NCBI GenBank assembly: GCA_014138645.1
Contig: JACJIB010000002.1
Location: 124,001-188,000, forward strand
DNA length: 64,000 nt
Direction of reading: 5' to 3'
DNA from: Methylorubrum thiocyanatum
GTDB taxonomy: Bacteria; Pseudomonadota; Alphaproteobacteria; Rhizobiales; Beijerinckiaceae
In this document: piece by piece, positions 1 to 64,000 of the stretch
Numbering within the stretch: position 1 is the first letter of the stretch
Layout: each line of letters begins with the position of its first letter
Notes under the pieces: generated by a model
Databases searched by the model: none
Seen by the model: the letters and a program-made list of their open reading frames with translations, nothing else
What the model was told of the DNA's origin: nothing
Position numbers and translations under genes: made by a program

Positions 1-1374
1 CTGCGCGAAGCCTCGCAGGGGGCGCTCGTCCAGGCCTCCGACCTCGCCGAAACGCTGGACGCCCGCGGCCGGGCCCTGGTGGAGCGCACCGGCACCCATG
101 TCGGCGCCCTCACCGAGGCTGCCGGCACCCTCGAGGCGGTGGAAGGCCGTCTCGCCGAGAGCCTGTCGAGCCGCCAAGCCGTGGTCGAGGCGGTGCTGTC
201 CCGCCTCGAAGAGCGCAGCCAGGCGATCGAGGCCCAGACCGGGCGCTTCGGCAGCGTGATCGAGGAGACGCTGCGCGCGGCCGAGGCCCGCGCTCGCGAA
301 CTCAGCGAGAGCGTGGCTCGCGCGGCTCGCGAGGCCGGCACCGCGGTGGCGGGCGACTTCGAGCGCCTGCGCAGCGGCGCCGACGAGGAGAGCGCCCGCA
401 CGGCCGCCTCGGTGCGCAGCGCCATCGAGGCGGCCTCCGCCAAGATGATGGAGAGCTTCGCCGCCGCCTCCGGCCAGTTCGGCGACTCGGTCGCGCGGAT
501 GAACGCCATGGCCGCGGAGATCCGCCGCGAGCTCGACGCGACCCGCGCCGACCTGCAGCGCGGCGTCCTCGACCTGCCCCGCGAGACGCAGGATGCGACG
601 AGCGAAATGCGCCGCGTGGTGGCCGAGCAGATCGACGCGCTGAACGAGCTGGCGGCGCTCGTCGCCCGCTCCAACCGCTCGGTCGATGTGGCCCAGCCGC
701 GTGCCGTCGAGCAGCGCCGCACCGCCGAGGCCGGTCGCGCCGCCGCGTCCGTCTCTGTGCCCGCCTCGGCACCTGTCTCGGCGCCCGCGCCGCAGACGGC
801 GCCGTCGCCGGCCCGCAATGCGGCGCCGACGGTGGCCCGGTCTCAGCCGCAGGCCGCCGCGCCCGCTCCCGTGCGTCCGGCGAGCCCGGTCCAGGGACGG
901 CCCGGCACCCGCGACAACCGCGGCTGGCTGTCGGATCTCCTGACCCGCGCCTCGATCGACGACGACGGTGCCGAGGCGGTCCCCGCCCCGGCTGCCGCCG
1001 CGGCGCCGGAGGCGAAGGGTCCGGTGGAGCGGATCTCGCTCGACGCGATCTCGACCGACATCGCCCGGATGGTGGACCATCAGGCCTCGGTCGAGTTCTG
1101 GCAGCGCTACCGTCAGGGCGACGCGAACCTGTTCGACGGCCGCCTGTACACGGCGCAAGGGCGCCAGACCTTCGAGCAGATCCAGCGCCGCTACCGGGCG
1201 GATGCCGAGTTCCGCCGCACGGTCGATCGCTATGTCGGTGAGTTCGAGCGGCTGCTCGGCGAGGTGACGAAGAACGACCGCGACACCAAGCGCGCGGACG
1301 CCTACCTCACCTCGGAGACGGGCAAGGTCTACACCATGCTTGCGCATGCCAGCGGCCGGTTCGACGAGGCGTGA
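1..1374 (+). CDS. C-terminal part of a large coiled-coil protein (5' end outside window)
   Basis: The frame is open from base 1 to the TGA at 1372-1374, so the gene begins upstream of the window and about 457 residues are visible. The first ~215 visible residues are rich in Ala, Glu, Arg and Leu and look like a long amphipathic or coiled-coil rod (repeated A-x-E-A-R and S-V-A-R patterns). A Pro/Ala-rich linker follows at roughly residues 235-310. A compact conserved-looking C-terminal segment then contains FWQRYRQGD, LYTAQGRQTF and a DAYLTSETGKVYTMLAHASGRF region. Such proteins in Methylobacterium are usually annotated as kinesin-like or apolipoprotein-like hypothetical proteins. No enzymatic motif is seen. 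A structural or envelope role is only inference. A strong bidirectional terminator follows. Confidence 0.8.
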   Translation: MREASQGALVQASDLAETLDARGRALVERTGTHVGALTEAAGTLEAVEGRLAESLSSRQAVVEAVLSRLEERSQAIEAQTGRFGSVIEETLRAAEARARELSESVARAAREAGTAVAGDFERLRSGADEESARTAASVRSAIEAASAKMMESFAAASGQFGDSVARMNAMAAEIRRELDATRADLQRGVLDLPRETQDATSEMRRVVAEQIDALNELAALVARSNRSVDVAQPRAVEQRRTAEAGRAAASVSVPASAPVSAPAPQTAPSPARNAAPTVARSQPQAAAPAPVRPASPVQGRPGTRDNRGWLSDLLTRASIDDDGAEAVPAPAAAAAPEAKGPVERISLDAISTDIARMVDHQASVEFWQRYRQGDANLFDGRLYTAQGRQTFEQIQRRYRADAEFRRTVDRYVGEFERLLGEVTKNDRDTKRADAYLTSETGKVYTMLAHASGRFDEA

Positions 1375-1442
1375 GGCGCGGATCGTGAGGCGGGTTCGGT
1401 CTCACCGAGCCCGCCTCAGAGCGCGATAGACCCGGTCGCTCC

Positions 1443-1488
1443 ATGAAAAAGGCCCCTATCGCATGCGAGCGACGGGGGCCTTTTTCAT
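1443..1488. terminator. Bidirectional intrinsic terminator
   Basis: Perfect 14-bp inverted repeat, ATGAAAAAGGCCCC (1443-1456) against GGGGCCTTTTTCAT (1475-1488). The A-run on one side and the T-run on the other let it work in both directions. It sits after the coiled-coil gene and can also stop transcription arriving on the minus strand from the XRE-cupin gene. Confidence 0.85.
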
Positions 1489-1700
1489 GCGGGGTCGCGG
1501 TTCGCGAAAACCGTCTCATACGGTTTCCGCTTGATCGCCTCGGTGCCGCTTTCCGTCATCCCGGGGCCGCGCAGCGGAACCCGGGATCCACCCGTGATGC
1601 GACACCGAATTGTGGCGTCGCGGCCCGTCATGAATTCCGGGCTCGCTTAGCATCGCCCCGGAAGGACGGGGTCGAACCGAACCGATCACCGGAAACGGTA
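1489..1700. other. Intergenic remainder with no recognised gene
   Basis: Together with the terminator this makes a gap of about 326 bp (1375-1700) between the coiled-coil gene and the XRE-cupin gene. Apart from the terminator I see no ORF with convincing composition, no RNA gene and no repeat here. Confidence 0.5.
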
Positions 1701-2330
1701 TCACTCCATCACGGCGGCCTTCATGATCACCACCATCGTCGCCCGGCCCGGCTCGTCGCCGAAGCAGCGGATGCTGTGGGGGCGGTCGCAGCGGTAGCGC
1801 AGGGTCTCGCCGGCATTGGCCCGCTGCACCTCGCCGGCCACTTCGACCTCGAAGCTGCCCTCCAGCACCGACAGCGACTCGACCGAGCCGCGTTGGTGCG
1901 CGTCGGATTCGAGCACGCCGCCGGGATCGGCGGTGACGTCGTACCATTGCAGCCACTCGACGGTCTTGATCCAGCCGATGATGGCCAGCCGCACCTTGCC
2001 GTCGTCGGAGACGAGACGCGGCGTGTCGGCCCGGGAGAAGCGCTCGATGAACGGCTCCTCGTCGGAGGTGGCGAGCACCCGCTCGATCGACACGTCGAGC
2101 GCCTGGCTGAGGCGCCAGATCGTGGCCAGCGTCGGGTTGGTCTCGTTGCGCTCGATCTGGCTGATGATCGACTTCGCCACGCCCGATTGCTCGGCGAGTT
2201 CGGAAAGCGAGAGGTTGTAGGCCTTGCGCAGACGCTGGATCGTCTTGCCGAGCTGGCCCGAGAGCACCTGGGCGCCGCTGGCGAGATCCTTCGGCCGTCC
2301 GCGTTCGAGGCTTGCCGCTATGTCCTGCAT
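1701..2330 (-). CDS. XRE-family transcriptional regulator with C-terminal cupin domain
   Basis: About 209 residues. The N-terminal half has a Cro/C1-type helix-turn-helix (LGKTIQRLRKAYNLSLSEL, then SGVAKSIISQIERNE, roughly residues 30-85). The C-terminal half is a cupin fold (around residues 125-205) with VLEGSFEVEVAG, NAGETLRYRCDRPHSIRCFG and ATMVVIMKAAV segments. This architecture is typical of small-molecule-sensing repressors that control amino-acid, polyamine or transport genes; the effector cannot be told from sequence. The start is ATG at 2330; a GTG directly in front (2333) is an alternative, and neither has a strong Shine-Dalgarno. The gene stands alone, 190 bp downstream of thiD on the same strand. 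Confidence 0.85.
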   Translation of the reverse strand: MQDIAASLERGRPKDLASGAQVLSGQLGKTIQRLRKAYNLSLSELAEQSGVAKSIISQIERNETNPTLATIWRLSQALDVSIERVLATSDEEPFIERFSRADTPRLVSDDGKVRLAIIGWIKTVEWLQWYDVTADPGGVLESDAHQRGSVESLSVLEGSFEVEVAGEVQRANAGETLRYRCDRPHSIRCFGDEPGRATMVVIMKAAVME

Positions 2331-2521
2331 CACGTCGGTCCGCTGAACGTGCCCGCCGGGGCATTCGCGCGCCGAAAGCCCCCCTCACGGGCGGATCGGA
2401 TCACGACGTCGTGGGCGGGGCACCGGAAGGCGTTCCGTTATCCGAACGAGCGTTTGGTCTGTCAAACGCAAAACGACGGCGAAGGCCGGGTTTTGCCCTG
2501 GCAGGTCTCCTTCGCGCGGGT

Positions 2522-3328
2522 CTACTGCCAGAGGGCGAAGAAGTGGTGGAGCGGGCCGTGGCCGTGGCCGATCGGCACGGAATCCGCGGCGCGGATCGCC
2601 GCCGTCACGTAGGTCTTGGCGCCGCCCACCGCCTCGGCGAGGCCCTGGCCGCGGGCGAGTCCGGCCGCCACCGCCGCCGAGAGGGTGCAGCCGGTGCCGT
2701 GGCTGTTGCGGGTCTCGATCCGCGGGGCCGCGAACCGGCGCAGCGTCCCGTCGACGCTGATGAGGTGATCGACGCTCTCGCGGCCTTCGCCATGACCGCC
2801 CTTGATCAGCACCGCCCGTGCGCCCCGCTCCAGCAGCCGCCTGGCTTGGCCCACGGCCTCGTTCTCGTGCCCGGCTTGGGCCTCGCCCAGCAGCGCCGCC
2901 GCCTCCGGCAGGTTGGGGGTGATGACGGTGGCGAGCGGCATCAGCTCGCCGCGCAGGGTCTCGACGGCTTCCTGCGAGATCAGCCGGTCGCCGCTGGTGG
3001 CGACCATGACGGGATCGAGCACCACCGGGATGCCGGCGGCGTGCCGCCGCAGCCCCTCGGCCACCGCCCGGATGGTCTCGGGCCGCGAGAGCATGCCGAT
3101 CTTCACCGCGCCCACGGCGAGATCGGAAAATACCGAGTCGATCTGCGCCGCGACGAAGTCGGCCGGCACGTCGTGGATTGCCTGCACCCCGCGGGTGTTC
3201 TGCGCCGTGAGCGCCGTGACGACGCTGGCCCCGTAGACGCGCAGGGCCGCGAAGGTCTTGAGATCGGCCTGGATGCCGGCGCCCCCGCTCGAATCCGAGC
3301 CGGCGATGGTCAGGGCGATGGCAGTCAT
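2522..3328 (-). CDS. thiD: Hydroxymethylpyrimidine/phosphomethylpyrimidine kinase
   Basis: 268 residues, the usual length for ThiD, which phosphorylates hydroxymethylpyrimidine and then its monophosphate in thiamine biosynthesis. Ribokinase-fold signatures are clear: an N-terminal [22 protein letters not shown] substrate loop, a [14 protein letters not shown] segment in the middle, [10 protein letters not shown], and the C-terminal anion-hole/catalytic [18 protein letters not shown] Shine-Dalgarno GGGAG lies 7 nt upstream of ATG 3328. thiE lies upstream on the same strand with a 216-bp gap, so the two may share transcription. No TPP-riboswitch consensus could be found in the gap or upstream of thiE. 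Confidence 0.95.
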
Positions 3329-3544
3329 GGGCGTCTCCCGGCGTCTGTTCTTATGGCGTCGGCCTCTTGTAGAGCCGTATCCGGCCGGATTGCATCAGGC
3401 CGGCCTCTCCAGGTCTTTGTCCAGATCTTCGTTCCGACGCGCATTCCCGCGGCGGACCGGCGATCCTTTCGCCGGGCGGCGCTAGGTTTCTGTTTTTGCA
3501 TCATCTTATTCCGAAAGCCGCAAACCACCTTTCGGGATGATGCT

Positions 3545-4273
3545 CTAGCGGGTTCCCGCGCCCCCGCGCTGGGCCAAAGCCTCGTCGACCCGCGCGCGCA
3601 GATCCCGCGCCTTGGCCTCGGTCGCGCCGCCCTTGAACAGGGCGCCGATCAGCGCCACGCCGTCGGCGCCGGCCCGGATGACGGAGGCCGCGTTGCTGGC
3701 GTCGATCCCGGCGATCGCCCCCAGCGGCAGGGCCTGGCCGCGGGCGAGGCGGCCGCGGAACACGATCCGCTGCAGCCCGTCGAGGCCGACCGGCGGGTCC
3801 GGATTGTCCTTGCTGGTGGTGGCGAACACGCCGCCGATGCAGGCGTAGTCGATGGGAAGGCGGTAGAGTTCGTCGGCCTGGGCGCCGGTCTTCACGGTGA
3901 GCCCGATGATGGCGCGGGGGCCGAGCAGGCGGCGCGCCTCCTCGGGGTGCAGGTCGGACTGGCCGAGATGCACGCCCTCGACGCCGGCGGCCAGCGCGAG
4001 GTCGATCCGGTCGTTGACGAGGAGCGGCGCCCGGCCGCCCACCGCCGCGTGGATCGCGCGGATCCGCGCGAGCGCCGCCCGGGCATTCGTCAAATCCTTG
4101 TCGCGGTACTGGAGCAGGGTGGTCCCGCCCGCCACCGCCTCCGCCGCCAGGGCGGCGAGCGCCGCCCCGTCGCCGCCGAGCACGCCGACATCGAGGATGC
4201 CGTAGAGACGCAGATCGACCGCGATCCCCGCCGATGACGGCCGCGACAAACCGAGCCCCGTTCCGATGCTCAT
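3545..4273 (-). CDS. thiE: Thiamine-phosphate synthase
   Basis: 242 residues from the ATG at 4273, which has GGAGG 6-7 nt upstream; the frame stays open further 5' but that part is not ThiE-like. The TIM-barrel family motifs are present in order: GGTTLLQYRDKDL (pyrophosphate/Mg site), PLLVNDRIDLALAAGVEGVHLGQSD, IIGLTVKT, YACIGGVFATTSKDN, GAIAGIDASN and GADGVALIGALF. ThiE couples hydroxymethylpyrimidine diphosphate to thiazole phosphate to give thiamine phosphate. It lies upstream of thiD on the same strand, so the pair supplies the last steps of thiamine synthesis. The N-terminal ~18 residues are a non-conserved extension. Confidence 0.93.
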   Translation of the reverse strand: MSIGTGLGLSRPSSAGIAVDLRLYGILDVGVLGGDGAALAALAAEAVAGGTTLLQYRDKDLTNARAALARIRAIHAAVGGRAPLLVNDRIDLALAAGVEGVHLGQSDLHPEEARRLLGPRAIIGLTVKTGAQADELYRLPIDYACIGGVFATTSKDNPDPPVGLDGLQRIVFRGRLARGQALPLGAIAGIDASNAASVIRAGADGVALIGALFKGGATEAKARDLRARVDEALAQRGGAGTR

Positions 4274-4466
4274 GCCTGTCCTCCGTCCCGTCCGGCCGCC
4301 ATGGTGGCCCCTTCGCTGATCCATCCGGTCTAGCAGGATCGGCCTGCCGCGGCGACCGTGACCGCAAGCGCCGGCGGAAACTCTGCGAATGACTCCTGCG
4401 GATGAGGCCGGACGTTCCGTTGACGGTGCCGGGGCCGATCCGGCAAGAGCGGTGAAGGGGCGGGGA

Positions 4467-5519
4467 ATGCCCGGGGACGAGGGACGCAAGGCCGACGAAC
4501 GCATGAGCACGGCCCAACCGGGTGTGATTGCCGCCGCGGCGGACAAGGGGGCGCGCACGGACAGCGCCGCCTCCAATGCCTCCTCCGTGGGGCTCGTGGC
4601 CGTGATCGTCGCGGCGACGGACGGTGAGCCGCGCGCGCTGACCGTGCAGGTCGAGGGCCAAGCCAAGGGCCGCGAGAGCGCCCTGCCCGCCGGGCCGCTG
4701 GTGCCCGAGCACGCCACCCTGGAGCGCGGCCTCCGGGCCTGGGTCGAGCAGCAGACCCACCAGCGCCTCGGCTATGTCGAGCAGCTCTACACCTTCGGCG
4801 ACCGCGACCGCGAGGACGGGCAGCACGGCGTGCACCTGCTCTCGGTGGCCTATCTCGCCCTGGTGCGCGAGCTGCGCCCGGCGGGTCTCGCCGAGGCCGC
4901 GTGGCGCAACTGGTACCGCTACCTGCCCTGGGAGGATTTTCGCGAGGGCCGTCCCCCGGCGCTGGCCGAGATCGAGCCGCGCCTGATGGCCTGGGTCGCC
5001 GCCGCCGCCGATCCGAAGCTGCGGCGCCTGCGCGAGGACCGGGTCGGCCTCAGCTTCGGCATCGGCGGCGCCTGGAACGAGGAGCGCGTGCTGGAGCGCT
5101 ACGAGCTGTTGTTCGAGGCCGGCTTGATCCCCGAGGCCAACGGGCAGACCGGCGCGGCCGTGCCCGACGACGTGGCGATCACCGGGCAGCCGATGGCCCA
5201 CGACCACCGCCGGGTGCTCGCCACCGCGATCGGTCGCCTGCGCGGCAAGATCAAGTATCGCCCGGTGGTGTTCGAGCTGATGCCGCCCGCCTTCACCCTG
5301 CTCCAGCTCCAGCGCACCGTCGAGGCGCTCTCGGGCACGCGGCTGCACAAGCAGAATTTCCGCCGCCTCGTGGCGCAGCAGGGGCTCGTGGAGGAGACCG
5401 AGGCGCTCACCAGCGGCAATGCCGGGCGCCCGGCGCGGCTGGTGCGCTTCCGCCGGGAGGTTCTTCTGGAGCGCCCCGCGCCCGGCGTGCGCCTCACCCC
5501 GTCACGGCGGACGGTGTAG
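4467..5519 (+). CDS. NrtR-like regulator (degenerate NUDIX domain plus winged helix)
   Basis: About 350 residues from the ATG at 4467, chosen because GAAGGGG precedes it by ~7 nt; in-frame ATGs at 4389 and 4503 are alternatives. The N-terminal half (SVGLVAVIVAATDGEPRALTVQ to about the LRPAGL region) is a NUDIX fold whose catalytic box is degenerate: the region following AGPLVPEHATLERGLRAW lacks the REUxEE glutamates, as expected for a non-hydrolytic ADP-ribose-sensing domain. The C-terminal portion has the NrtR-type winged helix (KIKYRPVVFELMPPAFTL, LHKQNFRRLVAQQGLVEET). NrtR proteins repress NAD-metabolism genes. No NAD gene is adjacent here, so the regulon is unknown. It is divergent from thiE. 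Confidence 0.8.
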   Translation: MPGDEGRKADERMSTAQPGVIAAAADKGARTDSAASNASSVGLVAVIVAATDGEPRALTVQVEGQAKGRESALPAGPLVPEHATLERGLRAWVEQQTHQRLGYVEQLYTFGDRDREDGQHGVHLLSVAYLALVRELRPAGLAEAAWRNWYRYLPWEDFREGRPPALAEIEPRLMAWVAAAADPKLRRLREDRVGLSFGIGGAWNEERVLERYELLFEAGLIPEANGQTGAAVPDDVAITGQPMAHDHRRVLATAIGRLRGKIKYRPVVFELMPPAFTLLQLQRTVEALSGTRLHKQNFRRLVAQQGLVEETEALTSGNAGRPARLVRFRREVLLERPAPGVRLTPSRRTV

Positions 5520-5527
5520 GCGCCGTC

Positions 5528-5809
5528 TCACCCCTGGAAGACGCGGCCGAACTGTTCGGGGCAGCCGGCGACGAGGGTGGGGGCGAGGGGCAGATCGGCG
5601 CGGGTGCAGAGGCTGAAGCCGTAATAGGGGGTCAGCAGGTCGGGTTCGGGAACGCGCACCCAGAGGCGGACCTTCGGCCAGTCCTCGTCCACGCTGACGA
5701 GGAGCATCTCCTGCGCCCGATCGAAGGCCGCAGCCTGCTCGCGAAACAGCAGCGCGACCGAGCGAATATCCGCAGCAACGACCTGCTTTTGTGCCCAAAC
5801 CATCGGCAA
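5528..5809 (-). CDS. Hypothetical protein, 93 residues
   Basis: I do not recognise the family. The frame has balanced composition (VALLFREQAAAFDRAQEMLLVSVDEDWPKVRLWVRVP and LTPYYGFSLCTRADLPLAPTLV), unlike the Arg/Ala-rich shadow frames around it. A very good Shine-Dalgarno, AAGGAGGG, lies 4-5 nt before a TTG codon at 5809 and 11 nt before an in-frame ATG at 5803, so a TTG start is likely. It converges with the NrtR-like gene with only 8 bp between the stop codons. No signal peptide or membrane segment is seen. Function unknown. Confidence 0.55.
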   Translation of the reverse strand: MPMVWAQKQVVAADIRSVALLFREQAAAFDRAQEMLLVSVDEDWPKVRLWVRVPEPDLLTPYYGFSLCTRADLPLAPTLVAGCPEQFGRVFQG

Positions 5810-6012
5810 AACGCCCTCCTTGTGGGCATTTGCCGGCTCGATCGCGGCGACTCAATCGGTCCTGGCGCAGGGCAGTTGCCACAGCGGACCACGGATTAAG
5901 GTCTCACGCGGATCGTTCGACACGCCTTCCGATGAGGCCGGCGTGCCTGCAGCGGGCGTCCGGATCGCGGGCTCGGCGCTGCCGAGCCCGCGTCATCCGA
6001 GCGGATCCGGCC

Positions 6013-6546
6013 TTAGGCCTGCGTTTCCTTCTTGCGGCGCGGGGCCCGGCGCTTCTTCTCCGGAGCGGGCTCCGGCTCGGCCGCCACCGGCTCGGGGGCC
6101 GCCTCGACTTCGGGCTCCGGATCGGCGCGGCGGCGCTGCTGGCCCAGGCCGAGGGCACGCGCCAGTTCGGAACGCTGCTCGGAATAGCTCGCCGACGTCA
6201 TGGGGTAGTCGTTGGGAAGGCCCCACTTCGCGCGATACTGCTCGGGCGAGAGACCGCGCAGGGTGAGGTGGCGGCGCAGCGTCTTGTAGGGCTTGCCGTC
6301 CTCGAAGCTGATCAGGAAGTCGTGACTGATCGACTTGCGGATCTCCTGCGGCGTCGCCTTGGGCGGGCCGGTCTCGGCGGAGGGGCGGCCGCTCAGGCTG
6401 ACCGTACGGATCGCTTCGTGCACTTCACCGAGAAGTTTCGGCAGCTCGGCGCTCTGAACGTGATTGTTGCTGACATAGGCAGAAACAACGTCGGCCGTGA
6501 GGGTAACGAGGCGGGCTGTTTCCGCGTCTTGTTCACTGGTGTCCAT
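6013..6546 (-). CDS. MucR/Ros-family transcriptional regulator lacking most zinc ligands
   Basis: 177 residues. The N-terminal region (about 10-50, VTLTADVVSAYVSNNHVQSAELPKLL) is the MucR oligomerisation segment. The DNA-binding region at about 70-112 contains FEDGKPYKTLRRHLTLRG and LSPEQYRAKWGLP, diagnostic of Ros/MucR proteins, which bind AT-rich sites and act as global regulators of surface polysaccharide, motility and cell-cycle genes. By eye, the positions of the two Ros finger cysteines are Ser80 and Asp83, His93 is kept, and the second histidine position is lost with a one-residue deletion. A canonical zinc finger is therefore not possible. The C-terminal 40 residues are a low-complexity Pro/Glu/Ala stretch followed by a Lys/Arg-rich tail. 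The gene is followed upstream by an unusually AT-rich leader. Confidence 0.9.
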   Translation of the reverse strand: MDTSEQDAETARLVTLTADVVSAYVSNNHVQSAELPKLLGEVHEAIRTVSLSGRPSAETGPPKATPQEIRKSISHDFLISFEDGKPYKTLRRHLTLRGLSPEQYRAKWGLPNDYPMTSASYSEQRSELARALGLGQQRRRADPEPEVEAAPEPVAAEPEPAPEKKRRAPRRKKETQA

Positions 6547-7386
6547 GGCGCAATCTTCTGTGAGTGGGGATTAGCTGCAATACGGTAAGCTCAGGGCCTT
6601 CGAGGAGCAAGACATCGTTCGCGAAATCGGATGCGCGCAGGTCGAAGAAAATGGAACCTGACGTGTGTTTGTGTGCAGCTCGAAAGGAAAAAACGTCAAT
6701 GTGAAGCTGTGCGGGATAATGATTACGCCCAACTTCCGGGTATCTTCGATCAGCCGGTTGAAATATTGCAAATGTTAAGTTGCATGCTGACGCTGCGCGG
6801 AAAGCCATGCGATTTCAACGGTTTGAAAATTTGATCGACCGCCCGGTTCATCCCTCCGCACGGAGCGTGACGTCGCCGGTTCGAACCTTGCGGGCATGGC
6901 AGTCCGATACGCCTCTCGGTTGCGACACCCTGTCGCGGGATTACGTATTTTCTGTGGATTTCCGAATTTGAAATTAGTGGGCGCGGATGTGCCGACGCAA
7001 CGCGCCCGGTTCTGCCGGTTGTCGGGCGAGACGCATCTTCACCTCCGCCGCCTCATGATGCGGAAGGGCGCGGAAACAACAGGGCGGTCCGCTGGAAGCA
7101 CTCCGCGCCGGGCCGAGGATGAAGGCTTCGAGCCGGTGGAACGGCGCTTCGAATTCTGTGCCGCAAGAGCGGCGCGCCGAAGGACTTGAATCCTTGCCGG
7201 CTGTCGGCAGGCCGGTCTTGCAAGGCTTTGGCGGCTTGTCTGGGAATACGAGGGCAATGCTGCCAAAGCCGCCATCGCGGGCCGCTTCGTCGAGGTTTCG
7301 TCGCGATGTCGTTGCGCCGCGACGGGTCCGGCACCGCGCCGGTCGCGCGGTGCCGGTCCATTGTCGGGCCGGGTTGGGCCGGCGGA
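6547..7386. other. Long intergenic region, AT-rich near the mucR-like gene
   Basis: About 840 bp without a convincing gene. The 6580-6840 part is clearly richer in A and T than the rest of the window and contains several TA steps. MucR proteins bind such DNA and often control their own promoter, so autoregulation here is plausible but only inferred. Short frames on both strands (for example 6571-6771 and 6631-6834) lack a ribosome-binding site or recognisable motifs. The 7000-7386 part has normal GC. No tRNA or small RNA was recognised. Confidence 0.5.
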
Positions 7387-8331
7387 TCAGTCGAGCCCGA
7401 GCATCAGCCCGAGATTCTGCACCGCCGCACCCGAGGCGCCCTTGCCGAGATTGTCGAGGCGACCGACCAGCACCGCCTGGCCATGGCTGTCGGAGCCGAA
7501 GACCCGCAATTCGAGCCGGTCGGTGTCGTTGAGGGCTTCCGGTTCGAGGCGCTCGCGATGGGCGCCTTCCTCGGCGCCGCGCACGACCTTCACCAGCGGC
7601 GTGTCCGCGTACCAGTCGGCCAGCGCATCCTCGAGCTCGCCCGCGCCCGGGCGGCCGGGCAGGGCGCCGAGATGCAGCGGGATGCTGACCAGCATGCCCT
7701 GGCGGAAGTTGCCGACGGACGGAATGAAGATCGGCCGACGGGTCAGCCGGCTATAGGCCTCGATCTCCGGCAGGTGCTTGTGGCCGAAGCCGAGCCCGTA
7801 GAGCTGGAACGGCGCCCCATCCCCGCGCTCGTAGGCCTCGATCATGCTGCGGCCGCCGCCGCTATAGCCGCTCACCGCGTTGATGCTGATGGGATGGTCC
7901 GATGGAATCAGGCCCCGCTCCACCAGCGGACGCAACAGAGCGATCGCCCCGGTCGGGTAGCAGCCGGGATTGGCGACCCGGCGGGCGCCGCGGATGGCGT
8001 CGGCCTGATCCGGCGCCATCTCGGCGAAGCCGTAGACCCAACCCGGGGCGATGCGGTGGGCGGTGCTGGCGTCGAGCAGCTTCGGGCCGCCCTCTCGCAG
8101 GCTGTCGGCGAGGGCGGCGGTCTCGCGGGAGGCGTCGTCGGGCAGGCAGAGCACGACGAGATCGACCTCTTCGAGGATCGCGCGCTTCGCACCCGCATCC
8201 TTGCGGCGCTCGTGCGGGATGCTGACGAGGCGCACCCTGCCCTCCCGCTCCAGGCGCTCGCGGATGCCGAGGCCGGTGGTGCCGGCCTCGCCATCGATGA
8301 ACACCCTGGGGGGGCTGACGCCGTCGGACAT
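7387..8331 (-). CDS. argC: N-acetyl-gamma-glutamyl-phosphate reductase (short, type 2)
   Basis: 314 residues from ATG 8331. The length and the N-terminal [18 protein letters not shown] nucleotide-binding loop are those of the short ArgC class. The catalytic cysteine is Cys124 in [12 protein letters not shown]. The catalytic-histidine region is seen in [13 protein letters not shown], and [11 protein letters not shown] lies between them. The enzyme reduces N-acetylglutamyl phosphate to the semialdehyde with NADPH, the third step of arginine synthesis. A GAGG lies about 10 nt upstream of the start. No other arg gene is adjacent. The frame remains open for about 66 codons further upstream, but that extension has no family resemblance. 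Confidence 0.95.
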
Positions 8332-8577
8332 CGCAACAATCCTCGCTCGGCCCGGATCCGGGCCGCTGTGACAAAGGGAGCTCCCGGCCGCGTCGGGCAC
8401 TTCCTGAAAATTACGCTTCGGTGGCGCGGAGGTGGAAGCTTCCTCCGTCCCTGTCAACGCCCCGTTGCGCCCGCATCCGGCCCGCCACGTCATCCTCCGG
8501 TGGACCGGCGCGGCGCGGCCGGAACCCACGATGACGCCCTCTGTTGACAGCCGAATGTCGCTCAGGAGGCGAAAACG

Positions 8578-9117
8578 ATGTCAGGAACCGCGAAGAAGAC
8601 CGATCCGAAGCTCTGGGACAAGGTCAAGAAGGAGGTCACGCAATCCTCCAAGGGCGGCAAGCCCGGCCAGTGGTCGGCCCGCAAGGCGCAGATGGCCACC
8701 AGCGAATACAAAAAGGAGGGCGGCGGTTACGCCGGCAAGAAGACCGGCGACAACCACCTCAAGCAATGGACCGAGGAGGAGTGGGGTACGAAGTCGGGCA
8801 AGGAAAGCGGCAAGACCGGTGAGCGCTACCTTCCCAAGAAGGCGCGCGAGAAGCTGTCCGACTCCGAATACGCGCGCTCGACCGCCAAGAAGCGCGCCGA
8901 TTCCGCCAAGGGCAAGCAGCATTCCAAGCAGCCCGCGGACGTGGCGAAGAAATCGGCCTCCGCCCGCGACACCGGGGCCAAGTCCGGCAAGACCTCGAAC
9001 AAGGGCGGCCATGGCGGCGCAACCAAGGCGGAGCTGATGCAGCGCGCCCGCAAGCAGGACATTCCCGGCCGCTCGAAGATGACGAAGGGTGAGCTGGAGC
9101 GCGCGCTCGCGTCCTGA
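8578..9117 (+). CDS. Lysine-rich DUF5872-like protein with C-terminal SAP/Rho-N-like motif
   Basis: 179 residues. A strong Shine-Dalgarno AGGAGG lies 9 nt before ATG 8578. The first ~70 residues ([48 protein letters not shown]) match what I remember of the DUF5872 domain. The middle, about 75-145, is very rich in Lys, Ser and Ala and repetitive. The last ~35 residues ([29 protein letters not shown]) look like a helix-extended-helix SAP/Rho-N type nucleic-acid-binding motif. The high positive charge suggests binding of DNA or RNA, or a desiccation/stress protein. That is inference; the function is not established. Confidence 0.8.
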
Positions 9118-9339
9118 TCATCGCGGGGCGGAGCGGGGCGACCCGTTCCGCCCTCCTCAAAAGCGCGCCGCTGTGCTTGTTTCCCGCACCGGCACGGTCG
9201 GGTCGGCGACCGTCCTAGTGTCGGTCCCTCAAGCCTCATACCAGAGCCGGTGGATCCCTTCGGGATCGCGGATCGGGTCTTCGCTCAAGCGCCGCGCGCG
9301 TGCTGAGACGGCGTCCGCTTCGAGCAGGCGAACACGAGA

Positions 9340-9510
9340 TCAGTTCTCGTCGGGGCCCGCGGCCGAGGGCTCGGGTTCGTCGGCGGTGTAGCCTTCGAGC
9401 CAATCCAGGCTCTCCTGGGAACCCGCCTCGTAGGGATTGGCGGAATCGGGCTTGCCCATCGTCTTGGCGGCCCTGCCCTCTTCGAAGATCTTGCTCGATA
9501 TCACGGCCAT
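9340..9510 (-). CDS. Rmf/CrpP-fold small protein, 56 residues
   Basis: A 56-residue reading frame with ATG at 9510 and TGA ending at 9340. AAAGGAG lies 6 nt upstream of the start. The core, GRAAKTMGKPDSANPYE and SLDWLEGY, has the spacing of the ribosome-modulation-factor family: a small residue pair, Gly, an NPY motif, then W-x-x-G-aromatic. Rmf proteins convert 70S ribosomes to inactive dimers in stationary phase, and related small proteins in Proteobacteria are often annotated 'Rmf/CrpP fold'. The C-terminal third is acidic and Pro-rich. The ribosome-related role is inferred from the motif only. Confidence 0.65.
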   Translation of the reverse strand: MAVISSKIFEEGRAAKTMGKPDSANPYEAGSQESLDWLEGYTADEPEPSAAGPDEN

Positions 9511-9614
9511 CGACCGCTCCTTTCTCGATGCGTGCCCGGCGCGGCGCCGGGCCGGAGGTGCGGGAGAGAAGTGCCCCGGCCCGGCCGGGGTTCCCCCTTA
9601 TGGCAGTGCCGGGT

Positions 9615-9815
9615 TCAGGCGACCGGATCGATGTCCTGGGGCGGCTTGACCTCGGCGCGGTGGAGCCGGCTCAGCAGCACGAGCAGGGGGCCCGGCAGCG
9701 GGGCTTCGAGGGTGTCCGGAGCGAGGATGTCCACGTTCGCGACGCGGCGGCGGTCGGGCCGCGGCTCGCGCTTCACGATGACGGGGGAACGACGACGGAC
9801 GGATCTGGGTGTCAT
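9615..9815 (-). CDS. Hypothetical small basic protein
   Basis: 66 residues from the ATG at 9815. An N-terminal Arg-rich stretch (SVRRRSPVIVKREPRPDRRR) is followed by VANVDILAPDTLEAPLPGP and a hydrophobic LLVLLSRL segment. No family is recognised. The frame continues upstream for 53 codons, but with shadow-like composition. No clear Shine-Dalgarno precedes this ATG. It lies in the same orientation as the Rmf-like gene, about 105 bp upstream of it. It could be a spurious frame. Confidence 0.35.
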   Translation of the reverse strand: MTPRSVRRRSPVIVKREPRPDRRRVANVDILAPDTLEAPLPGPLLVLLSRLHRAEVKPPQDIDPVA

Positions 9816-10131
9816 GACGCGACGAAACTCATGGGGCGCCTGATGGACGAGGCTCGAAGAGGCGCCCCGCACGCGCCCCGGCAACCGGGATGACCCCGCC
9901 GGCCATGGGGCCGACGAGGGGCGAGGCGGGACGCTTCGGATCGTGTGAACGCCGCCTCCCGGCGCCGGTTCCACTGACCTCGTCTACGAATTAAACATTA
10001 TGCCTGTGGATTAAGCATGTTTCGCCTTGCCTGTGCTTTTGGTGACATGCAGCCGAGCCGCCTTGCAAATGCGGCGCGGGCGCGCGTGAAGTGCGTGGCC
10101 CTGGCGGCGGGAGGGTGGTAGAGGGCGGCCC
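9816..10131. other. Intergenic region upstream of prmA
   Basis: About 316 bp. A short AT-rich patch near 9985-10020 holds a loose direct repeat (ATTAAACAT and ATTAAGCAT) and could carry the prmA promoter, but I cannot assign -35/-10 boxes with confidence. No RNA gene is seen. Confidence 0.4.
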
Positions 10132-11049
10132 ATGCTCGAAGGTCTGCCGCCGCACCGACCCACGCACGTCCTGCGCCTGATCACGGACGAGCCCTCCGCT
10201 CGCGCCATGACCGAGCTTCTGGGCGAGATGTTCGATCCCATGGAGACGGCGGTCGCCGCCTTCGAGGTGGAGGAGACCGGCGCGTGGCGGCTGGAAGCCT
10301 ACTTCTCGGAGGAGCCCGACGCGGAGATGATCCGCGACCTGATCCGCCCGGTGGTCGGCGCGCAAGCGGACGAGGCCGCCTTCGAGACCATCGACCAGCA
10401 GGACTGGGTGCGCGCCTCGCTGGAGGGGCTGAAGCCGGTCCGCGCCGGGCGCTTCCTCGTCCATGGCAGCCACGACCGGGATCAGGTGCGGGCCAACGAC
10501 CTCGCCATCGAGATCGAGGCGGCGCTCGCCTTCGGCACCGGCCACCACGGCACCACGCTTGGCTGCCTGCGGGCCCTGGTGGCCGAATTGAAGCAACGGC
10601 GCCCGGCGCGGATCCTCGATGTCGGCACGGGCACGGGTATCCTGGGCTTTGCCGCCGCCAAGGCGCTGCACACGCCGGTGGTGGCCGGAGACCTCGATCC
10701 GGAGGCGGTGACGACCGCCCACGGCAATGCCCGGCTCAACGGGCTCGGGCCCTACATGCGCCTCTACACCGCGCCGGGCGTGCGCCACGCCCTGGCCGAC
10801 CGGTCCCGCCGCTTCGACGTGGTGTTCGCCAACATCCTGGCCCGCCCGCTCAAGCGGCTCGCCCCCACGCTCACCGCCGTGGTGGCCGATGACGGCGTGC
10901 TGATCCTGTCCGGCCTGATCGAGCGCGACGTGCCCGGCGTGCTCTCGACCTACCGCCACCGCGGCTTCCATCTCGCCCGCTCCGGCGTGATCGAGGGGTG
11001 GGCGACGCTGGTGCTGCGCCGGGGCGGGGCGGCGGCGCGCCCGCGCTGA
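10132..11049 (+). CDS. prmA: Ribosomal protein L11 methyltransferase
   Basis: 305 residues. PrmA uses S-adenosylmethionine to trimethylate amino groups of ribosomal protein L11. The N-terminal ~100 residues form the L11-recognition part. The methyltransferase core shows AFGTGHHGTTLGCL, the SAM-binding motif RILDVGTGTGILGFAAAK (about 160-177), VAGDLDPEAVTTAHGN, and the catalytic-loop motif VFANILARPLKRLAP. GAGGG lies 6 nt before ATG 10132. Aminopeptidase P starts 41 bp after the stop on the same strand, an arrangement that suggests co-transcription. Confidence 0.93.
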   Translation: MLEGLPPHRPTHVLRLITDEPSARAMTELLGEMFDPMETAVAAFEVEETGAWRLEAYFSEEPDAEMIRDLIRPVVGAQADEAAFETIDQQDWVRASLEGLKPVRAGRFLVHGSHDRDQVRANDLAIEIEAALAFGTGHHGTTLGCLRALVAELKQRRPARILDVGTGTGILGFAAAKALHTPVVAGDLDPEAVTTAHGNARLNGLGPYMRLYTAPGVRHALADRSRRFDVVFANILARPLKRLAPTLTAVVADDGVLILSGLIERDVPGVLSTYRHRGFHLARSGVIEGWATLVLRRGGAAARPR

Positions 11050-11090
11050 CGAGGGTGTCGCGGGGGCGCTCGACGCGGTAGGTTTCCGCC

Positions 11091-12923
11091 ATGACGACAT
11101 CCCCTCCCCGCTTCCAGACCTTCGACGATCCGAGCCACGCCAAGGGATCCGAGCGGATCGAGGCCCTTCGCGCGGCGCTCCGCGAAATCCGCGCCGACGG
11201 CTTCGTGGTGCCGCGGGCCGACGAGCATCAATCGGAATACGTGCCGGCCCAGGCCGAGCGCCTCGCCTGGCTCACCGGCTTCACCGGCTCGGCCGGCCTC
11301 GCGGTGGTGCTCACGGAGGCGGCCGCCCTGTTCGTCGATGGCCGCTACACCCTTCAGGCGCCGGAGCAGGTCGATACCGGCACGATCACCGTGGTCCCGC
11401 TCACGGAAGCGACGCCGGAGGCGTGGCTCGGCACCCATCTGAAGCCGGGCCAAGTGCTCGCCTACGATCCCTGGCTCCACACGCCCGATGGCGTGGCCCG
11501 CCTGGAGCGCGCCGCGTCCAAGGCGGGCGCGACCTTGCGCCCGGTGCCGGACAACCTCGTGGATGCGGTCTGGGCCGGGCGGCCCCGGCCACCGTCAGGC
11601 CGCGTCGTGGCCCATCCCGACGCGCTGGCCGGCGAGACGCGGGGCGAGAAGCTCGACCGCATCCGCGCCGCGCTCGCGGAAGGCGGGCTCGACGCCCTGG
11701 TGATCTCCGATCCGCACAACCTCGCCTGGACCTTCAACCTGCGCGGCGCCGACATCCCGCACACACCGCTGGCCCTCGGCTACGCGCTCGTGCCCCACGA
11801 GGGCCGGGCGAGCCTCTATCTGACCTCGCCGGACATCGAGGCGGATCTGCGCGCCGCGCTCGCCGGGCTCGCCGACATCCGCCCGCGCGCCGCGTTCGAG
11901 GCGGATCTCGCCGGCCTCTGCAAGGCGGCCGCGCGCGTGCGGCTCGATGCGGCGACGGGGGCCTCCGCCCTCAAGGACCGCGTCGAGGCGGCGGGCGGCG
12001 TCGCCGATCTCGGCGCCGATCCGGTCACCGCGATGAAGGCGATCAAGAACGCCGCCGAGATCGCCGGCACCCGTGCCGCGCATCATCGCGACGGGCTTGC
12101 CGTGACCCGCTTCCTCGCGTGGCTCGACCGCGCCGCAGCCGAGGGGGTGAGCGAGATCGCCGCCGTCGAGGCGCTGGAGGATTTCCGCCGGGAGAGCGGC
12201 CTGCTGCGGGACGTCTCCTTCCCGACGATCTCCGGCTCGGGCCCCAACGGCGCCATCGTCCATTACCGCGTCACCCGCGCCACCGACCGCACCGCGCAGC
12301 CCGGCGAGCTCTTCCTGATCGATTCCGGCGCGCAATACGCCGACGGCACCACCGACATCACCCGCACCGTCGCGATCGGCACGCCGACGGACGAGATGCG
12401 CGACCGCTTCACCCGCGTGCTCAAAGGCCACATCGCCATCGCCCGCGCCAGCTTCCCCGAGGGCACGACGGGGGCGCAGATCGACGCCTTCGCCCGGGCG
12501 AGCCTTTGGGAGGCGGGCCTCGATTACGATCACGGCACCGGCCACGGCGTCGGCGCCTTCCTCTCGGTCCACGAGGGCCCGCAGCGCATCGCCAAGACCG
12601 GCACGGTGGCCTTGAAGCCCGGCATGATCCTTTCGAACGAGCCGGGCTATTACCGGACGCGTGCCTACGGCATCCGCATCGAGAACCTGATCCTCGTGGA
12701 GGCGCGGACGATCCCTGGCGGCGACCGCCCGATGCTCGGCTTCGAGACCCTGACGCTCGCCCCCATCGACCGCCGTTTGATCGATCCGGCCCTGCTCCGT
12801 CCGGCCGAGACGGCTTGGCTCGACGCCTACCACGCGCGGGTGCGCGAAGCCCTCTCGCCGGATCTCGACGCGCCGACGCGGGATTGGCTCGCGGCGGCGA
12901 CGCGGCCGCTCGGGGCGCGATAG
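11091..12923 (+). CDS. Xaa-Pro aminopeptidase (aminopeptidase P family, long form)
   Basis: 610 residues, the length of the three-domain 'long' aminopeptidase P enzymes, which remove the N-terminal residue before proline. Two creatinase-like N-terminal domains (about 1-310) precede the pita-bread catalytic domain. The metal ligands are visible: the two Asp in LIDSGAQYADGTTDITRTVAIG, His in DHGTGHGVGAFLSVHEGP, and the two Glu in LSNEPGYYR and IRIENLILVE. The C-terminal domain has the DRRLIDPALLRPAETAWLDAYHARVREAL segment typical of this class. No signal peptide is seen, so it is cytoplasmic. It follows prmA directly. Confidence 0.92.
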   Translation: MTTSPPRFQTFDDPSHAKGSERIEALRAALREIRADGFVVPRADEHQSEYVPAQAERLAWLTGFTGSAGLAVVLTEAAALFVDGRYTLQAPEQVDTGTITVVPLTEATPEAWLGTHLKPGQVLAYDPWLHTPDGVARLERAASKAGATLRPVPDNLVDAVWAGRPRPPSGRVVAHPDALAGETRGEKLDRIRAALAEGGLDALVISDPHNLAWTFNLRGADIPHTPLALGYALVPHEGRASLYLTSPDIEADLRAALAGLADIRPRAAFEADLAGLCKAAARVRLDAATGASALKDRVEAAGGVADLGADPVTAMKAIKNAAEIAGTRAAHHRDGLAVTRFLAWLDRAAAEGVSEIAAVEALEDFRRESGLLRDVSFPTISGSGPNGAIVHYRVTRATDRTAQPGELFLIDSGAQYADGTTDITRTVAIGTPTDEMRDRFTRVLKGHIAIARASFPEGTTGAQIDAFARASLWEAGLDYDHGTGHGVGAFLSVHEGPQRIAKTGTVALKPGMILSNEPGYYRTRAYGIRIENLILVEARTIPGGDRPMLGFETLTLAPIDRRLIDPALLRPAETAWLDAYHARVREALSPDLDAPTRDWLAAATRPLGAR

Positions 12924-12939
12924 GGCAATCCCGTCGGCG

Positions 12940-13191
12940 ATGAAGATCGTCTACGGCAGCCACGCCCTCGATACCCTCACGGAGCGTGGCATCGAACGCG
13001 AATGGGTCGCGCGGAGGCTGGCGAAACCGGACCGCGTCGAGCCGGACCCCGTCCATCCGGATCGGATGCGTGCCTTTCGGACTCTGCCCGAGCGCGACGG
13101 GCGCGTGCTGCGCGTGGTATATGTCCCCGTGCCGGGTGGCGCGCGCGTGGTGACGATGTTCCTTGATCGCGGCAGGAGGAGGAAGGCGTGA
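12940..13191 (+). CDS. DUF4258 protein, candidate toxin of a small two-gene module
   Basis: 83 residues. The sequence LDTLTERGIEREWVARRLAKPDRVE, then RAFRTLPERDGRVLRVVYVPV and ARVVTMFLDR, matches the DUF4258 pattern, a short alpha/beta fold related to the RelE/BrnT-like small toxins. It starts 16 bp after the aminopeptidase P stop. Its TGA overlaps the GTG start of the DUF2283 gene by 4 bp (13188-13191), so the two are translationally coupled. Such pairs are commonly predicted as toxin-antitoxin-like; activity is not shown here. Confidence 0.75.
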   Translation: MKIVYGSHALDTLTERGIEREWVARRLAKPDRVEPDPVHPDRMRAFRTLPERDGRVLRVVYVPVPGGARVVTMFLDRGRRRKA

Positions 13192-13385
13192 AGAGCGGCT
13201 ACGATGCCGAGAGCGATGCGCTCTATCTCCGCTTCACCGAGACACCCATCGTCGAGAGCGAGGAGGTGCGGCCTGGGATCGTCCTCGATTTCGATGCCGA
13301 GGGCCGGATCGTCGCACTCGAGATCCTGGACGCGACCGAACATCTGGCGAGCGGCACCGACCTCGCCGCTCTGACGGCCGCCTGA
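13188..13385 (+). CDS. DUF2283 protein, partner of the DUF4258 gene
   Basis: 65 residues, GTG start overlapping the upstream stop codon. The sequence YDAESDALYLRFTETP, VESEEVRPGIVLDFDAEGRIVALEILDAT is a textbook DUF2283 domain. These small beta-rich proteins often sit directly after a DUF4258/BrnT-like protein and are proposed as antitoxins. No separate DNA-binding domain is seen, so any autoregulation would need another factor. Confidence 0.8.
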   Translation: MKSGYDAESDALYLRFTETPIVESEEVRPGIVLDFDAEGRIVALEILDATEHLASGTDLAALTAA

Positions 13386-13401
13386 GACGCACCCCTCGAC
13401 G

Positions 13402-13875
13402 ATGCCCGAGCGTTCCGCAATCCTGTTCGTGTGCCTGGGCAACATCTGCCGTTCGCCGCTTGCCGAGGCCGCCTTTCGGCGGGAGGCGGAGCGGATCGGG
13501 CTCGACGTCGCGGTCGATTCCGCCGGGACCGGCGACTGGCATGTGGGCGAGCCGCCGGACCGCCGCGCCATCGCGGTGGCGCGGGCGAACGGCGTCGACA
13601 TCTCCGGCTATCGCGGACGGCAGGTCACGGCGGCCGATTTCGACCGCTTCGATCACGTCGTCGCCCTGGATCTCGCCAACCTCGCTAGGCTGCGGGCCCT
13701 GCGGCCGGCCAAGTCACGGGCGGACCTGAGCCTGCTCCTCGACCACGTGCCGGGCCGTGAAGGAGAGCCGGTGGCCGACCCCTATTACGGGGCTGATGCG
13801 GGTTTCGACACGACCTGGGCCGACGTGACGGCAGGGGCGCAGGTCCTCGCCCGCCGGCTCGCGGGACCGGAATGA
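13402..13875 (+). CDS. Low-molecular-weight protein-tyrosine phosphatase
   Basis: 157 residues. The P-loop signature C-x5-R-S is present at Cys11-Arg17 (ILFVCLGNICRSPLAEAAF). The general-acid Asp is in VADPYYGADAGFD toward the C-terminus, with the two adjacent aromatics typical of the family. The enzyme removes phosphate from protein tyrosines; bacterial members act with BY-kinases in polysaccharide control or as stand-alone phosphatases. No kinase is nearby. The stop overlaps the start of the fructosamine-kinase-like gene by 4 bp (ATGA), so the two are translationally coupled. Confidence 0.92.
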   Translation: MPERSAILFVCLGNICRSPLAEAAFRREAERIGLDVAVDSAGTGDWHVGEPPDRRAIAVARANGVDISGYRGRQVTAADFDRFDHVVALDLANLARLRALRPAKSRADLSLLLDHVPGREGEPVADPYYGADAGFDTTWADVTAGAQVLARRLAGPE

Positions 13876-14678
13876 GCGGCCTCGCCCGGCACGCGGCCGA
13901 CCTCGTCGGCGTGCCCCTTGCCGAGGCGCGGCCCATGGCGGGCGGCGACCTTTCGCAATGCCTGCACCTGCGGTTGGAAGACGGGCGCGAGGCGGTGGCG
14001 AAGACCGGGCCGGCGCCGCGGGAAGAGGCGCGGATGCTCGCGGCACTGGCCGCGGCCGGCGCCCCGGCCCCCGCGGTGCTCGCCGTGGACGAGACGGCGC
14101 TCGTCCTCGAATGCCTGCCCGATACGGGCGCAGGACCCGGCGCCGAGGCCGATCTCGGCCGGGTCGTCGCCCGCCTGCATGCCGCCGAGGGCGGGCGCTA
14201 TGGCTGGCCTGCCGATTACGCCTTCGGCCCCGTCGTCATCGCCAACGGCTGGAGCGACGACTGGCCGGCCTTCTGGGCCGAGCGCCGCCTGCTCTGCCAT
14301 GCCCGCCACCTCCCTGCCCCGCTGATCCGCCGGATCGAGACCCTGGCCCGCGACCTTGAGAACCGTCTGCCGCGGCGGCCGCGCCCTGCCCTGCTCCACG
14401 GCGACCTGTGGGGCGGCAACGTGCTCTATGCCGGCAACCGGGTCTCAGGGCTGATCGACCCCGCCTGCTATCACGGTCATGCCGAGGTCGATCTGGCGAT
14501 GCTGAGCCTGTTCGGACGGCCCGGCCCCGCCTTCCGCGAGACCTACGGCGCGTCCGAGCCCGGCGCGGCCGAGCGCGCGCCGATCTACAAGCTCTGGCCG
14601 GCCCTCGTGCATTGGCGCCTGTTCGGCGACGGCTATCGCGGCATGGTCGAGGGTTTCTTGGAGATGGCCGGGGTGTGA
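13872..14678 (+). CDS. Fructosamine kinase / aminoglycoside-phosphotransferase-fold protein
   Basis: 268 residues. Protein-kinase-like fold: MAGGDLSQCLHLRLEDGREAVAKTG carries the nucleotide-binding Lys, LLHGDLWGGNVLY is the catalytic loop with Asp and Asn, and GLIDPACYHGHAEVDLAML is the metal-binding DxD-like segment. Fructosamine-3-kinases phosphorylate sugar-lysine adducts so that proteins can be deglycated. Coupling to a low-molecular-weight phosphatase gene is a known pairing and may indicate joint action, which is inference. Confidence 0.88.
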   Translation: MSGLARHAADLVGVPLAEARPMAGGDLSQCLHLRLEDGREAVAKTGPAPREEARMLAALAAAGAPAPAVLAVDETALVLECLPDTGAGPGAEADLGRVVARLHAAEGGRYGWPADYAFGPVVIANGWSDDWPAFWAERRLLCHARHLPAPLIRRIETLARDLENRLPRRPRPALLHGDLWGGNVLYAGNRVSGLIDPACYHGHAEVDLAMLSLFGRPGPAFRETYGASEPGAAERAPIYKLWPALVHWRLFGDGYRGMVEGFLEMAGV

Positions 14679-14779
14679 CCGCTGCGGGCGTCGGTGGTGC
14701 CCTGCCGAGGCAAGCCGCGCGCAGGTCTCGACGCACCCTTCGTCAAGGCGAGGTGATCGGGGCTCTCGAAGGAGACCGC

Positions 14780-15163
14780 TCAGAACATCCCGTTCGCGTT
14801 AGCGGAGGTTTCGGGCAGGGTCTGCATCACGTCCCAATGCTCGACGATCCGGCCGTCGTCGTCGAGGCGGAAGATGTCGATAGCTGCGTAGTCGTGGTCC
14901 CCCGGCCAGTGCTGGAGACAGTGCAGCACGACGCAATCGCCCTCCGCGATCGCCCGTTTCACCTCGACCCGCTTGCCCGGCCACTCGCGCGCCATGCGCT
15001 CGAAATAGGCGATGAAGCCGTCCTTGCCGCTCGCCACGTGCGGGTTGTGCTGGATGTACTCGTCTCCGGCATAGCGCTCGATCGCTTCCCGCGGTCGGCA
15101 ATCGTTGAACATCAACTCGTAGAAGGCGACGACGTTGGCCTTGTTCTTCGCGAGGTCGGTCAT
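14780..15163 (-). CDS. NTF2-like / SnoaL-like fold protein
   Basis: 127 residues from ATG 15163, which has AGGGAG about 7 nt upstream; a start further 5' is less likely. The pattern [45 protein letters not shown], then [38 protein letters not shown] is the SnoaL-like polyketide-cyclase/limonene-epoxide-hydrolase fold. The conserved His-Asn and Glu-His-Trp-Asp residues line the pocket of this fold. The substrate is unknown. It converges with the fructosamine kinase gene. Confidence 0.85.
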
Positions 15164-15294
15164 GCGGTCGCTCCCTGTCGGCGGACGGTGTGCGATCATG
15201 CCCGAACGGCGAAGGTTCGTCGTCAGCGCGGCACTGAGAGGCCCGCGACCGCAGGGCGGTGTCGCCCTGCCGTGGAGTAAGGCGGTCGTTCCCC

Positions 15295-17409
15295 CTACTC
15301 CGCCGGGGCTGGCATGGCCGACAGCCGCGGCTCGAAACGGCCCTCGCCGGCCGACTTCATCTCCAGGCGCTGGTCGTGATGCTTGTTCAGGGTCGAGCGG
15401 TGGCCGATCGAGACGAGGGTGGTGCCGGGCAGGGTCTCGCGCAGCATCCGGTAGATCGTCGCTTCGGTCTCCTCGTCGAGGGCGGCGGTCGATTCATCGA
15501 GGAACAGCCAGTCGGGCTTGGCCAGGATCGCCCGCGCGATGGCGAGGCGCTGCTGCTCGCCGCCCGACAGGCGCCGGTCCCAGCTGTCGACCGCGTCGAG
15601 CTGGTCGGCGAGCTGCGGCAGCTGCGCCGCCCGCAGGGCATCGCGGATCGCCTCGTCGGAGAAGGTATCGACCGTGTGCGGGTAGGCCACCGCGCCGCGC
15701 AGCGAGCCGAGCGGGATGTAGGGCCGCTGCGGCAGAACCAGCGCCGATTGCCCGGCCGGCACGTCGACCCGGCCCTTGCCGAAGGGCCAGATCCCGGCGA
15801 TCGCCCGGAACAGGGTCGATTTGCCCGAGCCCGAGGGGCCGCTGAGCAGGGTCGCGCGGTTCTTGGGCAGTTCGAACGAGGCGCCGCGCACGATCTCGCG
15901 GCCGTCGGGGAGCGCGAGGGTGAGGTCGCGCGCGGTCACGGCGCCGGCGGTGTCGTTGCCGTTGGCGAGGCCGTAGCCCGCGCCCGCCAGGGCCTCGGCC
16001 TTGGTCATCGCCCGCTTGAACGAGCCGAGACGGATCGTGTTCGCCTTGTAGGCCGCGAGGATGGTGTAGGAATTGATGAAGAAGTTCAGCGAGTTCTGAA
16101 CGTTGCTGAACGCGTTCGAGGTCTGCTGCAGCGCGCCCAGGGTGATCTTCTTGGCGAAGAACGACGGGGCGGCGATGACGAGCGGGAAGATCGTGCTCGC
16201 CTGCCGGTAGCTGAAGGTGAAGGCGATCAGCTTGATGCGGCGGAAGATGATGCCGACGTAGTTGTCGACGATGGCGTGGAACAGCGTCGAGAGCCGCGAG
16301 GATTCGGCCCGCTCACCGCGCAGCAGCGCGATCTGCTCCGAGTAGATGCGGTTGCGCGCCAGCGCGAAGCGGAAATCCGCCTCGACCTGCTCCTGCCGGT
16401 AATCGAGGCCGATGAGCGGCTTGCCGATCAGGTGGGTGAGCCACGTGCCGACCACGGCGTAGGCGATCACCAGCCAGACCAGGAAGCCCGGGATCACCGT
16501 GTCGGTGAACGGCAGCACGAAGTCGCGCGAGAGCGTCCACAGGATGACGATGAAGGAGACGAGCTGCGCGGCCTGCGACAGCAGCCGGGTCGAGAGGGTC
16601 GTCGTCTGGGCGATGAAGTTGTTGACGTCCGACTGGATGCGCTGGTCCGGGTTGTCGGCGTGCTCGTCGACGAAGGGGATGCGGTAATGCGTGCCCTCGC
16701 CCAGCCAGCGCTCATAGAGGTTGTGGGTGAGCCAGGTGCGCCAACGGAGCTGCAGGCCGGAATCGACGTAGATGTCGAACATGCCGATCACGACGTTGAG
16801 CACCGCCAGCGGCACGAAGATGTAGCCGAGCTGATACCAGAAGGACGGCGCGTCGAATTCCTGCAGCGCGTTGTACATGTCGCGGTAGAAGAAGTTGAAC
16901 CGCAGCGTCAGCGCCACGTCGGCGAAGTTCACGAAGATCGACAGCGCGACGAGGTTGCGGCCGATCTGACCCTCGGTGCGTCCGAAGCGGCGGAACATGC
17001 CGATTTCCCGGCTCGGCGCGTCGTGGCTCGCGAAATAGGGGTCGGCGATCAGGGTGATGTCGCGGATCGGCTTCCAGTGCGACACGGCGAGCACGATGGC
17101 GGCGAACACCACCGATCCGGTCGCCGCGAAATCCGGCGGCAGCAGCGCCGCGACGGTGGCGGGCAGCGCACCCATGGCGGCCAGCGTCTTGGCGCCCGCG
17201 AGCACGAGGTAGCCGACGCCGTAGACCGAGACGAAGATCTTGAGATAGGCCGAGAGGGTGTTCGAGGCGACGAGGATGCCGGCCATCGCAAAGCCCGCCA
17301 GCGAAACGTAGAGCGGCGGACTTGGAATCCCTGGCATCGCAAGAAGCAGGAGCGCGACGAGCGCGGTCAGCACGGCCTGGATGCCGAGCCTGCTCTTCAA
17401 TGCCGCCAC
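15295..17409 (-). CDS. SbmA/BacA-like ABC transporter, membrane and ATPase domains fused
   Basis: About 704 residues from the GTG at 17409, which has GAGGGAG ~8 nt upstream; an ATG at 17508 is a possible longer start. The N-terminal two-thirds is membrane-embedded with several hydrophobic helices, followed by the conserved [14 protein letters not shown] and [25 protein letters not shown] segments of the SbmA/BacA/YddA group. The C-terminal ATPase has Walker [20 protein letters not shown], signature [16 protein letters not shown], Walker B WLFLDEST and the switch His in VSIGHR. Relatives import peptides or vitamin B12, or act in very-long-chain fatty-acid handling of the envelope. The substrate here is not known. 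Confidence 0.88.
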
Positions 17410-17656
17410 GCGGATCACTCCCTCTCGTTGCACCGGTCCCGCCCCACCCCCGTCTCGGGCGATGCGTCGGCCACCGGCTCCATCGCCGCATTCGGCGGCC
17501 CTGACCATCCGTCATGGCGAGAACGTGGCGTGGGGCCGCACCTGTCACGTGAAATTTCGGTCATGTCCCGGCGCGCGGCGGTCGCACCTCAGCGCCGCGC
17601 GCCCTCAGGTGCGACACCTTGCATCGCCTCGGGCCGCCCCGGATCGTCTCCGGTCG

Positions 17657-17989
17657 TCAGTTGGCGTCCCAGTTCCAGTCGCCGTAATCTGGCTCGCGGC
17701 AGCGATAGCCGATCGGACATTGCGGGTTGTCGCGGGTGGGGACGAAGCGCAACTCGGCGATCTCGGCGAGGTCGCAGAAGCTGCGGTCACGCACGAAGCG
17801 TTCGGGCGGGCGCCCGCCGAAGCCGAGCGTCACCGCGCCCTCCGCCTTCACGATGGCCATCGCCTCCGCACAGGTCGGGCGCGCCGACTGCGTGCGCGGC
17901 TGGGCGAAGGCGGGGTCGTGGGCGAAGGGCGACGCCAGAAGGGGCGCCAGTGCCGAGCCGAGAACGGCGAGGGTGACAGGTTTCATCAC
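17657..17989 (-). CDS. Hypothetical secreted protein, cysteine-containing
   Basis: 110 residues. A signal peptide is evident (MMKPVTLAVLGSALAPLLASPFAHDPAFAQ, cleavage likely after AFA). The mature part has four cysteines (in RPTCAEAM, DRSFCDLAE, NPQCPIGYRC), suggesting two disulfide bonds in the periplasm. The C-terminus is aromatic and acidic (EPDYGDWNWD). No family name is recognised. It lies downstream of nothing on its strand, with a 247-bp gap to the SbmA-like gene. Confidence 0.6.
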   Translation of the reverse strand: MMKPVTLAVLGSALAPLLASPFAHDPAFAQPRTQSARPTCAEAMAIVKAEGAVTLGFGGRPPERFVRDRSFCDLAEIAELRFVPTRDNPQCPIGYRCREPDYGDWNWDAN

Positions 17990-18410
17990 GCAGGTACGGC
18001 CGACGGCCGATCGCGGCCGCCAAGCTTGACCATGGCAGGTTCCATCTGCGGCGGGAAGGGGTTGCCGTGCCTGTGCCGCATTCCCGGCGTCTACCCTGGC
18101 AGGCGGGCCACGGCGGGGCCTCGCGACCGGCCTGTCGTGGCGCGCTGTCCGATGGACGCGTGGGCGCCGCTGAAGCCTCGAGCGAGGGCTGATCGACGGC
18201 TTATCGAGGACTTGGCGATCGGCCGATTTTCCGGCATCTCGGTTAACAAACGATGACCGCCTTCGCGGGTGATGCGGCCGGCTCGGCCGCCGGATGTGCC
18301 AACGGGTGTGCGAGGGGCGTGCCGCGCGATGCGGGCGGCCTCAGGTCGAGGATGCGGCCGAGCGTGCAACCGCCCGGCGAGGTTTCGAAAAGGTCGTCTC
18401 GGACGCTAGG
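17990..18410. other. Intergenic region between two divergent envelope-protein genes
   Basis: About 420 bp at normal GC. Divergent promoters for the genes at 17989 (minus) and 18411 (plus) must lie here. I could not identify convincing promoter boxes, RNA genes or repeats. Confidence 0.4.
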
Positions 18411-19109
18411 ATGACGATGTCGGGAGCACAGACCGAAGGGGCAGCGACGGGGCCGATGACCGCGGATGTCATGCCGGATACGGGCGGAGCCGGTGCGCCG
18501 CGGGACGCCTCCTCCGCGGCGCTGTCGCGGCGTCTCGCCATCCCGGTGATCCTCGCCGCGGGCTGGGGCGCCCTGTTCGCCTATACCCTGATCGTGCTCA
18601 CCGACGACGGACCCGTGGCGGCCTCCGCCGGGCCGACCCGATTCGTCGCGACCGAGGGCATCGACGTTCCGGAGGTGCGCCTGCCCGAGCCGGAGCGTAA
18701 GGCTGCGCCCGCCGCCGGCCCGGCGCGGGTGCTGACGGTCGCCGCGCCTGCTCCGCCCCTGGAGACGGTCGTGCCCCCGGCCGAGCCGCGGCCCGCCGCA
18801 CCGCTGGTGGAGCGCGCCGCCTTCGTCGGCATCTGGGGACCGAACGCGGTCGCCTGCGGCCAGCGCCAGCGCCGACGCGGTTTCCTGCCCGCGACGATCA
18901 CCGAGGACGGCGCCAAGGCCGGGCGCACCGTCTGCCGCTTCCGCAACAACCGCCGCGAGGGCAGCGCCTGGACCATGGCCGCCGATTGCAGCGAGCGCGG
19001 CCGCCGCTGGACCTCCCAGGTCCGCCTCCTCGTCGAGCAGGACCGCCTCACCTGGACGAGCGGGAAGGGCCAAGCGAACTACATCCGCTGCGGGCGCCGA
19101 TCCGACTGA
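18411..19109 (+). CDS. Hypothetical membrane-anchored protein with periplasmic domain
   Basis: About 232 residues from ATG 18411 (a second ATG at 18417 is equally possible). One transmembrane segment lies at about 45-65 (IPVILAAGWGALFAYTLIVL). A Pro/Ala-rich linker at 75-135 leads to a C-terminal domain of ~95 residues with FVGIWGPNAVACGQR, GFLPATITEDGAKAGRTVCRF, AWTMAADCSERGRRWTSQVRL and LTWTSGKGQANYIRCGRR. The four cysteines in this domain suggest disulfides in the periplasm. This domain recurs in hypothetical proteins of Rhizobiales; the function is unknown. Confidence 0.65.
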   Translation: MTMSGAQTEGAATGPMTADVMPDTGGAGAPRDASSAALSRRLAIPVILAAGWGALFAYTLIVLTDDGPVAASAGPTRFVATEGIDVPEVRLPEPERKAAPAAGPARVLTVAAPAPPLETVVPPAEPRPAAPLVERAAFVGIWGPNAVACGQRQRRRGFLPATITEDGAKAGRTVCRFRNNRREGSAWTMAADCSERGRRWTSQVRLLVEQDRLTWTSGKGQANYIRCGRRSD

Positions 19110-19113
19110 GCGC

Positions 19114-20040
19114 TCAGGCGGCCTCGTCGGCTGCGATGAAGCGCGGCCGCAGCGCCCCGGCCCGGAAGACGACTTGCTCCGGCACGAAACGCCACAGGCG
19201 CTCGGCGCCCGCGATCGTCTCGGCCTCGGCCGGATCGAGCACGACCTCCGCACGCCCGCTCATCTGCAGCAGGTCGCCGGTGGCGAAATCGGGGAAGACG
19301 AGCCCGGCACGCGGGTTCGCCAGCAGATTGCCCAGCGTGTTGAAGAAGCGGTTCCCGGAATAGTCGGGGATCGTGAGGGTGCCGTCCGCGCCGATCCGGA
19401 CGAAGCCGGGCGGCCCGCCCCGGTGCGAGACATCGACCTGCGGCGCGCCGCCGACGCGATCGACGAAGCTCGCGACGAAGAAGGTGTCGGAGGCCGCGAC
19501 GAAGGCCCGCGCCGCCGCATCGAGCCGCTGCGACAGGACTGCCGCCGATTGTTGCGCCGGCCCGCCCTGCGCCGGCACCGCGTGCCGGACGCGGATGTAT
19601 TTCGGGCAGTTCCCGAAACTCTGCTCGACGCGGATCGTGAAGCCTCCCGTACCCGCGCGTTCGACGACGCCGTTCAGGCGGTTGCGGCGGCGCGACGCCA
19701 ACTCGATCCCGAGCAGCGCGACGCCGTCCCCGTCCTCCAGCCCGGCCTCGGCCGGATCCTCGGGCACGCGGCTCCCCTCCACCCGGAGATGGTGCGGGTC
19801 GGATGCGCGGAGGAAGCCCGGGGCGCCGTCCCGCAGCGTCGCCCAGGGGCGGTCCTCCCGGTCCACGCTCCCGATCACCGCGAAGGACAGGAGCGGGAAG
19901 AACGCTTGGTGCTGCTCGATCAGGTGATCGCGGATCACCCTCGGGCCGAGTTCCGCCATCCGCCCGGCAAGGCCGATGCTCTCTTGTATCGCCACCTCAC
20001 CCCGGTGCCAGGGCGAGGACGGCCCCTGCTGCGCGCTCAT
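19114..20040 (-). CDS. Pyridoxamine-5'-phosphate-oxidase-fold flavin oxidoreductase family protein
   Basis: 308 residues. The C-terminal 160 residues show the split-barrel FMN-binding fold ([73 protein letters not shown]). The N-terminal half repeats a weaker version ([33 protein letters not shown]). Proteins of this two-barrel type are found near glutathione transferases and reductases. The start overlaps the GST stop by 4 bp (20037-20040), so both are one translational unit. The reaction is unknown. Confidence 0.82.
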
Positions 20041-20663
20041 GCCGGGCCTCCCGCCGCGTTGAGGCCGACGGGCGAGGCCGGGAGCGCGACGAAGCCGGGC
20101 AGCGCCTCGATCCGGGCGAGCCAGGCGCGGACATGGCGGTAGGGCGCCAGATCGACGTTCCCCTCGGGCGCGGCGGCGATGTAGCTGTAGAGCGCCACGT
20201 CGGCAATGGTCGGGCGCTCCGCGGCGATCCAGTCGCGGGAGGCCAGTTCCGCATCGATCAGCCCCAGGATCCGATGGGCACGGGCGATCACCTCCTCCGC
20301 ATCGAACCGCGCGCCGAACAGCGTGACGAGGCGGGCGGCGCAGGGGCCGAAGGCGATGGGACCGGCCGCGACCGAGAGCCAGCGCTGCACCCGCGCCGCC
20401 CCGTCCGCATCCTCGGGCAGCCAGTCGGTGCGGCCGAGCTTCTTCGCGAGGTAGACGAGGATGGCGTTGGAATCCGGCACGATGGTGCCGTCGTCGTCGA
20501 GGACGGGGACCTGCCCGAACGGGTTGAGTGCCAGGAAGTCCGGCGCGCGGTTCTGGCCGCCGGCGAGATCGACCTCGACCGCCTCGTAGGGCTGGCCGAT
20601 CAGCGACAGGAACAGGCGCGCCCGGTGGGCATGGCCCGAGAGCGTCAGGCTGTAGAGCTTCAT
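20037..20663 (-). CDS. Glutathione S-transferase
   Basis: 208 residues. The N-terminal thioredoxin-like domain has [32 protein letters not shown] and the cis-proline and glutathione-binding [29 protein letters not shown]. The C-terminal helical domain follows with [24 protein letters not shown]. The family conjugates or removes glutathione from electrophiles. It is translationally coupled to the downstream flavin-fold protein. The LysR gene starts 145 bp away in the opposite direction and is the obvious candidate regulator. Confidence 0.9.
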
Positions 20664-20807
20664 CGCATCATCTCCTCTGGGCCGCAGGTTCGGCCGTGGG
20701 GAGGATCAGACTATTGATGCCTTGCCGGGTGAACCGGCGTTGTAGGTAAGCGACTGTTGCGTGAAGCGGAATAATCGCCACTCTGTTCGCGGCAGGGAGA
20801 CGGCGCG

Positions 20808-21716
20808 ATGGATCGGCTTCAGGGGATGCGGGTGTTCGTGCGGGTCGCCGAGAGCGGCGGCTTTGCCGGCGCGGCCCGGGCGCTCAACATGAGCCCGCCC
20901 GCGGTGACGCGGGCGGTGGCGGCGCTCGAAGCCGCCATCGGCGCGCGGCTCCTCATCCGCACCACCCGCTCGGTGAAGCTCACCGAGGCGGGTGCCCGCT
21001 ATCTCGAGGATTGCCGCCGGATCTTTTCGGAGCTTGCTGAGGCCGAGGCCGCTGCGGCCGGCTCGACCGCCACGCCCACCGGCACCCTGACGCTGACGGC
21101 TCCCGTGCAGTTCGGGCGGCTCTACGTGCTGCCCGTGGTGACCGACTACCTCACCCACCATTCCGCGGTGGCCGTGCGGACGCTGTTCCTCGATCGGATC
21201 GTCAACATGGTCGAGGAGGGCATCGATGTCGGTGTGCGGATCGGACACCTCGCCGATTCCGGGCTCACCGCGGTCCGGGTCGGCAGCGTACGCCGGGTCG
21301 TGTGCGCGGCGCCGCGCTATCTGGAGCGGCACGGCATGCCGACGGCCCCGCGCGACCTGCGCGCGCATGCGGTGATCGGCTCATCGAACCCCGGCAGCCT
21401 GTCGGAATGGCGGTTCGGGCGCGAGCAGCGGACCGCCGTTGCCGTCCAGTCCCGGCTCACCTGCAACACCGTGGATGCGGCGCTCGCCGCGGCCGTGGAG
21501 GGCTGGGGGATCGCGCGGCTCCTGTCCTATCAGGTCGCGCCCGCCCTGGCCGATGGCCGCCTGCGCTTGCTGCTCGAGGAGCACGAGGCGGCGCCCGTTC
21601 CGATCCACGTCGTGAGCCCGGAAGGGCGGCGGGCCCCGGCCAAGGTGCGGGCCTTCGTCGATCTCGCCGCGACGCGGCTGCGGGCCGACCCGCGGGTGAA
21701 CCCGGCCGCCGCGTGA
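20808..21716 (+). CDS. LysR-family transcriptional regulator (divergent from the GST gene)
   Basis: 302 residues. The N-terminal winged helix-turn-helix is clear (MRVFVRVAESGGFAGAARALNMSPPAVTRAVAALEAAIGARLLIRTTRSVKLTEAG). The substrate-binding domain follows from about residue 90. This is the AaeR/PecT-like subgroup by its 'GTLTLTAPVQFGRLYVLPVVTDYL' and 'EGIDVGVRIGHLADS' segments. Divergent transcription from the GST-flavoprotein pair suggests it controls them, as LysR regulators usually do. It converges with the CysJ-like gene. Confidence 0.92.
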   Translation: MDRLQGMRVFVRVAESGGFAGAARALNMSPPAVTRAVAALEAAIGARLLIRTTRSVKLTEAGARYLEDCRRIFSELAEAEAAAAGSTATPTGTLTLTAPVQFGRLYVLPVVTDYLTHHSAVAVRTLFLDRIVNMVEEGIDVGVRIGHLADSGLTAVRVGSVRRVVCAAPRYLERHGMPTAPRDLRAHAVIGSSNPGSLSEWRFGREQRTAVAVQSRLTCNTVDAALAAAVEGWGIARLLSYQVAPALADGRLRLLLEEHEAAPVPIHVVSPEGRRAPAKVRAFVDLAATRLRADPRVNPAAA

Positions 21717-21758
21717 GGCGGCCGGTATGGTCCCCGCAGGCGTCGTCAGTACGCGTCG

Positions 21759-23366
21759 TCAGTACACGTCGGCCTGGTAGCGCCCGGCCTTCTTCAGGGC
21801 GGCGAGATAGGCGACCGCCTCGTCGGGGTTCTTGCCCCCGAACTGCGCGGCGACGTCGATGATCGCCCGCTCCACGTCCTTGGCCATGCGCTTGGCGTCG
21901 CCGCAGACGTAGAAGTGGGCGCCGCCCTCCAGCCACTTCCACAGCTCGGCGCCGTTCTCGCGCATGCGGTCCTGGACGTAGGTCTTCTCCTTGCCGTCAC
22001 GCGACCATGCGAGCGAGAGCCGGGTCAGCACCTTGTCGTCCTTCAGGCCGTTCAGCTCGTCCCTGTAGAAGAAGTCGGTCGCCTGCCGCTGGTGGCCGTA
22101 GAACAGCCAGTTGCGGCCGGGCGCCTTCGTCGCCGCGCGCTCGCGCAGGAAGGAGCGGAACGGGGCGACGCCGGTGCCGGGGCCGCACATGATCACGTCC
22201 TTGGAGGCATCCTCCGGCAGGGCGAAGCCGTGCGCCTTCTGGAGATAGATCTTGACCTTCGTCTGCTCCGGGAGACGTTCGCCCAGATGCGTGGAGGCGA
22301 CGCCGAGGCGCAGCCGCGAGCGATGATTGTAGCGCACGGCGTCGACCGTCAGCGAGACACGGCCGACATCCATCTTCGGCGAGGACGAGATCGAGTAGAG
22401 CCGCGGCTGCAGCTCGTCGAGCGCCTCCAGAAACACCTCGGCGTCGGGCCGGGCGCCGGGGAACTTGTGGAGCGCGCCGAGCACGTCGAGATAGGCGGCA
22501 TCGCCGTCCGGATCCTCGCCCGCGGCCAGCGCCTGCGCCTTCTTGCGCGCCTCGCCCGAGGTCAGGAGCGAGAGGAGCTGGTAGAGGTTGTCCGGGGCCG
22601 CGCCGAGGGAATAGTCGGTCAGCAGCCGGTCGCGCAGGGTCTTGCCGCCGATCTTGCGCTCGGGGCGCGTGCCGAGTTCGGCGATCACCGCATCGACCAG
22701 GGCCGGGGCGTTGGCGGGGAACAGCCCGAGGGAATCGCCGGCCTCGTAGATGATCGGCGTGCCCGTCAGGTCGATCTCGATATGCCAGGTCTCCTTCTCG
22801 CCGCCCGGGGCGTTGAGGCGCGTACGCGACAGGAAGGTCGCCTCGACCGGGTTCTCCCGGCAGAAGCCCAGCGGCCCGAGTTCCGGCTCCTTCTTCTCCG
22901 AAGCGACGGCCGCATCCGCCTTCGGAGCCGCCGCGCCGCCCGAGGCGCCGAACTCCTCGTCGAGCTTCTTCAGCATCCGGAGCGTTTCCTTGCCGCCGGG
23001 CTGGCAGAGGTTCAGCCGCTCCTCGTTCTTGAGGAAGATCGCGTTGGCGTAGTCGGCGCAGTTGTAGCCGCACTGGCCGCAATCCTGCTGGGCCATGGCG
23101 GCCATCAGCTTCTGCGGCTCCGAGCGGTCCTTGGCGATTGCCATGCGGTCGTTGATCGGCATCGACGGGTCGTGCCAGGGCGCGTCGTCGTTGTCGGCGA
23201 GCTTCGGACCCGTCGAGGGCGCTTCGCCGGGCGCGAGCGCGGTGGCGCCCTCGACCGCCGGGCCCAGCAGCGCGGCGAAGTAGCCCGACAGCCAGGAGCG
23301 CTGGTCGGCGGTGAACGGGGCGCTCTCGGGGATGAGAACGAGCGGGGGCGCGACGTGCTGGGTCAT
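21759..23366 (-). CDS. CysJ-like NADPH flavoprotein reductase with N-terminal Fe-S domain
   Basis: 535 residues from ATG 23366, whose ATGA overlaps the stop of the NirA-type gene. The N-terminal ~150 residues hold a cysteine motif C96-x2-C99-x3-C103 with C121, a probable 4Fe-4S site, in place of the flavodoxin domain of true CysJ. The rest is a ferredoxin-NADP-reductase module: FAD-binding (RLYSISSSPKMD, GVASTHLGERL) and NADPH-binding (VIMCGPGTGVAPFRSFLRER, NWLFYGHQRQATDFFYRDEL, YVCGDAKRMAKDVERAI, C-terminal aromatic VY). Its place after nirA suggests that it delivers electrons to the siroheme enzyme, but a sulfite-reductase role cannot be excluded. Confidence 0.88.
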   Translation of the reverse strand: MTQHVAPPLVLIPESAPFTADQRSWLSGYFAALLGPAVEGATALAPGEAPSTGPKLADNDDAPWHDPSMPINDRMAIAKDRSEPQKLMAAMAQQDCGQCGYNCADYANAIFLKNEERLNLCQPGGKETLRMLKKLDEEFGASGGAAAPKADAAVASEKKEPELGPLGFCRENPVEATFLSRTRLNAPGGEKETWHIEIDLTGTPIIYEAGDSLGLFPANAPALVDAVIAELGTRPERKIGGKTLRDRLLTDYSLGAAPDNLYQLLSLLTSGEARKKAQALAAGEDPDGDAAYLDVLGALHKFPGARPDAEVFLEALDELQPRLYSISSSPKMDVGRVSLTVDAVRYNHRSRLRLGVASTHLGERLPEQTKVKIYLQKAHGFALPEDASKDVIMCGPGTGVAPFRSFLRERAATKAPGRNWLFYGHQRQATDFFYRDELNGLKDDKVLTRLSLAWSRDGKEKTYVQDRMRENGAELWKWLEGGAHFYVCGDAKRMAKDVERAIIDVAAQFGGKNPDEAVAYLAALKKAGRYQADVY

Positions 23367-25168
23367 GCGGCGGCCTTGAGGGCGGGTTGTTCTTCGGCGG
23401 CGTCGCGCAGGGCTTCGGGGCCGGTGCGCGCGGTGAAGGCCTGGAAGCTCTCCTCCGGGCCCTGGCGGCGGGCGAGATAGGCGTTGAGCAGGGCCTCGAC
23501 GCGGGTCGGCACGTCCTCGGCCTTCACCGCCTTCCAGATCTCGGTGCCGATCTTCGGGTTCTCGGCGAAGCCGCCGCCGACCACGACGTCGTAGCCCTCG
23601 ACGGTGTCGCCCTCCTCCGAAACGACGACCTTGGCGCCGATGAGCCCGATATCGCCGATGTAGTGCTGGGCGCAGGAATGGTGGCAGCCGGTGAGGTGGA
23701 CGTTCACCGGCACGTCGAGGGCCGGCACGGTCTGCTCGACATGGTCGGCGATGATCATCGCGTGGCCCTTGGTGTCGGAGGCCGCGAACTTGCAGCCGCG
23801 GGCGCCGGTGCAGGCCACGAGGCCCGAGCGGATGCCGGCGGCCTTCACCGTGAGCCCGAGCGCGAGCACCCGGGCCTCGACCTCGGCCACCTTGGCGTCC
23901 GGCACGCCGGAGAAGATGAAGTTCTGCCACACCGTCATGCGGATCTGGCCGTCGCCGCATTCCGCCGCGATCTTCGCCAGCCCGCGCATCTGGTCTGTGG
24001 TCATCTTGCCGACGGGGAGCACCACGCCGACCCAGTTCAGTCCGGGCTGGACCTGGGCATGGACGCCGACATGGCTGAAGCGATCGGTGGGCTTGCGCGG
24101 GGCGACATGGGCGGCGTCGACCCGGTCGAGCTTGCGCCCGAGCTTCTCCTCGACGGCGGCGATGTACTTGTCGAAGCCCCAGGCATCGAGGACGTACTTC
24201 ATCCGGGCCTTGTTGCGGTTGGTCCGGTCGCCGTTCTCGATGAAGACCCGGATGATCGCGTCGGCCACGCGATTGCAGTCCTCGGGCTTGAGGACGATCC
24301 CGGTGTCGCGGGCCAGATCCTTGTGGCCCGAGATGCCGCCGAGCACGAGGCGCATCCAGACGCCCGGCGCGACCGCGGCGCCCTCCAGCACCTGGATCGC
24401 CTGGAAGCCGATGTCGTTCGTCTCTTCGAGCGCCGGCATCACGCCGCCGCCGTCGAAGGAGACGTTGAACTTGCGCGGCAGCCCGTAGAGCGAGCGGTCG
24501 TTCAGGATCCAGTTGTGCCAGGACTTGGTGAGCGGACGGGTGTCCAGCAGTTCCTGCGCGTCGATGCCGGCGGCGGGCGAGCCGGTGACGTTGCGGATGT
24601 TGTCGGCGCCCGCGCCCTGCGCGGTCAGGCCGAGATCGATCAGCCCGTCGAGGAAGGGCTGGGCGTGCTCAGGCGCGATCTCGCGCACCTGCAGGCCCGC
24701 GCGGGTGGTGACGTGGCTGTAGCCGCCGCCATGGGCGTCCGCGAGGTCGGCGAGGCCGGCGAACTGCCAATGCTGCAGGATGCCGTTCGGAACCCGGATC
24801 CGGCACATGTAGGAGGTCTGGGTCGGCGCGACCCAGAACATGCCGTGGTAGCGCCAGCGGAAATTGTCCTCGGGCTTGGGCTGCTTGCCCGTGGCGGCCT
24901 CCGCCTTCAGGCGGTTGTGGCCGTCGAACGGATTCTCGGCGCGCTTCCACTTCTCCTGCTCGCAGAGCTTGCCGCCTTCCTTGACGGTGCGGTCCTGCGC
25001 CTTGATGTGGATCGCGTCCGGCCCCGTGGGCTCGGCCGGCGCGCCCGCCGGAGCCTGCCCCAGGGCGAGGCCGCCGGTCATCCGGGCGGCGGCGATGCCC
25101 GAGGCGAAGCCTTCGAGATACCGCTTCTGCTCGGCGTTGAATTCGTCTGCCATCGCTGCCTCACTCAC
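23363..25168 (-). CDS. nirA: Ferredoxin-type nitrite reductase (NirA family, siroheme protein)
   Basis: 601 residues (an ATG five codons in, at MADEF, is an alternative start). The two nitrite/sulfite-reductase half-domains are visible: DNFRWRYHGMFWVAPTQTSYMCRIRVPNG with GGGYSHVTTRAGLQVREI, and RFSHVGVHAQVQPGLNWVGVVLPVGKMT. The cluster and siroheme ligands are CTGARGCKF (C-x5-C) and CHHSCAQ (C-x3-C) near residues 455-500. NirA reduces nitrite to ammonium with six electrons. It lies between the nitrate-transporter genes and the CysJ-like reductase, with 4-bp overlaps on both sides (25165-25168 and 23363-23366). That context favours nitrite over sulfite as substrate. Confidence 0.9.
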   Translation of the reverse strand: MSEAAMADEFNAEQKRYLEGFASGIAAARMTGGLALGQAPAGAPAEPTGPDAIHIKAQDRTVKEGGKLCEQEKWKRAENPFDGHNRLKAEAATGKQPKPEDNFRWRYHGMFWVAPTQTSYMCRIRVPNGILQHWQFAGLADLADAHGGGYSHVTTRAGLQVREIAPEHAQPFLDGLIDLGLTAQGAGADNIRNVTGSPAAGIDAQELLDTRPLTKSWHNWILNDRSLYGLPRKFNVSFDGGGVMPALEETNDIGFQAIQVLEGAAVAPGVWMRLVLGGISGHKDLARDTGIVLKPEDCNRVADAIIRVFIENGDRTNRNKARMKYVLDAWGFDKYIAAVEEKLGRKLDRVDAAHVAPRKPTDRFSHVGVHAQVQPGLNWVGVVLPVGKMTTDQMRGLAKIAAECGDGQIRMTVWQNFIFSGVPDAKVAEVEARVLALGLTVKAAGIRSGLVACTGARGCKFAASDTKGHAMIIADHVEQTVPALDVPVNVHLTGCHHSCAQHYIGDIGLIGAKVVVSEEGDTVEGYDVVVGGGFAENPKIGTEIWKAVKAEDVPTRVEALLNAYLARRQGPEESFQAFTARTGPEALRDAAEEQPALKAAA

Positions 25169-26385
25169 GCTGCGAGGGTTTTCGGGGCCGGGCCGAACAT
25201 CAGGTCGTCCCGGTCGTCGGGGGAGAGCGGCGCGCCGGAGCGGATCAGCTCCTTGCAGCGCGCCTGCTCCGAGATGTCGCCGACGAAGACGGCTCCCGCG
25301 AGCCGGCCGTCGGCGATGATCAGCTTGCGGTAGAGCCCGGCGGCGGCGTCATGCATCACCACCGCCTCGGCGCCGTCCGGCGTATCGACCACGCCGGCCG
25401 AGAAGACCGGCAGCCCCGACACCTTCAGGCTCGTGGCAAGCGACGTGCCGGGATAGGCGGCCGCCTCGCCGACGAGGTGTCGCGCCAGCACCTCGGCCTG
25501 CTCGTAGGCGGGCTCCACGAGGCCGTAAACGACGCCCCTGTGCTCGGCGCATTCGCCGAGCGCATGGATCGCCGGATCGGAGGTCGTCATCCGGTCGTCC
25601 ACCGTGATGCCGCGCGCGCAAGCGAGACCGCAGGACTGCGCCAGCGCCGTCGAGGCACGGATGCCGACCGACATCACCACGAGGTCGGCGGGGATCACGC
25701 TGCCGTCCTTCATCCGCAGCCGCTCGACCTTGCGGTTGCCCTCGATCGCCGCGGTGTCGGCCGAGAGCACCACCTTGACGCCGCGGGCCTCCATCGCCGT
25801 GCGCACGAGGCGGGCGGCGGCGTGGTCGAGCTGGCGCTCCATCACCCGGTCCATGACGTGGACCAGCGTCGTATCGACCCCGAGCCGGGCGAGCCCGACC
25901 GCGGCCTCCAGCCCGAGCAGGCCGCCGCCGATCACCACGGCCTTGGCATGCTCCACGGCGGCCTTTCGGATCGCCGCCACGTCGGCGAAATCGCGGAAGG
26001 TCAGGACGCCGGGCAGGTCGATCCCCGGCAGCGGCAGACGGATCGGCAGCGAGCCCACCGCCAGGACCAACCGGTCATAGGGCAGGACATGCGTCTCTCC
26101 GACCAGCGCGATGCGGTTGGCCCGGTCGATCTCGGTGACCGGCGCGCCGGTGACGAGGCGTAGCCCATGCTCCTCGTACCAGGAGAGCGGACGGAAGCCG
26201 CAGGCCGCCTCGTCCACCTCGCCGCCGAGCAGCGAGGAGAGCAGCACCCGGTTGTAGGCCGCCACCGGCTCGGCGCCGACCACCGTCACGTCGTAGCGGC
26301 CCGGCGCGCGCTCCGTCAGCCGCTCGAGGAAGCGGAGCGAGGCCATGCCGTTGCCGACGACGACGAGTCTGTCCTTCGCGCTCAT
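25165..26385 (-). CDS. NAD(P)/FAD-dependent nitrite-reductase-type oxidoreductase
   Basis: 406 residues, resembling the N-terminal flavoprotein part of NirB-type nitrite reductases. FAD-binding GNGMASLRFLERL at the N-terminus, YDRLVLAVGSLPIRLPLPGIDLPGV, the NAD(P)-binding AVVIGGGLLGLEAAVGLARLG, and the second FAD contact in IHALGECAEHRG are seen. It lacks the BFD-like Fe-S domain and the siroheme domain. It probably supplies electrons within the nitrate/nitrite system, either to NirA or to a nitrate reductase encoded elsewhere. The gap to nrtD is 24 bp, and the stop overlaps the start of nirA. Confidence 0.85.
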   Translation of the reverse strand: MSAKDRLVVVGNGMASLRFLERLTERAPGRYDVTVVGAEPVAAYNRVLLSSLLGGEVDEAACGFRPLSWYEEHGLRLVTGAPVTEIDRANRIALVGETHVLPYDRLVLAVGSLPIRLPLPGIDLPGVLTFRDFADVAAIRKAAVEHAKAVVIGGGLLGLEAAVGLARLGVDTTLVHVMDRVMERQLDHAAARLVRTAMEARGVKVVLSADTAAIEGNRKVERLRMKDGSVIPADLVVMSVGIRASTALAQSCGLACARGITVDDRMTTSDPAIHALGECAEHRGVVYGLVEPAYEQAEVLARHLVGEAAAYPGTSLATSLKVSGLPVFSAGVVDTPDGAEAVVMHDAAAGLYRKLIIADGRLAGAVFVGDISEQARCKELIRSGAPLSPDDRDDLMFGPAPKTLAA

Positions 26386-26409
26386 GGGTCCGTGATCCCC
26401 TTCACGAAC

Positions 26410-27204
26410 TCACGCGGCGAGAGCGGGCTTGGCGTGTCGGGCGTAGAGGAATTCCAGCACCGCGGCGCGGGCGTGGACGTAGGTGGCGTCCTCCACGAGG
26501 TCGAGCCGGCGACGGGGCCGCGCCAGCGGCACAGGCAGGATCTCGCCGATGGTGGCCGACGGCCCGTTCGTCATCATCACGATGCGGTCGGAGAGCAGCA
26601 CCGCCTCGTCCACGTCGTGGGTGATCATGATGACGGTGTTTCTGAGCCGCGTCTGGATCTCCATGAGCTGATCCTGGAGATGGGCGCGGGTCAGCGCGTC
26701 CAGCGCCCCGAACGGCTCGTCCATCAGCAGAACCGTCGGCTCCATGGCGAGCGCCCGGGCGATGCCGACGCGCTGCTTCATGCCACCGGAGATCTCCGCC
26801 GGACGCTTGTCGGCGGCGTGCATCATGTTCACGAGCGCGAGGTTGTGTTCGATCCACTGGGCGCGCTCGGTGCGGGTCTTCTTGCCCTTCGACACCTTGT
26901 CGACGGCGAGCGCCACGTTCTCGCGCACCGTCAGCCAGGGCAGGAGCGAGTGGTTCTGGAACACCACGGCGCGGTCGGGGCCGGGGGCGTTCACTTCCTT
27001 GCCGTCGAGCAGCACGCCGCCGGTGGAGGCCTTGAGCAGGCCGGCGACGATGTTGAGCACCGTCGACTTGCCGCAGCCCGAATGCCCGATGATCGAGACG
27101 AACTCGCCCTTGGCGATGTCGAGGTTCACGTCGCGCAGCACTTCCGACGTCTTGCCGCCGCGGCGGAAGGAGATGCCGACCTGGGAGAGGGAGAGATGGG
27201 CCAT
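26410..27204 (-). CDS. nrtD: Nitrate ABC transporter ATP-binding protein
   Basis: 264 residues. Walker A IGHSGCGKSTVLNIVAGLL, Q-loop VVFQNHSLLPWLTVRENVAL, signature EISGGMKQRVGIARALAM, Walker B VLLMDEPFGALD and switch His MITHDVDEAVLLSDRIVMM are all intact. The NrtD/CmpD/TauB-type sequence and the position after an NrtA-type binding protein and NrtB-type permease identify it as the ATPase of the nitrate importer. No C-terminal NrtA-like extension is present, so it is NrtD-like rather than NrtC-like. It lies 13 bp after nrtB. Confidence 0.92.
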   Translation of the reverse strand: MAHLSLSQVGISFRRGGKTSEVLRDVNLDIAKGEFVSIIGHSGCGKSTVLNIVAGLLKASTGGVLLDGKEVNAPGPDRAVVFQNHSLLPWLTVRENVALAVDKVSKGKKTRTERAQWIEHNLALVNMMHAADKRPAEISGGMKQRVGIARALAMEPTVLLMDEPFGALDALTRAHLQDQLMEIQTRLRNTVIMITHDVDEAVLLSDRIVMMTNGPSATIGEILPVPLARPRRRLDLVEDATYVHARAAVLEFLYARHAKPALAA

Positions 27205-27217
27205 GTGCGTGTGTCCC

Positions 27218-28078
27218 TCAGGCTGCGGAGGTGCCGCGGGTCACGAGCACGCCGACGCCGGCGACCAGCCGGTCGAGGACGAAGCCGATGAGCCCGACAT
27301 AGACGAGAGCGACGATGATCTCGCTGATGTGCGACGAGTTCCAGGCGTCCCAGATGAAGAAGCCGATCCCGACGCCGCCGATCAGCATCTCGGCCGCGAC
27401 GATGGCGAGCCAGGACAGGCCGACGCCGATGCGAAGACCGGTGAAGATGTACGGCGCCGCCGAGGGCAGCATGATCTTGTAGAAGAACTCGATCGGGTTC
27501 AGCCGGATGACCGCGGCGACGTTGCGGTAGTCCTGCGGAATGTTGCGGATGCCGACCGCGGTGTTGATGATGATCGGCCAGATCGAGGTGATGAAGATCA
27601 CGAAGATCGCCGAGGGCTGCCCGTCGCGGAAGGCGGCGAGCGAGAGCGGGAGCCACGCCAGCGGCGGGATCGTGCGCAGCACCTGGAAGATCGGGTCGAG
27701 ACCGCGCATCGCCCATTCGGACTGGCCGACCAGGGTGCCGAGCAGCACGCCGGCCACCACCGCCAGCGCGAAGCCCAACGCCACGCGCTGGAGGCTCGCC
27801 GAGATATGCCAGAACAGGCCCTTGTCGGTGCCGCCGTTGTCGTAGAACGGATCGACGATGATGTCCCAGGCCTCGGTCACGACGCGCGAGGGCGGCGGCA
27901 GGCCGGCGGTGGGAGAGGAGCACAGCACCTCCCACAGCAGCAGGAAGCCCGCCAGCACGACGAGCGGCGGCAGGACGCGGGCGGCGACGCCGCGCAGCCC
28001 GGCCAGGGTGATGAAGGGCGCGCGGGCCTTCGCGGAGGCGCGCGCGCGGGTTGCGGTGAGCGTTGCTCCGGTGGCCAT
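27218..28078 (-). CDS. nrtB: Nitrate ABC transporter permease
   Basis: 286 residues from ATG 28078, overlapping the nrtA stop by one base (TGATG). About six hydrophobic helices are visible, starting with VLPPLVVLAGFLLLWEVL. The permease EAA-loop region is AVIRLNPIEFFYKIMLPSAAPYIFTGLRIGVGLSWLAIVAAEML, typical of NrtB/CmpB/SsuC. It forms the inner-membrane channel with NrtD. The ~25-residue N-terminal extension is Ala/Arg-rich and cytoplasmic. Confidence 0.92.
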   Translation of the reverse strand: MATGATLTATRARASAKARAPFITLAGLRGVAARVLPPLVVLAGFLLLWEVLCSSPTAGLPPPSRVVTEAWDIIVDPFYDNGGTDKGLFWHISASLQRVALGFALAVVAGVLLGTLVGQSEWAMRGLDPIFQVLRTIPPLAWLPLSLAAFRDGQPSAIFVIFITSIWPIIINTAVGIRNIPQDYRNVAAVIRLNPIEFFYKIMLPSAAPYIFTGLRIGVGLSWLAIVAAEMLIGGVGIGFFIWDAWNSSHISEIIVALVYVGLIGFVLDRLVAGVGVLVTRGTSAA

Positions 28079-29370
28079 CACGCGACCTTCTTGATGCCGA
28101 GGCTGTTGAGGTAGGCGGCAGGGTTTTCGGGGTCGAAGACCTTGCCGTCGAACAGCGTCTCGACGCCGCGCGAGGTGGAGGTCGGGATCGCGGAGACGCC
28201 GAGCGCCTTGGCGGCCTCGCGCCAGAGATCCTCGCGGTTGACCTTGCCGATCAGCGCCTTGGTGTCGGTGGCCGCGTCGAACTTGCCCCAGCGGATGTCC
28301 TCGGTGAGGAACCAGAGGTCGTGCGACTGATAAGGATACGAGGCGTTGTCGGCCCAGAACTTCATGATGTGCGGGCTGTTCTCGACGACGCGGCCGGTGC
28401 CGTAGTCGAACTTGCCCTTCATCCGGTTGACGACGTCGGCCACCGGCACGTTGATCCACTGGCGCTTGGCCACGATCGCCGCCATCTCGTCGCGGTTCTC
28501 GGGCTTGTCGCACCATTGCTGGGCTTCCATCACAGCCATCAGCAGGGCCTTGGCGGCGTTGGGATACTTGTCGACCCAGGCCGCGCGCATGGCGAAGGCC
28601 TTCTCCGGGTGGTCCTTCCAGAGTTCGCCGGTGGTGATCGCGGTGTAGCCGATGCCCTGGTGGATGAGCTGCTCGTTCCACGGCTCGCAGACGCAGAAGC
28701 AGTCCATCGTGCCGACCTTCATGTTCGCCACCATCTGGGGCGGCGGCACGACGATGGTCTCGATGTCCTTGTCGGGGTCGATGCCGCCGGCGGCGAGCCA
28801 GTAGCGGATCCAGAGGTCGTGGGTGCCGCCGGGGAAGGTCATCGCGGCCTTCACCGCCTTGCCCGACGCCTTCTTGGCTTCGAGCACGGCTTTGAACGGC
28901 TTGGTGTCCAGCCCGATCTTGTGGTCGATATGCTCCTTGGCGATCGAGATGCACTGACCGTTCAGGTTGAGCCGGGCCATGATGTACATCGGCACGGGCA
29001 CGTTGTTCTGCGTCACCCGGCCGGCGGAGATCAGGTAGGGCATCGGCGTCAGGATGTGGGCGCCGTCGATGCCGTTGCCCTCGGAGCCGAGCACGAGGTT
29101 GTCGCGGGTGGTGCCCCAGCTCGCCTGCTTCAGAACCTCGGTCTCGGGCAGGCCGTACTTGGCGAAGATGCCCTTCTCCTTGGCGACGAAGAGCGGCGCG
29201 GCATCGGTCAGCGCGATGAAGCCCAGCTTGGCCCCCTTCACCTCCGGCCCCGCGCCCTGCGCGAAGGCACCGGCCGGCAGAGCGGCGCGGGCCGCACCCG
29301 CCAGTGCGAGCGCGGCGGCCGCCCCCTTGAGGACGCCGCGGCGGGTCGTGTTGCCCTGATCGATACTCAT
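28078..29370 (-). CDS. nrtA: Nitrate-binding protein of ABC transporter (NrtA/CmpA family), Tat-exported
   Basis: 430 residues from ATG 29370. A twin-arginine signal is clear (Arg10-Arg11 in TTRRGVLKGAAAALALAG). The mature protein has the NrtA/CmpA fold: KLGFIALTDAAPLFVAKEKGIFAKYGL, KQASWGTTRDNLVLG, IDGAHILTPMPYL, GGTHDLWIRYWLAAGGIDPDKDIETIVVPPPQMVANMKVGTMDCFCVCEPWNEQLI. It captures nitrate (or nitrite) in the periplasm for NrtB/NrtD. It is the first gene of the transport/reduction operon and has a structured 5' leader with a sigma-54 promoter. NasS further upstream is its cytoplasmic paralogue. Confidence 0.93.
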   Translation of the reverse strand: MSIDQGNTTRRGVLKGAAAALALAGAARAALPAGAFAQGAGPEVKGAKLGFIALTDAAPLFVAKEKGIFAKYGLPETEVLKQASWGTTRDNLVLGSEGNGIDGAHILTPMPYLISAGRVTQNNVPVPMYIMARLNLNGQCISIAKEHIDHKIGLDTKPFKAVLEAKKASGKAVKAAMTFPGGTHDLWIRYWLAAGGIDPDKDIETIVVPPPQMVANMKVGTMDCFCVCEPWNEQLIHQGIGYTAITTGELWKDHPEKAFAMRAAWVDKYPNAAKALLMAVMEAQQWCDKPENRDEMAAIVAKRQWINVPVADVVNRMKGKFDYGTGRVVENSPHIMKFWADNASYPYQSHDLWFLTEDIRWGKFDAATDTKALIGKVNREDLWREAAKALGVSAIPTSTSRGVETLFDGKVFDPENPAAYLNSLGIKKVA

Positions 29371-29400
29371 CCGTTCTCCGCTCCGGCGCGCTGCCTGCAC

Positions 29401-29510
29401 AAGAAAAAAGCCGCTGTCCGGGATCGCCTGCGCGATCGACATTCGTCGCGTGCGGGCAATCCGGATCAGCGGCTTTGCTGACGTTTTGGGTCCGTCATCG
29501 TTGGCGGGCC
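29401..29510 (-). promoter_or_regulatory. NasT (ANTAR) antitermination leader: two hexaloop hairpins plus intrinsic terminator
   Basis: Read on the minus strand. Hairpin P1 has arms 29510-29503 and 29496-29489 (6 of 8 positions paired, two C.A mismatches) around the loop AACGAT. A 6-nt linker follows. Hairpin P2 has arms GTCAGC (29482-29477) and GCTGAT (29470-29465) around the loop AAAGCC. Both hexaloops have A at position 1 and G at position 4, the signature of ANTAR-protein RNA targets. The terminator pairs AAAGCCGCTGATCCGG (29476-29461) with CCGGACAGCGGCTTT (29421-29407), followed by a T-rich tail to 29401. It shares bases with P2, so P2 and the terminator are mutually exclusive. NasT is encoded just upstream. 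Confidence 0.88.
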
Positions 29511-29524
29511 CGTGCGGGAACACT

Positions 29525-29540
29525 TGCAGGAGCCGTGCCA
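29525..29540 (-). promoter_or_regulatory. Sigma-54 promoter of the nrtA operon
   Basis: On the minus strand, TGGCACGGCTCCTGCA (29540-29525) matches the -24/-12 consensus TGGCACGRNNNTTGCW at all specified positions but one. The GG and GC dinucleotides have the correct spacing. Transcription would start near 29514, directly in front of the first ANTAR hairpin. Two TGGTGC half-sites (29651-29656 and 29659-29664) and a GTGC-GCT-GCAC dyad (29626-29636) upstream could be NtrC enhancer sites. That part is tentative. Confidence 0.8.
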
Positions 29541-29699
29541 ACTGCAGGACGCGCGCATCGCGGCCGTCGCGCCGGTGCGCAGAGCCATTTGCGGCGCGGT
29601 CCGCGCCCGAAAGCACAGCAGGCGCGTGCGCTGCACAAAAAATAGGCTGATGGTGCCGTGGTGCGCAGCCGAAGCCGGCGCGATGCGGCGGAACGGGGT

Positions 29700-30716
29700 T
29701 CAGCCGGCGATGGCCGCCGCGAAGATGTCGGGCCGATAGAGCGCCGCCGCCCGGTCCGCCGCGTCACCGCCGGGTGGGAGCTGCCCGCATGCAACCATCT
29801 GCGCGACCAGCCAGCGGGCCTGGGCCGGGTCCGGCCGGTGGGTCGCGGCGTCGAGGCGCAGATAGGCCAGGTTCACCCGCTCGGTGCCGTCGGCATCCAC
29901 GATCAGCGCGCCGCCGAGGGTGCGTGCGATGAGTGCCGCGTCGGAATCAAGCTCTGCCCGCTCGGCGAGCAGGCGGCTCAGCGCGTCGCGGTTGGCGAGA
30001 TCGGCGCACCAGAGCCCGGCCCGGTGGACCGCCCGCACCAGGGGAAGCGCGAAGTCGGCGCCCTCGGCGGGCAGGGCCAGCACCTTCTCCGGGCAATCGG
30101 GCGCGATCTCGCAGCCCAGCGCGGCGATGCGGCCGAGGCCGGCGGCGACGGCGACGCTGTTCCATGGGGCGCCGACGCAGAAGCCGTCGATGATCCCGCG
30201 CCGGAGCGCCTTCACCGTGTCCGGCGGCGGCACCACGACGAGGCGGATCACCGTATCGAGATCGAACCCGCCGAGCCCTGCGAACAGGCGGAGCTGGTAG
30301 GAGTGGCTGGAAAAGGGATGCACGGTGCCGATTGTGAGCGGCCGGCCCTCCGCGGCCCAGGCGCGCGCGACCCGGGCGAACGCTGCGGCCACGTCGCCAA
30401 GATCGTCGCTCGTCGGCGCCATCGCGCTCCAGAGCGCGTTCGAGACGGTGACGGCGTTGCCGTTGAGGTTGAGCGCCATCGGTATGCTCAAGCCGGCCTG
30501 CGGGCCGGACAGCCCCAGCGCGCTGGCGATGGCGAGCGGCCCCAGCATGTGCGCGGCGTCGAGATGGCCGAGCGCCAGCCGGTCGCGCAGGGTGGCCCAG
30601 GACGGCTCACGCGAGAGCGTGATCTCCAGCCCCTCGGCCCGGGCGAAGCCCAGCTCCGCCGCCGCGATCACGGGGGCGGCGTCGGTGAGGGGGACGTATC
30701 CGAGGGTGATCCTCAT
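29700..30716 (-). CDS. nasS: Nitrate/nitrite sensor NasS (NrtA-like, no signal peptide)
   Basis: 338 residues from ATG 30716, overlapping the nasT stop by 4 bp. It is a paralogue of NrtA (MRITLGYVPLTDAAPVIAAAELGFARAEGL, SREPSWATLRDRLALGHLDAAHMLGPL, VVVPPPDTVKALRRGIIDGFCVGAPWNSVAV) but begins without any signal peptide, as expected of a cytoplasmic sensor. In known NasS-NasT systems, NasS holds NasT inactive until nitrate or nitrite binds. NasT is then released and antiterminates the nas leader. The leader described at 29401-29510 lies directly downstream. Confidence 0.92.
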   Translation of the reverse strand: MRITLGYVPLTDAAPVIAAAELGFARAEGLEITLSREPSWATLRDRLALGHLDAAHMLGPLAIASALGLSGPQAGLSIPMALNLNGNAVTVSNALWSAMAPTSDDLGDVAAAFARVARAWAAEGRPLTIGTVHPFSSHSYQLRLFAGLGGFDLDTVIRLVVVPPPDTVKALRRGIIDGFCVGAPWNSVAVAAGLGRIAALGCEIAPDCPEKVLALPAEGADFALPLVRAVHRAGLWCADLANRDALSRLLAERAELDSDAALIARTLGGALIVDADGTERVNLAYLRLDAATHRPDPAQARWLVAQMVACGQLPPGGDAADRAAALYRPDIFAAAIAG

Positions 30717-31300
30717 CCGAGCAGGTCCGCCGCGGTGACGATCGCGCGGGCGATGTCGACGATCTTGCGCTTCTCGTTCATCGCCTGCCGCCGCAGGAGC
30801 TTGTAGGCCTCGTCCTCGCTCAAGCCCTTGCGCGTCATCAAGATGCCCTTGGCCCGCTCGATCAGCTTGCGGTCGGCGAGTTCGGAGCGGGCCTCGTCGA
30901 GTTCGCGCTGGAGCCGCGCGAAGGCGTTGAAGCGAAGGATCGCGATATCGAGGATCGGCCGGATCCGCTCGGAGCGCAGCCCGTCCACGACGTAGGCCGA
31001 GATGCCCGCATCGACCGCCGCCTGCATCATGGTCTGGTCCGAGCGGTCGACGAACATCGCCACCGGCCGCTCCGCCTGCCGGGACAGGCCCGACATCTGC
31101 TCCAGCACGTCCCGGCTCGGGCTCTCCAGATGGACCACGATCACATCGGGCTTGAGGTTCGCCACCCGCGCCTGAAGATCCGGCCCGTCGGGCAGGACGA
31201 CGACGCTGGCGACGCCCGCGGCGCGCAGGCCCTCCTCCAGGATCGCCGCGCGGGCGGTGCTCGGGTCGATCACGGCGACGGTGAGGCTGGTCTCGGTCAT
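30713..31300 (-). CDS. nasT: ANTAR-domain antiterminator NasT
   Basis: 195 residues. The N-terminal ~120 residues form a receiver-like domain (VAVIDPSTARAAILEEGLRAAGVASVVVL, KPDVIVVHLESPSRD, RPVAMFVDRSDQTMMQAAVDAGISAYVVDGL). The C-terminal ANTAR RNA-binding domain spans about 125-190, with LADRKLIERAKGILMTRKGLSEDEAYKLLRRQAMNEKRKIVDIARAIV including its conserved A-K-G-x-L-M and aromatic/Ala positions. It prevents transcription termination in the nrtA leader when freed from NasS. It is the first gene of the nasT-nasS unit; no promoter was assigned upstream. Confidence 0.93.
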   Translation of the reverse strand: MTETSLTVAVIDPSTARAAILEEGLRAAGVASVVVLPDGPDLQARVANLKPDVIVVHLESPSRDVLEQMSGLSRQAERPVAMFVDRSDQTMMQAAVDAGISAYVVDGLRSERIRPILDIAILRFNAFARLQRELDEARSELADRKLIERAKGILMTRKGLSEDEAYKLLRRQAMNEKRKIVDIARAIVTAADLLG

Positions 31301-31568
31301 CGAGGCCCGGTTCGGTTCGATCCGTTCGAGGAAGGCATTGCGGCGAAGCGGTGAAGGCGGGCGTGCTTAAGAACCTCGTGAGGGTGGCGCGCAAGCGGCG
31401 GCAGGCAAGCCATGTGCCCGCCAAACCCGGCTTGGGTCCGATCCGGTCCGGCCGATCCGACACGATCCGCGGCGACAGTTACGAATCGGACATGCGCCGG
31501 CCCCGGTTCTGCCGCAAACCGGGGCGCACACTCAAGCTGCTCGCGAATCCATTGGGAGGGTCCGGTCC

Positions 31569-32207
31569 ATGCGCGTCTTCGATCCGCTGCGAAAGCCGGA
31601 CGTGGCCGCGACCGCTCGCCCGGTGCTGCCCCCCTTCCTACCGACCCTCGGCCTTGCCGTGGTCGCCGCCCTGCTGTCGCTCGCCTGCCGCGAACCGGCC
31701 AAGGACGCGGTCGAATCGGCGCGGCCCGTTCCGGCCATGGCCGCGGCTCCCGGCGTCGTTCTGTTCGATCCGGGCCGGGCGCTGCTCGCCGATGTCGAGG
31801 CGGCGCCGGCCAGCGAAGCCTTCGCCCGCCTGATGCCGCTCGTCGCGGCGAGCGAGGCCGCGCCGACATCGGCCCGTCCCGCGCGCGTCGCCGCCCGGCC
31901 CGAGCGCCGCCGTGCACCGGCGAGCCGGATGGCGACGACGCAGCCCGCGATCCCGGCGAAGGCCGCGCCCGAGCCGGCTGGCATGGCGTCCGCGCCGGTG
32001 GCCTCCGCTCCGGAGGCTCCCGCGCCGATGGCCCGTGTCGAGGAGGAGGACAGCCGCTTCCTGCCCGCAGGCGCCCTGCCCTTCGCCGCCGTCGATGCGG
32101 TCTGGGACGCGGCGCGCGGCGCCGGCTCCGGTGCGGCGGCGGGGGTGAAGACCGGCATGACCAGCCTCGGCAGCTCGGTCGTCGGCCTCGTGGCGGATCT
32201 GCGCTGA
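31569..32207 (+). CDS. Hypothetical Ala/Pro-rich membrane-anchored protein
   Basis: 212 residues. One hydrophobic segment at about 24-42 (FLPTLGLAVVAALLSLAC) could be a signal anchor or a lipoprotein-like signal, since a Cys follows directly. The remainder is low-complexity Ala/Pro/Arg, with a short C-terminal amphipathic end (AAGVKTGMTSLGSSVVGLVADL). A GGGAGG Shine-Dalgarno lies about 8 nt before ATG 31569. No family is recognised. It is placed between nasT (divergent) and the GH15 gene. Confidence 0.55.
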   Translation: MRVFDPLRKPDVAATARPVLPPFLPTLGLAVVAALLSLACREPAKDAVESARPVPAMAAAPGVVLFDPGRALLADVEAAPASEAFARLMPLVAASEAAPTSARPARVAARPERRRAPASRMATTQPAIPAKAAPEPAGMASAPVASAPEAPAPMARVEEEDSRFLPAGALPFAAVDAVWDAARGAGSGAAAGVKTGMTSLGSSVVGLVADLR

Positions 32208-32388
32208 GCCGGGACGCGACCCGCGCTTTTCACAAGGGTTAGTGCCGAAAGCCTTGCGGAGCGCGGTTGCTGCGCCACTTCGCGCGAGGCGGCGCCTTCG
32301 CATGCGGCGCTCTCAACTGCGCCCGTATGAGTCCGAAGCCCGCGTCTCCCCGCGCCGTTCGGCCCGGGATGCGAGGACGGAGACCGGG

Positions 32389-34251
32389 ATGGCGGGACGG
32401 ATCGAGGATTACGCCCTGATCGGCGACGGGCGCACCGCCGCTCTGGTCGGGCGCGACGGCAGCATCGACTGGCTGTGCATGCCGCGCTTCGATGCCGCCG
32501 CGCTGTTCGCGAGCCTGCTCGGAACCGAGGAGCACGGCTTCTGGAAGCTCGCGCCCGCGGCGGAGGGGGCGCAGCATTCCTGGCGCTACCGCACCGGCTC
32601 GCTGGTGCTCGAGACGACGCACAAGACCCATGAGGGCGAGGTCCGCGTCACCGATTTCATGCCCGTCGGCGACGGCAGCCACGTCATCCGCCTCGTCGAG
32701 GGGATACGCGGACGGATGGCCATGCGCATGGATCTCGCCGTGCGCTTCGATTACGGCTCGGCGGTGCCCTGGGTCTCGCGCAGCGAACTCGGGGACCTGC
32801 GCGCCATTTCCGGGCCGCACAAGGTGGTCCTGCGCACCAACGCGCCGATGCGCGGCTCCGCGCACCAGACCACGGTCTCGGAATTCACGGTCTACAAGGG
32901 CGACGCGGTCCGCTTCGTGCTCAGCTACGGCGCCTCGCACGAGGAGGATCCGCCGCCGATCGAGCCGCGGCGCTGGCTCGACGACACCAACCGGTTCTGG
33001 CGCGAATGGTCGAGCCGCTGCACCGCCGCGCAGACGCCGTGGGACGACATCCTGCGCCGCTCGCTCCTGACCCTGAAGGCGCTGATCTACCGGCCGACCG
33101 GCGGCATCGTCGCCGCACCCACCACCTCGCTCCCCGAGGAACTCGGCGGCTCCCGCAACTGGGACTACCGTTTCTGCTGGCTGCGCGACTCGACCTTCAC
33201 GCTGCTGGCGCTGATGGATTCCGGCTACATCGAGGAGGCCCGCGCCTGGCGCGACTGGCTGACCCGGGCGGTGGCCGGCAACCCGGAGCAGGCGCACATC
33301 CTCTACGGCATCGGCGGCGAGCGGCTCCTGCCGGAGATCGAACTCGACTGGTTGCCCGGCTACGAGAATTCACGGCCCGTGCGCATCGGCAACGCGGCGA
33401 TCGCGCAGTTCCAGCTCGACGTCTACGGCGAGCTGTTCGATGCGCTGTTCCAGGCCCGGGCCCGCGGCATGGGGCAGAACAAGGAGGGCCTGCGCGTCGG
33501 TCAGGCGCTGATCAAGCACCTCGAGACGGCGTGGCGCGAGCCGGACGAGGGGATCTGGGAGGTGCGCGGCGGGCGGCGCCACTTCGTCCATTCCAAGGTC
33601 ATGGCCTGGGTCGCCTTCGACCGGGCGATCCGCAGCGTCGAGCTGATGGGCGTGGACGATCTGCGATCCGCCGAGCCGCCGGTGGCGCACTGGAAGGCGA
33701 TCCGCGACGAGATCCACGCCGAGGTCTGCGACAAGGGGTTCGACCCCGAGCTGAACAGCTTCGTCCAGTCCTACGGCAGCAAGGCGCTCGACGCGAGCCT
33801 GCTCCTGATCGCGCATATGGGCTTCCTGCCCCAGGACGATCCCCGCGTCGTCGGCACGGTGGCGGCGATCGAGCGGCACCTGATGCGCGACGGCTTCGTC
33901 CTGCGCTACGAGACCGAAGGCCAGACCACCGACGGCCTGCCCGGCAACGAGGGCGCCTTCCTGCCCTGCAGCTTCTGGTATGCCGACAACCTGATCGGAC
34001 TCGGCCGCTGCCAGGAGGCCCGCACCCTGATCGAGCGCCTGATCGGCGTCTGCAACGACCTCGGACTGGTCGCCGAGGAGTACGACGTGCGCGAAAAACG
34101 GCTGGTGGGGAACTTCCCTCAGGCGTTCACACATGTTGCGCTCGTCAACACGATCCTCAATTACAGCCGCGCGGTCGGTCCGGCGACGGAACGAGGCAGC
34201 GGCGCGGACCATTCCGAGTCGAGGGTAGGCGAATCCATCGCGGCGCAGTAG
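32389..34251 (+). CDS. Glycoside hydrolase family 15 protein (glucoamylase/trehalase-like)
   Basis: 620 residues from ATG 32389; the frame is open further upstream, but GH15 similarity begins at MAGRIEDYALIGDGRTAALVGRDGSIDWLCMPRFD. The N-terminal beta-sandwich (to about 230) is followed by the (alpha/alpha)6 barrel with GGSRNWDYRFCWLRDSTFTLLALM (substrate and general-acid region) and GNEGAFLPCSFWYADNLI (general-base Glu region). The family hydrolyses alpha-glucosidic bonds in maltooligosaccharides or trehalose. No signal peptide is seen, so it is cytoplasmic. Transketolase follows 50 bp downstream on the same strand. Confidence 0.92.
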   Translation: MAGRIEDYALIGDGRTAALVGRDGSIDWLCMPRFDAAALFASLLGTEEHGFWKLAPAAEGAQHSWRYRTGSLVLETTHKTHEGEVRVTDFMPVGDGSHVIRLVEGIRGRMAMRMDLAVRFDYGSAVPWVSRSELGDLRAISGPHKVVLRTNAPMRGSAHQTTVSEFTVYKGDAVRFVLSYGASHEEDPPPIEPRRWLDDTNRFWREWSSRCTAAQTPWDDILRRSLLTLKALIYRPTGGIVAAPTTSLPEELGGSRNWDYRFCWLRDSTFTLLALMDSGYIEEARAWRDWLTRAVAGNPEQAHILYGIGGERLLPEIELDWLPGYENSRPVRIGNAAIAQFQLDVYGELFDALFQARARGMGQNKEGLRVGQALIKHLETAWREPDEGIWEVRGGRRHFVHSKVMAWVAFDRAIRSVELMGVDDLRSAEPPVAHWKAIRDEIHAEVCDKGFDPELNSFVQSYGSKALDASLLLIAHMGFLPQDDPRVVGTVAAIERHLMRDGFVLRYETEGQTTDGLPGNEGAFLPCSFWYADNLIGLGRCQEARTLIERLIGVCNDLGLVAEEYDVREKRLVGNFPQAFTHVALVNTILNYSRAVGPATERGSGADHSESRVGESIAAQ

Positions 34252-34301
34252 GCGCATCCCGTCAGAGGGCGGGCGTTGGAAGCGAGAAAGACGGGTACTC
34301 C

Positions 34302-36377
34302 ATGAGCGGTGCAGACACGAGCCCGAAGACGGCCCTGAGCGAGGGCGACAAGCTCGCGATCGACACGATCCGGACGCTCGCGATCGACGCGGTGCAGCGA
34401 GCCAATTCCGGACATGCGGGCGCGCCGATGGCGCTGGCGCCCGTGGCCTACACCCTGTGGAACCGGTATCTGCGCTACGATCCGGCCCACCCGCACTGGC
34501 CGAACCGCGACCGGTTCGTGCTCTCGGCGGGCCACGCCTCGATGCTGCTCTACGGGCTGTTGCACCTGGCGCGGGTCGCGGAGGGCGATGGCGCCAACGC
34601 CCCGGCGATTTCCCTCGACGATATCAAAAAATTCCGGCAGCTCGACAGCCGTACGCCGGGCCACCCGGAATACCACTTCACCACCGGCGTCGAGACCACC
34701 ACCGGCCCGCTGGGCCAGGGCGTGGCGAACTCCGTCGGCATGGCGATGGGCGGCCGCTTCAAGGGCGAGCGCCTGAACCGGCCCGACCTGCCGCTGTTCG
34801 ACTACAACGTCTACGCCATCTGCTCGGACGGCGACCTGATGGAGGGTGTCTCCCAGGAGGCCGCCTCGATCGCCGGGCATCTCCGCCTGTCGAACCTGTG
34901 CTGGATCTACGACAACAACACCATCACCATCGAGGGGCACACAGAACTCGCCTTCTCGGAGGAGGTCGCGGCCCGCTTCCTCGCCTATGGCTGGCAGGTG
35001 CTGCGGGTGGCCGACGCCAACGACACCCATGCCATCGCCTCGGCGCTCGAGACCTTCCTGCAATCGAGCGACCGCCCGACGCTGATCATCGTCAACTCGA
35101 TCATCGGCTACGGTGCGCCGACGAAGCAGAACACCGCAAAGGCGCACTCGGACGCGCTGGGCCCCGACGAGGTGAAGGGTGCCAAGCGCGCCTATGGCTG
35201 GCCGGAGGATTCCGACTTCCTCGTGCCGGACGGCGTCTACGACACCTTCGCCGACGGCATCGGCAAGCGCGGCGCCGCGCTCTACAGCCAGTGGCAGGGC
35301 TTCTTCGAGGCGGCCAAGGCGGCGGATGCGGAGCATGCCGAGGATCTCACCGCCTTCCTCGAAGGTCGCCTGCCGGACGGTTGGGACCGGGACATCCCGG
35401 TCTTCGAGGCCGACGCCAAGGGGCTCGCGACCCGCGAATCCTCGGGCAAGGTGCTCAACGCCATCGCCAAGCACGTGCCGTTCCTGCTCGGCGGCTCGGC
35501 GGATCTCGCGCCGTCGAACAAGTCGAACCTCACCTTCGAGGGTGCGGGCTCGCTGACCCCGTTCGAGCCGGGCGGGCGCAACATTCATTTCGGCGTGCGC
35601 GAGCATGCCATGGGCTCGATCGTGAACGGCCTCGGCCTCGTCGGCCTGCGGGCCTACGGTGCGACCTTCCTGGTCTTCGCCGACTACATGCGCCCGCCGA
35701 TCCGGCTCGCCTCGCTGATGGAGCTGCCGGTCTTCCACATCTTCACCCACGACTCGATCGGCGTGGGCGAGGACGGGCCGACCCACCAGCCGGTGGAGCA
35801 GATCCTCTCGCTGCGCTGCATCCCGGGCCTCGTGACGCTCCGCCCGGCCGACGCCAACGAGGTGGCCGAGGCCTACCGGGTGATCTTCTCCTTGAAGAAT
35901 CAGCCGGCGGTGCTGGCGCTGTCGCGTCAGCCGCTACCGACCTTCGACCGCTCGAAATACGCCCCCGCCTCCGGCACCGCGAAGGGCGCCTACGTGCTCG
36001 CCGATAGCGAGGGCACGCCGGACGTGATCCTGATCGGCACCGGCTCCGAGGTGCAGCTCTGCGTCGGCGCCTACGAGACCCTCAAGGGCGAGGGCGTGAA
36101 GGCCCGCGTCGTCTCGATGCCGTCCTGGGACCTGTTCGAGCGCCAGGACGAGAGCTACCGCAACAGCGTCCTGCCGCCGGAGGTTCTGGCGCGGGTGGCG
36201 GTGGAGCAGGGCAGCGTCATCGGCTGGGACCGCTACGCCGGTTCCTCGGGCGCCATCGTCGGCATGCACACCTTCGGCGCTTCGGCCCCGATCAAGGATC
36301 TGCTGGGCAAGTTCGGCTTCACCGCGGAGAAGGTGATCGAGGCCGCCCGCGCCCAGGTGGCCAAGCACAAGAAGTAG
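34302..36377 (+). CDS. tkt: Transketolase
   Basis: 691 residues, the normal length. Thiamine-diphosphate enzyme moving two-carbon units between sugar phosphates in the pentose phosphate pathway. NSGHAGAPMALAPVAYTLW at the N-terminus and the ThDP motif starting CSDGDLMEGVSQEAAS and ending WIYDNN are intact. The pyrimidine domain has GVREHAMGSIVNGL with the catalytic Glu, and FTHDSIGVGEDGPTHQP. The C-terminal domain ends with GCxx-like MHTFGASAPIKDLLGKFGF. The Tal-Pgi gene follows 104 bp later on the same strand; a G/C-rich hairpin separates them. Confidence 0.95.
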   Translation: MSGADTSPKTALSEGDKLAIDTIRTLAIDAVQRANSGHAGAPMALAPVAYTLWNRYLRYDPAHPHWPNRDRFVLSAGHASMLLYGLLHLARVAEGDGANAPAISLDDIKKFRQLDSRTPGHPEYHFTTGVETTTGPLGQGVANSVGMAMGGRFKGERLNRPDLPLFDYNVYAICSDGDLMEGVSQEAASIAGHLRLSNLCWIYDNNTITIEGHTELAFSEEVAARFLAYGWQVLRVADANDTHAIASALETFLQSSDRPTLIIVNSIIGYGAPTKQNTAKAHSDALGPDEVKGAKRAYGWPEDSDFLVPDGVYDTFADGIGKRGAALYSQWQGFFEAAKAADAEHAEDLTAFLEGRLPDGWDRDIPVFEADAKGLATRESSGKVLNAIAKHVPFLLGGSADLAPSNKSNLTFEGAGSLTPFEPGGRNIHFGVREHAMGSIVNGLGLVGLRAYGATFLVFADYMRPPIRLASLMELPVFHIFTHDSIGVGEDGPTHQPVEQILSLRCIPGLVTLRPADANEVAEAYRVIFSLKNQPAVLALSRQPLPTFDRSKYAPASGTAKGAYVLADSEGTPDVILIGTGSEVQLCVGAYETLKGEGVKARVVSMPSWDLFERQDESYRNSVLPPEVLARVAVEQGSVIGWDRYAGSSGAIVGMHTFGASAPIKDLLGKFGFTAEKVIEAARAQVAKHKK

Positions 36378-36390
36378 GCTCGGAGATCAA

Positions 36391-36413
36391 CCCTCCCCCG
36401 CACAGGGGGAGGG
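36391..36413. repeat. GC-rich 9-bp inverted repeat after tkt
   Basis: CCCTCCCCC (36391-36399), a 5-nt loop, then GGGGGAGGG (36405-36413). There is no T-run, so it is not a classical terminator. It resembles the shorter palindromes of the repeat block at 39336-39527 and could stabilise the tkt 3' end. Confidence 0.65.
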
Positions 36414-36481
36414 TAATGCGTCCTGCGCCGCCCTATCTACTGGTCAAGGGACGCACAAAAAATCACGCGAGGACGACCGAG

Positions 36482-39304
36482 ATGAACCCGCTGAACGCCC
36501 TCTTCGCCGAGCACGAGCAGGCGGTCTGGCTCGACTTCGTGGCCCGTGGCTTCATCGCCAAGGGCGAACTCCAGGCGCTGGTGGAGAAGGACGACCTGCG
36601 CGGCGTCACCTCCAACCCGGCGATCTTCGAGAAGGCGATCGGCCACTCGGCCGAGTACGACGACAGCCTCAAGGCCGCCCTCGATCACGGCGACGCCCGC
36701 GTCATCGACCTCTACGAGGGGCTCGCCATCGCCGACATCCAGGCCGCGGCCGACGTGCTGCGCCGGGTCTACGACACCAGCGAGGGGGCCGACGGCTATG
36801 TCAGCCTCGAAGTCTCGCCCTACCTCGCGCTCGACACCGAGGAGACCCTGAAGGAGGCGCGCCGCCTGCATCAGGCGGTCGGGCGCGACAATCTGATGGT
36901 CAAGGTGCCGGCCACCCCCGCCGGCCTGCCGGCGATCCGCCAGCTCACGGCGGAGGGCATCTCCGTCAACATCACCCTTCTCTTCTCGCAGAGCGTCTAT
37001 GAGGAGGTGGCCAACGCCTTCATCGACGGCCTGACCGAGTTCGGCGCCAAGGGCGGCGACGTCTCGAAGGTCGCGAGCGTGGCGAGCTTCTTCATCAGCC
37101 GCATCGACAGCCTCGTCGACAAGCGGCTCGACGAGGTCGGCGGCTACGAGGATCTGAAGGGCAAGGTGGCGATCGCCAACGCCAAGCTTGCCTACCAGCG
37201 CTACAAGCGGATCTTCTCAGGCGCCAAATGGGACGCCCTGGAGGCCAAGGGTGCCAAGGCGCAGCGCCTGCTCTGGGCCTCGACCGGCACCAAGAACAAG
37301 GCCTATTCCGACGTGCTCTATGTCGAGGAGCTGATCGGCAAGAACACCGTCAACACCATGCCGCCGGCCACCATGGACGCGTTCCGCGATCATGGCCGGG
37401 TGCGCGCGACGCTGGAAGAGAACATCGGCGAGGCCGAGACCGTGATGGCGCGGCTCGCGCAAGCCGGCATCGACATCGAGGCGGTGGCGCGCCAACTCGT
37501 CGAGGAGGGCGTGCAGCTCTTCGTCGATGCCGCCGACGCCCTGCTCGGCGCCGTCGCGGGCAAGCGCGCGGCGCTGCTCGACCACCGGCTCGACGCGCAG
37601 TCCTTCAAGTTCGACGACGCGCTCCAGACGGCGACCGACAAGGCGGTCGAGTCCTGGCGCGCCAGCGGCGCGATCCGCCGCCTCTGGGCGCACGACAACA
37701 CGGTCTGGACCGGCCGCGACGAGGAGAAGTGGCTCGGCTGGCTGCGCATCGTCGAGGACGAGCTGGAGCGGGTCGATCTCTACGAAAAGTTCGCCGAGGA
37801 GGTGCGTGCGGAGGGCTTCACCGACGCGGTGGTGCTCGGCATGGGCGGCTCCAGCCTCGGGCCGGAGGTGATCGCCGCGACCTACGGCCACCGCGAGGGT
37901 TATCCGCGCCTGCGCATCCTCGACTCGACCGATCCCGACGAGGTGCGGGCCGTCGAGGCCGCTGTGAATCTCGAGAAGACCCTGTTCATCGTCGCCTCGA
38001 AGTCCGGCTCGACCCTCGAGCCCAACGTTTTCCGCGACTACTTCCTCGGGCGGATGAAGGACGTCGTCGGACCGGAGAAGGCTGGGTCACACTTCGTTGC
38101 GGTGACGGATCCGGGTTCCGCCATGGAGCGGGCCGCAAAGGACGACAATTTCAGAAAAATCTTCCTCGGCGTGCCGCAGATCGGCGGGCGCTACTCGGTG
38201 CTCTCCGCCTTCGGCCTCGTGCCGGCGGCGGCGGCCGGCGTCGAGATCCGCGAGTTCTTGGACAGCGCGCGCATGATGGTCCGCTCCTGCGGGCCGGCGG
38301 TGCCGCCCGCGGCCAATCCCGGCGTGCGCCTCGGCGCGGCCATGGGCGTCGCGGCCAAGGAGTTCGGGCGCGACAAGATCACGATCATCGCTTCCCCCGG
38401 CATCGACACCTTCGGCACCTGGGCCGAGCAGCTCATCGCCGAGTCGACCGGCAAGGAGGGCGTCGGCATCATCCCGGTCGAGGGCGAGCCGGTGGGCGTG
38501 CCCGCCGTCTACGGTGAGGATCGCCTGTTCGTGTACCTGCGCCTCGCGAGCCAGGCCGACGCGCGCCAGGACGAGGCCGTGAAGATCCTGGAGAGCGAGG
38601 CGCAGCCGGTGGTGCGCATCGATCTCGACAAGGCCGAGCAGCTTCCGCAAGAGTTCTTCCGCTTCGAGATCGCGACGGCGGTTGCGGGGGCGGTGCTCGG
38701 CATCAACCCGTTCGATCAGCCCGACGTCGAGGCGAGCAAGATCGAGACGAAGAAGCTGTTCGCCAGCGCCGAGGAGACCGGCGCCCTGCCCGCCGAGACG
38801 CCGATCTTCGAGGACGACACGGTCGCGCTCTATGCCGACGCGGCCAATGCCGAGGCCCTGCGCCCCGGCGAGGGGTTCGAAGCGATCGTGGCCGCGCATC
38901 TCGCCCGGGTGAAGCCGTGCGACTACGTCGCCCTGCTCGCCTATGTCGAGCGCAACGAGGCGCATCACGCGGTGCTGCAGGAGGCGCGTCTCGCGGTCCG
39001 CGACGCGCGGCAGGTCGCGACCTGCCTGGAATTCGGCCCGCGCTTCCTCCACTCGACGGGGCAGGCCTACAAGGGCGGTCCGGCCTCCGGCGTGTTCCTC
39101 CAGATCACCGCCGATCCCTCGGCCGATCTGCCGATCCCCGGGCGCAAGCTCGGTTTCAAGACGGTGATCGCGGCGCAGGCGCGGGGTGATTTCGCCGTTC
39201 TGTCCGAGCGCAAGCGCCGGGCGCTGAGAATCCACCTCAAGGGCGGCGATGTCGCGTCCGGCGTGAAGCGCGTCGCGGCGGCGATCAAGGCGGCGGTGGG
39301 CTGA
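36482..39304 (+). CDS. Bifunctional transaldolase / glucose-6-phosphate isomerase
   Basis: 940 residues, equal to a transaldolase fused to a phosphoglucose isomerase. The transaldolase part (about 1-365) has GVTSNPAIFEKAIGHSAEYD, the Schiff-base Lys in NLMVKVPATPAGLPAI and INITLLFS with ASVASFFISRID. The isomerase part (about 395-940) has GMGGSSLGPEVI, VASKSGSTLEPN, and a C-terminal extension to about 940. A gene fusion of this type is common in actinobacteria, cyanobacteria and some alphaproteobacteria. Start ATG 36482 is at MNPLNALFAEHEQAVWLDFVARG. With transketolase just upstream it makes a sugar-phosphate rearrangement unit. Confidence 0.93.
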   Translation: MNPLNALFAEHEQAVWLDFVARGFIAKGELQALVEKDDLRGVTSNPAIFEKAIGHSAEYDDSLKAALDHGDARVIDLYEGLAIADIQAAADVLRRVYDTSEGADGYVSLEVSPYLALDTEETLKEARRLHQAVGRDNLMVKVPATPAGLPAIRQLTAEGISVNITLLFSQSVYEEVANAFIDGLTEFGAKGGDVSKVASVASFFISRIDSLVDKRLDEVGGYEDLKGKVAIANAKLAYQRYKRIFSGAKWDALEAKGAKAQRLLWASTGTKNKAYSDVLYVEELIGKNTVNTMPPATMDAFRDHGRVRATLEENIGEAETVMARLAQAGIDIEAVARQLVEEGVQLFVDAADALLGAVAGKRAALLDHRLDAQSFKFDDALQTATDKAVESWRASGAIRRLWAHDNTVWTGRDEEKWLGWLRIVEDELERVDLYEKFAEEVRAEGFTDAVVLGMGGSSLGPEVIAATYGHREGYPRLRILDSTDPDEVRAVEAAVNLEKTLFIVASKSGSTLEPNVFRDYFLGRMKDVVGPEKAGSHFVAVTDPGSAMERAAKDDNFRKIFLGVPQIGGRYSVLSAFGLVPAAAAGVEIREFLDSARMMVRSCGPAVPPAANPGVRLGAAMGVAAKEFGRDKITIIASPGIDTFGTWAEQLIAESTGKEGVGIIPVEGEPVGVPAVYGEDRLFVYLRLASQADARQDEAVKILESEAQPVVRIDLDKAEQLPQEFFRFEIATAVAGAVLGINPFDQPDVEASKIETKKLFASAEETGALPAETPIFEDDTVALYADAANAEALRPGEGFEAIVAAHLARVKPCDYVALLAYVERNEAHHAVLQEARLAVRDARQVATCLEFGPRFLHSTGQAYKGGPASGVFLQITADPSADLPIPGRKLGFKTVIAAQARGDFAVLSERKRRALRIHLKGGDVASGVKRVAAAIKAAVG

Positions 39305-39335
39305 AGCCGCGGGAGGCCGCCGGATAAGGCTCCTC

Positions 39336-39527
39336 CCTCTCCCCGCGCGCGGGGAGAGGCCTGTCTGCACCCCGTCGTGCAGACAGGTAGCGGAGGCGAA
39401 GCAGCAGCGACGGTGAGGGGGCGGCTCCGGCAGAGTCTTGCCCGGAACCGCCCCCTCACCGTCGGCTGCCGCCTCGCTTTACCGACGACAAGGTCGGTAA
39501 AGCCCTCTCCCCGCAAGCGGGGCGAGG
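39336..39527. repeat. Block of five consecutive palindromes (REP/mosaic-like element)
   Basis: Five hairpins are packed into 192 bp. A perfect 24-bp palindrome lies at 39336-39359 (CCTCTCCCCGCG and complement). Perfect 11-bp arms lie at 39360-39370/39377-39387 (CCTGTCTGCAC). 22-bp arms with one mismatch lie at 39409-39430/39442-39463. Perfect 11-bp arms lie at 39476-39486/39493-39503 (GCTTTACCGAC). 11-bp arms with one mismatch lie at 39504-39514/39517-39527, nearly repeating the first. No coding frame is supported. It lies between convergent tal-pgi and dedA genes, where such repeats are usually inserted. Confidence 0.85.
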
Positions 39528-39568
39528 GGATGCGGCGCTCCTCGTTGCGGAAATTGGCTACGAAAAAA

Positions 39569-40213
39569 TCAGTCCGTCAGCGGGCCGGGGATCGCGGCTT
39601 CGGCCTTCACCAGCAGCCGCTCCTCGTGGCGCTTCATGAACAGCCACAGGGCGAGGCCGCCGAAGATCACGAAGGCCAGCAGCGCGAGGCCGACGGGGCC
39701 GACGATGTGCTCGATCGAGCGGCCGCAGGCATAGGCGCCGAAGCCCATGATGCCGGCCCAGGCGAAGCCGCCCAGACCGTTGAACAGCATGAAGCGGCGG
39801 GCATCGAGCCGGTTCACGCCCGCCAGCACCGCCGCGTAGGCCCGCAGCATCGCGGTGAAGCGGCCGAAGAACACGATCTTCCCGCCATGCTCGCGGAACA
39901 GGTATTGCCCGAGCTTGAGCCGCCCATGGTCGAGGGCGATGAGGTGGCCGTGGCGCAGGAGCAGCGGCATGCCCCAGCGGCGCCCGACCCAGTAGCCGAC
40001 ATTGTCGCCGAGGATCGCGGCGGCGGCGGCGGCGGCGACGATGAGCACGATGTTGAGGTTGCCGGTGCTGCCGGCATAGACCGCCGACGAGATCAGGATC
40101 GTCTCACCCGGCATCGGCACGCCCGCACTCTCCAGCGCGACGACGACGAAGACCGCGAGATAGCCGTAATGGGCGATGAGGTCGGCGATCGGCAGTCCAT
40201 GGAGGAAGGACAT
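39569..40213 (-). CDS. DedA-family membrane protein
   Basis: 214 residues from ATG 40213; an upstream in-frame start at 40258 would add 15 residues that do not look conserved. The SNARE-associated/DedA fold motifs are present: LESAGVPMPGETILISSAVYAG, ILGDNVGYWVGRRWG, GGKIVFFGRFTAMLRAYAAVLAGVNRLDARRFMLFNGLGGFAWAG (the conserved F/Y-x-R-F-x-P/A...R...G-x-x-x-M region). Four to five membrane segments are expected. DedA proteins move lipid carriers such as undecaprenyl phosphate across the membrane. The residues between arms are intact; this member is ordinary in length. Confidence 0.9.
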   Translation of the reverse strand: MSFLHGLPIADLIAHYGYLAVFVVVALESAGVPMPGETILISSAVYAGSTGNLNIVLIVAAAAAAAILGDNVGYWVGRRWGMPLLLRHGHLIALDHGRLKLGQYLFREHGGKIVFFGRFTAMLRAYAAVLAGVNRLDARRFMLFNGLGGFAWAGIMGFGAYACGRSIEHIVGPVGLALLAFVIFGGLALWLFMKRHEERLLVKAEAAIPGPLTD

Positions 40214-40294
40214 GGATGAGAATGCTCCGCGGAACGTGTGGCGGCGCAGTCTGGTCACGAACGTGGCCGCAGGAGGGCGGCCCCCTGCCCCGCG

Positions 40295-40501
40295 TCAGCC
40301 GGTCCCGCCCGCCTCGGACAGGGACTGCTCGGCACCTTGAACCGGGCCCGCGCCCTCCCCGCCGCCCTCGGCCTGCCACGGCAGGGCGAGGGTGTCGTCC
40401 GGCAGCGGGAGCAACTGCGCCAGCCCCTCCGATACCCCGAACAGAACCGGATTCGTTCGCAGGCCGGAGCCGGGCGGGAGAAGAAGGGTGCTGTCGATCA
40501 T
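40295..40501 (-). CDS. Hypothetical protein, 68 residues
   Basis: ATG 40501, MIDSTLLLPPGSGLRTNPVLFGVSEGLAQLLPLPDDTLALPWQ then a Gly/Glu-rich tail. The first 40 residues have plausible composition, but no Shine-Dalgarno or family supports it. Upstream of the DedA gene on the same strand. Otherwise the 412-bp gap 40214-40625 holds nothing I recognise. Confidence 0.35.
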   Translation of the reverse strand: MIDSTLLLPPGSGLRTNPVLFGVSEGLAQLLPLPDDTLALPWQAEGGGEGAGPVQGAEQSLSEAGGTG

Positions 40502-40625
40502 GGCGGGGAACGGGCTCTGACCGCCGAAGGGCGGAGACTGCTATAAGCCTTCCGCCGGCCTCTTGTTGCACGGGTTCGTCCGAGGCCGTGCCGCGCGGCA
40601 CCTTTTTCGCCGCCACGCCCGGCCG

Positions 40626-42086
40626 TCAATTCGCCTTGAGGAACCTCTCGACGCTGGCGCCCAGGCCCGCGGAATGCGCCGAGAGATCGCTGGCGATGGC
40701 GCGGACCGCATCGACGTGGCTGCCGGTGGCGTCCGCCGCCGAGGAAACGCCGACGATGTTGCCGGACATCTCGTGCGTCGAGGCGGCCTGCTCCTCCACC
40801 GCGCTTGCCATGGCGAGGGTCAGCCCGGAGAGGTCCGTCACCGCAGCGGTGATCGTGCCGATCGCCTCCACCGCCTCGCCCGTGGCGCCCTGGATCGCGG
40901 CGATCTGTCCGGAGATCTCGCCGGTGGCCCGGGCCGTCTGCTCGGCCAGGGCCTTCACCTCGGCGGCGACCACGGCGAAGCCGCGGCCGGCGGCGCCGGC
41001 ACGGGCCGCCTCGATGGTGGCGTTGAGCGCGAGCAGGTTGGTCTGGTCGGCGATCGAGCGGATCATCGCCACCACCGCATCGACCTTGCGGGCATTCTCG
41101 GCGAGTTGGCGGACGGTGAGGTCGGTCGTCTCCGCCTGAGCCGCGATCCGCTGGGCGCGCTCCGAGACGCTGCCGACCTGACCCGAGATCTCTTGGATCG
41201 AGGCGGTCATCTGCGCCGAGCCCGCCGCTACCGAGGAGGCGCGCTGCCGGGCGTCGCCGGCGGAGCGCGACAGTTCCTCGGCCGAATGCTGCATCCGCTC
41301 GACGGCGGAGCGCACCGCCTCGACCACCTGCGCCACCTCGTTCGACATCTGAACCTGCGCCGTCGCGACCGACCACGTGACCATCGGGCCGACATACTCG
41401 CCCTCCGGGCCGTGGATCGCCGAGACGCGCAGGTCGAGGGTCTCCGGCCCGACCCTGATCTTGGCCCGGTGCGGCAGGCGGCTGCTGTCAGCCAGCATCG
41501 CCCGCTGGTGGTGCGGGTTCTTGTGGAACACGTCGAAGGAGCGACCCAGCATCTCCGAGACCTTGATCGGCAGATGCTGCTCGATGGTGGCGAGCGTCGT
41601 CAGCGAGGTCTTGTTCAGATAGTTGATCTTGAACTCGTCGCGCGGATCCGCGGTCATGACGGCGACGGGCATGCCGTCGATCATCGTCAGGAGCCGGCTC
41701 GTCTCGTTCTTCTTGGCGGTGATGTCGGTCGCGAACTTCATCACCCGTTCCGGCGTGCCGTCCGCCCCGAGCACCGGGTTGTAGGTCGCCTCCAGCCAGA
41801 TCTTGCGGCCGGATTTGCCGAGGCGGAGGAACTCGCCGGATGCGTATTGGCCGGAGCGCAGCTTGTCCCAGAAGGCGCGATACTCGGCACTCGCGGCGTA
41901 GTCGGCTTCGACGAAGAGGCTGTGATGCTTGCCCTTGATCTCCTCGAGGGCGTAGCCGACCGCCGCGAGGAAGTTGAGGTTCGCATCCAGGATGGTGCCG
42001 TCCATGGCGAACTCAATGGTGGCGAGCGATCGATCAAGTGCATCGAGCTTCGCCTGCGCATCACTCTGCTTCGTCTTACGGAACAT
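40626..42086 (-). CDS. Soluble methyl-accepting chemotaxis protein with two PAS domains
   Basis: 486 residues with no transmembrane segment, so it is a cytoplasmic chemoreceptor. PAS 1 is at about 18-125 ([70 protein letters not shown]). A second PAS-like region spans ~128-240 with [14 protein letters not shown]. The signalling domain runs from about 245 to the end, with the hairpin tip [51 protein letters not shown]. It senses an internal cue such as redox state through PAS and signals to CheA. The upstream 350 bp is AT-rich. Confidence 0.93.
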
Positions 42087-42436
42087 GGAAGAACCCCCGT
42101 GACGCGATCATCCTCACGCTGGCATTTTGCGAGGAGCGATCTTGTCGTTGATCGGACGCGGATCTCGGCGGTTCGGCTCGATGTTTTTAATCCGCTCCTA
42201 TGTCGAATGTTCATTTTCGAGGTAAATTAAGAATTAATATGAAGGCGCGTCAGCGATGCAATTCATTGCGGCAACGGTACAGATTCTGAAAATATTTTAC
42301 GAGATTCAGACTCTCTATCATAACAAATGATATCAAATTTGGGGCAATCCGCTGTTCTATAGGGCCGGCCCGGACCGAATTCGCTCCGCCGCCCCGCCGA
42401 GCGATGCGGGAGGCCAGGCGGCGGAGTTCGGATGCT
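42087..42436. other. AT-rich intergenic region
   Basis: About 350 bp between the chemoreceptor (start at 42086) and the end of the MBL-fold gene. The 42190-42350 stretch is strikingly AT-rich for this genome and must carry the chemoreceptor promoter. I could not assign -35/-10 boxes confidently. No RNA gene or ORF is supported. Confidence 0.45.
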
Positions 42437-43309
42437 TCAGGCGCGGCGCAGGAGATCCGTCAGCGGCACCGGCGCGGCGTGTGGACGGCTGCCGAGCATC
42501 GCATCGATCAACGCCAGAACTTCCGTCCGGCCGACATTGGCTGCCGGCTCGAACGGGGTCCAGGTCTGGGTGAAGTCGAGGCGCTCGAACACGTCGCGAT
42601 AGCGGCGCAGCTCGTTCACGGTCAGGGGCACTCCCCGCACGAAGGCCTTGTGCGCCGAGATCGTCCGCGCCCTGCGGAAATCATTCGGTTCGAGTTCGAA
42701 CTTGAGCGCGTCGCCGCAGAAGCAGATCTTCCGCTTGCGGTCGAACAGCACGGCGTGGCCGTCGAAATGGCCGGCGGTGCGGTGCAGTTCGAGGCCGGGC
42801 AGAGGCTCCAGAAAGTCGTCGTAGGGCCAGGAGACCTGAAGCGCCGCACTCCAGGTGAAGTCGGCGGCCGGAAGGCAGAGTTCCGGATCGAACCGGTCCT
42901 GGAGCTGCACCAGCGCCCCGTAGGAATGCGGGTGCGAGGCCGAGAGCAGCTGCATGCCCCCGAGCCGCTCGATCTGGTCGAGCGCCGCCTCGCTGAAGAC
43001 GGGGCAGCCCTCGAACCCCATATTCCCGTTCTCGGTCCGGATCAGGTAGGCGCTCGGGCCGATGCCGGAGACCGGCTCGTTCCAGAAGCGCCAGACGCCC
43101 GGCTCCAGCTCCTCCCAGTGGCAGGGGAACGCGTCCTGCGCCTCGCGGGCGGTGCGGAAGCGCCAGCCGTCCTGCGGCACGACGTGGCGGGCGTCGAGGC
43201 ACATCGGGCAGTGCGGCGGCGTCTCGAAGTGGCGCTGCCAGAAACCGCAATTGTCGCAGGTATAGGCGGGCAGCTTCAGGGCGCCCGCGAAGGGCAGATA
43301 ACCGGGCAC
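42437..43309 (-). CDS. MBL-fold metallo-hydrolase-like protein with N-terminal zinc ribbon
   Basis: 290 residues from GTG 43309, with AGGA ~6 nt upstream. The N-terminal zinc ribbon is Cys18-x2-Cys21...Cys34-x2-Cys37. The MBL domain follows: VSGIGPSAYLIRTENGNMGFEG, ASHPHSYGALVQLQ (H126, H128), GLELHRTAGHFDGHAVLFDRKRKICFCGDALKFE (H181, D200). In the HxHxDH metal motif the Asp and last His are Tyr130 and Gly131, so the second metal site should be missing. The reading frame stays open far upstream through the RND permease gene, but that is an antisense-type shadow of the efflux gene. The substrate is unknown. Confidence 0.8.
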   Translation of the reverse strand: MPGYLPFAGALKLPAYTCDNCGFWQRHFETPPHCPMCLDARHVVPQDGWRFRTAREAQDAFPCHWEELEPGVWRFWNEPVSGIGPSAYLIRTENGNMGFEGCPVFSEAALDQIERLGGMQLLSASHPHSYGALVQLQDRFDPELCLPAADFTWSAALQVSWPYDDFLEPLPGLELHRTAGHFDGHAVLFDRKRKICFCGDALKFELEPNDFRRARTISAHKAFVRGVPLTVNELRRYRDVFERLDFTQTWTPFEPAANVGRTEVLALIDAMLGSRPHAAPVPLTDLLRRA

Positions 43310-43413
43310 GGGCGATCCTGCTTGGAAAAACGAGAACGGCCGGAAGCTAGTGCTCCCGGCCGCATTCTCATCCCCGGTGACGCGTTCTGCCGCGCGTCCC
43401 TCGCTGTGGTGCC

Positions 43414-46400
43414 TCAGCCGTGGGCCGGGGCTCCGCTCGGTTCGCCGTGCGGGTCCCTCCCGTGCGGATCGTGGCTGTGCGGGTCCTTGCCGCGCTTGCG
43501 GCCGATCCAGATCACCGCCTTGCGGATCACCACGTAGAAGACCGGGGTCAGGAACAGGCCGAAGAAGGTCGCGCCGATCATCCCGAAGAACACCGCCGTG
43601 CCGAGCGCCTGACGCATCTCGGCGCCGGGGCCCGTGGCGATCACCAGCGGCAGCACGCCGAGGATGAAGGCGAAGGCCGTCATCAGGATCGGGCGCAGGC
43701 GCAGGCGGCAGGCCTGGACCGCCGCATCCACCGGTCCCTTGTGCTCGCTCTCCTCGATGTCGTGGGCGAACTCCACGATCAGGATCGCGTTCTTGGCCGC
43801 CAGACCGATGAGCACGATCAGGCCGATCTGGGTCAGGATGTTGTTGTCCTGCCCGCGCAACTGCACCCCGAACAAGGCGGCGAGCACGCCGGTCGGCACC
43901 ACCAGCAGGATCGCCAGCGGCAGGGCCCAGGACTCGTACTGCGCCGCGAGCACGAGGAAGACGAGGAGCACGCCGAGCGCGAAGACGTAGATCGCCGTGC
44001 CGCCCGCCGCCTTCTGCTGGAAGGCGATCTCGGTCCAGTCGTAGGAATAGCCCTCGGGCAGGGCCCGCTTGGCGATCTCCTCCATGGTGTCGAGCGCCTG
44101 ACCGGTCGAGACGCCCGCCTGCGCCACGCCCTGCAGCGGCACCGAGTAGTACAGGTTGAACCGCTGCACGATCTGCGGGCCGGAGATCTCGCGGATCGAG
44201 GCCAGCGTCCCCATCGGCACCAGGGCGCCGGTGGAGGAGCGCACCTTCAGCTGCTCGATGTCGCGCTGGGACATGCGGTAGACCGCATCGCCCTGCACGC
44301 GCACCTGATAGATGCGGCCCAGCGTGTTGAAGTCGTTGACGTAGGCACCGCCCAGCGCCGTCTGCACGGTCGAGAAGACGTTGGCGAGCGGCACGTTGAG
44401 CATGCGTGCGATGGTGCGGTCGATGTCGAGGTAGAGCTGCGGCGTGTCGTTGCTGAAGGTCGTGAAGACCCGCGTCACGTCCTTGCTCTGGTTGGCCTGC
44501 CCCATCACCTCGCCGGCCGCCGCGAGCAGCGGGCCGATATCGGAGGATTGACGGCTCTCGATCTGCATCTTGAAGCCGCCGCCCTGGCCGAGGCCGCGCA
44601 CCGGCGGCGGCGGGATGACGATGACCCGCGCCTCCTGGATGCCGGCGGTCGCCTTCATCACGTCGCCGGTGATCACCGCCGCGCTGCGTCCCTGCGCCGC
44701 CCGCTCCTTGGAATTCTTGAGCGTCAGGAACATCACCGCCGCGTTGGTGGTGTTGGTGAAGGTGGCGCCGTCGAAGCCGGCGATGATGACGGTGTTGGTG
44801 ATGCCGTCGATCTTGCGGGCGATGGCGGCGGCGCGGTTCACCACCTCCGTGGTGCGGTCGAGCGAGGAACCCGAGGGGAGCTGCACCACGCCGATGAGAT
44901 AGCCCTGGTCCTGATCCGGGATGAAGCCCGTGGGCGTCGTCCGGGCGAGGTGGAGCGTGCCGGCGATCACCGCCGCGTAGACGATCAGCATCGCGATCAC
45001 GCCGACCACGGTGCCGGTCAGCACGCGGATCGTGTGGCCGTAGACGTTCGACAGCCAGTCGAAGCCGCGGTTGAACAGGCTCGCGAGCCAGTTGACGAAG
45101 CGGGTGAGGAAGAATTTCGGCGGTCTCTGCTCGTGGTGCGGCTTCAGCAGAAGCTTGCAGAGCGCCGGCGAGAGGGTGAGCGAGTTGAAGGCCGAGATGA
45201 TGGTCGAGGCCGCGATGGTGAGCGCGAACTGCTTGTAGAACTGGCCCGAGATGCCGGGGATGAAGGCGGTCGGGATGAACACCGCCGCGAGCACGAGGGC
45301 GATGGCGATGACCGCGCCGCCCACCTCGTCCATGGTCTTGTGGGCCGCCTCGCCGGGCGAGAGCCCCTCGGCCATGTTGCGCTCGACGTTCTCGACCACG
45401 ACGATGGCGTCGTCGACGACGATGCCGATGGCAAGCACGAGGCCGAACAGGGTCAGGTTGTTGAGCGAGAAGCCGAGCGCCGACATCACCGCGAAGGTGC
45501 CGACCAGCGACACGGGGATCGCGATCACCGGAATCAGCGCCGTGCGCCAGCTCTGGAGGAAGACCAGGACCACGATGACGACGAGGAGGACGGCCTCGAA
45601 CAGGGTCTTGTAGACCTCGTGGATCGACTCCTCGATGAACTCCGTCGGGTTGTAGGCGATGCGGTACTCGACGTCCGGCGGGAACCGCTTCTTCAGTTCC
45701 TCCATCGTCGCCTTGACCGATTCCGCGGCCTCGAGCGCGTTGGTGCCCGGCCGCTGGAAGGCGCCGATGCCGACCGCGGGCGTGTCGTTGAGGAAGGAGT
45801 TCGTGGTGTAGTCCTTCTGGCCCATCTCGACGCGGGCGATGTCGCGCACGCGCACGAGGCGCCCGTCGCTCGCCTTGACGATGACGTCGGCGAACTGCTC
45901 CGGCGACTGGAAGCGCCCTTGCGACTGCACCACGAGCTGGAAGGCGGCGCCCGGCGCGGCCGGCGGGCCGTTGAGCTGGCCGGCGGCCACCTGCACGTTC
46001 TGCTCCTGCAGCGCGCTCGTGACGTCGGTGGTGGTCAGGCCGTAGGCGGCCATCTTCTGCGGGTCGATCCAGACCCGCTCGGCATACTCGTTGCCGCCGA
46101 AGATCGAGATGTCGCCGACGCCGTCCAGCCGCAGCAGCTCGTCGCGGATGTTGAGGTAGATGTAGTTGGCCAGATAGTTCTGGTCGTAGGTGCGCTTGGG
46201 CGAGAGCAGGTGCACGACCAGCATCAGGTCGGGCGAGGCCTTGCGGACGGTGACGCCGAGGTTGCGCACGTCCGGCGGCAGGCGCGGCTGCGCCACCGAG
46301 AGCCGGTTCTGCACCAGCACGTTGGCGATATCGAGGTTGGTGCCGACCTTGAAGGTCACGGTCAGCAGCATGGCGCCGTCGTTGGTCGACAACGACGTCA

Positions 46401-46638
46401 TGTAGAGCATGTTGTCGACGCCGTTGATCTCCTGTTCCAGCGGCGTCGCGATCGTGGCCGCCACCGTCTCGGCGTTGGCGCCGGGGAAGCTCGCGCGCAC
46501 GGTCACGGTCGGCGGCACGATCTCGGGATATTGCGAGACCGGCAGCTTCTCGTAGGCGACGAAGCCGAGGATCAGGAAGACGATCGACGTGACCGAGGCG
46601 AAGATCGGCCGGTCGACGAAGAAATGGGCGAAACGCAT
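43414..46638 (-). CDS. RND multidrug efflux permease (AcrB/MexF-type, HAE1)
   Basis: 1074 residues, the normal length. The inner-membrane proton-driven drug pump has all family marks: N-terminal FVDRPIFASVTSIVFLILG with PVSQYPEIVPPTVTVRASFPGANAETVA, the TM4 proton-relay Asp pair in LVLAIGIVVDDAIVVVENVERNM, the central duplicated half starting HTIRVLTGTVVGVIAMLIVYA, and AQYESWALPLAILLVVPTG with GLAAKNAILIVEFAHD in the second half. GAGAGG lies 8 nt before ATG 46638. The adaptor gene lies upstream, separated by a 162-bp gap with no recognised feature. No outer-membrane TolC/OprM gene and no local regulator are nearby. Confidence 0.95.
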   Translation of the reverse strand: MRFAHFFVDRPIFASVTSIVFLILGFVAYEKLPVSQYPEIVPPTVTVRASFPGANAETVAATIATPLEQEINGVDNMLYMTSLSTNDGAMLLTVTFKVGTNLDIANVLVQNRLSVAQPRLPPDVRNLGVTVRKASPDLMLVVHLLSPKRTYDQNYLANYIYLNIRDELLRLDGVGDISIFGGNEYAERVWIDPQKMAAYGLTTTDVTSALQEQNVQVAAGQLNGPPAAPGAAFQLVVQSQGRFQSPEQFADVIVKASDGRLVRVRDIARVEMGQKDYTTNSFLNDTPAVGIGAFQRPGTNALEAAESVKATMEELKKRFPPDVEYRIAYNPTEFIEESIHEVYKTLFEAVLLVVIVVLVFLQSWRTALIPVIAIPVSLVGTFAVMSALGFSLNNLTLFGLVLAIGIVVDDAIVVVENVERNMAEGLSPGEAAHKTMDEVGGAVIAIALVLAAVFIPTAFIPGISGQFYKQFALTIAASTIISAFNSLTLSPALCKLLLKPHHEQRPPKFFLTRFVNWLASLFNRGFDWLSNVYGHTIRVLTGTVVGVIAMLIVYAAVIAGTLHLARTTPTGFIPDQDQGYLIGVVQLPSGSSLDRTTEVVNRAAAIARKIDGITNTVIIAGFDGATFTNTTNAAVMFLTLKNSKERAAQGRSAAVITGDVMKATAGIQEARVIVIPPPPVRGLGQGGGFKMQIESRQSSDIGPLLAAAGEVMGQANQSKDVTRVFTTFSNDTPQLYLDIDRTIARMLNVPLANVFSTVQTALGGAYVNDFNTLGRIYQVRVQGDAVYRMSQRDIEQLKVRSSTGALVPMGTLASIREISGPQIVQRFNLYYSVPLQGVAQAGVSTGQALDTMEEIAKRALPEGYSYDWTEIAFQQKAAGGTAIYVFALGVLLVFLVLAAQYESWALPLAILLVVPTGVLAALFGVQLRGQDNNILTQIGLIVLIGLAAKNAILIVEFAHDIEESEHKGPVDAAVQACRLRLRPILMTAFAFILGVLPLVIATGPGAEMRQALGTAVFFGMIGATFFGLFLTPVFYVVIRKAVIWIGRKRGKDPHSHDPHGRDPHGEPSGAPAHG

Positions 46639-46800
46639 CGTTCAAACCTCTCGCCGGCCGGTGCGCGCTGGCGCGACCCGTGCGGCTTGCCGTCTGCGTC
46701 CTGGCCGGCATCCCCGGTCGGTCCGGGAGCGTCGGCGCTCGAAAATTCTCAACCTCCGCGTCCCGTCTCGCCCCCGCGACGGTGCGGCCTTACCGCGGCG

Positions 46801-47946
46801 TCACTTCTTCGACGGCGGCAGTTCGGTCGTCTCGGGCTTCACCTGCGCGCCGGGGCGGACCTTGGCGACGCCGTTGACGACCACGAGCTCGTCGCCCTTC
46901 AGGCCGTCGCGGACCACGCGGTAGCCGTCGACGATGGGGCCGAGCTTCACGGTCCGGGCCGCGACCTTGTCGCCTTCGCCGAGCACGTAGACGATGCGCT
47001 TGTCCTGGTTGGCCGAGACCGCCTCGTCGGGGATCAGGATGCCCTGGAAGGGCTTCGTCGCGGGCATCGAGACGATGCCGAACAGGCCCGGCTTGATGAA
47101 CCCGTCCGGGTTCTCGACGGTGGCGCGCAGCAGCATCGTGCCGGTCTGGTAGTCGACCCGGTTGTCGACGAAGTCGAGCGTGCCCTTGCGGGTCGGCTTC
47201 TCCTCGCCGGACAGGGCGATCAGGACCGGGGCGCCCTTGCCGCGCTGCATCTGGCCCATGCCGATGCCGAGGCTGCCCTGGTACTTCAGGAACGAGCGCT
47301 CATCGACGTTGAAGCCGAAATAGATCGGATCGAGCGAGACGATCCGGGCCAGGATCGTCTGGTCGGTGCTGACGATGTTGCCCTCGGTGACGAGGCGCTG
47401 GCTGATCCGCCCGTTGATCGGCGATTTCACTTCCGTGAAGTCGTAGTTGAGCTGGGCGTTGCGCAGCGCGGCTTCCGCGCTGTCCACGTCGGCCTGGGCG
47501 GTCTGCGAGGCTTGGCGGCGCTGGTCGGTGACCTGCTCGGAGATGTTGCCGCCGCGCGAGAGAACCTGGGCGCGCTCCAGATCGGTCTGGGTGAAGGAGA
47601 GGCGCGCCTTGGCCGAGGTGAGCGCGGCCTGCGCCTGCTCCAGCGCCGCCTTGTAGGGGCGGCGGTCGATGACGAAGAGCACATCGCCCTTCTTCACGTT
47701 GGCGCCGTCCTGGAACTGGATCTTGTCGAGGTAGCCGGTCACGCGGGCGCGGACCTCGACGAACTCGATCGGGTCGAAGCGGCCGGTATACTGGTCCTGC
47801 TCGACGATCTCCTTCACCACCGGCTTGGCGACGGTCACGCCGGGTGGCGGCGCGCCCGGCATCTGCGCGACGGCCGGCCCGGCCCCCAGCAGCGCGGCGG
47901 CGATCAGCGGCGTGACGAGGAAAGAAGGCCTGAGACTGCGCATCAT
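46801..47946 (-). CDS. RND efflux periplasmic adaptor (MexE/AcrA-type)
   Basis: 381 residues from the ATG pair at 47946/47943. The signal peptide is LRPSFLVTPLIAAALLGAGPAVA, with cleavage near AQMPG. The fold is canonical: beta-barrel and lipoyl halves VEVRARVTGYLDKIQFQDGANVKKGDVLFVIDRRPYKAALEQAQAAL, a helical hairpin (QAQAALTSAKARLSFTQTDLERAQVL...AALRNAQLNYDFTEVKSPINGRIS), and the C-terminal membrane-proximal domain. No lipid-anchor Cys is seen after the signal, so it is soluble or anchored by the signal. AGGGA lies about 6 nt upstream. It forms a tripartite pump with the downstream permease. Confidence 0.93.
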   Translation of the reverse strand: MMRSLRPSFLVTPLIAAALLGAGPAVAQMPGAPPPGVTVAKPVVKEIVEQDQYTGRFDPIEFVEVRARVTGYLDKIQFQDGANVKKGDVLFVIDRRPYKAALEQAQAALTSAKARLSFTQTDLERAQVLSRGGNISEQVTDQRRQASQTAQADVDSAEAALRNAQLNYDFTEVKSPINGRISQRLVTEGNIVSTDQTILARIVSLDPIYFGFNVDERSFLKYQGSLGIGMGQMQRGKGAPVLIALSGEEKPTRKGTLDFVDNRVDYQTGTMLLRATVENPDGFIKPGLFGIVSMPATKPFQGILIPDEAVSANQDKRIVYVLGEGDKVAARTVKLGPIVDGYRVVRDGLKGDELVVVNGVAKVRPGAQVKPETTELPPSKK

Positions 47947-48064
47947 TCGGTTCCCTGCATGGCGCGGCCTAGTCCCCGCAACCTCGAGTGGGGCGTGCGC
48001 TCGCGCACATATCGCTCCGACTCGCGCGGAACTGATGCTGCGTTGCAACGCAGGCGTGCCGAAA

Positions 48065-48388
48065 TCACGATTCAACCGGCTCGCCCGCGGCGTACCAGTC
48101 TTTGAAGGCGCCCGCGTAATGCTCGCTGAGATCAAGTCCCGCCTGCTGCGCGGCGGCGATGGCGTGGACCGAGCGCACGCCCGAGGCGCATGAGAAGACC
48201 GGCCGGCGCCCATCCGCCTCGATCAGCGCCCTCACGGCCTCCGGATCGAAGGTCGAGAGCGGGTGCGAGACCGAGCCGGGAATGCGCCCGCGGGCGAATT
48301 CATGGTCCTCGCGCACGTCGATGAGCAGCAGCGAGCCGTCCGCCAAGCCCTGCTTGACCGTCTCGCGGTCGAGGTCGACCACCTTCAT
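48065..48388 (-). CDS. Single-domain rhodanese (sulfurtransferase)
   Basis: 107 residues from ATG 48388. Rhodanese fold with LLLIDVREDHEFARGRIPGSVSHPLSTF and the active-site loop around Cys67 (VFSCASGVRSVHAI, C-x2-G-x-R). These proteins transfer sulfane sulfur to a thiophilic acceptor such as cyanide or a protein cysteine. It lies 118 bp upstream of the RND adaptor start, same strand, which is not obviously a functional link. Confidence 0.9.
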   Translation of the reverse strand: MKVVDLDRETVKQGLADGSLLLIDVREDHEFARGRIPGSVSHPLSTFDPEAVRALIEADGRRPVFSCASGVRSVHAIAAAQQAGLDLSEHYAGAFKDWYAAGEPVES

Positions 48389-48441
48389 CGCAATCGATCT
48401 TTCCAGAGAGTAGAGAGGGCGCCGCCGCGGGACGGGGCGGA

Positions 48442-49821
48442 TCAAACCGGGTCCGGTTTTCTTAAGTCCTGGCGCCCGCGCGGCGCAACTGCGGCCGGCA
48501 GTGCCGCAAGTGCGGCATCGACCCGCTCGAAATGCGCGGCCCAGCTCGGCGCTTCGTAACCGGCCAGACGCCCCGCCAGCTCCGCCCGCAGCCCGGAGCC
48601 CGGCTCGCTCAGGGCCCGCACCGCCGCCGACCAGCCCGGGCCGTCGAGGGGATCGAGGAGATGGGCGAATCGCCCGCCGATCTCCCGGTGGACCGGGATG
48701 TCCGAGGCGACGACGGGCAGGCCGCTCGCCGCCGCCTCGACCACCGGCAGTCCGTAGCCTTCGATGAAGGAGGGCATCAGCAGCGCGGTGGCGCCGCGCA
48801 TCAGCGCCGCGAGGCCGTGGGTCGAGAGGCCGACCACCTCGCTGACATGGGGCCGGATGGCCTCGCAGCGGTCGAGCATGTCGGCGACGTTCTCGATCTC
48901 CCAGCCGCGCCGGCCGATCAGGACGAGCCGCGGCGTGTCCGCCCCCATGCGGCCCGCCAGATCGCGCCAGAGGTTGAGCAGAAGCAGGTGATTCTTGCGC
49001 GGCTCGATGGTGCCGCAGACGAGGAAGGTCGGCCGCGCGAGGTCCGGCAAGGCCGCCGCGCCCGCGCCGTCCGAGAAGACGGGCTCGACGCCGAGGGGGG
49101 CGACGGTCACCGGCTTCGCCCCCAGGCCCCGCCGCCGCGCGTCGTCGGTGAAGCGGGCGCCGACATCGCCCGAATTGACGAGCACGTGCGCCGCGTGACG
49201 CGCCACCGTCTCCATCCGCAGGGCGTGCCGCCCGGCCTCCCCCGGCCGGCCGTATTCGGGGTGGGAGATCGGGATCAGGTCGTGGACGAAGAAGACCGGC
49301 CGCACGTCGCGCCGGGTGTAGAGCCAGTCGAAGCGCCCCGGCCGATCGAGCCGCAGATGCGAGGTGTGAAGATAGATCGTGCCCTCGGGCAGGCGCTCGA
49401 CGCCGCCCGAGCGCAGCACCCGCAAGCCGGTCTCGGCCTGGAGCCGGCGCCGGTCCAGCCCGCCCTCCCCCCGACGCTTGCCGGTCTGCGGCGGCCGGTG
49501 ATCGGCGGCAAGACCGACGGCAGGACCGGAACCAAGCGAGGCCGCGAGCGCCCGGTAGACCGGATCGGCCTCGGCGGCCACGTCCTCGACCCAGCCCGCC
49601 GCGACCGACTCGACGATGCCGCGGGCGGTCTCGCGGTCGAGGACGCGCGGGCCGAACGCCGTCGAGACGAGCCCGAAGCGCGTGCCCTCGGCGCCCCCGC
49701 CCAGGACGTGCCGGGCATAGGCGAGATCCACCCGGTCGATGCCCGTGGGGTTGGCGTGGCGGAGCCGGGTGATGAGGCGGGTCAGGTCGATGGCGAGGCA
49801 GGCTTGCATGGGCCGCTGCAT
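48442..49821 (-). CDS. Glycosyltransferase (GT4-type)
   Basis: 459 residues. N-terminal half begins CLAIDLTRLITRLRHANPTGIDRVDLAYARHVL, and the acceptor domain contains VFFVHDLIPISHPEYGRPGEAGRHALRMETVARHAAHVLVNSGDVGARF. The GT-B donor half has FLVCGTIEPRKNHLLLLNLWRDL and the E-x7-E nucleotide-sugar motif EGYGLPVVEAAASGLPVVASDIPVHREIGG. Family GT4/GT1 enzymes build surface polysaccharides; the donor and acceptor are unknown. ATG 49821 and a second ATG at 49809 are both possible. The PAS-like gene lies 64 bp upstream on the same strand. Confidence 0.88.
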   Translation of the reverse strand: MQRPMQACLAIDLTRLITRLRHANPTGIDRVDLAYARHVLGGGAEGTRFGLVSTAFGPRVLDRETARGIVESVAAGWVEDVAAEADPVYRALAASLGSGPAVGLAADHRPPQTGKRRGEGGLDRRRLQAETGLRVLRSGGVERLPEGTIYLHTSHLRLDRPGRFDWLYTRRDVRPVFFVHDLIPISHPEYGRPGEAGRHALRMETVARHAAHVLVNSGDVGARFTDDARRRGLGAKPVTVAPLGVEPVFSDGAGAAALPDLARPTFLVCGTIEPRKNHLLLLNLWRDLAGRMGADTPRLVLIGRRGWEIENVADMLDRCEAIRPHVSEVVGLSTHGLAALMRGATALLMPSFIEGYGLPVVEAAASGLPVVASDIPVHREIGGRFAHLLDPLDGPGWSAAVRALSEPGSGLRAELAGRLAGYEAPSWAAHFERVDAALAALPAAVAPRGRQDLRKPDPV

Positions 49822-49885
49822 AGACCGGATCCCGCCGTTCTGGCGACCGGCGCCGGCACGCCGTCTCCCGGTCCGTGCGAGCGGA

Positions 49886-50491
49886 TCAGTGCGAGTGGGG
49901 CTGCGTCTCGACGCTTCGGCTCGCGATCTCGCGGGCGACCTCCAGCAGGAGCACGTCCACGAGCTGGCGCAGCCGCCGGCTGCCGCTGGCGTCGATCGCC
50001 TGGCGCGCCGCGATGAGGAGTTCGGCGGCCTCGTCGATGGCCTCGGAGGCGGCCGCCCGCTCCAGTTCGAGCAGCGTCCGCGTCTCGGCGCCGGCATCGT
50101 CGGCGTCGATCAGCGTCCCCTCTCCGCAGACCGGCTGGTGGCGCGCATCGCGATGAATCCGTCCGCGGCACAGCAGCCGGCGCGCAGGGCCCGTCGGCGA
50201 GGCGACCCATAGGTCGAGGGCGACGTCCTCCTCCTGCTCGGCGGCCTGGCGCACATCGCCGAGGAAGCGGCGGGCCTCCGGCGCGTCGAGGCCGGCCGTG
50301 GCCCGCTCGCTGCGCAGGGGGCGCCCGGCGAGGCGGACATCGCCTGCCATCAGTTCGGCGGCGCCCTCGTCGAGGATGAAGCAGCCGGTCGCCGGGTCCC
50401 ATTCCCAGCTTCCGACCACTCCGGACGGTGGCAGGGTTTCCACGAATCCGGGAATGTCCGAGCGCCGGGCGTCGTTGCGTCTGTGTTTCAA
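49886..50491 (-). CDS. PAS-like domain protein of unknown function
   Basis: About 201 residues if the TTG at 50491 is used (GGAG 7-9 nt upstream); no ATG starts the conserved part, so the start is uncertain. A PAS-fold segment at about 25-130 is suggested by GVVGSWEWDPATGCFILDEGAAELMAGDV and the ARRFLGDVRQAAEQEEDVALDLWVASPTGPARRLLCRGRIHRD segment. The C-terminal half (RTLLELERAAASEAIDEAAELLIAARQAIDASGSRRLRQLVDVLLLEVAREIASR) is predicted helical. It is 145 bp downstream of luxI, in the same direction, and could be a target or partner of quorum sensing; that is inference. Confidence 0.6.
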   Translation of the reverse strand: MKHRRNDARRSDIPGFVETLPPSGVVGSWEWDPATGCFILDEGAAELMAGDVRLAGRPLRSERATAGLDAPEARRFLGDVRQAAEQEEDVALDLWVASPTGPARRLLCRGRIHRDARHQPVCGEGTLIDADDAGAETRTLLELERAAASEAIDEAAELLIAARQAIDASGSRRLRQLVDVLLLEVAREIASRSVETQPHSH

Positions 50492-50567
50492 GGTCCTGCT
50501 CCCCGCGCAATGCGTCAGGCCGGTGGTGTCTGGCGGTGGTGAAAGGTGCCGGTCGCACCGGTGTTCG

Positions 50568-50593
50568 GCGCCGCGGCGGCCGGGCCGCGGCGC
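50568..50593. repeat. Perfect 10-bp GC-rich hairpin between luxI and the PAS-like gene
   Basis: GCGCCGCGGC (50568-50577), loop GGCCGG, GCCGCGGCGC (50584-50593). There is no T-run, so it may act as a Rho-dependent or stabilising 3' structure rather than an intrinsic terminator. It lies 43 bp past the luxI stop. Confidence 0.65.
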
Positions 50594-50636
50594 GGATGGC
50601 CCGCAACGGGCGCGATGCACCCGTCGCGGGCGTGTC

Positions 50637-51272
50637 TCAGGAGGCGAGCCGGGCGACGCTGGCCCGCGGCGGGGCGAGTACCGAACGGATGTCGCCGCGC
50701 TTGTTCTGCAATTGGCGCAGCGACCGCCGGTCGAAGGCCGCCTCCACCGCGACGATCTCCTCGCCCTCGATCTCGTGGGGCAGGCCGAGGGGGATGGCGC
50801 GCAGATGCAACTGCAGCAGGCGCAGGATCCAGCTCGTCGGCATCTCGGAGACGAAGCTGGTGATCCCCCGCGGCAGGCCCCACTCGACGATCGCCGTCAT
50901 CAGCGCGAGCGCCGTCGGGTTGAGCCGCCGGCCCGAGGTCCGCGCGCATTCGGCGACACAGATCCGGCCCCACTCGACGATGTGCGGGCCCGACGGCGCC
51001 GCTCCCTCGCAGAGCTGCGGCAGCACCATCGGCAGCAGGTAGGGCCGGGTCGTCGGCAGGAGGCGGGAATAGCCGATGACGGACTCGCTCTCATCGAGGG
51101 CGAGCAGATGGACCGCGTGCTCGTCGTCGAACTCGTCGATCTCGCGCCGGTCGGGCCGGGCGAGGTTCGACCAGCCCAGCTCCTCGACGAAGACCCGATG
51201 CCGCAGGCGGAAGGCCTGATCGATGGCACCGGCATAGTCCTGCATGTTCTCAGCGGTCACGACATGGATCAT
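50637..51272 (-). CDS. Acyl-homoserine-lactone synthase (LuxI family)
   Basis: 211 residues. The invariant LuxI residues are present: Arg24/26 and Phe28 in FRLRHRVFVE, Trp34, Asp46 and Asp49/50 in REIDEFDDEHAVHLLAL, Arg70 in GYSRLL, Glu100 and Arg103 in IVEWGRICVA. The enzyme makes N-acyl-homoserine lactone signals from S-adenosylmethionine and acyl-ACP. M. extorquens makes long-chain and short-chain AHLs; which class this enzyme produces is not readable from the sequence. A LuxR gene lies upstream on the same strand, with the operator-like dyad and structured leader between them. The SD (GAGGTG) is sequestered in a hairpin. Confidence 0.93.
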   Translation of the reverse strand: MIHVVTAENMQDYAGAIDQAFRLRHRVFVEELGWSNLARPDRREIDEFDDEHAVHLLALDESESVIGYSRLLPTTRPYLLPMVLPQLCEGAAPSGPHIVEWGRICVAECARTSGRRLNPTALALMTAIVEWGLPRGITSFVSEMPTSWILRLLQLHLRAIPLGLPHEIEGEEIVAVEAAFDRRSLRQLQNKRGDIRSVLAPPRASVARLAS

Positions 51273-51275
51273 CGG

Positions 51276-51302
51276 AACACCTCTTCAGAAACCTGAGGTG
51301 TT
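51276..51302 (-). promoter_or_regulatory. luxI leader hairpin that pairs with the Shine-Dalgarno
   Basis: Perfect 8-bp inverted repeat AACACCTC (51302-51295 on the minus strand) and GAGGTGTT (51283-51276), with an 11-nt loop. On the luxI mRNA the 3' arm contains GAGGTG, the only good ribosome-binding site, and ends 3 nt before ATG 51272. Folding would hide the binding site, so luxI translation may be kept low until the stem is opened. This is inferred from the sequence only. Confidence 0.65.
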
Positions 51303-51327
51303 CGTCCCAAATCCAAACGTGCGGCGG

Positions 51328-51347
51328 CACTACGAGAACCCGTAGGG
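51328..51347. promoter_or_regulatory. lux-box-like operator upstream of luxI
   Basis: CACTACGAGAACCCGTAGGG (51328-51347) has the CT-N12-AG framework (51330-51345) of las/rhl-type LuxR boxes, with perfect CTACG...CGTAG half-sites. It lies about 56-75 bp upstream of the luxI ATG, the usual position near the -35 region for activation. The adjacent luxR product is the likely binder, giving positive feedback. Confidence 0.6.
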
Positions 51348-51426
51348 TTTCGTTCGGCAAGGCTAACGCGGCCCGGAAAACAAGGCCGGCCGTACGCGCT
51401 CGCCTGAGATTCTAGGGAATCGAAGT

Positions 51427-51479
51427 GCCGGCATCTCTATCTTGGATTGTATGTCTAAAACAATACGGCAGATGCCGAC
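51427..51479. repeat. Nested inverted repeats in the luxR-luxI gap
   Basis: Outer arms GCCGGCATCT (51427-51436) and AGATGCCGAC (51470-51479) match at 9 of 10 positions. Inner arms ATTGT (51446-51450) and ACAAT (51460-51464) are perfect. The 53-bp element could be a second operator, a small-RNA hairpin or part of the luxR 3' region. It is not followed by a T-run. Confidence 0.6.
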
Positions 51480-51685
51480 TGTCACCAGGGGGTGATTCGA
51501 CCGCTCCGCGCTTTCGGGCCGACACTCTCCCGAACGCGCCGTACGCCCGCATGACCATCATGGCTCTGCGTCATGGCTTCGCGCGTCATGCGTTCAAGCC
51601 GCGACGGTGCGTTCCGAGCGCGCGTCCGGTCCGTCTGCATTCGTTGTCCTGTGAGTCGCCCGGCAGCGATCGCGGCCGTTTGCGC

Positions 51686-52417
51686 TCAGACGATCAGCCC
51701 GCGCCTGAACCCCTCGGCCACCGCCTGGGTGCGCGAGACGCAGCCGAGCTTCACCCGGGCCGAGCGCAGGTGGAAATCGACGCCGTGGCGCGAAATCCCC
51801 ATCAGTTCACCGATCTCCCAGTCGGTCTTGCCCTCGGCGACCCATTGCAGGCTCTCGCGCTCGCGCGGGGTCAAACCCATCCGCCGCTCGCTGGGCCCGT
51901 TGTCGATGAGCAGCGTCTGCCCGACCACGTAGGAGGCGATGAGGGTGAGCATGCCGCGCTGTCCCGGGCTGATATCGAGCTGCCGGCCGGCGAAGGTCAG
52001 GCCGCCGCGCTCCTCCTCCAGCGTCGCGAGCGGCACGGTGAAGCCGTCGCCGAGACCGAACTCGACCGCCTCGTTCATCACCTGCCGCGCCTTCGGATCC
52101 TGGAGGCCCGCCGGATCGGTCTCGGACCAGCGGAAGCCGGTCGTGCTGGACAAGGTCGCCTGCACGATCGGGTCGAAATACATGTAGCCTTTCGAAAAGT
52201 AGAGGCGGTTCCATTCGTCGGACGTGTTTTCAAGTATAACGAAGTTCTTCTGGGTTCGCGCCGGAAGCCGCTTCTGCGGGATCATCGCCGAGATGACGTA
52301 TTCGATCCCCATTGCATTGAGCCGTGGCATGATCGCCCGCAGGATGTCCTCGCGCGAATGCGCTCGGTCGAGCGACTTGAGGATTTCCAACGTCAGGTCG
52401 AGCGATTTTCTGGACAT
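51686..52417 (-). CDS. LuxR-family quorum-sensing regulator
   Basis: 243 residues. The autoinducer-binding domain (about 20-165) keeps the ligand-contact residues: Trp69 and Tyr73 (EWNRLYFSKGY), Asp82-Pro83 (YFDPIVQ) and Trp97 (FRWSETD). The C-terminal GerE-type helix-turn-helix is LTPRERESLQWVAEGKTDWEIGELMGISRHGVDFHLRSARVKLG. LuxR proteins of this type bind an AHL, dimerise and activate promoters carrying a lux box. The gap to luxI on the same strand is 413 bp. No strong Shine-Dalgarno precedes the ATG at 52417. Confidence 0.93.
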   Translation of the reverse strand: MSRKSLDLTLEILKSLDRAHSREDILRAIMPRLNAMGIEYVISAMIPQKRLPARTQKNFVILENTSDEWNRLYFSKGYMYFDPIVQATLSSTTGFRWSETDPAGLQDPKARQVMNEAVEFGLGDGFTVPLATLEEERGGLTFAGRQLDISPGQRGMLTLIASYVVGQTLLIDNGPSERRMGLTPRERESLQWVAEGKTDWEIGELMGISRHGVDFHLRSARVKLGCVSRTQAVAEGFRRGLIV

Positions 52418-52728
52418 GGCCGGGCGAAAAAATAACTCTCACATCACGATAAGTCGCTCGGCCGCCCTTGAGAAGGGCAACGAGAGATTTCGTTTAGGTT
52501 GCCATGCCGAGCCCGCTACGCGGTGTCCTAATGGGGAGCCCGGCCCCGCCTCGCCGACCGTACTGCTTGAGCCGGTGCTGCCAAGCAATGCGCTGGATCA
52601 AATTGCACCGGGAGACAGGCCCGGTGCGCAGGCCGCGTCCGCATCGCGCGGAAGGGCACGCAGAAGGGCGCGGAAGGGGTTGCGCTGCCCGAAGCGGACC
52701 GCTATGAGCCGCGAGCCCGTACGGGCAT
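52418..52728. other. Intergenic region between luxR and tRNA-Pro
   Basis: About 311 bp. The 52418-52500 part is AT-richer and probably holds the luxR promoter. I see no ORF or RNA gene besides the tRNA that follows at 52729. Confidence 0.4.
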
Positions 52729-52805
52729 CGGAGTGTAGCGCAGCCCGGTAGCGCACCTGTCTGGGGGACAGGGGGTCGTCGGTTCAAGTCCGGCCACTCC
52801 GACCA
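52729..52805 (+). tRNA. tRNA-Pro (anticodon GGG)
   Basis: 77 nt with encoded CCA. Acceptor arm CGGAGTG pairs with CACTCCG at 52795-52801. The D arm contains AGCGCAGCCCGGTAGCGC. The anticodon stem is CCTGT-CTGGGGG-ACAGG, giving the anticodon GGG in the loop. The T arm contains GTCGGTTCAAGTCCGGC. It is followed by a LysR gene with no integrase or direct repeats nearby, so it is not used as an integration site here. Confidence 0.95.
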
Positions 52806-52911
52806 ACTTTTCGCGAAGACCGCCTCCGCATCGGTGGACGATCGCGCCGCACGGCCTTCCCACCGACTTCCACTCCGAGATCGCTGCCGCGTCCTTTGGG
52901 ACGGCCCGGCC

Positions 52912-53862
52912 TCATGGCCAGGACCCGTCGGTTCGTGACCGCGGATCGGACTTGCGCAGCGTCACGATGGTCTCCCGCAGCCAGCGCTGACTCGGCACCG
53001 CGTCGTTGGAGGCATGCCAGATCATCGAGATGGAGACGTCCGGCAGCGTGATCGGCGCCGGGCTCACGGTGAGCCCCATGCTGTCGGCGAAGAAGCGCGC
53101 GAGCCGCGCATGCATCGTGGCGATGACCGGCGCCTGCCGCACCACGAAGGGCATCACCGAGAAGCGCGGCGAGGTCAGCGCGATGACCCGCTTGCGGCCG
53201 ATCTTGGCCAGTGCGTCGTCCACCACGCCGTGGGCGCTCTCCACGAGGCTGGTCAGCAGGTGGGGCAGCCGCACGTAGTCGTCGAGGGAGATCGGCGCCG
53301 TCACGCCGACGAGGTCGGCGTTGAAGATGCAGAGGTAGCTCTCCTTGTTGAGGATCCGGCGCTTGTGGTGCGTCTGGCCCTGCTCGAACACGCCGATGCC
53401 GAGATCGACGCGGCCGGTATCGAGGTCGTCGAGGATGCGGTGGCGATCGACCGTGTGCAGCAGGAGCTTCACGCCGGGCGCCACCGCCTGCAGATGCGCG
53501 ATGAGGGTGGGCATCAGCAGCACCTCGGTCGAGTCCGGGATGCCGAGGGTGAAGGTGATGTCGGCCGTGGCCGGATCGAAGGCGTCGGGCGGCGCGGTGA
53601 TCTCTTGGATCTGCGCGAGCGCCGCCTGCACCGGCGCCATCAGCGCCAGCGCCCGCGGAGTCGGTCGCATGCCGTCGGGGCTCCGCGTCAGCAGCTCGTC
53701 CGAGAAGGTGGTCCGCAGCCGTCCCAGGGCGTGGCTCATCGCCGACTGGCTGATGCCGATCCGCCGTGCGGCCCGGGTCACGCTGCGTTCCGTCAACAGC
53801 GCGTCAAGGGCGACGAGCAGGTTGAGATCGAGCCGACCGAGATGCACGTGATCGATGCGCAT
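52912..53862 (-). CDS. LysR-family transcriptional regulator (NodD/LinR-like)
   Basis: 316 residues. The winged helix is at the N-terminus (LDLNLLVALDALLTERSVTRAARRIGISQSAMSHALGRLRTTFSDELLTRSPDGMRPTPRA), typical of the NodD-type LysR subgroup. The effector-binding domain follows from about residue 90. It is divergent from a small secreted-protein gene, with 96 bp between, and an imperfect dyad in the gap (ATGAAATC at 53864-53871 with GATTCAT near 53881-53887) looks like a LysR-type T-N11-A operator. The inducer is unknown. Confidence 0.9.
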   Translation of the reverse strand: MRIDHVHLGRLDLNLLVALDALLTERSVTRAARRIGISQSAMSHALGRLRTTFSDELLTRSPDGMRPTPRALALMAPVQAALAQIQEITAPPDAFDPATADITFTLGIPDSTEVLLMPTLIAHLQAVAPGVKLLLHTVDRHRILDDLDTGRVDLGIGVFEQGQTHHKRRILNKESYLCIFNADLVGVTAPISLDDYVRLPHLLTSLVESAHGVVDDALAKIGRKRVIALTSPRFSVMPFVVRQAPVIATMHARLARFFADSMGLTVSPAPITLPDVSISMIWHASNDAVPSQRWLRETIVTLRKSDPRSRTDGSWP

Positions 53863-53958
53863 TATGAAATCGATCCATTTGATTCATGGGTGTGGACCCA
53901 GCACATACAGTCTCACGAAGCGACGGGGAGCCCGCCGCCGGAAAAGAGGCTGAACACG

Positions 53959-54210
53959 ATGTCCAAGACTCTTCGTTCGATCACCACCGCCGCCCTGGCC
54001 TTCGCCGCCCTCGGCACCCTGTCCGCCCGCGCCGGGGAGACCGCTGCCGTCCACGGCGTCAAGACGGTCGGCGCCCTCGCCCTGGAGACCCAGGGTCTGG
54101 CCACCAGCGACCTCTCGGTCCACCGCCAGGGCGGCTTCGCCCTCCCAGGTTCGGTCCAGTGGATCAAGACCCCCGTCGAGCAGGGACCGGTGCGGCAGGC
54201 CGCCTTCTAG
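53959..54210 (+). CDS. Small hypothetical secreted protein
   Basis: 83 residues. ATG 53959 is preceded by AAGAGG at about 9 nt. A signal peptide is plausible (LRSITTAALAFAALGTLSARA, cleavage near ARAGE). The mature ~60 residues (TAAVHGVKTVGALALETQGLATSDLSVHRQGGFALPGSVQWIKTP) have no recognised family. It is divergent from the LysR gene and ends just before a strong terminator, so it is probably transcribed alone. Confidence 0.7.
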   Translation: MSKTLRSITTAALAFAALGTLSARAGETAAVHGVKTVGALALETQGLATSDLSVHRQGGFALPGSVQWIKTPVEQGPVRQAAF

Positions 54211-54246
54211 GTGAGCCGCGTGAGCCGCGCGAACGGCCGAGACGAT

Positions 54247-54277
54247 CCTCCGGCGCCGGACGGCGCCGGAGGTTTTT
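54247..54277 (+). terminator. Intrinsic terminator
   Basis: Perfect 11-bp stem, CCTCCGGCGCC (54247-54257), loop GGAC, GGCGCCGGAGG (54262-54272), followed by five T (54273-54277). It ends the small secreted-protein transcript on the plus strand. Confidence 0.92.
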
Positions 54278-54323
54278 CGTGTGAGGCGGAAACGTCAGCC
54301 GTCACGCTGCGGACGCGTGGCGC

Positions 54324-57300
54324 TCACGGCGACGTCTGTAAGGATCTGAACCGGGCGAACCGCAGGGCCAGCATCGGCAGCACGGCGAGGTTCAGGAGCG
54401 TCGAGGTCGCCAGCCCGCCGAGGATGACCAGGGCCATCGGTCCCTCGATCTCGCGGCCCGGCTCGCCGGCGCCGAGCGCCAGAGGCAGCAGGCCGAGGCC
54501 GGTGACCAGCGAGGTCATCAGGATCGGCACCAAGCGGTCGGCGGCGCCCTCGACCGCGGCCGCCGCGTTCCAGCGGCGCCCCTCCACCAGCACCATGTGC
54601 TCGTAATGCGCGATCATCATGATGGTGTTGCGCAGCGAGATGCCGAACAGGGTCACGAACCCGACGATCGAGCCGAGCGAGACGACGGCGCCGCTCACGG
54701 CGACCGCCAGCACGCCGCCGACGAAGGCGAAGGGCAGGTTGACGAGGACGAGGGCGAGATTGGTCAGCGATCCCGTCACCATGAGGAGCAGCAGCACGAT
54801 CCCGAGGCCGGCGAGGCCCGCATAGAGCGCCAGTTCCCGCCGTGCCTTCGCCTGCGTCTCGGCCGCACCGCCGAAGCCGATATCGATGCCCGAGGGCTGC
54901 GCGACCTCGCGGGCGATCTTCCGCTTCGCCGCCTCGGTGAAGGAGGCGATGTCGCGCCCCTCCACATTCGCGGTCACGACCCGCACCCGCTGCGCGCCGA
55001 CATGGCCGACGGCGTAGCGGCCGGCGGTCTCGTAGATGTCCGCCACCTGGGCGAGCCGGATGTAGTTGCCGCCCTTCGTGCGCAGCGGCAGGGTGCCGAG
55101 GGTCGAGAGGCGGGTGCGCGCGGCCGGTTCGAGCACGACCACGACGTTGAACACGGCGTTGCCCTCGTAGGCTTGGCCGACGATGTCGCCCTGATAGGCG
55201 GTGCGCACGATCTCCAGCACTTCGATGGCGTCGAGGCCCCAGTGGCGCAGATCGGCCGGGCGCAGGCTCACATTGACCTGCGGCAGGCCCGGCGGCGACC
55301 GGAGCTGCACGTCGGCCGCGCCGCGCACCTCGGCGAGTTCGCGCGCCACGTCGCGGGCGGTGGCCTCGATCCGGTCGAGGTCGGTGCCGGTGACGCTGAC
55401 CACGACCGGCGCGGTGAAGCCGGAGACGACCTCCTCGATCCGCTCGGTCAGGAAGGTCTTGAGCGAGAAGTTCGCGCCGGGGGTCGCCGCCATCAGCGCG
55501 CGGATACCAGCCTCCGCCCGCTCCTGCCCCTCCCCGTCGAGGCCCGGTTCGAGATCGATATGGATCTCGCTGTCGTGCGTGCCGCCGAGATCGTAGCCGG
55601 CCTCGGCGCGCCCGACCTGCTGGGCCACCGCGCGCACGCCCGGCACCGCCTTCAGCCCCGCGGTGATACGCTCGCCGAGCCGCAGGGATTCCTGCAGGGA
55701 GGTGCCTGGGACCGACGCCATGTGCAGGATCAGGTGCCCTTCCTTGAGGTCGGGCAGGAACTGGCCGCCGAAGAACGGAACCGGGATCGCCGCCGCCAGC
55801 GTCAGGGCGAGGCTGGCGGTGAAGACGAGGCGCGGGTGACGGTTGAGCCGCGCCAGGGCGCGGATATAGGCGCCGCGCACGCCGCGGCTCACCGGTGCCT
55901 CGCGGACCGGCCCGTCGGAGCGGCCGGCGAGCAGCAGGCGCGCGAGGGCGGGCGTCACGGTCAGCGCCACGGCGAGCGAGGTCAGCACGGCGAGGATGTA
56001 GGCGAGCGCCAGCGGGCCGAACAGGCGGCCGGGCACGCCGGTCAGGGCCAGCACCGGCAGGAACACCAGCAGCACCGCAAAGGTGGCGTAGGCGACCGAG
56101 ACGCGCACCTCCAGGATTGCATCGAGCACCACCCGTGCGCCGGGCCGGGGCGTCTCGGCGCGGCGGTTCTCGCGCAGGCGGCGCATCACGTTCTCGACGC
56201 CGATCACCGCATCGTCCACGACCTCGCCGATGGCGATGGCGAGACCGCCCAGCGTCATGGTGTTGAGGCTCTGGCCGAACGCGCCGAGGGCCAGCACCGC
56301 GCCGATCAGGGAGAGCGGGATCGCGGTGGCGCTGATCAGCGCCGTGCGCCAGTCGGCGAGGAAGACGAACAGCACCACGACGACGAGGATGCCGCCCAGC
56401 GCGAGCGCCTGGACCACGTTGTCGGTGGCCTGCGTCACGAAGTTCGCCGGGCGGAACAGGTCGGCGCGCAGGGTGATCCCGTCACGCTCCAGGCCGGGGC
56501 GCATCTCGGCCAAGGCCGCCTCCACCTGCGCGGTCACGTCGAGGGTGTTGGCGCCGTACTGCGCGCCGACCATCAGCAGCACGCCCGGTCGGCCGTCGAC
56601 CAGCGCCGCGCTGATCGCCGGCTCGGGCGCGGCGGCGACGTCGGCGACGTCGCCGAGCACCACGCTTGCCCCGCCCTCGTTGACGAGCACGGTGCGCGCC
56701 ACCGCTTCCGGGGTCAGGGCTTGCCCTTCCGTCTGCAGGGTGATGCGCTGATTGACCGTGTCGACGAAGCCCGCCCCGCGCACCCCCGTGGCCTTGCGGC
56801 CGGCGGCGAGCACGTCGTTCAGGCCGATGCGGAAGCGCACCAGATCCTGCGGCCGGACTTGGATGCGCAGCGAGCGGATGTCGCCGCCATAGACCAGGAC
56901 TTCGCCGACGCCGGGCGCGGCGAGCAGGCGCAGCCTCAGGCGCCAGTCGGCGACCGTGCGCAGGTCCATCAGCGAGTGCGTCGGCGAGGTCAGGCCGAGG
57001 AGGAGCACCGAACTCGTGGACGAGGTCAGCGCGGTCATGGTCGGCGGCAGGACGCCCTGGGGCAGCCGGGCGGTCACCGCGGCGAGGCGCTCGTTCACGA
57101 GCTGGCGCGCCCGGTAGATGTCGCTGCCGGTGGCGAAGGTGGCGGTGATGACCGACAGGCCCTGGATCGAGTTCGAGCGCAGGGTCGCCAGCCCCGGCAG
57201 GCCGCTGACCGCGACCTCCAGAGCCTGCGTCACCAGCACCTCGACCTGCTCCGGATTGAGGCCGGGCGCCTCGGTCTGCACCGTCACCGTGGGTGGGGCG

Positions 57301-57518
57301 AATTCCGGAAAGACGTCGTACTTGGCCGATCCGAGGGCGACGATGCCGTAGATGGCGATCGCCAGGACCAGCGCCAGGACGATGCCGGGCCGGCGCACCG
57401 CGAAGACGACCAGGGCGGCCTGGAGGCCCGAGGGGGCAGGCCCCGGCGGGGCCGGAGCCGGCGCGTCGTCGCGCATCGGTCGGGAGTCGGGCCGTCGGTC
57501 GGGCCGTCGGTCGAGCAT
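54324..57518 (-). CDS. RND efflux permease, CzcA/CusA-like
   Basis: 1064 residues from ATG 57518 (alternative ATG at 57476). The N-terminal RRPGIVLALVLAIAIYGIVALGSAKYDVFPEFAPPTVTVQTEAPG and the first-half transmembrane proton-relay region GLAIAIGEVVDDAVIGVENVMRRLRENR place it in the heavy-metal (HME) RND group rather than the drug group, though substrates are not set by this alone. The second half begins VFTASLALTLAAAIPVPFFGGQFLPDLKEGHL and the C-terminus is YEHMVLVEGRRWNAAAAVEGAADRLVPILMTSLVTGLGLLPLALGAGEPGREIEGPMALVILGGLATSTLL. It is translated just 2 bp after the adaptor stop. No outer-membrane partner is seen. Confidence 0.92.
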   Translation of the reverse strand: MLDRRPDRRPDSRPMRDDAPAPAPPGPAPSGLQAALVVFAVRRPGIVLALVLAIAIYGIVALGSAKYDVFPEFAPPTVTVQTEAPGLNPEQVEVLVTQALEVAVSGLPGLATLRSNSIQGLSVITATFATGSDIYRARQLVNERLAAVTARLPQGVLPPTMTALTSSTSSVLLLGLTSPTHSLMDLRTVADWRLRLRLLAAPGVGEVLVYGGDIRSLRIQVRPQDLVRFRIGLNDVLAAGRKATGVRGAGFVDTVNQRITLQTEGQALTPEAVARTVLVNEGGASVVLGDVADVAAAPEPAISAALVDGRPGVLLMVGAQYGANTLDVTAQVEAALAEMRPGLERDGITLRADLFRPANFVTQATDNVVQALALGGILVVVVLFVFLADWRTALISATAIPLSLIGAVLALGAFGQSLNTMTLGGLAIAIGEVVDDAVIGVENVMRRLRENRRAETPRPGARVVLDAILEVRVSVAYATFAVLLVFLPVLALTGVPGRLFGPLALAYILAVLTSLAVALTVTPALARLLLAGRSDGPVREAPVSRGVRGAYIRALARLNRHPRLVFTASLALTLAAAIPVPFFGGQFLPDLKEGHLILHMASVPGTSLQESLRLGERITAGLKAVPGVRAVAQQVGRAEAGYDLGGTHDSEIHIDLEPGLDGEGQERAEAGIRALMAATPGANFSLKTFLTERIEEVVSGFTAPVVVSVTGTDLDRIEATARDVARELAEVRGAADVQLRSPPGLPQVNVSLRPADLRHWGLDAIEVLEIVRTAYQGDIVGQAYEGNAVFNVVVVLEPAARTRLSTLGTLPLRTKGGNYIRLAQVADIYETAGRYAVGHVGAQRVRVVTANVEGRDIASFTEAAKRKIAREVAQPSGIDIGFGGAAETQAKARRELALYAGLAGLGIVLLLLMVTGSLTNLALVLVNLPFAFVGGVLAVAVSGAVVSLGSIVGFVTLFGISLRNTIMMIAHYEHMVLVEGRRWNAAAAVEGAADRLVPILMTSLVTGLGLLPLALGAGEPGREIEGPMALVILGGLATSTLLNLAVLPMLALRFARFRSLQTSP

Positions 57519-57520
57519 GC

Positions 57521-58627
57521 TCAGTCGTCGTCCGCGTCGGCGGCCTGGATCTGACCCTTCAACTCCTCGGAGAGCACCGCCTGCGGTCCGGTCACGACGA
57601 TCTCGGCCTCGGGGCCGAGGTCGTCGACGACGTAGGCGTCCGCCGAGATCGGCGCGTCGGCCTTGAGGGGATGGCGGGCGAAGGCGTCGTCGCCGACGCT
57701 CCGGTAGATCCAGGCATTGCCCTGCCAGTGCACCACCGCGCTCTCCGGCACCGCGATGCCGGTGGTCTCGCGCTCCGAGGTGAGGAAGGCGAGCGTGCTC
57801 ATGCCGGGCAGGAGCCCGCTGTCGCCGGCCACGGTGTAGAAGGAACTGACGCCCTGGATGCGCTGGTCGGTCCGGGTCGCGGGCGAGACGTAGCGGAGCG
57901 CCACGCGCTCGCTCTGGGGCGGCACCTCGGCGGAGGCCGTGGCCGGCGGCGCCTTCAGGGTCTCGCCGGGCGGCAGCGTCACCTGCACGAGGAAGTCCGT
58001 GCGCTCGATCAGCCGGGTGATGACGGCTGAGCGCTCGATGATCGCCCGTCCGATCACCGTGCCCCATTCCTGCTGCGCGGTGGCCGCCAGCGTCCGGACC
58101 TGCGACTGCGCCGCGGCGAGTGCCGCCTCGTCGGTGCGGAAGGTGCCCTCGGCCGTCTCCAGTTGGACCTGGGTCGCGTACGGGCCGAGGCTGCGCGCCC
58201 GGACGAAGGCCGCGCGCGAGACGCCCGCCTTCGCCTCTGCGGTCTGCAACTGGGCCTTGGCGCTGGCATAGCTGTTGGTGAGTTCGGTGACCCGGGCGAG
58301 GTCGAGGACGGAGCCGAAGGCCTGCACCTCGATCCGGTGGGAGGCCTGGACGTGCCGTGCCGTGGCGACGCCGATCCGCGCCCGCTCCTCGTCGCTCAGC
58401 CGGACGACGGCGCGCCCGCCCTCGACCGCGACCCGCACCGACGGGCGGCCTTGCGCCGCCGGCTGGTGCGCCGCGGGCGTCGTGGCCCGGGACAGCCTGT
58501 CGTGGAGGTCGGAAAGGCTCGGACCGGCCGCCACGCGCAGGCCGTTGCCGGCCTCCGTCAGCATGAGCGCACCCAGCACGCCCACGCCGAGCGCCAGCCC
58601 CACGGGCAGGACGACCCGCCGCCGCAT
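57521..58627 (-). CDS. RND periplasmic adaptor of the CzcA-like pump
   Basis: 368 residues from ATG 58627, with GGAGG 7 nt upstream. The N-terminal VVLPVGLALGVGVLGALMLTE is a signal anchor. The rest has the adaptor fold: RIGVATARHVQASHRIEVQAFGSVLDLARVTELTNSYASAKAQL, a helical hairpin near QTAEAKAGVSRAAFVRARSLGPYATQVQLETAEGTFRTDEAALAAAQSQVRTLAA, then barrel and membrane-proximal domains. The lipoyl-domain glycine spacing is weak. It precedes the permease with a 2-bp gap, which indicates one translational unit. No metal-responsive regulator is adjacent. Confidence 0.85.
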   Translation of the reverse strand: MRRRVVLPVGLALGVGVLGALMLTEAGNGLRVAAGPSLSDLHDRLSRATTPAAHQPAAQGRPSVRVAVEGGRAVVRLSDEERARIGVATARHVQASHRIEVQAFGSVLDLARVTELTNSYASAKAQLQTAEAKAGVSRAAFVRARSLGPYATQVQLETAEGTFRTDEAALAAAQSQVRTLAATAQQEWGTVIGRAIIERSAVITRLIERTDFLVQVTLPPGETLKAPPATASAEVPPQSERVALRYVSPATRTDQRIQGVSSFYTVAGDSGLLPGMSTLAFLTSERETTGIAVPESAVVHWQGNAWIYRSVGDDAFARHPLKADAPISADAYVVDDLGPEAEIVVTGPQAVLSEELKGQIQAADADDD

Positions 58628-58802
58628 CTCTACGCCTCCACAGCCCCCGCGTTCTCCGCGCGATTTGCCACTTTTGCCCGGTTTGTTCGGCGTGGTCCAC
58701 CCGGTTCTTGTGCCGGGTCGCTGCGCACCGGCGGCGCGGATCGGGAACGGTCGGCGGGTGCGGTCGGATACGTCGGTGTCGCCCCCGCACGTGAGCCGCC
58801 GC

Positions 58803-59021
58803 ATGACCCGATTCCGCCCGATCGCCCTTCTCGCCGTCCTCCTCTTCGCGGTTGCTGCGATCACGGTCGTCGTGCTGCGCGCCACGAGCGATGCGCCGAG
58901 TACGGCGCGGGACACGGCCAAGGCCGGGACGACCCCGGCCTGCGACCCTCCCACACCCGGCGCGGAGCCCCGCTCACCCGACTGTCCCCAGTCCGCTCCG
59001 CCCACGGCGCGCACGCCGTGA
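58803..59021 (+). CDS. Hypothetical single-pass membrane or secreted protein
   Basis: 72 residues from ATG 58803 (a GTG at 58791 is possible). A hydrophobic segment at about 6-25 (IALLAVLLFAVAAITVVVL) is followed by a short Pro/Ala/Thr-rich tail with two cysteines (PACDPP, SPDCPQ). No family is recognised and no strong Shine-Dalgarno is present. It is divergent from the RND adaptor. Confidence 0.5.
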   Translation: MTRFRPIALLAVLLFAVAAITVVVLRATSDAPSTARDTAKAGTTPACDPPTPGAEPRSPDCPQSAPPTARTP

Positions 59022-59139
59022 GACCGGCGGACGATCCTTCGCCCGGTCTTGGTGTTGGTCCTGGTCTCGGCCTGGCACTGGACAGACCGGCGCAATCTGC
59101 TGATGAAGGGGCGTTCCGATCAAGTGGGGCTCAAAACCC

Positions 59140-59553
59140 GTGCGCACGGTGAAGAAGATACTGAGGAGGGCCAAGCTTGCGGCCCTGACGACGCGGCGGG
59201 CGCCGTCCTCGATCGTCCGTACGCCGTTGCCGGGCTTCGATCCGATCTATTACCTGTACTGGTATCCGGACGTGCGCGTGTTCCCACAGGGGCCGCTCGT
59301 CCACTACATCCATTACGGCTGGCGGGAGGGCCGCGACCCGAGCGCGGGCTTCAGCACCGAAGGCTACCTGAAGGCCAATCCCGACGTGCGCGAGAGCGGC
59401 TGTAACCCCCTCGTTCACTTCGTCGAATCCGGCCTGTCGGAGGGGCGGCAAGGCTGGCAGAAGAATCCGGACGCGCCGCCGCCGAAGCCGCATCCGCTGG
59501 ATTACCATTCGGGCAAGCTTCTGCCGCCGCCGAACCGCGCTCCCGGCGCCTGA
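59140..59553 (+). CDS. Standalone YPDV/HY-repeat protein related to glycosyltransferase modules
   Basis: 137 residues from the GTG at 59140. Two copies of the repeat are visible: FDPIYYLYWYPDVRVFPQGPLVHYIHYGWREGRDPS and FSTEGYLKANPDVRESGCNPLVHFVESGLSEGR. This repeat normally sits in front of or within large glycosyltransferases of Rhizobiales and cyanobacteria. Here it is alone, with a basic N-terminus (VKKILRRAKLAALTTRR) and a Pro-rich tail, and no transferase domain. Its role is not known; a scaffold or recognition function is only a guess. It precedes the coiled-coil/winged-helix gene by 129 bp. Confidence 0.75.
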   Translation: MRTVKKILRRAKLAALTTRRAPSSIVRTPLPGFDPIYYLYWYPDVRVFPQGPLVHYIHYGWREGRDPSAGFSTEGYLKANPDVRESGCNPLVHFVESGLSEGRQGWQKNPDAPPPKPHPLDYHSGKLLPPPNRAPGA

Positions 59554-59682
59554 GTCGCCGCGGGCCTGCTGCTTGTCGGAGCCGAGCCGCCTCTGAAACG
59601 GCACCCGGCGCCTGTCCCGTTGACGGAGGGAGCCGGCTATGGCTCTAGGCGTCATCGCGTCCCATGAGGGTTGTATTCCGTC

Positions 59683-60204
59683 ATGTCCGAAGGTGATACG
59701 CTGGCAAAGGCCCTGGCCGATGTCCGGCAGCGGATGAATGATCTCCAGGCCGAGTACGACCGTGTCTCCGTCGAGCTGGCCAAGCTTCGGGTCGCGGAGA
59801 AGTCGCTCGCGGCGATCGTCGAGGGGACGCCCCTCGAGGCTGTGATGGGTGGCGCGACGGCCGCTGCGCCGGCCTATCCGGGCGAGGCGCGTCCGGCACG
59901 CGGCGGCGGGCGGGGCAGCCGCGGGCCGCGGGCCAACTCGGCCAAGGGGCGGCTCAAGGCCCTCCTCGAGGGCGCCGGACCGCAGGGTCTGTCGCATGCC
60001 GAGATCGCGCGGCGCCTGCCCGACGTCGCGCCCAACACCCTCAACACCTATCTCAGCGTCATGGCCAATAGCGGCGAGGCCTTGCGCCGGGGCGACTTCT
60101 ATGCCGCCGGAGCGCCCGACCGTGCCGCCGACGAGGCGCCGGAGGACGAGGCCGAGCCGCAGGATCCCGCCGACCGGGACGAGGAATCCGACGCGGCCGA
60201 GTGA
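59683..60204 (+). CDS. Hypothetical protein with coiled coil and winged-helix-like segment
   Basis: 173 residues from ATG 59683; GAGGG lies about 12 nt upstream. An N-terminal coiled coil (TLAKALADVRQRMNDLQAEYDRVSVELAKLRVAEKSLAAIVEG, about 5-48) is followed by a Gly/Arg-rich linker and a winged-helix-like segment at about 95-145 (AKGRLKALLEGAGPQGLSHAEIARRLPDVAPNTLNTYLSVMANSGEALRRGDFYA). The C-terminus is acidic. The HTH part suggests DNA binding, but no family is recognised. Confidence 0.65.
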   Translation: MSEGDTLAKALADVRQRMNDLQAEYDRVSVELAKLRVAEKSLAAIVEGTPLEAVMGGATAAAPAYPGEARPARGGGRGSRGPRANSAKGRLKALLEGAGPQGLSHAEIARRLPDVAPNTLNTYLSVMANSGEALRRGDFYAAGAPDRAADEAPEDEAEPQDPADRDEESDAAE

Positions 60205-60229
60205 GGCCGCGTCCACCACCTCCTCGGCA

Positions 60230-62071
60230 TCAATCGGGGAGTGCGAACACCACGAGGGCGTCGCCGGTGCCGAAGCCGGACGCCTTGGTGAAGGAGGCGC
60301 CGCCTGCGGCCACGGCCACGTATTGGCGCCCCTCGACCGTATAGGTCACCGGCGGCCCGCCGATTCCCGCCCCGCACTGGAAGCGCCACAGGATCTCGCC
60401 GGTCTTCGCGTCGTGGGCGTCGAGATGCCCGTCCTCCTCACCCGAGAAGACGAGGCCGCCCGCGGTGGCGAGCGTGCCGCCGGAGAGGCGGCTTCCCGCC
60501 TTGCGCGACCACGCCACCGCTCCGCCCCCGGCGAGATCGACCGCGGTGAGCGTCGAGAAGGAGGGCTCCCCCTTCGCCTCGCCGGTCTCGGTGTAGCGGA
60601 CCTCGCCGCGTCCGCCCGACGTCGGCGCGGTCTTCACCGTGTAGGTCGCTGCCCCGTGCCGCACCTGGGCGAAGGCGAGGCCGCTGCCCGCGTCGAAGGC
60701 CACCGGATGCCAGGACACCGCGCCGAGGGGGCCGGGGCTTACCACCGTGCCCTCCGGGCTCGGGGGCACGAACAGGTTCTTGTGCGTGATGAGGGGGGCG
60801 GATTTGCCGAGAAGCCGCCCGTCGGTGCGGTCGTGGACGTAGATCCAGCCGAGCTTGCTCGCCTGCGCCACCGCCTTCACCGGCCCTTTCTCGGTGGGAT
60901 AGTCGAGCAGGAAGGGCGGGCTCGCCACGTCGTAGCCCCACTCCTCGTGCGGCACCTGCTGGAAGTGCCAACGCAAGCTGCCGGTCTTCACGTCGAGGGC
61001 GACGAGGCTCATCGTGTAGAGGTTGTCGCCGGGACGCGTCAGGCCGAAATTCTGCGGCGCCGGGTTGCCAATGCCGAGATAGATCAGGCCGAGATCGGCG
61101 TCGTAGGCCGGCGTCATCCAGAGCGAGCCGCCGCCGACCTTCCACGCCTCCCGGTGCGCGGGGGCCGCGGCCTTCTCCGCGGCGATGTCGCGGTGGAGCG
61201 GCAGGCCGTCCGCGGTCTTCTCCGCGAAGCCGCCCTCCCAGCCGTCGGCCTTGGTGACGTACCAGCGCCAGCGCTCCTCGCCGGTCTTCGCGTCGTAGGC
61301 CGCGAGCCAGCCGCGCCGGCCGTAGCCGCCCTCGATCCCGACCACCGCACCGCCGTCGAGGCCACCCTTCTCATCCTCGACATGGAGGCCGTAGCCCGCC
61401 CCCGTCACCCCGACGATGACGAGCCCGTCGGCCACGAGCGGCGGCATCTTGAAACCCAGACGGCTCGATCCCTGGACCGGCTTGTCGCTCAAGGTTGCGG
61501 CAAGCGCCGAGGCGGTCTCGGTCTCCCCCTCCTCCGGTCGCACCGCCTCCCGGTCCCAGACCAGCCGGCCGGTCTTCGCGTCGAGCGCGATGACGCGCCC
61601 GTCCATGGTCGCTTCGAAGACGAGGCCGCCCGACACCGCCACGCCGCGATTCGAGGGCGGTCCGAAGATCTTCTCCGTGCGCGCCTTGTGGGTGTAGGTC
61701 CACAGCGCCTTGCCGGATTTGGCCTCCAGCGCCGCCACGTGGTTGCCCGTGGTCGAGACATACATCACGCCATCGATCACCACCGGCTCGGCCTGGAAGT
61801 AGCCGGTGACGCCGGTCTGGAAGAGCCAGGCCGGGCGCAGGCGGGCGACGTTGCCGCGGTCGATCTGCGCCAGCGGCGAGTGGTGGGTGTTGCCCGCGTC
61901 GCGGCCGAAGGCCGGCCAGTCGCCGGAGACCTGCGCGGCCTCCTGGGCCGAGGTGCCGGTCGTCGGTAGCAGGACGGGAACGAGGAAGATCAGCGCAGCG
62001 GTCAGGCCGCCGGTTCCCCGGTCACAATGCGCGTGTCCAACCGCTGCAAGCGTATTCCTACGGCGTTTCAC
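60230..62071 (-). CDS. PQQ-dependent dehydrogenase-like beta-propeller protein, catalytic residues altered
   Basis: 613 residues from the GTG at 62071, with GGGGAGG ~6 nt upstream. The N-terminal signal region is VLLPTTGTSAQ, so it is periplasmic. Eight-bladed propeller repeats (WPAFGRDAGNTHHSPLAQID, ALWTYTHK, RLVWDREA, RWRWYVTK, WHFQQVPHEEW) are those of quinoprotein alcohol/sugar dehydrogenases. By eye against MxaF: the Asn of GNPAP is kept (N336), but the active-site Glu (GGEFG) position is Gly249 and the catalytic Asp (DEWD) position is Gly379; Asp381, at the +2 position used by lanthanide enzymes, is present. The vicinal Cys pair is absent, and there is no cytochrome domain. It may be a non-canonical enzyme or a binding protein. 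Confidence 0.85.
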   Translation of the reverse strand: MKRRRNTLAAVGHAHCDRGTGGLTAALIFLVPVLLPTTGTSAQEAAQVSGDWPAFGRDAGNTHHSPLAQIDRGNVARLRPAWLFQTGVTGYFQAEPVVIDGVMYVSTTGNHVAALEAKSGKALWTYTHKARTEKIFGPPSNRGVAVSGGLVFEATMDGRVIALDAKTGRLVWDREAVRPEEGETETASALAATLSDKPVQGSSRLGFKMPPLVADGLVIVGVTGAGYGLHVEDEKGGLDGGAVVGIEGGYGRRGWLAAYDAKTGEERWRWYVTKADGWEGGFAEKTADGLPLHRDIAAEKAAAPAHREAWKVGGGSLWMTPAYDADLGLIYLGIGNPAPQNFGLTRPGDNLYTMSLVALDVKTGSLRWHFQQVPHEEWGYDVASPPFLLDYPTEKGPVKAVAQASKLGWIYVHDRTDGRLLGKSAPLITHKNLFVPPSPEGTVVSPGPLGAVSWHPVAFDAGSGLAFAQVRHGAATYTVKTAPTSGGRGEVRYTETGEAKGEPSFSTLTAVDLAGGGAVAWSRKAGSRLSGGTLATAGGLVFSGEEDGHLDAHDAKTGEILWRFQCGAGIGGPPVTYTVEGRQYVAVAAGGASFTKASGFGTGDALVVFALPD

Positions 62072-62260
62072 TCCGGTCCTCCCCTTCTTCGTTCGGTGAT
62101 TGTGGTGGCGCGTCGATCGAAGCGAAGGACCCGGCGTTCCGGCCGCACGTTTTTTTCGGACCTATCATCCGTCTTCGTTGTTATTCCGGCACACAATGAC
62201 CCTCAACGCGCTTCGTGATGCATTCCGAGCCGGGTCATCTTACGCAGACGAGAGGACTTG

Positions 62261-62530
62261 ATGCGAACTCTGATCCTGGCCGCGACCCTGGCCTTTGCCG
62301 GACCCGCCTTGGCCCAGACCACGGCCCCGACGGCGCCCCGTTCGGGTGCGCCGATCACCGCCGGTCAGAACAACACCGGGGCCGACACCAACGTCACGAT
62401 CCCGCGCGGCAGCACCGGAGCGGATACGGTGCAGACCGATTCGGCGGCCGGCGGCAACGCCAACCAGCCCTCGCGCGCGGTGCCGCAGGGCAGCGGCGGC
62501 GGCGGAAGCGGCAGCGCCGGCGGCAACTGA
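62261..62530 (+). CDS. Small secreted Gly/Ser/Thr-rich protein
   Basis: 89 residues from ATG 62261; AGAGG precedes it by 5 nt. Signal peptide MRTLILAATLAFAGPALA, cleavage before QTTAP. The mature part is low complexity (NNTGADTNVTIPRGSTGADTVQTDSAAGG and a GGGGSGSAGGN tail) without cysteine. No family is recognised. It converges with the histidine kinase gene; a GC-rich hairpin-like stretch lies between them. Confidence 0.65.
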   Translation: MRTLILAATLAFAGPALAQTTAPTAPRSGAPITAGQNNTGADTNVTIPRGSTGADTVQTDSAAGGNANQPSRAVPQGSGGGGSGSAGGN

Positions 62531-62595
62531 GCCGCGAAGACGGGCCGGGGCCGGCGCTCGCGCCGAGCCCGGCTCACCCCCGACTGACGCCCGCC

Positions 62596-63741
62596 TCAAC
62601 CGCGCGGGGCCATCCGCAGTTCGAACTGCGCGCCCTTGCCCGGCCTCAGCGTCAGTGTCCCGTCGAGCTGGCGTGCGAGATTGCCGATCACGCGCATGCC
62701 GAGGCTGGCTCGCGCCTTTAGCGGGTCGAAGCCCGGCGGCAGGCCGACGCCGTCGTCACAGACCGAGACGGTCAGCCCACCATCCGCACGCATCGCAGCT
62801 TCGACGCGGATCTCGCCTTGCCCGTCCGGATAGGCGTACTTGATCGCGTTGGTGACGAGTTCATTCACGAACAGGCCGAGCGGGATCGCCAGATCGGCCG
62901 GCATCGTCACGGTCGCCGCGCGGCAGCGCAGGGCGTGGGCACCCGCGCTCTCGGTCAGCTTCTCGCATAGGGCTTCGAGGAAGCCGGCGACGTCGATCTG
63001 CGTGAGGTCCGGCTGGCGCCAGAGCTGGTCGTGGACCTGCGCCACCGCCTCGACGCGGGCGCGGGCGTCGGCCAACGCGCTCTTCACGTTCTCATTCTCG
63101 GCGCCGCGGGCCTGGAGCGCGAGCAGTCCGGCTACCACGGCGAGGCTGTTCTTGACCCGATGGCTCATCTCACGGCTCAGGAGGTCCTGCCGTTCGAGCG
63201 CGACCTTGAGCTGGGCCTCCGAGCGCTGGCGCTCGATGGCGCTGCCGAGCAGGTTGGCGAAGCCCTGCATGAAGGCGATGTCGGCGGGGCCGAACACACC
63301 CTCGCGGGTGTCGTCCACCTCCAGCACGCCGTAATGGCCCTCTCGGTTGGTGATGAGCACGTTCACGGCCCGACGGATGCCGTGGCGCGCCATCAGCTCC
63401 GGCGTGCGAAAGCGGGTCTCGTCCTCCAGATGGTTGGAGATGACGGGCCGGCCGGTCTTCAGGGCGTAGCCCGCGGGCGAGGCGAGGTCGGCACCGACCA
63501 CCGCCCGGCCGACGCAGTCCGCCTCCCAGCCGACACCGGCGCAGACGAGGAGCACGTCCTGAGCCGGCTGATATTCGAGCGCCTTGCAGAACTGCGCCTG
63601 CATGCCCTCGGCGCAGAGTTCGGTCGCCCGTTGCAGCAGCGGCACCAGTTCGGTGGCGCGCAGCGCCTCGACGCCGAAATCGGACAGGATCGCCTGCTGG
63701 CGCAGCCGGAGGTCGAGCGCCTCCGGCGAGATCTCGGTCAT
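62596..63741 (-). CDS. GAF-domain sensor histidine kinase (HisKA_2 type)
   Basis: 381 residues from ATG 63741. A GAF domain spans about 25-170 (ELVPLLQRATELCAEGMQAQFCKALEY, HGIRRAVNVLITNREGHYGVLEVDDTREGVF). The dimerisation/phosphoacceptor helix is LSREMSHRVKNSLAVVAGLL, with His194. The ATPase domain has N-box NELVTNAIKYAYPDGQG, G1 VSVCDDGVGLPPGF and G2 SLGMRVIGNLARQLDG. Such soluble HisKA_2/HWE kinases in Methylobacterium feed into the general stress response or light and redox signalling. No response regulator is adjacent, so it is an orphan kinase here. Confidence 0.92.
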   Translation of the reverse strand: MTEISPEALDLRLRQQAILSDFGVEALRATELVPLLQRATELCAEGMQAQFCKALEYQPAQDVLLVCAGVGWEADCVGRAVVGADLASPAGYALKTGRPVISNHLEDETRFRTPELMARHGIRRAVNVLITNREGHYGVLEVDDTREGVFGPADIAFMQGFANLLGSAIERQRSEAQLKVALERQDLLSREMSHRVKNSLAVVAGLLALQARGAENENVKSALADARARVEAVAQVHDQLWRQPDLTQIDVAGFLEALCEKLTESAGAHALRCRAATVTMPADLAIPLGLFVNELVTNAIKYAYPDGQGEIRVEAAMRADGGLTVSVCDDGVGLPPGFDPLKARASLGMRVIGNLARQLDGTLTLRPGKGAQFELRMAPRG

Positions 63742-63835
63742 AGGGTCGTCTCGGAATTCCCGGAATGCGGGGCGGCGCGCGAACGATGCACGGTCGCAGG
63801 CGACGGTGTCGGCAATATGGGAAGGTTGGGTGCCC

Positions 63836-63874
63836 CATGAAAAATGGAAAGGCCCGGTCGCGCCGAGCCCTTCC
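63836..63874 (-). terminator. Intrinsic terminator of the partial minus-strand gene
   Basis: A stem-loop between GGAAAGGCCCGG and CCGAGCCCTTCC (plus strand, about 63846-63874; 10 of 12 positions pair) with a short loop. Read on the minus strand it is followed by ATTTTTCATG, so it would stop transcription from the gene that enters from the right edge. Confidence 0.7.
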
Positions 63875-63940
63875 ATTCCGGGATTTTGCCGACAGCGTTG
63901 ACGGGCAGGACGCCGTCGGCGCCCCGCCCTGGCCTCATGC

Positions 63941-64000
63941 TCAGGGCTTGGCGTCGAGGAGCTTTTCCGCGCGGGTCACAGCGGCCTCGCAGCCCTTGGC
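63941..64000 (-). CDS. C-terminal end of an unidentified gene (5' part outside window)
   Basis: The minus-strand frame is open from 64000 to a TGA at 63941-63943 and encodes AKGCEAAVTRAEKLLDAKP. The fragment is too short to identify, but the terminator just downstream supports a real gene that starts beyond the right edge. Confidence 0.55.
   Translation of the reverse strand, partial: AKGCEAAVTRAEKLLDAKP

Follow-up and report, generated by a model that had tools for sequence, protein, structure and literature searches.

The nrtA operon in a 64,000-nucleotide stretch of Methylorubrum thiocyanatum DNA (hereafter the window) is preceded by a complete, ordinary and well-conserved NasT antitermination leader located behind a sigma-54 promoter, and the original prediction of such a leader was right. 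Antitermination at this leader is very probably controlled by the regulator NasT and the sensor NasS. The leader is a known kind of switch, and the surprise is found in its relatives, not in the window. The genes of the minus strand follow in the order nasT, nasS, control region, nrtA, nrtB, nrtC, NirB-like oxidoreductase, nirA and flavoprotein, and the control region contains, in this order, a conserved box, the -24/-12 promoter, hairpins P1 and P2, and a terminator. The features are as follows.

30713..31300, minus strand: nasT, with a receiver domain (Pfam, 30.9 bits) and an ANTAR domain (Pfam, 76.5 bits)
29700..30716, minus strand: nasS, NrtA-like nitrate sensor of 338 residues (Pfam NMT1_2, 210.6 bits)
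29626..29647, minus strand: conserved upstream box GCCTATTTTTTGTGCAGCGCAC, a possible NtrC enhancer
29525..29540, minus strand: sigma-54 -24/-12 promoter TGGCACGGCTCCTGCA, with a predicted transcription start at about 29514
29488..29511, minus strand: ANTAR hairpin P1, loop AACGAT (29502-29497), with two C.A mismatches
29465..29482, minus strand: ANTAR hairpin P2, the putative antiterminator, loop AAAGCC (29476-29471)
29404..29476, minus strand: intrinsic terminator ending in TTTTTT, whose 5' arm includes the loop and the 3' arm of P2
28078..29370, minus strand: nrtA, first gene of the operon, with its ATG at 29370 (Pfam NMT1_2, 371.9 bits)
27218..28090, minus strand: nrtB, nitrate ABC transporter permease (NCBIfam TIGR01183, 324.3 bits, cut-off 209.05)
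26410..27204, minus strand: nrtC, nitrate ABC transporter ATPase (NCBIfam TIGR01184, 356.7 bits, cut-off 291.8)
25165..26385, minus strand: NirB-like NAD(P)H oxidoreductase (NCBIfam TIGR02374, 408 bits, under the cut-off of 578.35)
23363..25168, minus strand: nirA, assimilatory nitrite reductase (NCBIfam NF007126, 1059.9 bits, cut-off 523)
21759..23387, minus strand: sulfite-reductase-alpha-like flavoprotein, start tentative (NCBIfam NF004859, 925.6 bits, cut-off 432)

The start of nasS (30716) overlaps the stop of nasT. The gene coordinates agree with the earlier placement of nasS and nasT just upstream of the leader, and nrtA lies downstream of it. Pfam and NCBIfam scans of the genes on the 3' side of the leader (window positions 15298-29370) identified no catalytic subunit of nitrate reductase, which may be encoded elsewhere in the genome.

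The original prediction placed a near-consensus -24/-12 promoter at 29540-29525, where it was found. The GG and GC of the element are ten bases apart, as sigma-54 promoters require. The element is the sole match to TGGCACRNNNNYTGCW in the 64 kb in a search permitting up to one mismatch; however, shuffled sequences average 1.49 matches per window, so chance could account for the promoter match by itself. The promoter scan returned no sigma-70 promoter. Both predicted hexaloops, AACGAT and AAAGCC, are present, each with A at position 1 (A1) and G at position 4 (G4). Folding and a covariance scan, which had been proposed as checks, recover the two hairpins. P1 and P2 together fold with -17.2 kcal/mol, compared to a shuffled mean of -11.4 kcal/mol, and three of 200 shuffles were as good. 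A covariance model (R2) was built for P1-P2 from 21 relatives, with the window's own clade excluded; it matched the hairpins at 53.2 bits (E 2.9e-13), and the next place in the 64 kb scored 20.0 bits. The P1-P2 linker has 5 nt (29487-29483), which is within the range of 5-12 nt in the eut leaders of Enterococcus faecalis (PMC3369931). The stretch from 29400 to 29482 folds with -45.4 kcal/mol, compared to -26.2 kcal/mol for shuffled sequences (z -5.7, none of 200 as good), and the predicted long terminator with a 5' arm built from the second hairpin is present. It is absent from the list of the simple terminator scan, whose permitted loop length it probably exceeds, and Rfam at its gathering cut-offs contains no family at the leader. 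The promoter, hairpins and terminator in combination are beyond chance.

P2 (29465-29482) and the terminator (29404-29476) overlap, and they are mutually exclusive because the 5' arm of the terminator contains the loop and the 3' arm of P2. Folding of transcript prefixes lengthened in 6-nt steps gave a defined order of events in silico: P1 is complete by +30 and P2 by +54, P2 stands until +102 (-42.6 kcal/mol), and the terminator replaces it at +108 (-54.7 kcal/mol). Since P2 is available from about +54 and the terminator forms after about +105, NasT would have that interval to seize P2. EutV is proposed to bind P1 and then P2, and the folding order of P1 and P2 in the window fits such successive binding (PMC8934654).

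P1 of the window is weak. Its predicted energy is -8.1 kcal/mol, whereas the median of 35 relatives is -11.9 kcal/mol, and only two of the 36 hairpins are weaker. The suggestion that the two C.A mismatches might weaken P1 is therefore in agreement with folding in silico. As had also been suggested, such a P1 may depend more on NasT. Minimum free energy folding additionally pairs A1 of the loop with U6, which leaves four unpaired bases. These properties could indicate that P1 is decaying in this species and that the switch leaks or is in part constitutive. However, the C.A pair adjoining the closing pair is common to close relatives (the position is unpaired in six of 33 alignment rows, the window included), the loop letters are kept, and -8.1 kcal/mol of folding energy is retained. 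We consider decay of P1 unlikely.

The conservation of the leader was analyzed in 36 Methylobacterium loci, which comprise the window and the nasT neighbourhoods of 35 congeners. The -24/-12 element, P1 and P2 are all present in 36 of the 36 loci, and so is a terminator overlapping P2, once T runs of three are permitted. The P1 stem starts 10-14 nt past the TGC end of the -12 element in every locus, and P1 is therefore only a few bases away from the predicted transcription start. At the level of sequence, this spacing speaks against a transcription start that skips the hairpins, which had been named as an outcome contrary to the original prediction. All 36 loci have A1 and G4 in P1 and G4 in P2, letters that the search pattern required, and 19 have A1 in P2. 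A plain MAFFT alignment, covering 33 loci, shows positions 1 and 4 of P1 and position 4 of P2 as invariant, with A or G at position 1 of P2. Thus, the expected conservation of the hexaloop A and G in related leaders holds for P1 and for G4 of P2, but not for A1 of P2. Pairing is preserved in 92.2% of the alignment cells of P1 and P2, compared to 24-61% when one strand is slid by 1-3 columns, and in 92.3% of the terminator cells (33 loci), compared to 32-62% in slid controls. Two-sided changes are few and all of them are in P1 (four pairs, 12 cells; 51 of 500 shuffles give as many pairs), and the covariation in P1 and P2 is modest.

The leader and NasT co-occur across the genus. A second covariance model (R1), trained on 26 Methylobacterium loci with the window's own sequence among them, was used to search 111 Methylobacterium genomes, which include those 26 loci: 110 contained a match, 109 contained NasT, and 108 contained both. 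The only genome lacking a leader, G257, has a completeness of 70%, and the genomes without detected NasT, G013 and G228, are divided into about 420 and about 730 contigs, respectively. The R1 match of G013 is only of the relocated nrtA form described below. In the whole genome of the window, R1 has a single strong match (64.8 bits; next 22.1 bits), and nasT is the only ANTAR match. A single regulator faces a single leader.

The shared architecture bears on two other explanations. The hairpin near 29460 could be the terminator of nasTS, with nrtA transcribed from a separate promoter and the hexaloops being coincidental. The terminator is indeed positioned downstream of nasS, so that read-through from nasTS would also end there. 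Nevertheless, the promoter precedes the terminator at near-fixed spacing in all 36 loci, conservation is stronger in P1 and P2 than in the loop region of the terminator, and relocated nrtABC operons far from nasTS share the promoter and hexaloops, which makes this explanation very improbable. An attenuator that is not run by NasT (with a leader peptide or a small-molecule riboswitch in its place, for instance) deserves hardly any credence, even though terminator and antiterminator pairs are generally common, since a leader peptide has no room before P1, a few bases past the predicted transcription start, no Rfam riboswitch family reaches its cut-off, the A1/G4 hexaloops fit the ANTAR rule (PMC3369931), and NasT is encoded next door.

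The properties of the regulator and sensor are consistent with control of the leader by NasS and NasT. Of the NasT relatives listed at 80% identity or more, every one with an organism name belongs to Methylobacterium. NasT was aligned to EutV (6wsh) and NasR (4akk). Six of the seven RNA-contacting residues of EutV (R142, K143, K149, E160, Y164 and M172) are identical in NasT (R144, K145, K151, E162, Y166 and M174), and the seventh, K147, corresponds to R149, a change from lysine to arginine (PMC8934654). NasS shares 33% identity with the NrtA region across 251 residues. The NMT1_2 match of NasS starts at the extreme N terminus, which leaves no room for a signal peptide, and, judged from its sequence, NasS is a cytoplasmic NrtA-like sensor. 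In Paracoccus, the NasS-NasT complex comes apart in response to nitrate or nitrite, the leader RNA of nasA is bound by NasT (PMC3795266), and mutations of the leader hairpins have been tested (PMC5424462). The recognition rule for ANTAR proteins specifies hexaloops with A1 and G4 (PMC3369931).

Based on the anatomy of the leader and on analogy with these systems, from which we infer activation by NtrC, release of NasT from NasS, and binding and antitermination by NasT, a two-input switch responding to nitrogen limitation and nitrate can be proposed. Nitrogen limitation would lead an enhancer-bound activator, probably NtrC, to fire the sigma-54 promoter, and the RNA would begin near P1. Without nitrate, NasS would hold NasT. 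P2 would form first, and the emerging 3' arm of the stronger terminator would then allow it to capture the loop and the 3' arm of P2, so that transcription would end about 35 nt before the start codon of nrtA. In the presence of nitrate or nitrite, NasS would free NasT, which would bind the hexaloop of P1 and then that of P2. P2 held by NasT would block the terminator, and the genes from nrtABC to nirA would be transcribed.

The sigma-54 promoter is probably activated by NtrC, as judged by analogy, and the box at 29626-29647 may be the NtrC site. The core of the box, TTGTGCANNGCA, occurs within 260 nt upstream in 34 of the 36 loci when up to one mismatch is allowed, compared to none of the 36 after one shuffle each; the box was counted in the same sequences that revealed it. 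The core is located 86-99 nt upstream of the -24 element in 30 of the 36 loci, which is a usual distance for an enhancer. The box has the form GCCT-N5-TTGTGCAGCGCAC, is located some 98 nt from the -24 element on its upstream side in most congeners, and has one exact match within the window, where 0.06 are expected. Known NtrC patterns were compared to the 36 upstream regions. The Paracoccus pattern (up to two mismatches) matches 25 of them, compared to 8.4 in shuffles, and the enterobacterial pattern matches one, compared to 0.5 in shuffles; the region of the window is matched by neither. The loose pattern GCAC-N5-9-GTGC matches five regions, compared to 1.6 in shuffles, with that of the window included.

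The leader resembles several characterized systems. The nasF leader of Klebsiella oxytoca, the target of NasR, also has two hairpins and is under nitrate control, and the SELEX preference of NasR for A as the first and G as the fourth loop base (PMC7496416) agrees with the loops of the window. However, NasR senses nitrate itself through its NIT domain, whereas here NasS would sense nitrate and NasT would bind the RNA. The nas leaders of Azotobacter vinelandii and Paracoccus denitrificans share the NasS-NasT regulators with the window, and the Paracoccus leader, which is bound by NasT, is located between nasTS and the nas genes (PMC3795266, PMC5424462). It precedes nasABGHC, whereas the first genes in the window are nrtABC. 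The eutP leader of E. faecalis, controlled by EutV, is similar in its A1/G4 hexaloops, in the inclusion of P2 in the terminator stem, and in the contact residues of its regulator (PMC8934654), but it controls ethanolamine genes instead of nitrate genes. EutV is switched by EutW phosphorylation, whereas NasT would be switched by release from NasS. Sequence, neighbourhood and conservation support the original reading of the two hexaloops as an ANTAR target of the NasR and NasT type, in which P2 competes with the terminator.

Leaders of this type extend beyond the genus. The pattern scan identified leader-like stretches in three loci from other families of the order (L069, L070 and L071) and no acceptable leader in two others (L067 and L068). 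Eighty NasT loci from named genomes, seven of them from Methylobacterium, were scanned on the strand that encodes nasT. A leader had to contain a -24/-12 element, a pair of hexaloop hairpins sharing their letters at loop positions 1 and 4, and a terminator that overlaps the downstream hairpin. When all letter pairs were tried, A/G passed in 45 loci (four from Methylobacterium), G/G in one, and the other 14 pairs in none. No A/G leader passed on the nasT strand in 35 of the 80 loci, including Bradyrhizobium, the leader of which may be located elsewhere. The three Methylobacterium loci without an A/G leader comprise two with the G1 variant described below and one with a P1 mismatch. A stricter scan, in which the two loops were allowed to differ and the best candidate was taken, gave 24 loci: 16 with A/G in both loops, two with A/G followed by G/G, and six with other letters. 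The P1-P2 linker is 25-31 nt long in nine mostly rhizobial loci (L126, L129, L136, L137, L140, L142, L146, L147 and L170), compared to 5-12 nt in eut leaders, and several of these linkers hold an extra hairpin (for example, GAGCGC...GCGCTC).

Seventeen of the 36 Methylobacterium leaders (L039-L053, L055 and L057) have G at position 1 of the P2 loop (GAGGCC, once GAGGCT). In all 17, the oxidoreductase and nirA are next, and no nrtABC match is present in 4.5 kb, whereas nrtABC is first after the leader in all 19 loci with A1. The GAGGCC loop is predicted to form a G1-C6 pair, which leaves a four-base loop and gives a hairpin energy of -9.2 kcal/mol, compared to -7.0 kcal/mol predicted for P2 of the window alone. 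Either letter pairs with U in the terminator, as A-U or G-U. The EutV structure paper proposes that A1 is not itself contacted and may act against pairing across the loop, and that tetraloops may be excluded by M172 (PMC8934654). The G1 loops thus bear on the reason for the conservation of A1 in ANTAR targets, for which the explanation in that paper is so far a proposal. A tree of the G1 set requires two changes and is compatible with a single origin, and the 17 leaders may represent one lineage and hence one event or few. Two NasT columns, 157 and 44, divide the G1 and A1 sets. Column 157, in the loop between α-helices 7 and 8 of the ANTAR domain, contains L, M, I or V in the 17 G1 loci and R or A in the 19 A1 loci; because the G1 set is possibly one lineage, this split is only a lead. 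G1 loops were also observed in P2 of L243, L244 and L248.

The nrtA gene was searched for in 23 genomes, 17 of the G1 set and six picked via a second-type R1 leader. A single nrtA at E 1e-80 was found in 14 genomes, and nrtA was absent in nine, all of the G1 set. All eight G1 genomes still having nrtA have it behind a relocated leader, a count free of leader-based choice. The relocated leaders (L189-L194, L196 and L231-L237) contain the promoter and two A1/G4 hexaloops in 14 of 14 cases. Thirteen of them lack a run of four T residues in the 118 nt that follow, and the remaining one, L193, has such a run but no real pairing with P2. In an alignment of the relocated leaders, the block from the promoter to P2 is conserved, whereas the sequence between P2 and the start codon varies. 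A duplicated nrtA2 was considered and rejected: each genome has a single nrtA at E 1e-80, and the block moved. At these leaders, NasT may act on Rho-dependent termination, translation or RNA stability; the counts of C and G after P2 gave no clear support for a Rho site. We tentatively suggest, as a possibility that we hold to be somewhat less than even, that NasT targets in Methylobacterium have split into two rule-breaking forms, the G1 P2 loops and the terminator-less nrtA leaders. The latter raise the question of whether NasT regulates without an intrinsic terminator, and a genus with both forms provides natural experiments around the clean case of the window. Three further secondary R1 matches (L238, L239 and L240) look like chance, and their stretches contain no nrtA. 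The sole nrtA at G018:C1:4049706-4050973 is in two overlapping pieces in different frames, which indicates a frameshift or an assembly error.

Two Rfam families resemble the leader of the window. The consensus structures of P11 (RF00625) and narK RNA (RF03032) contain a -24/-12 element and two A..G hexaloops, and that of P11 also contains an overlapping terminator. Both models aligned full-length to positions 29410-29552 with 21.3 bits each, which is below their gathering cut-offs of 70 bits (P11) and 43.2 bits (narK RNA). At E<=0.1, narK RNA matched 24 of 61 genomes, in 12 of them at a nas or nrtA leader by nasT and in four at a relocated nrtA leader; it exceeded the cut-off in none of the 61 genomes and had no match in the window's own genome. 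Other narK RNA matches (L195, L198 and L200) show no such leader by eye. The genome-wide search with P11 in relatives was unspecific, with 13 matches in 12 of the 61 genomes at E<=0.1 and none at the leaders that were read. In the opposite direction, R2 recovers P11 and narK leaders weakly: it gave 16 matches at E<=0.5 in 37 loci of the two families, four of which overlap the leader (best of these E 0.0097). The full A/G layout is present in 25 of these 37 loci (L249-L285), ten have none, and two have other letters.

Both P11 and narK RNA resemble NasT leaders. All seven P11- or narK-matched genomes that were also searched for NasT contain it, compared to 38 of 150 across that NasT search, and in all seven nasT has a narK RNA match on its own strand no more than 2 kb away (that of G112 is below the cut-off). 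P11 precedes NirB in four of the four downstream genes read (two assigned by NCBIfam, two by their N terminus). The narK RNA precedes a NarK transporter in four cases (one assigned by NCBIfam, three by the N terminus), NirB in one, and a NasS-like gene in one. The NasT hairpins of the narK leader of B. diazoefficiens have already been published as predictions (PMC6759348). The P11 small RNA of P. aeruginosa is described as regulating a nitrogen assimilation operon and driving avoidance behaviour in C. elegans (PMC12080996). We found no statement that P11 is a NasT leader in the openly licensed PMC literature, a collection that mostly excludes subscription papers. Judged from its sequence features and neighbours, P11 may be the terminated NasT leader of nirB, in which case its abundance would be predictable from the supply of nitrogen and nitrate. 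Antitermination of nirBD in P. aeruginosa was reportedly described by Romeo in 2012. Between P1 and P2, several P11 leaders have an additional hairpin, the hexaloop of which is also of the A..G type.
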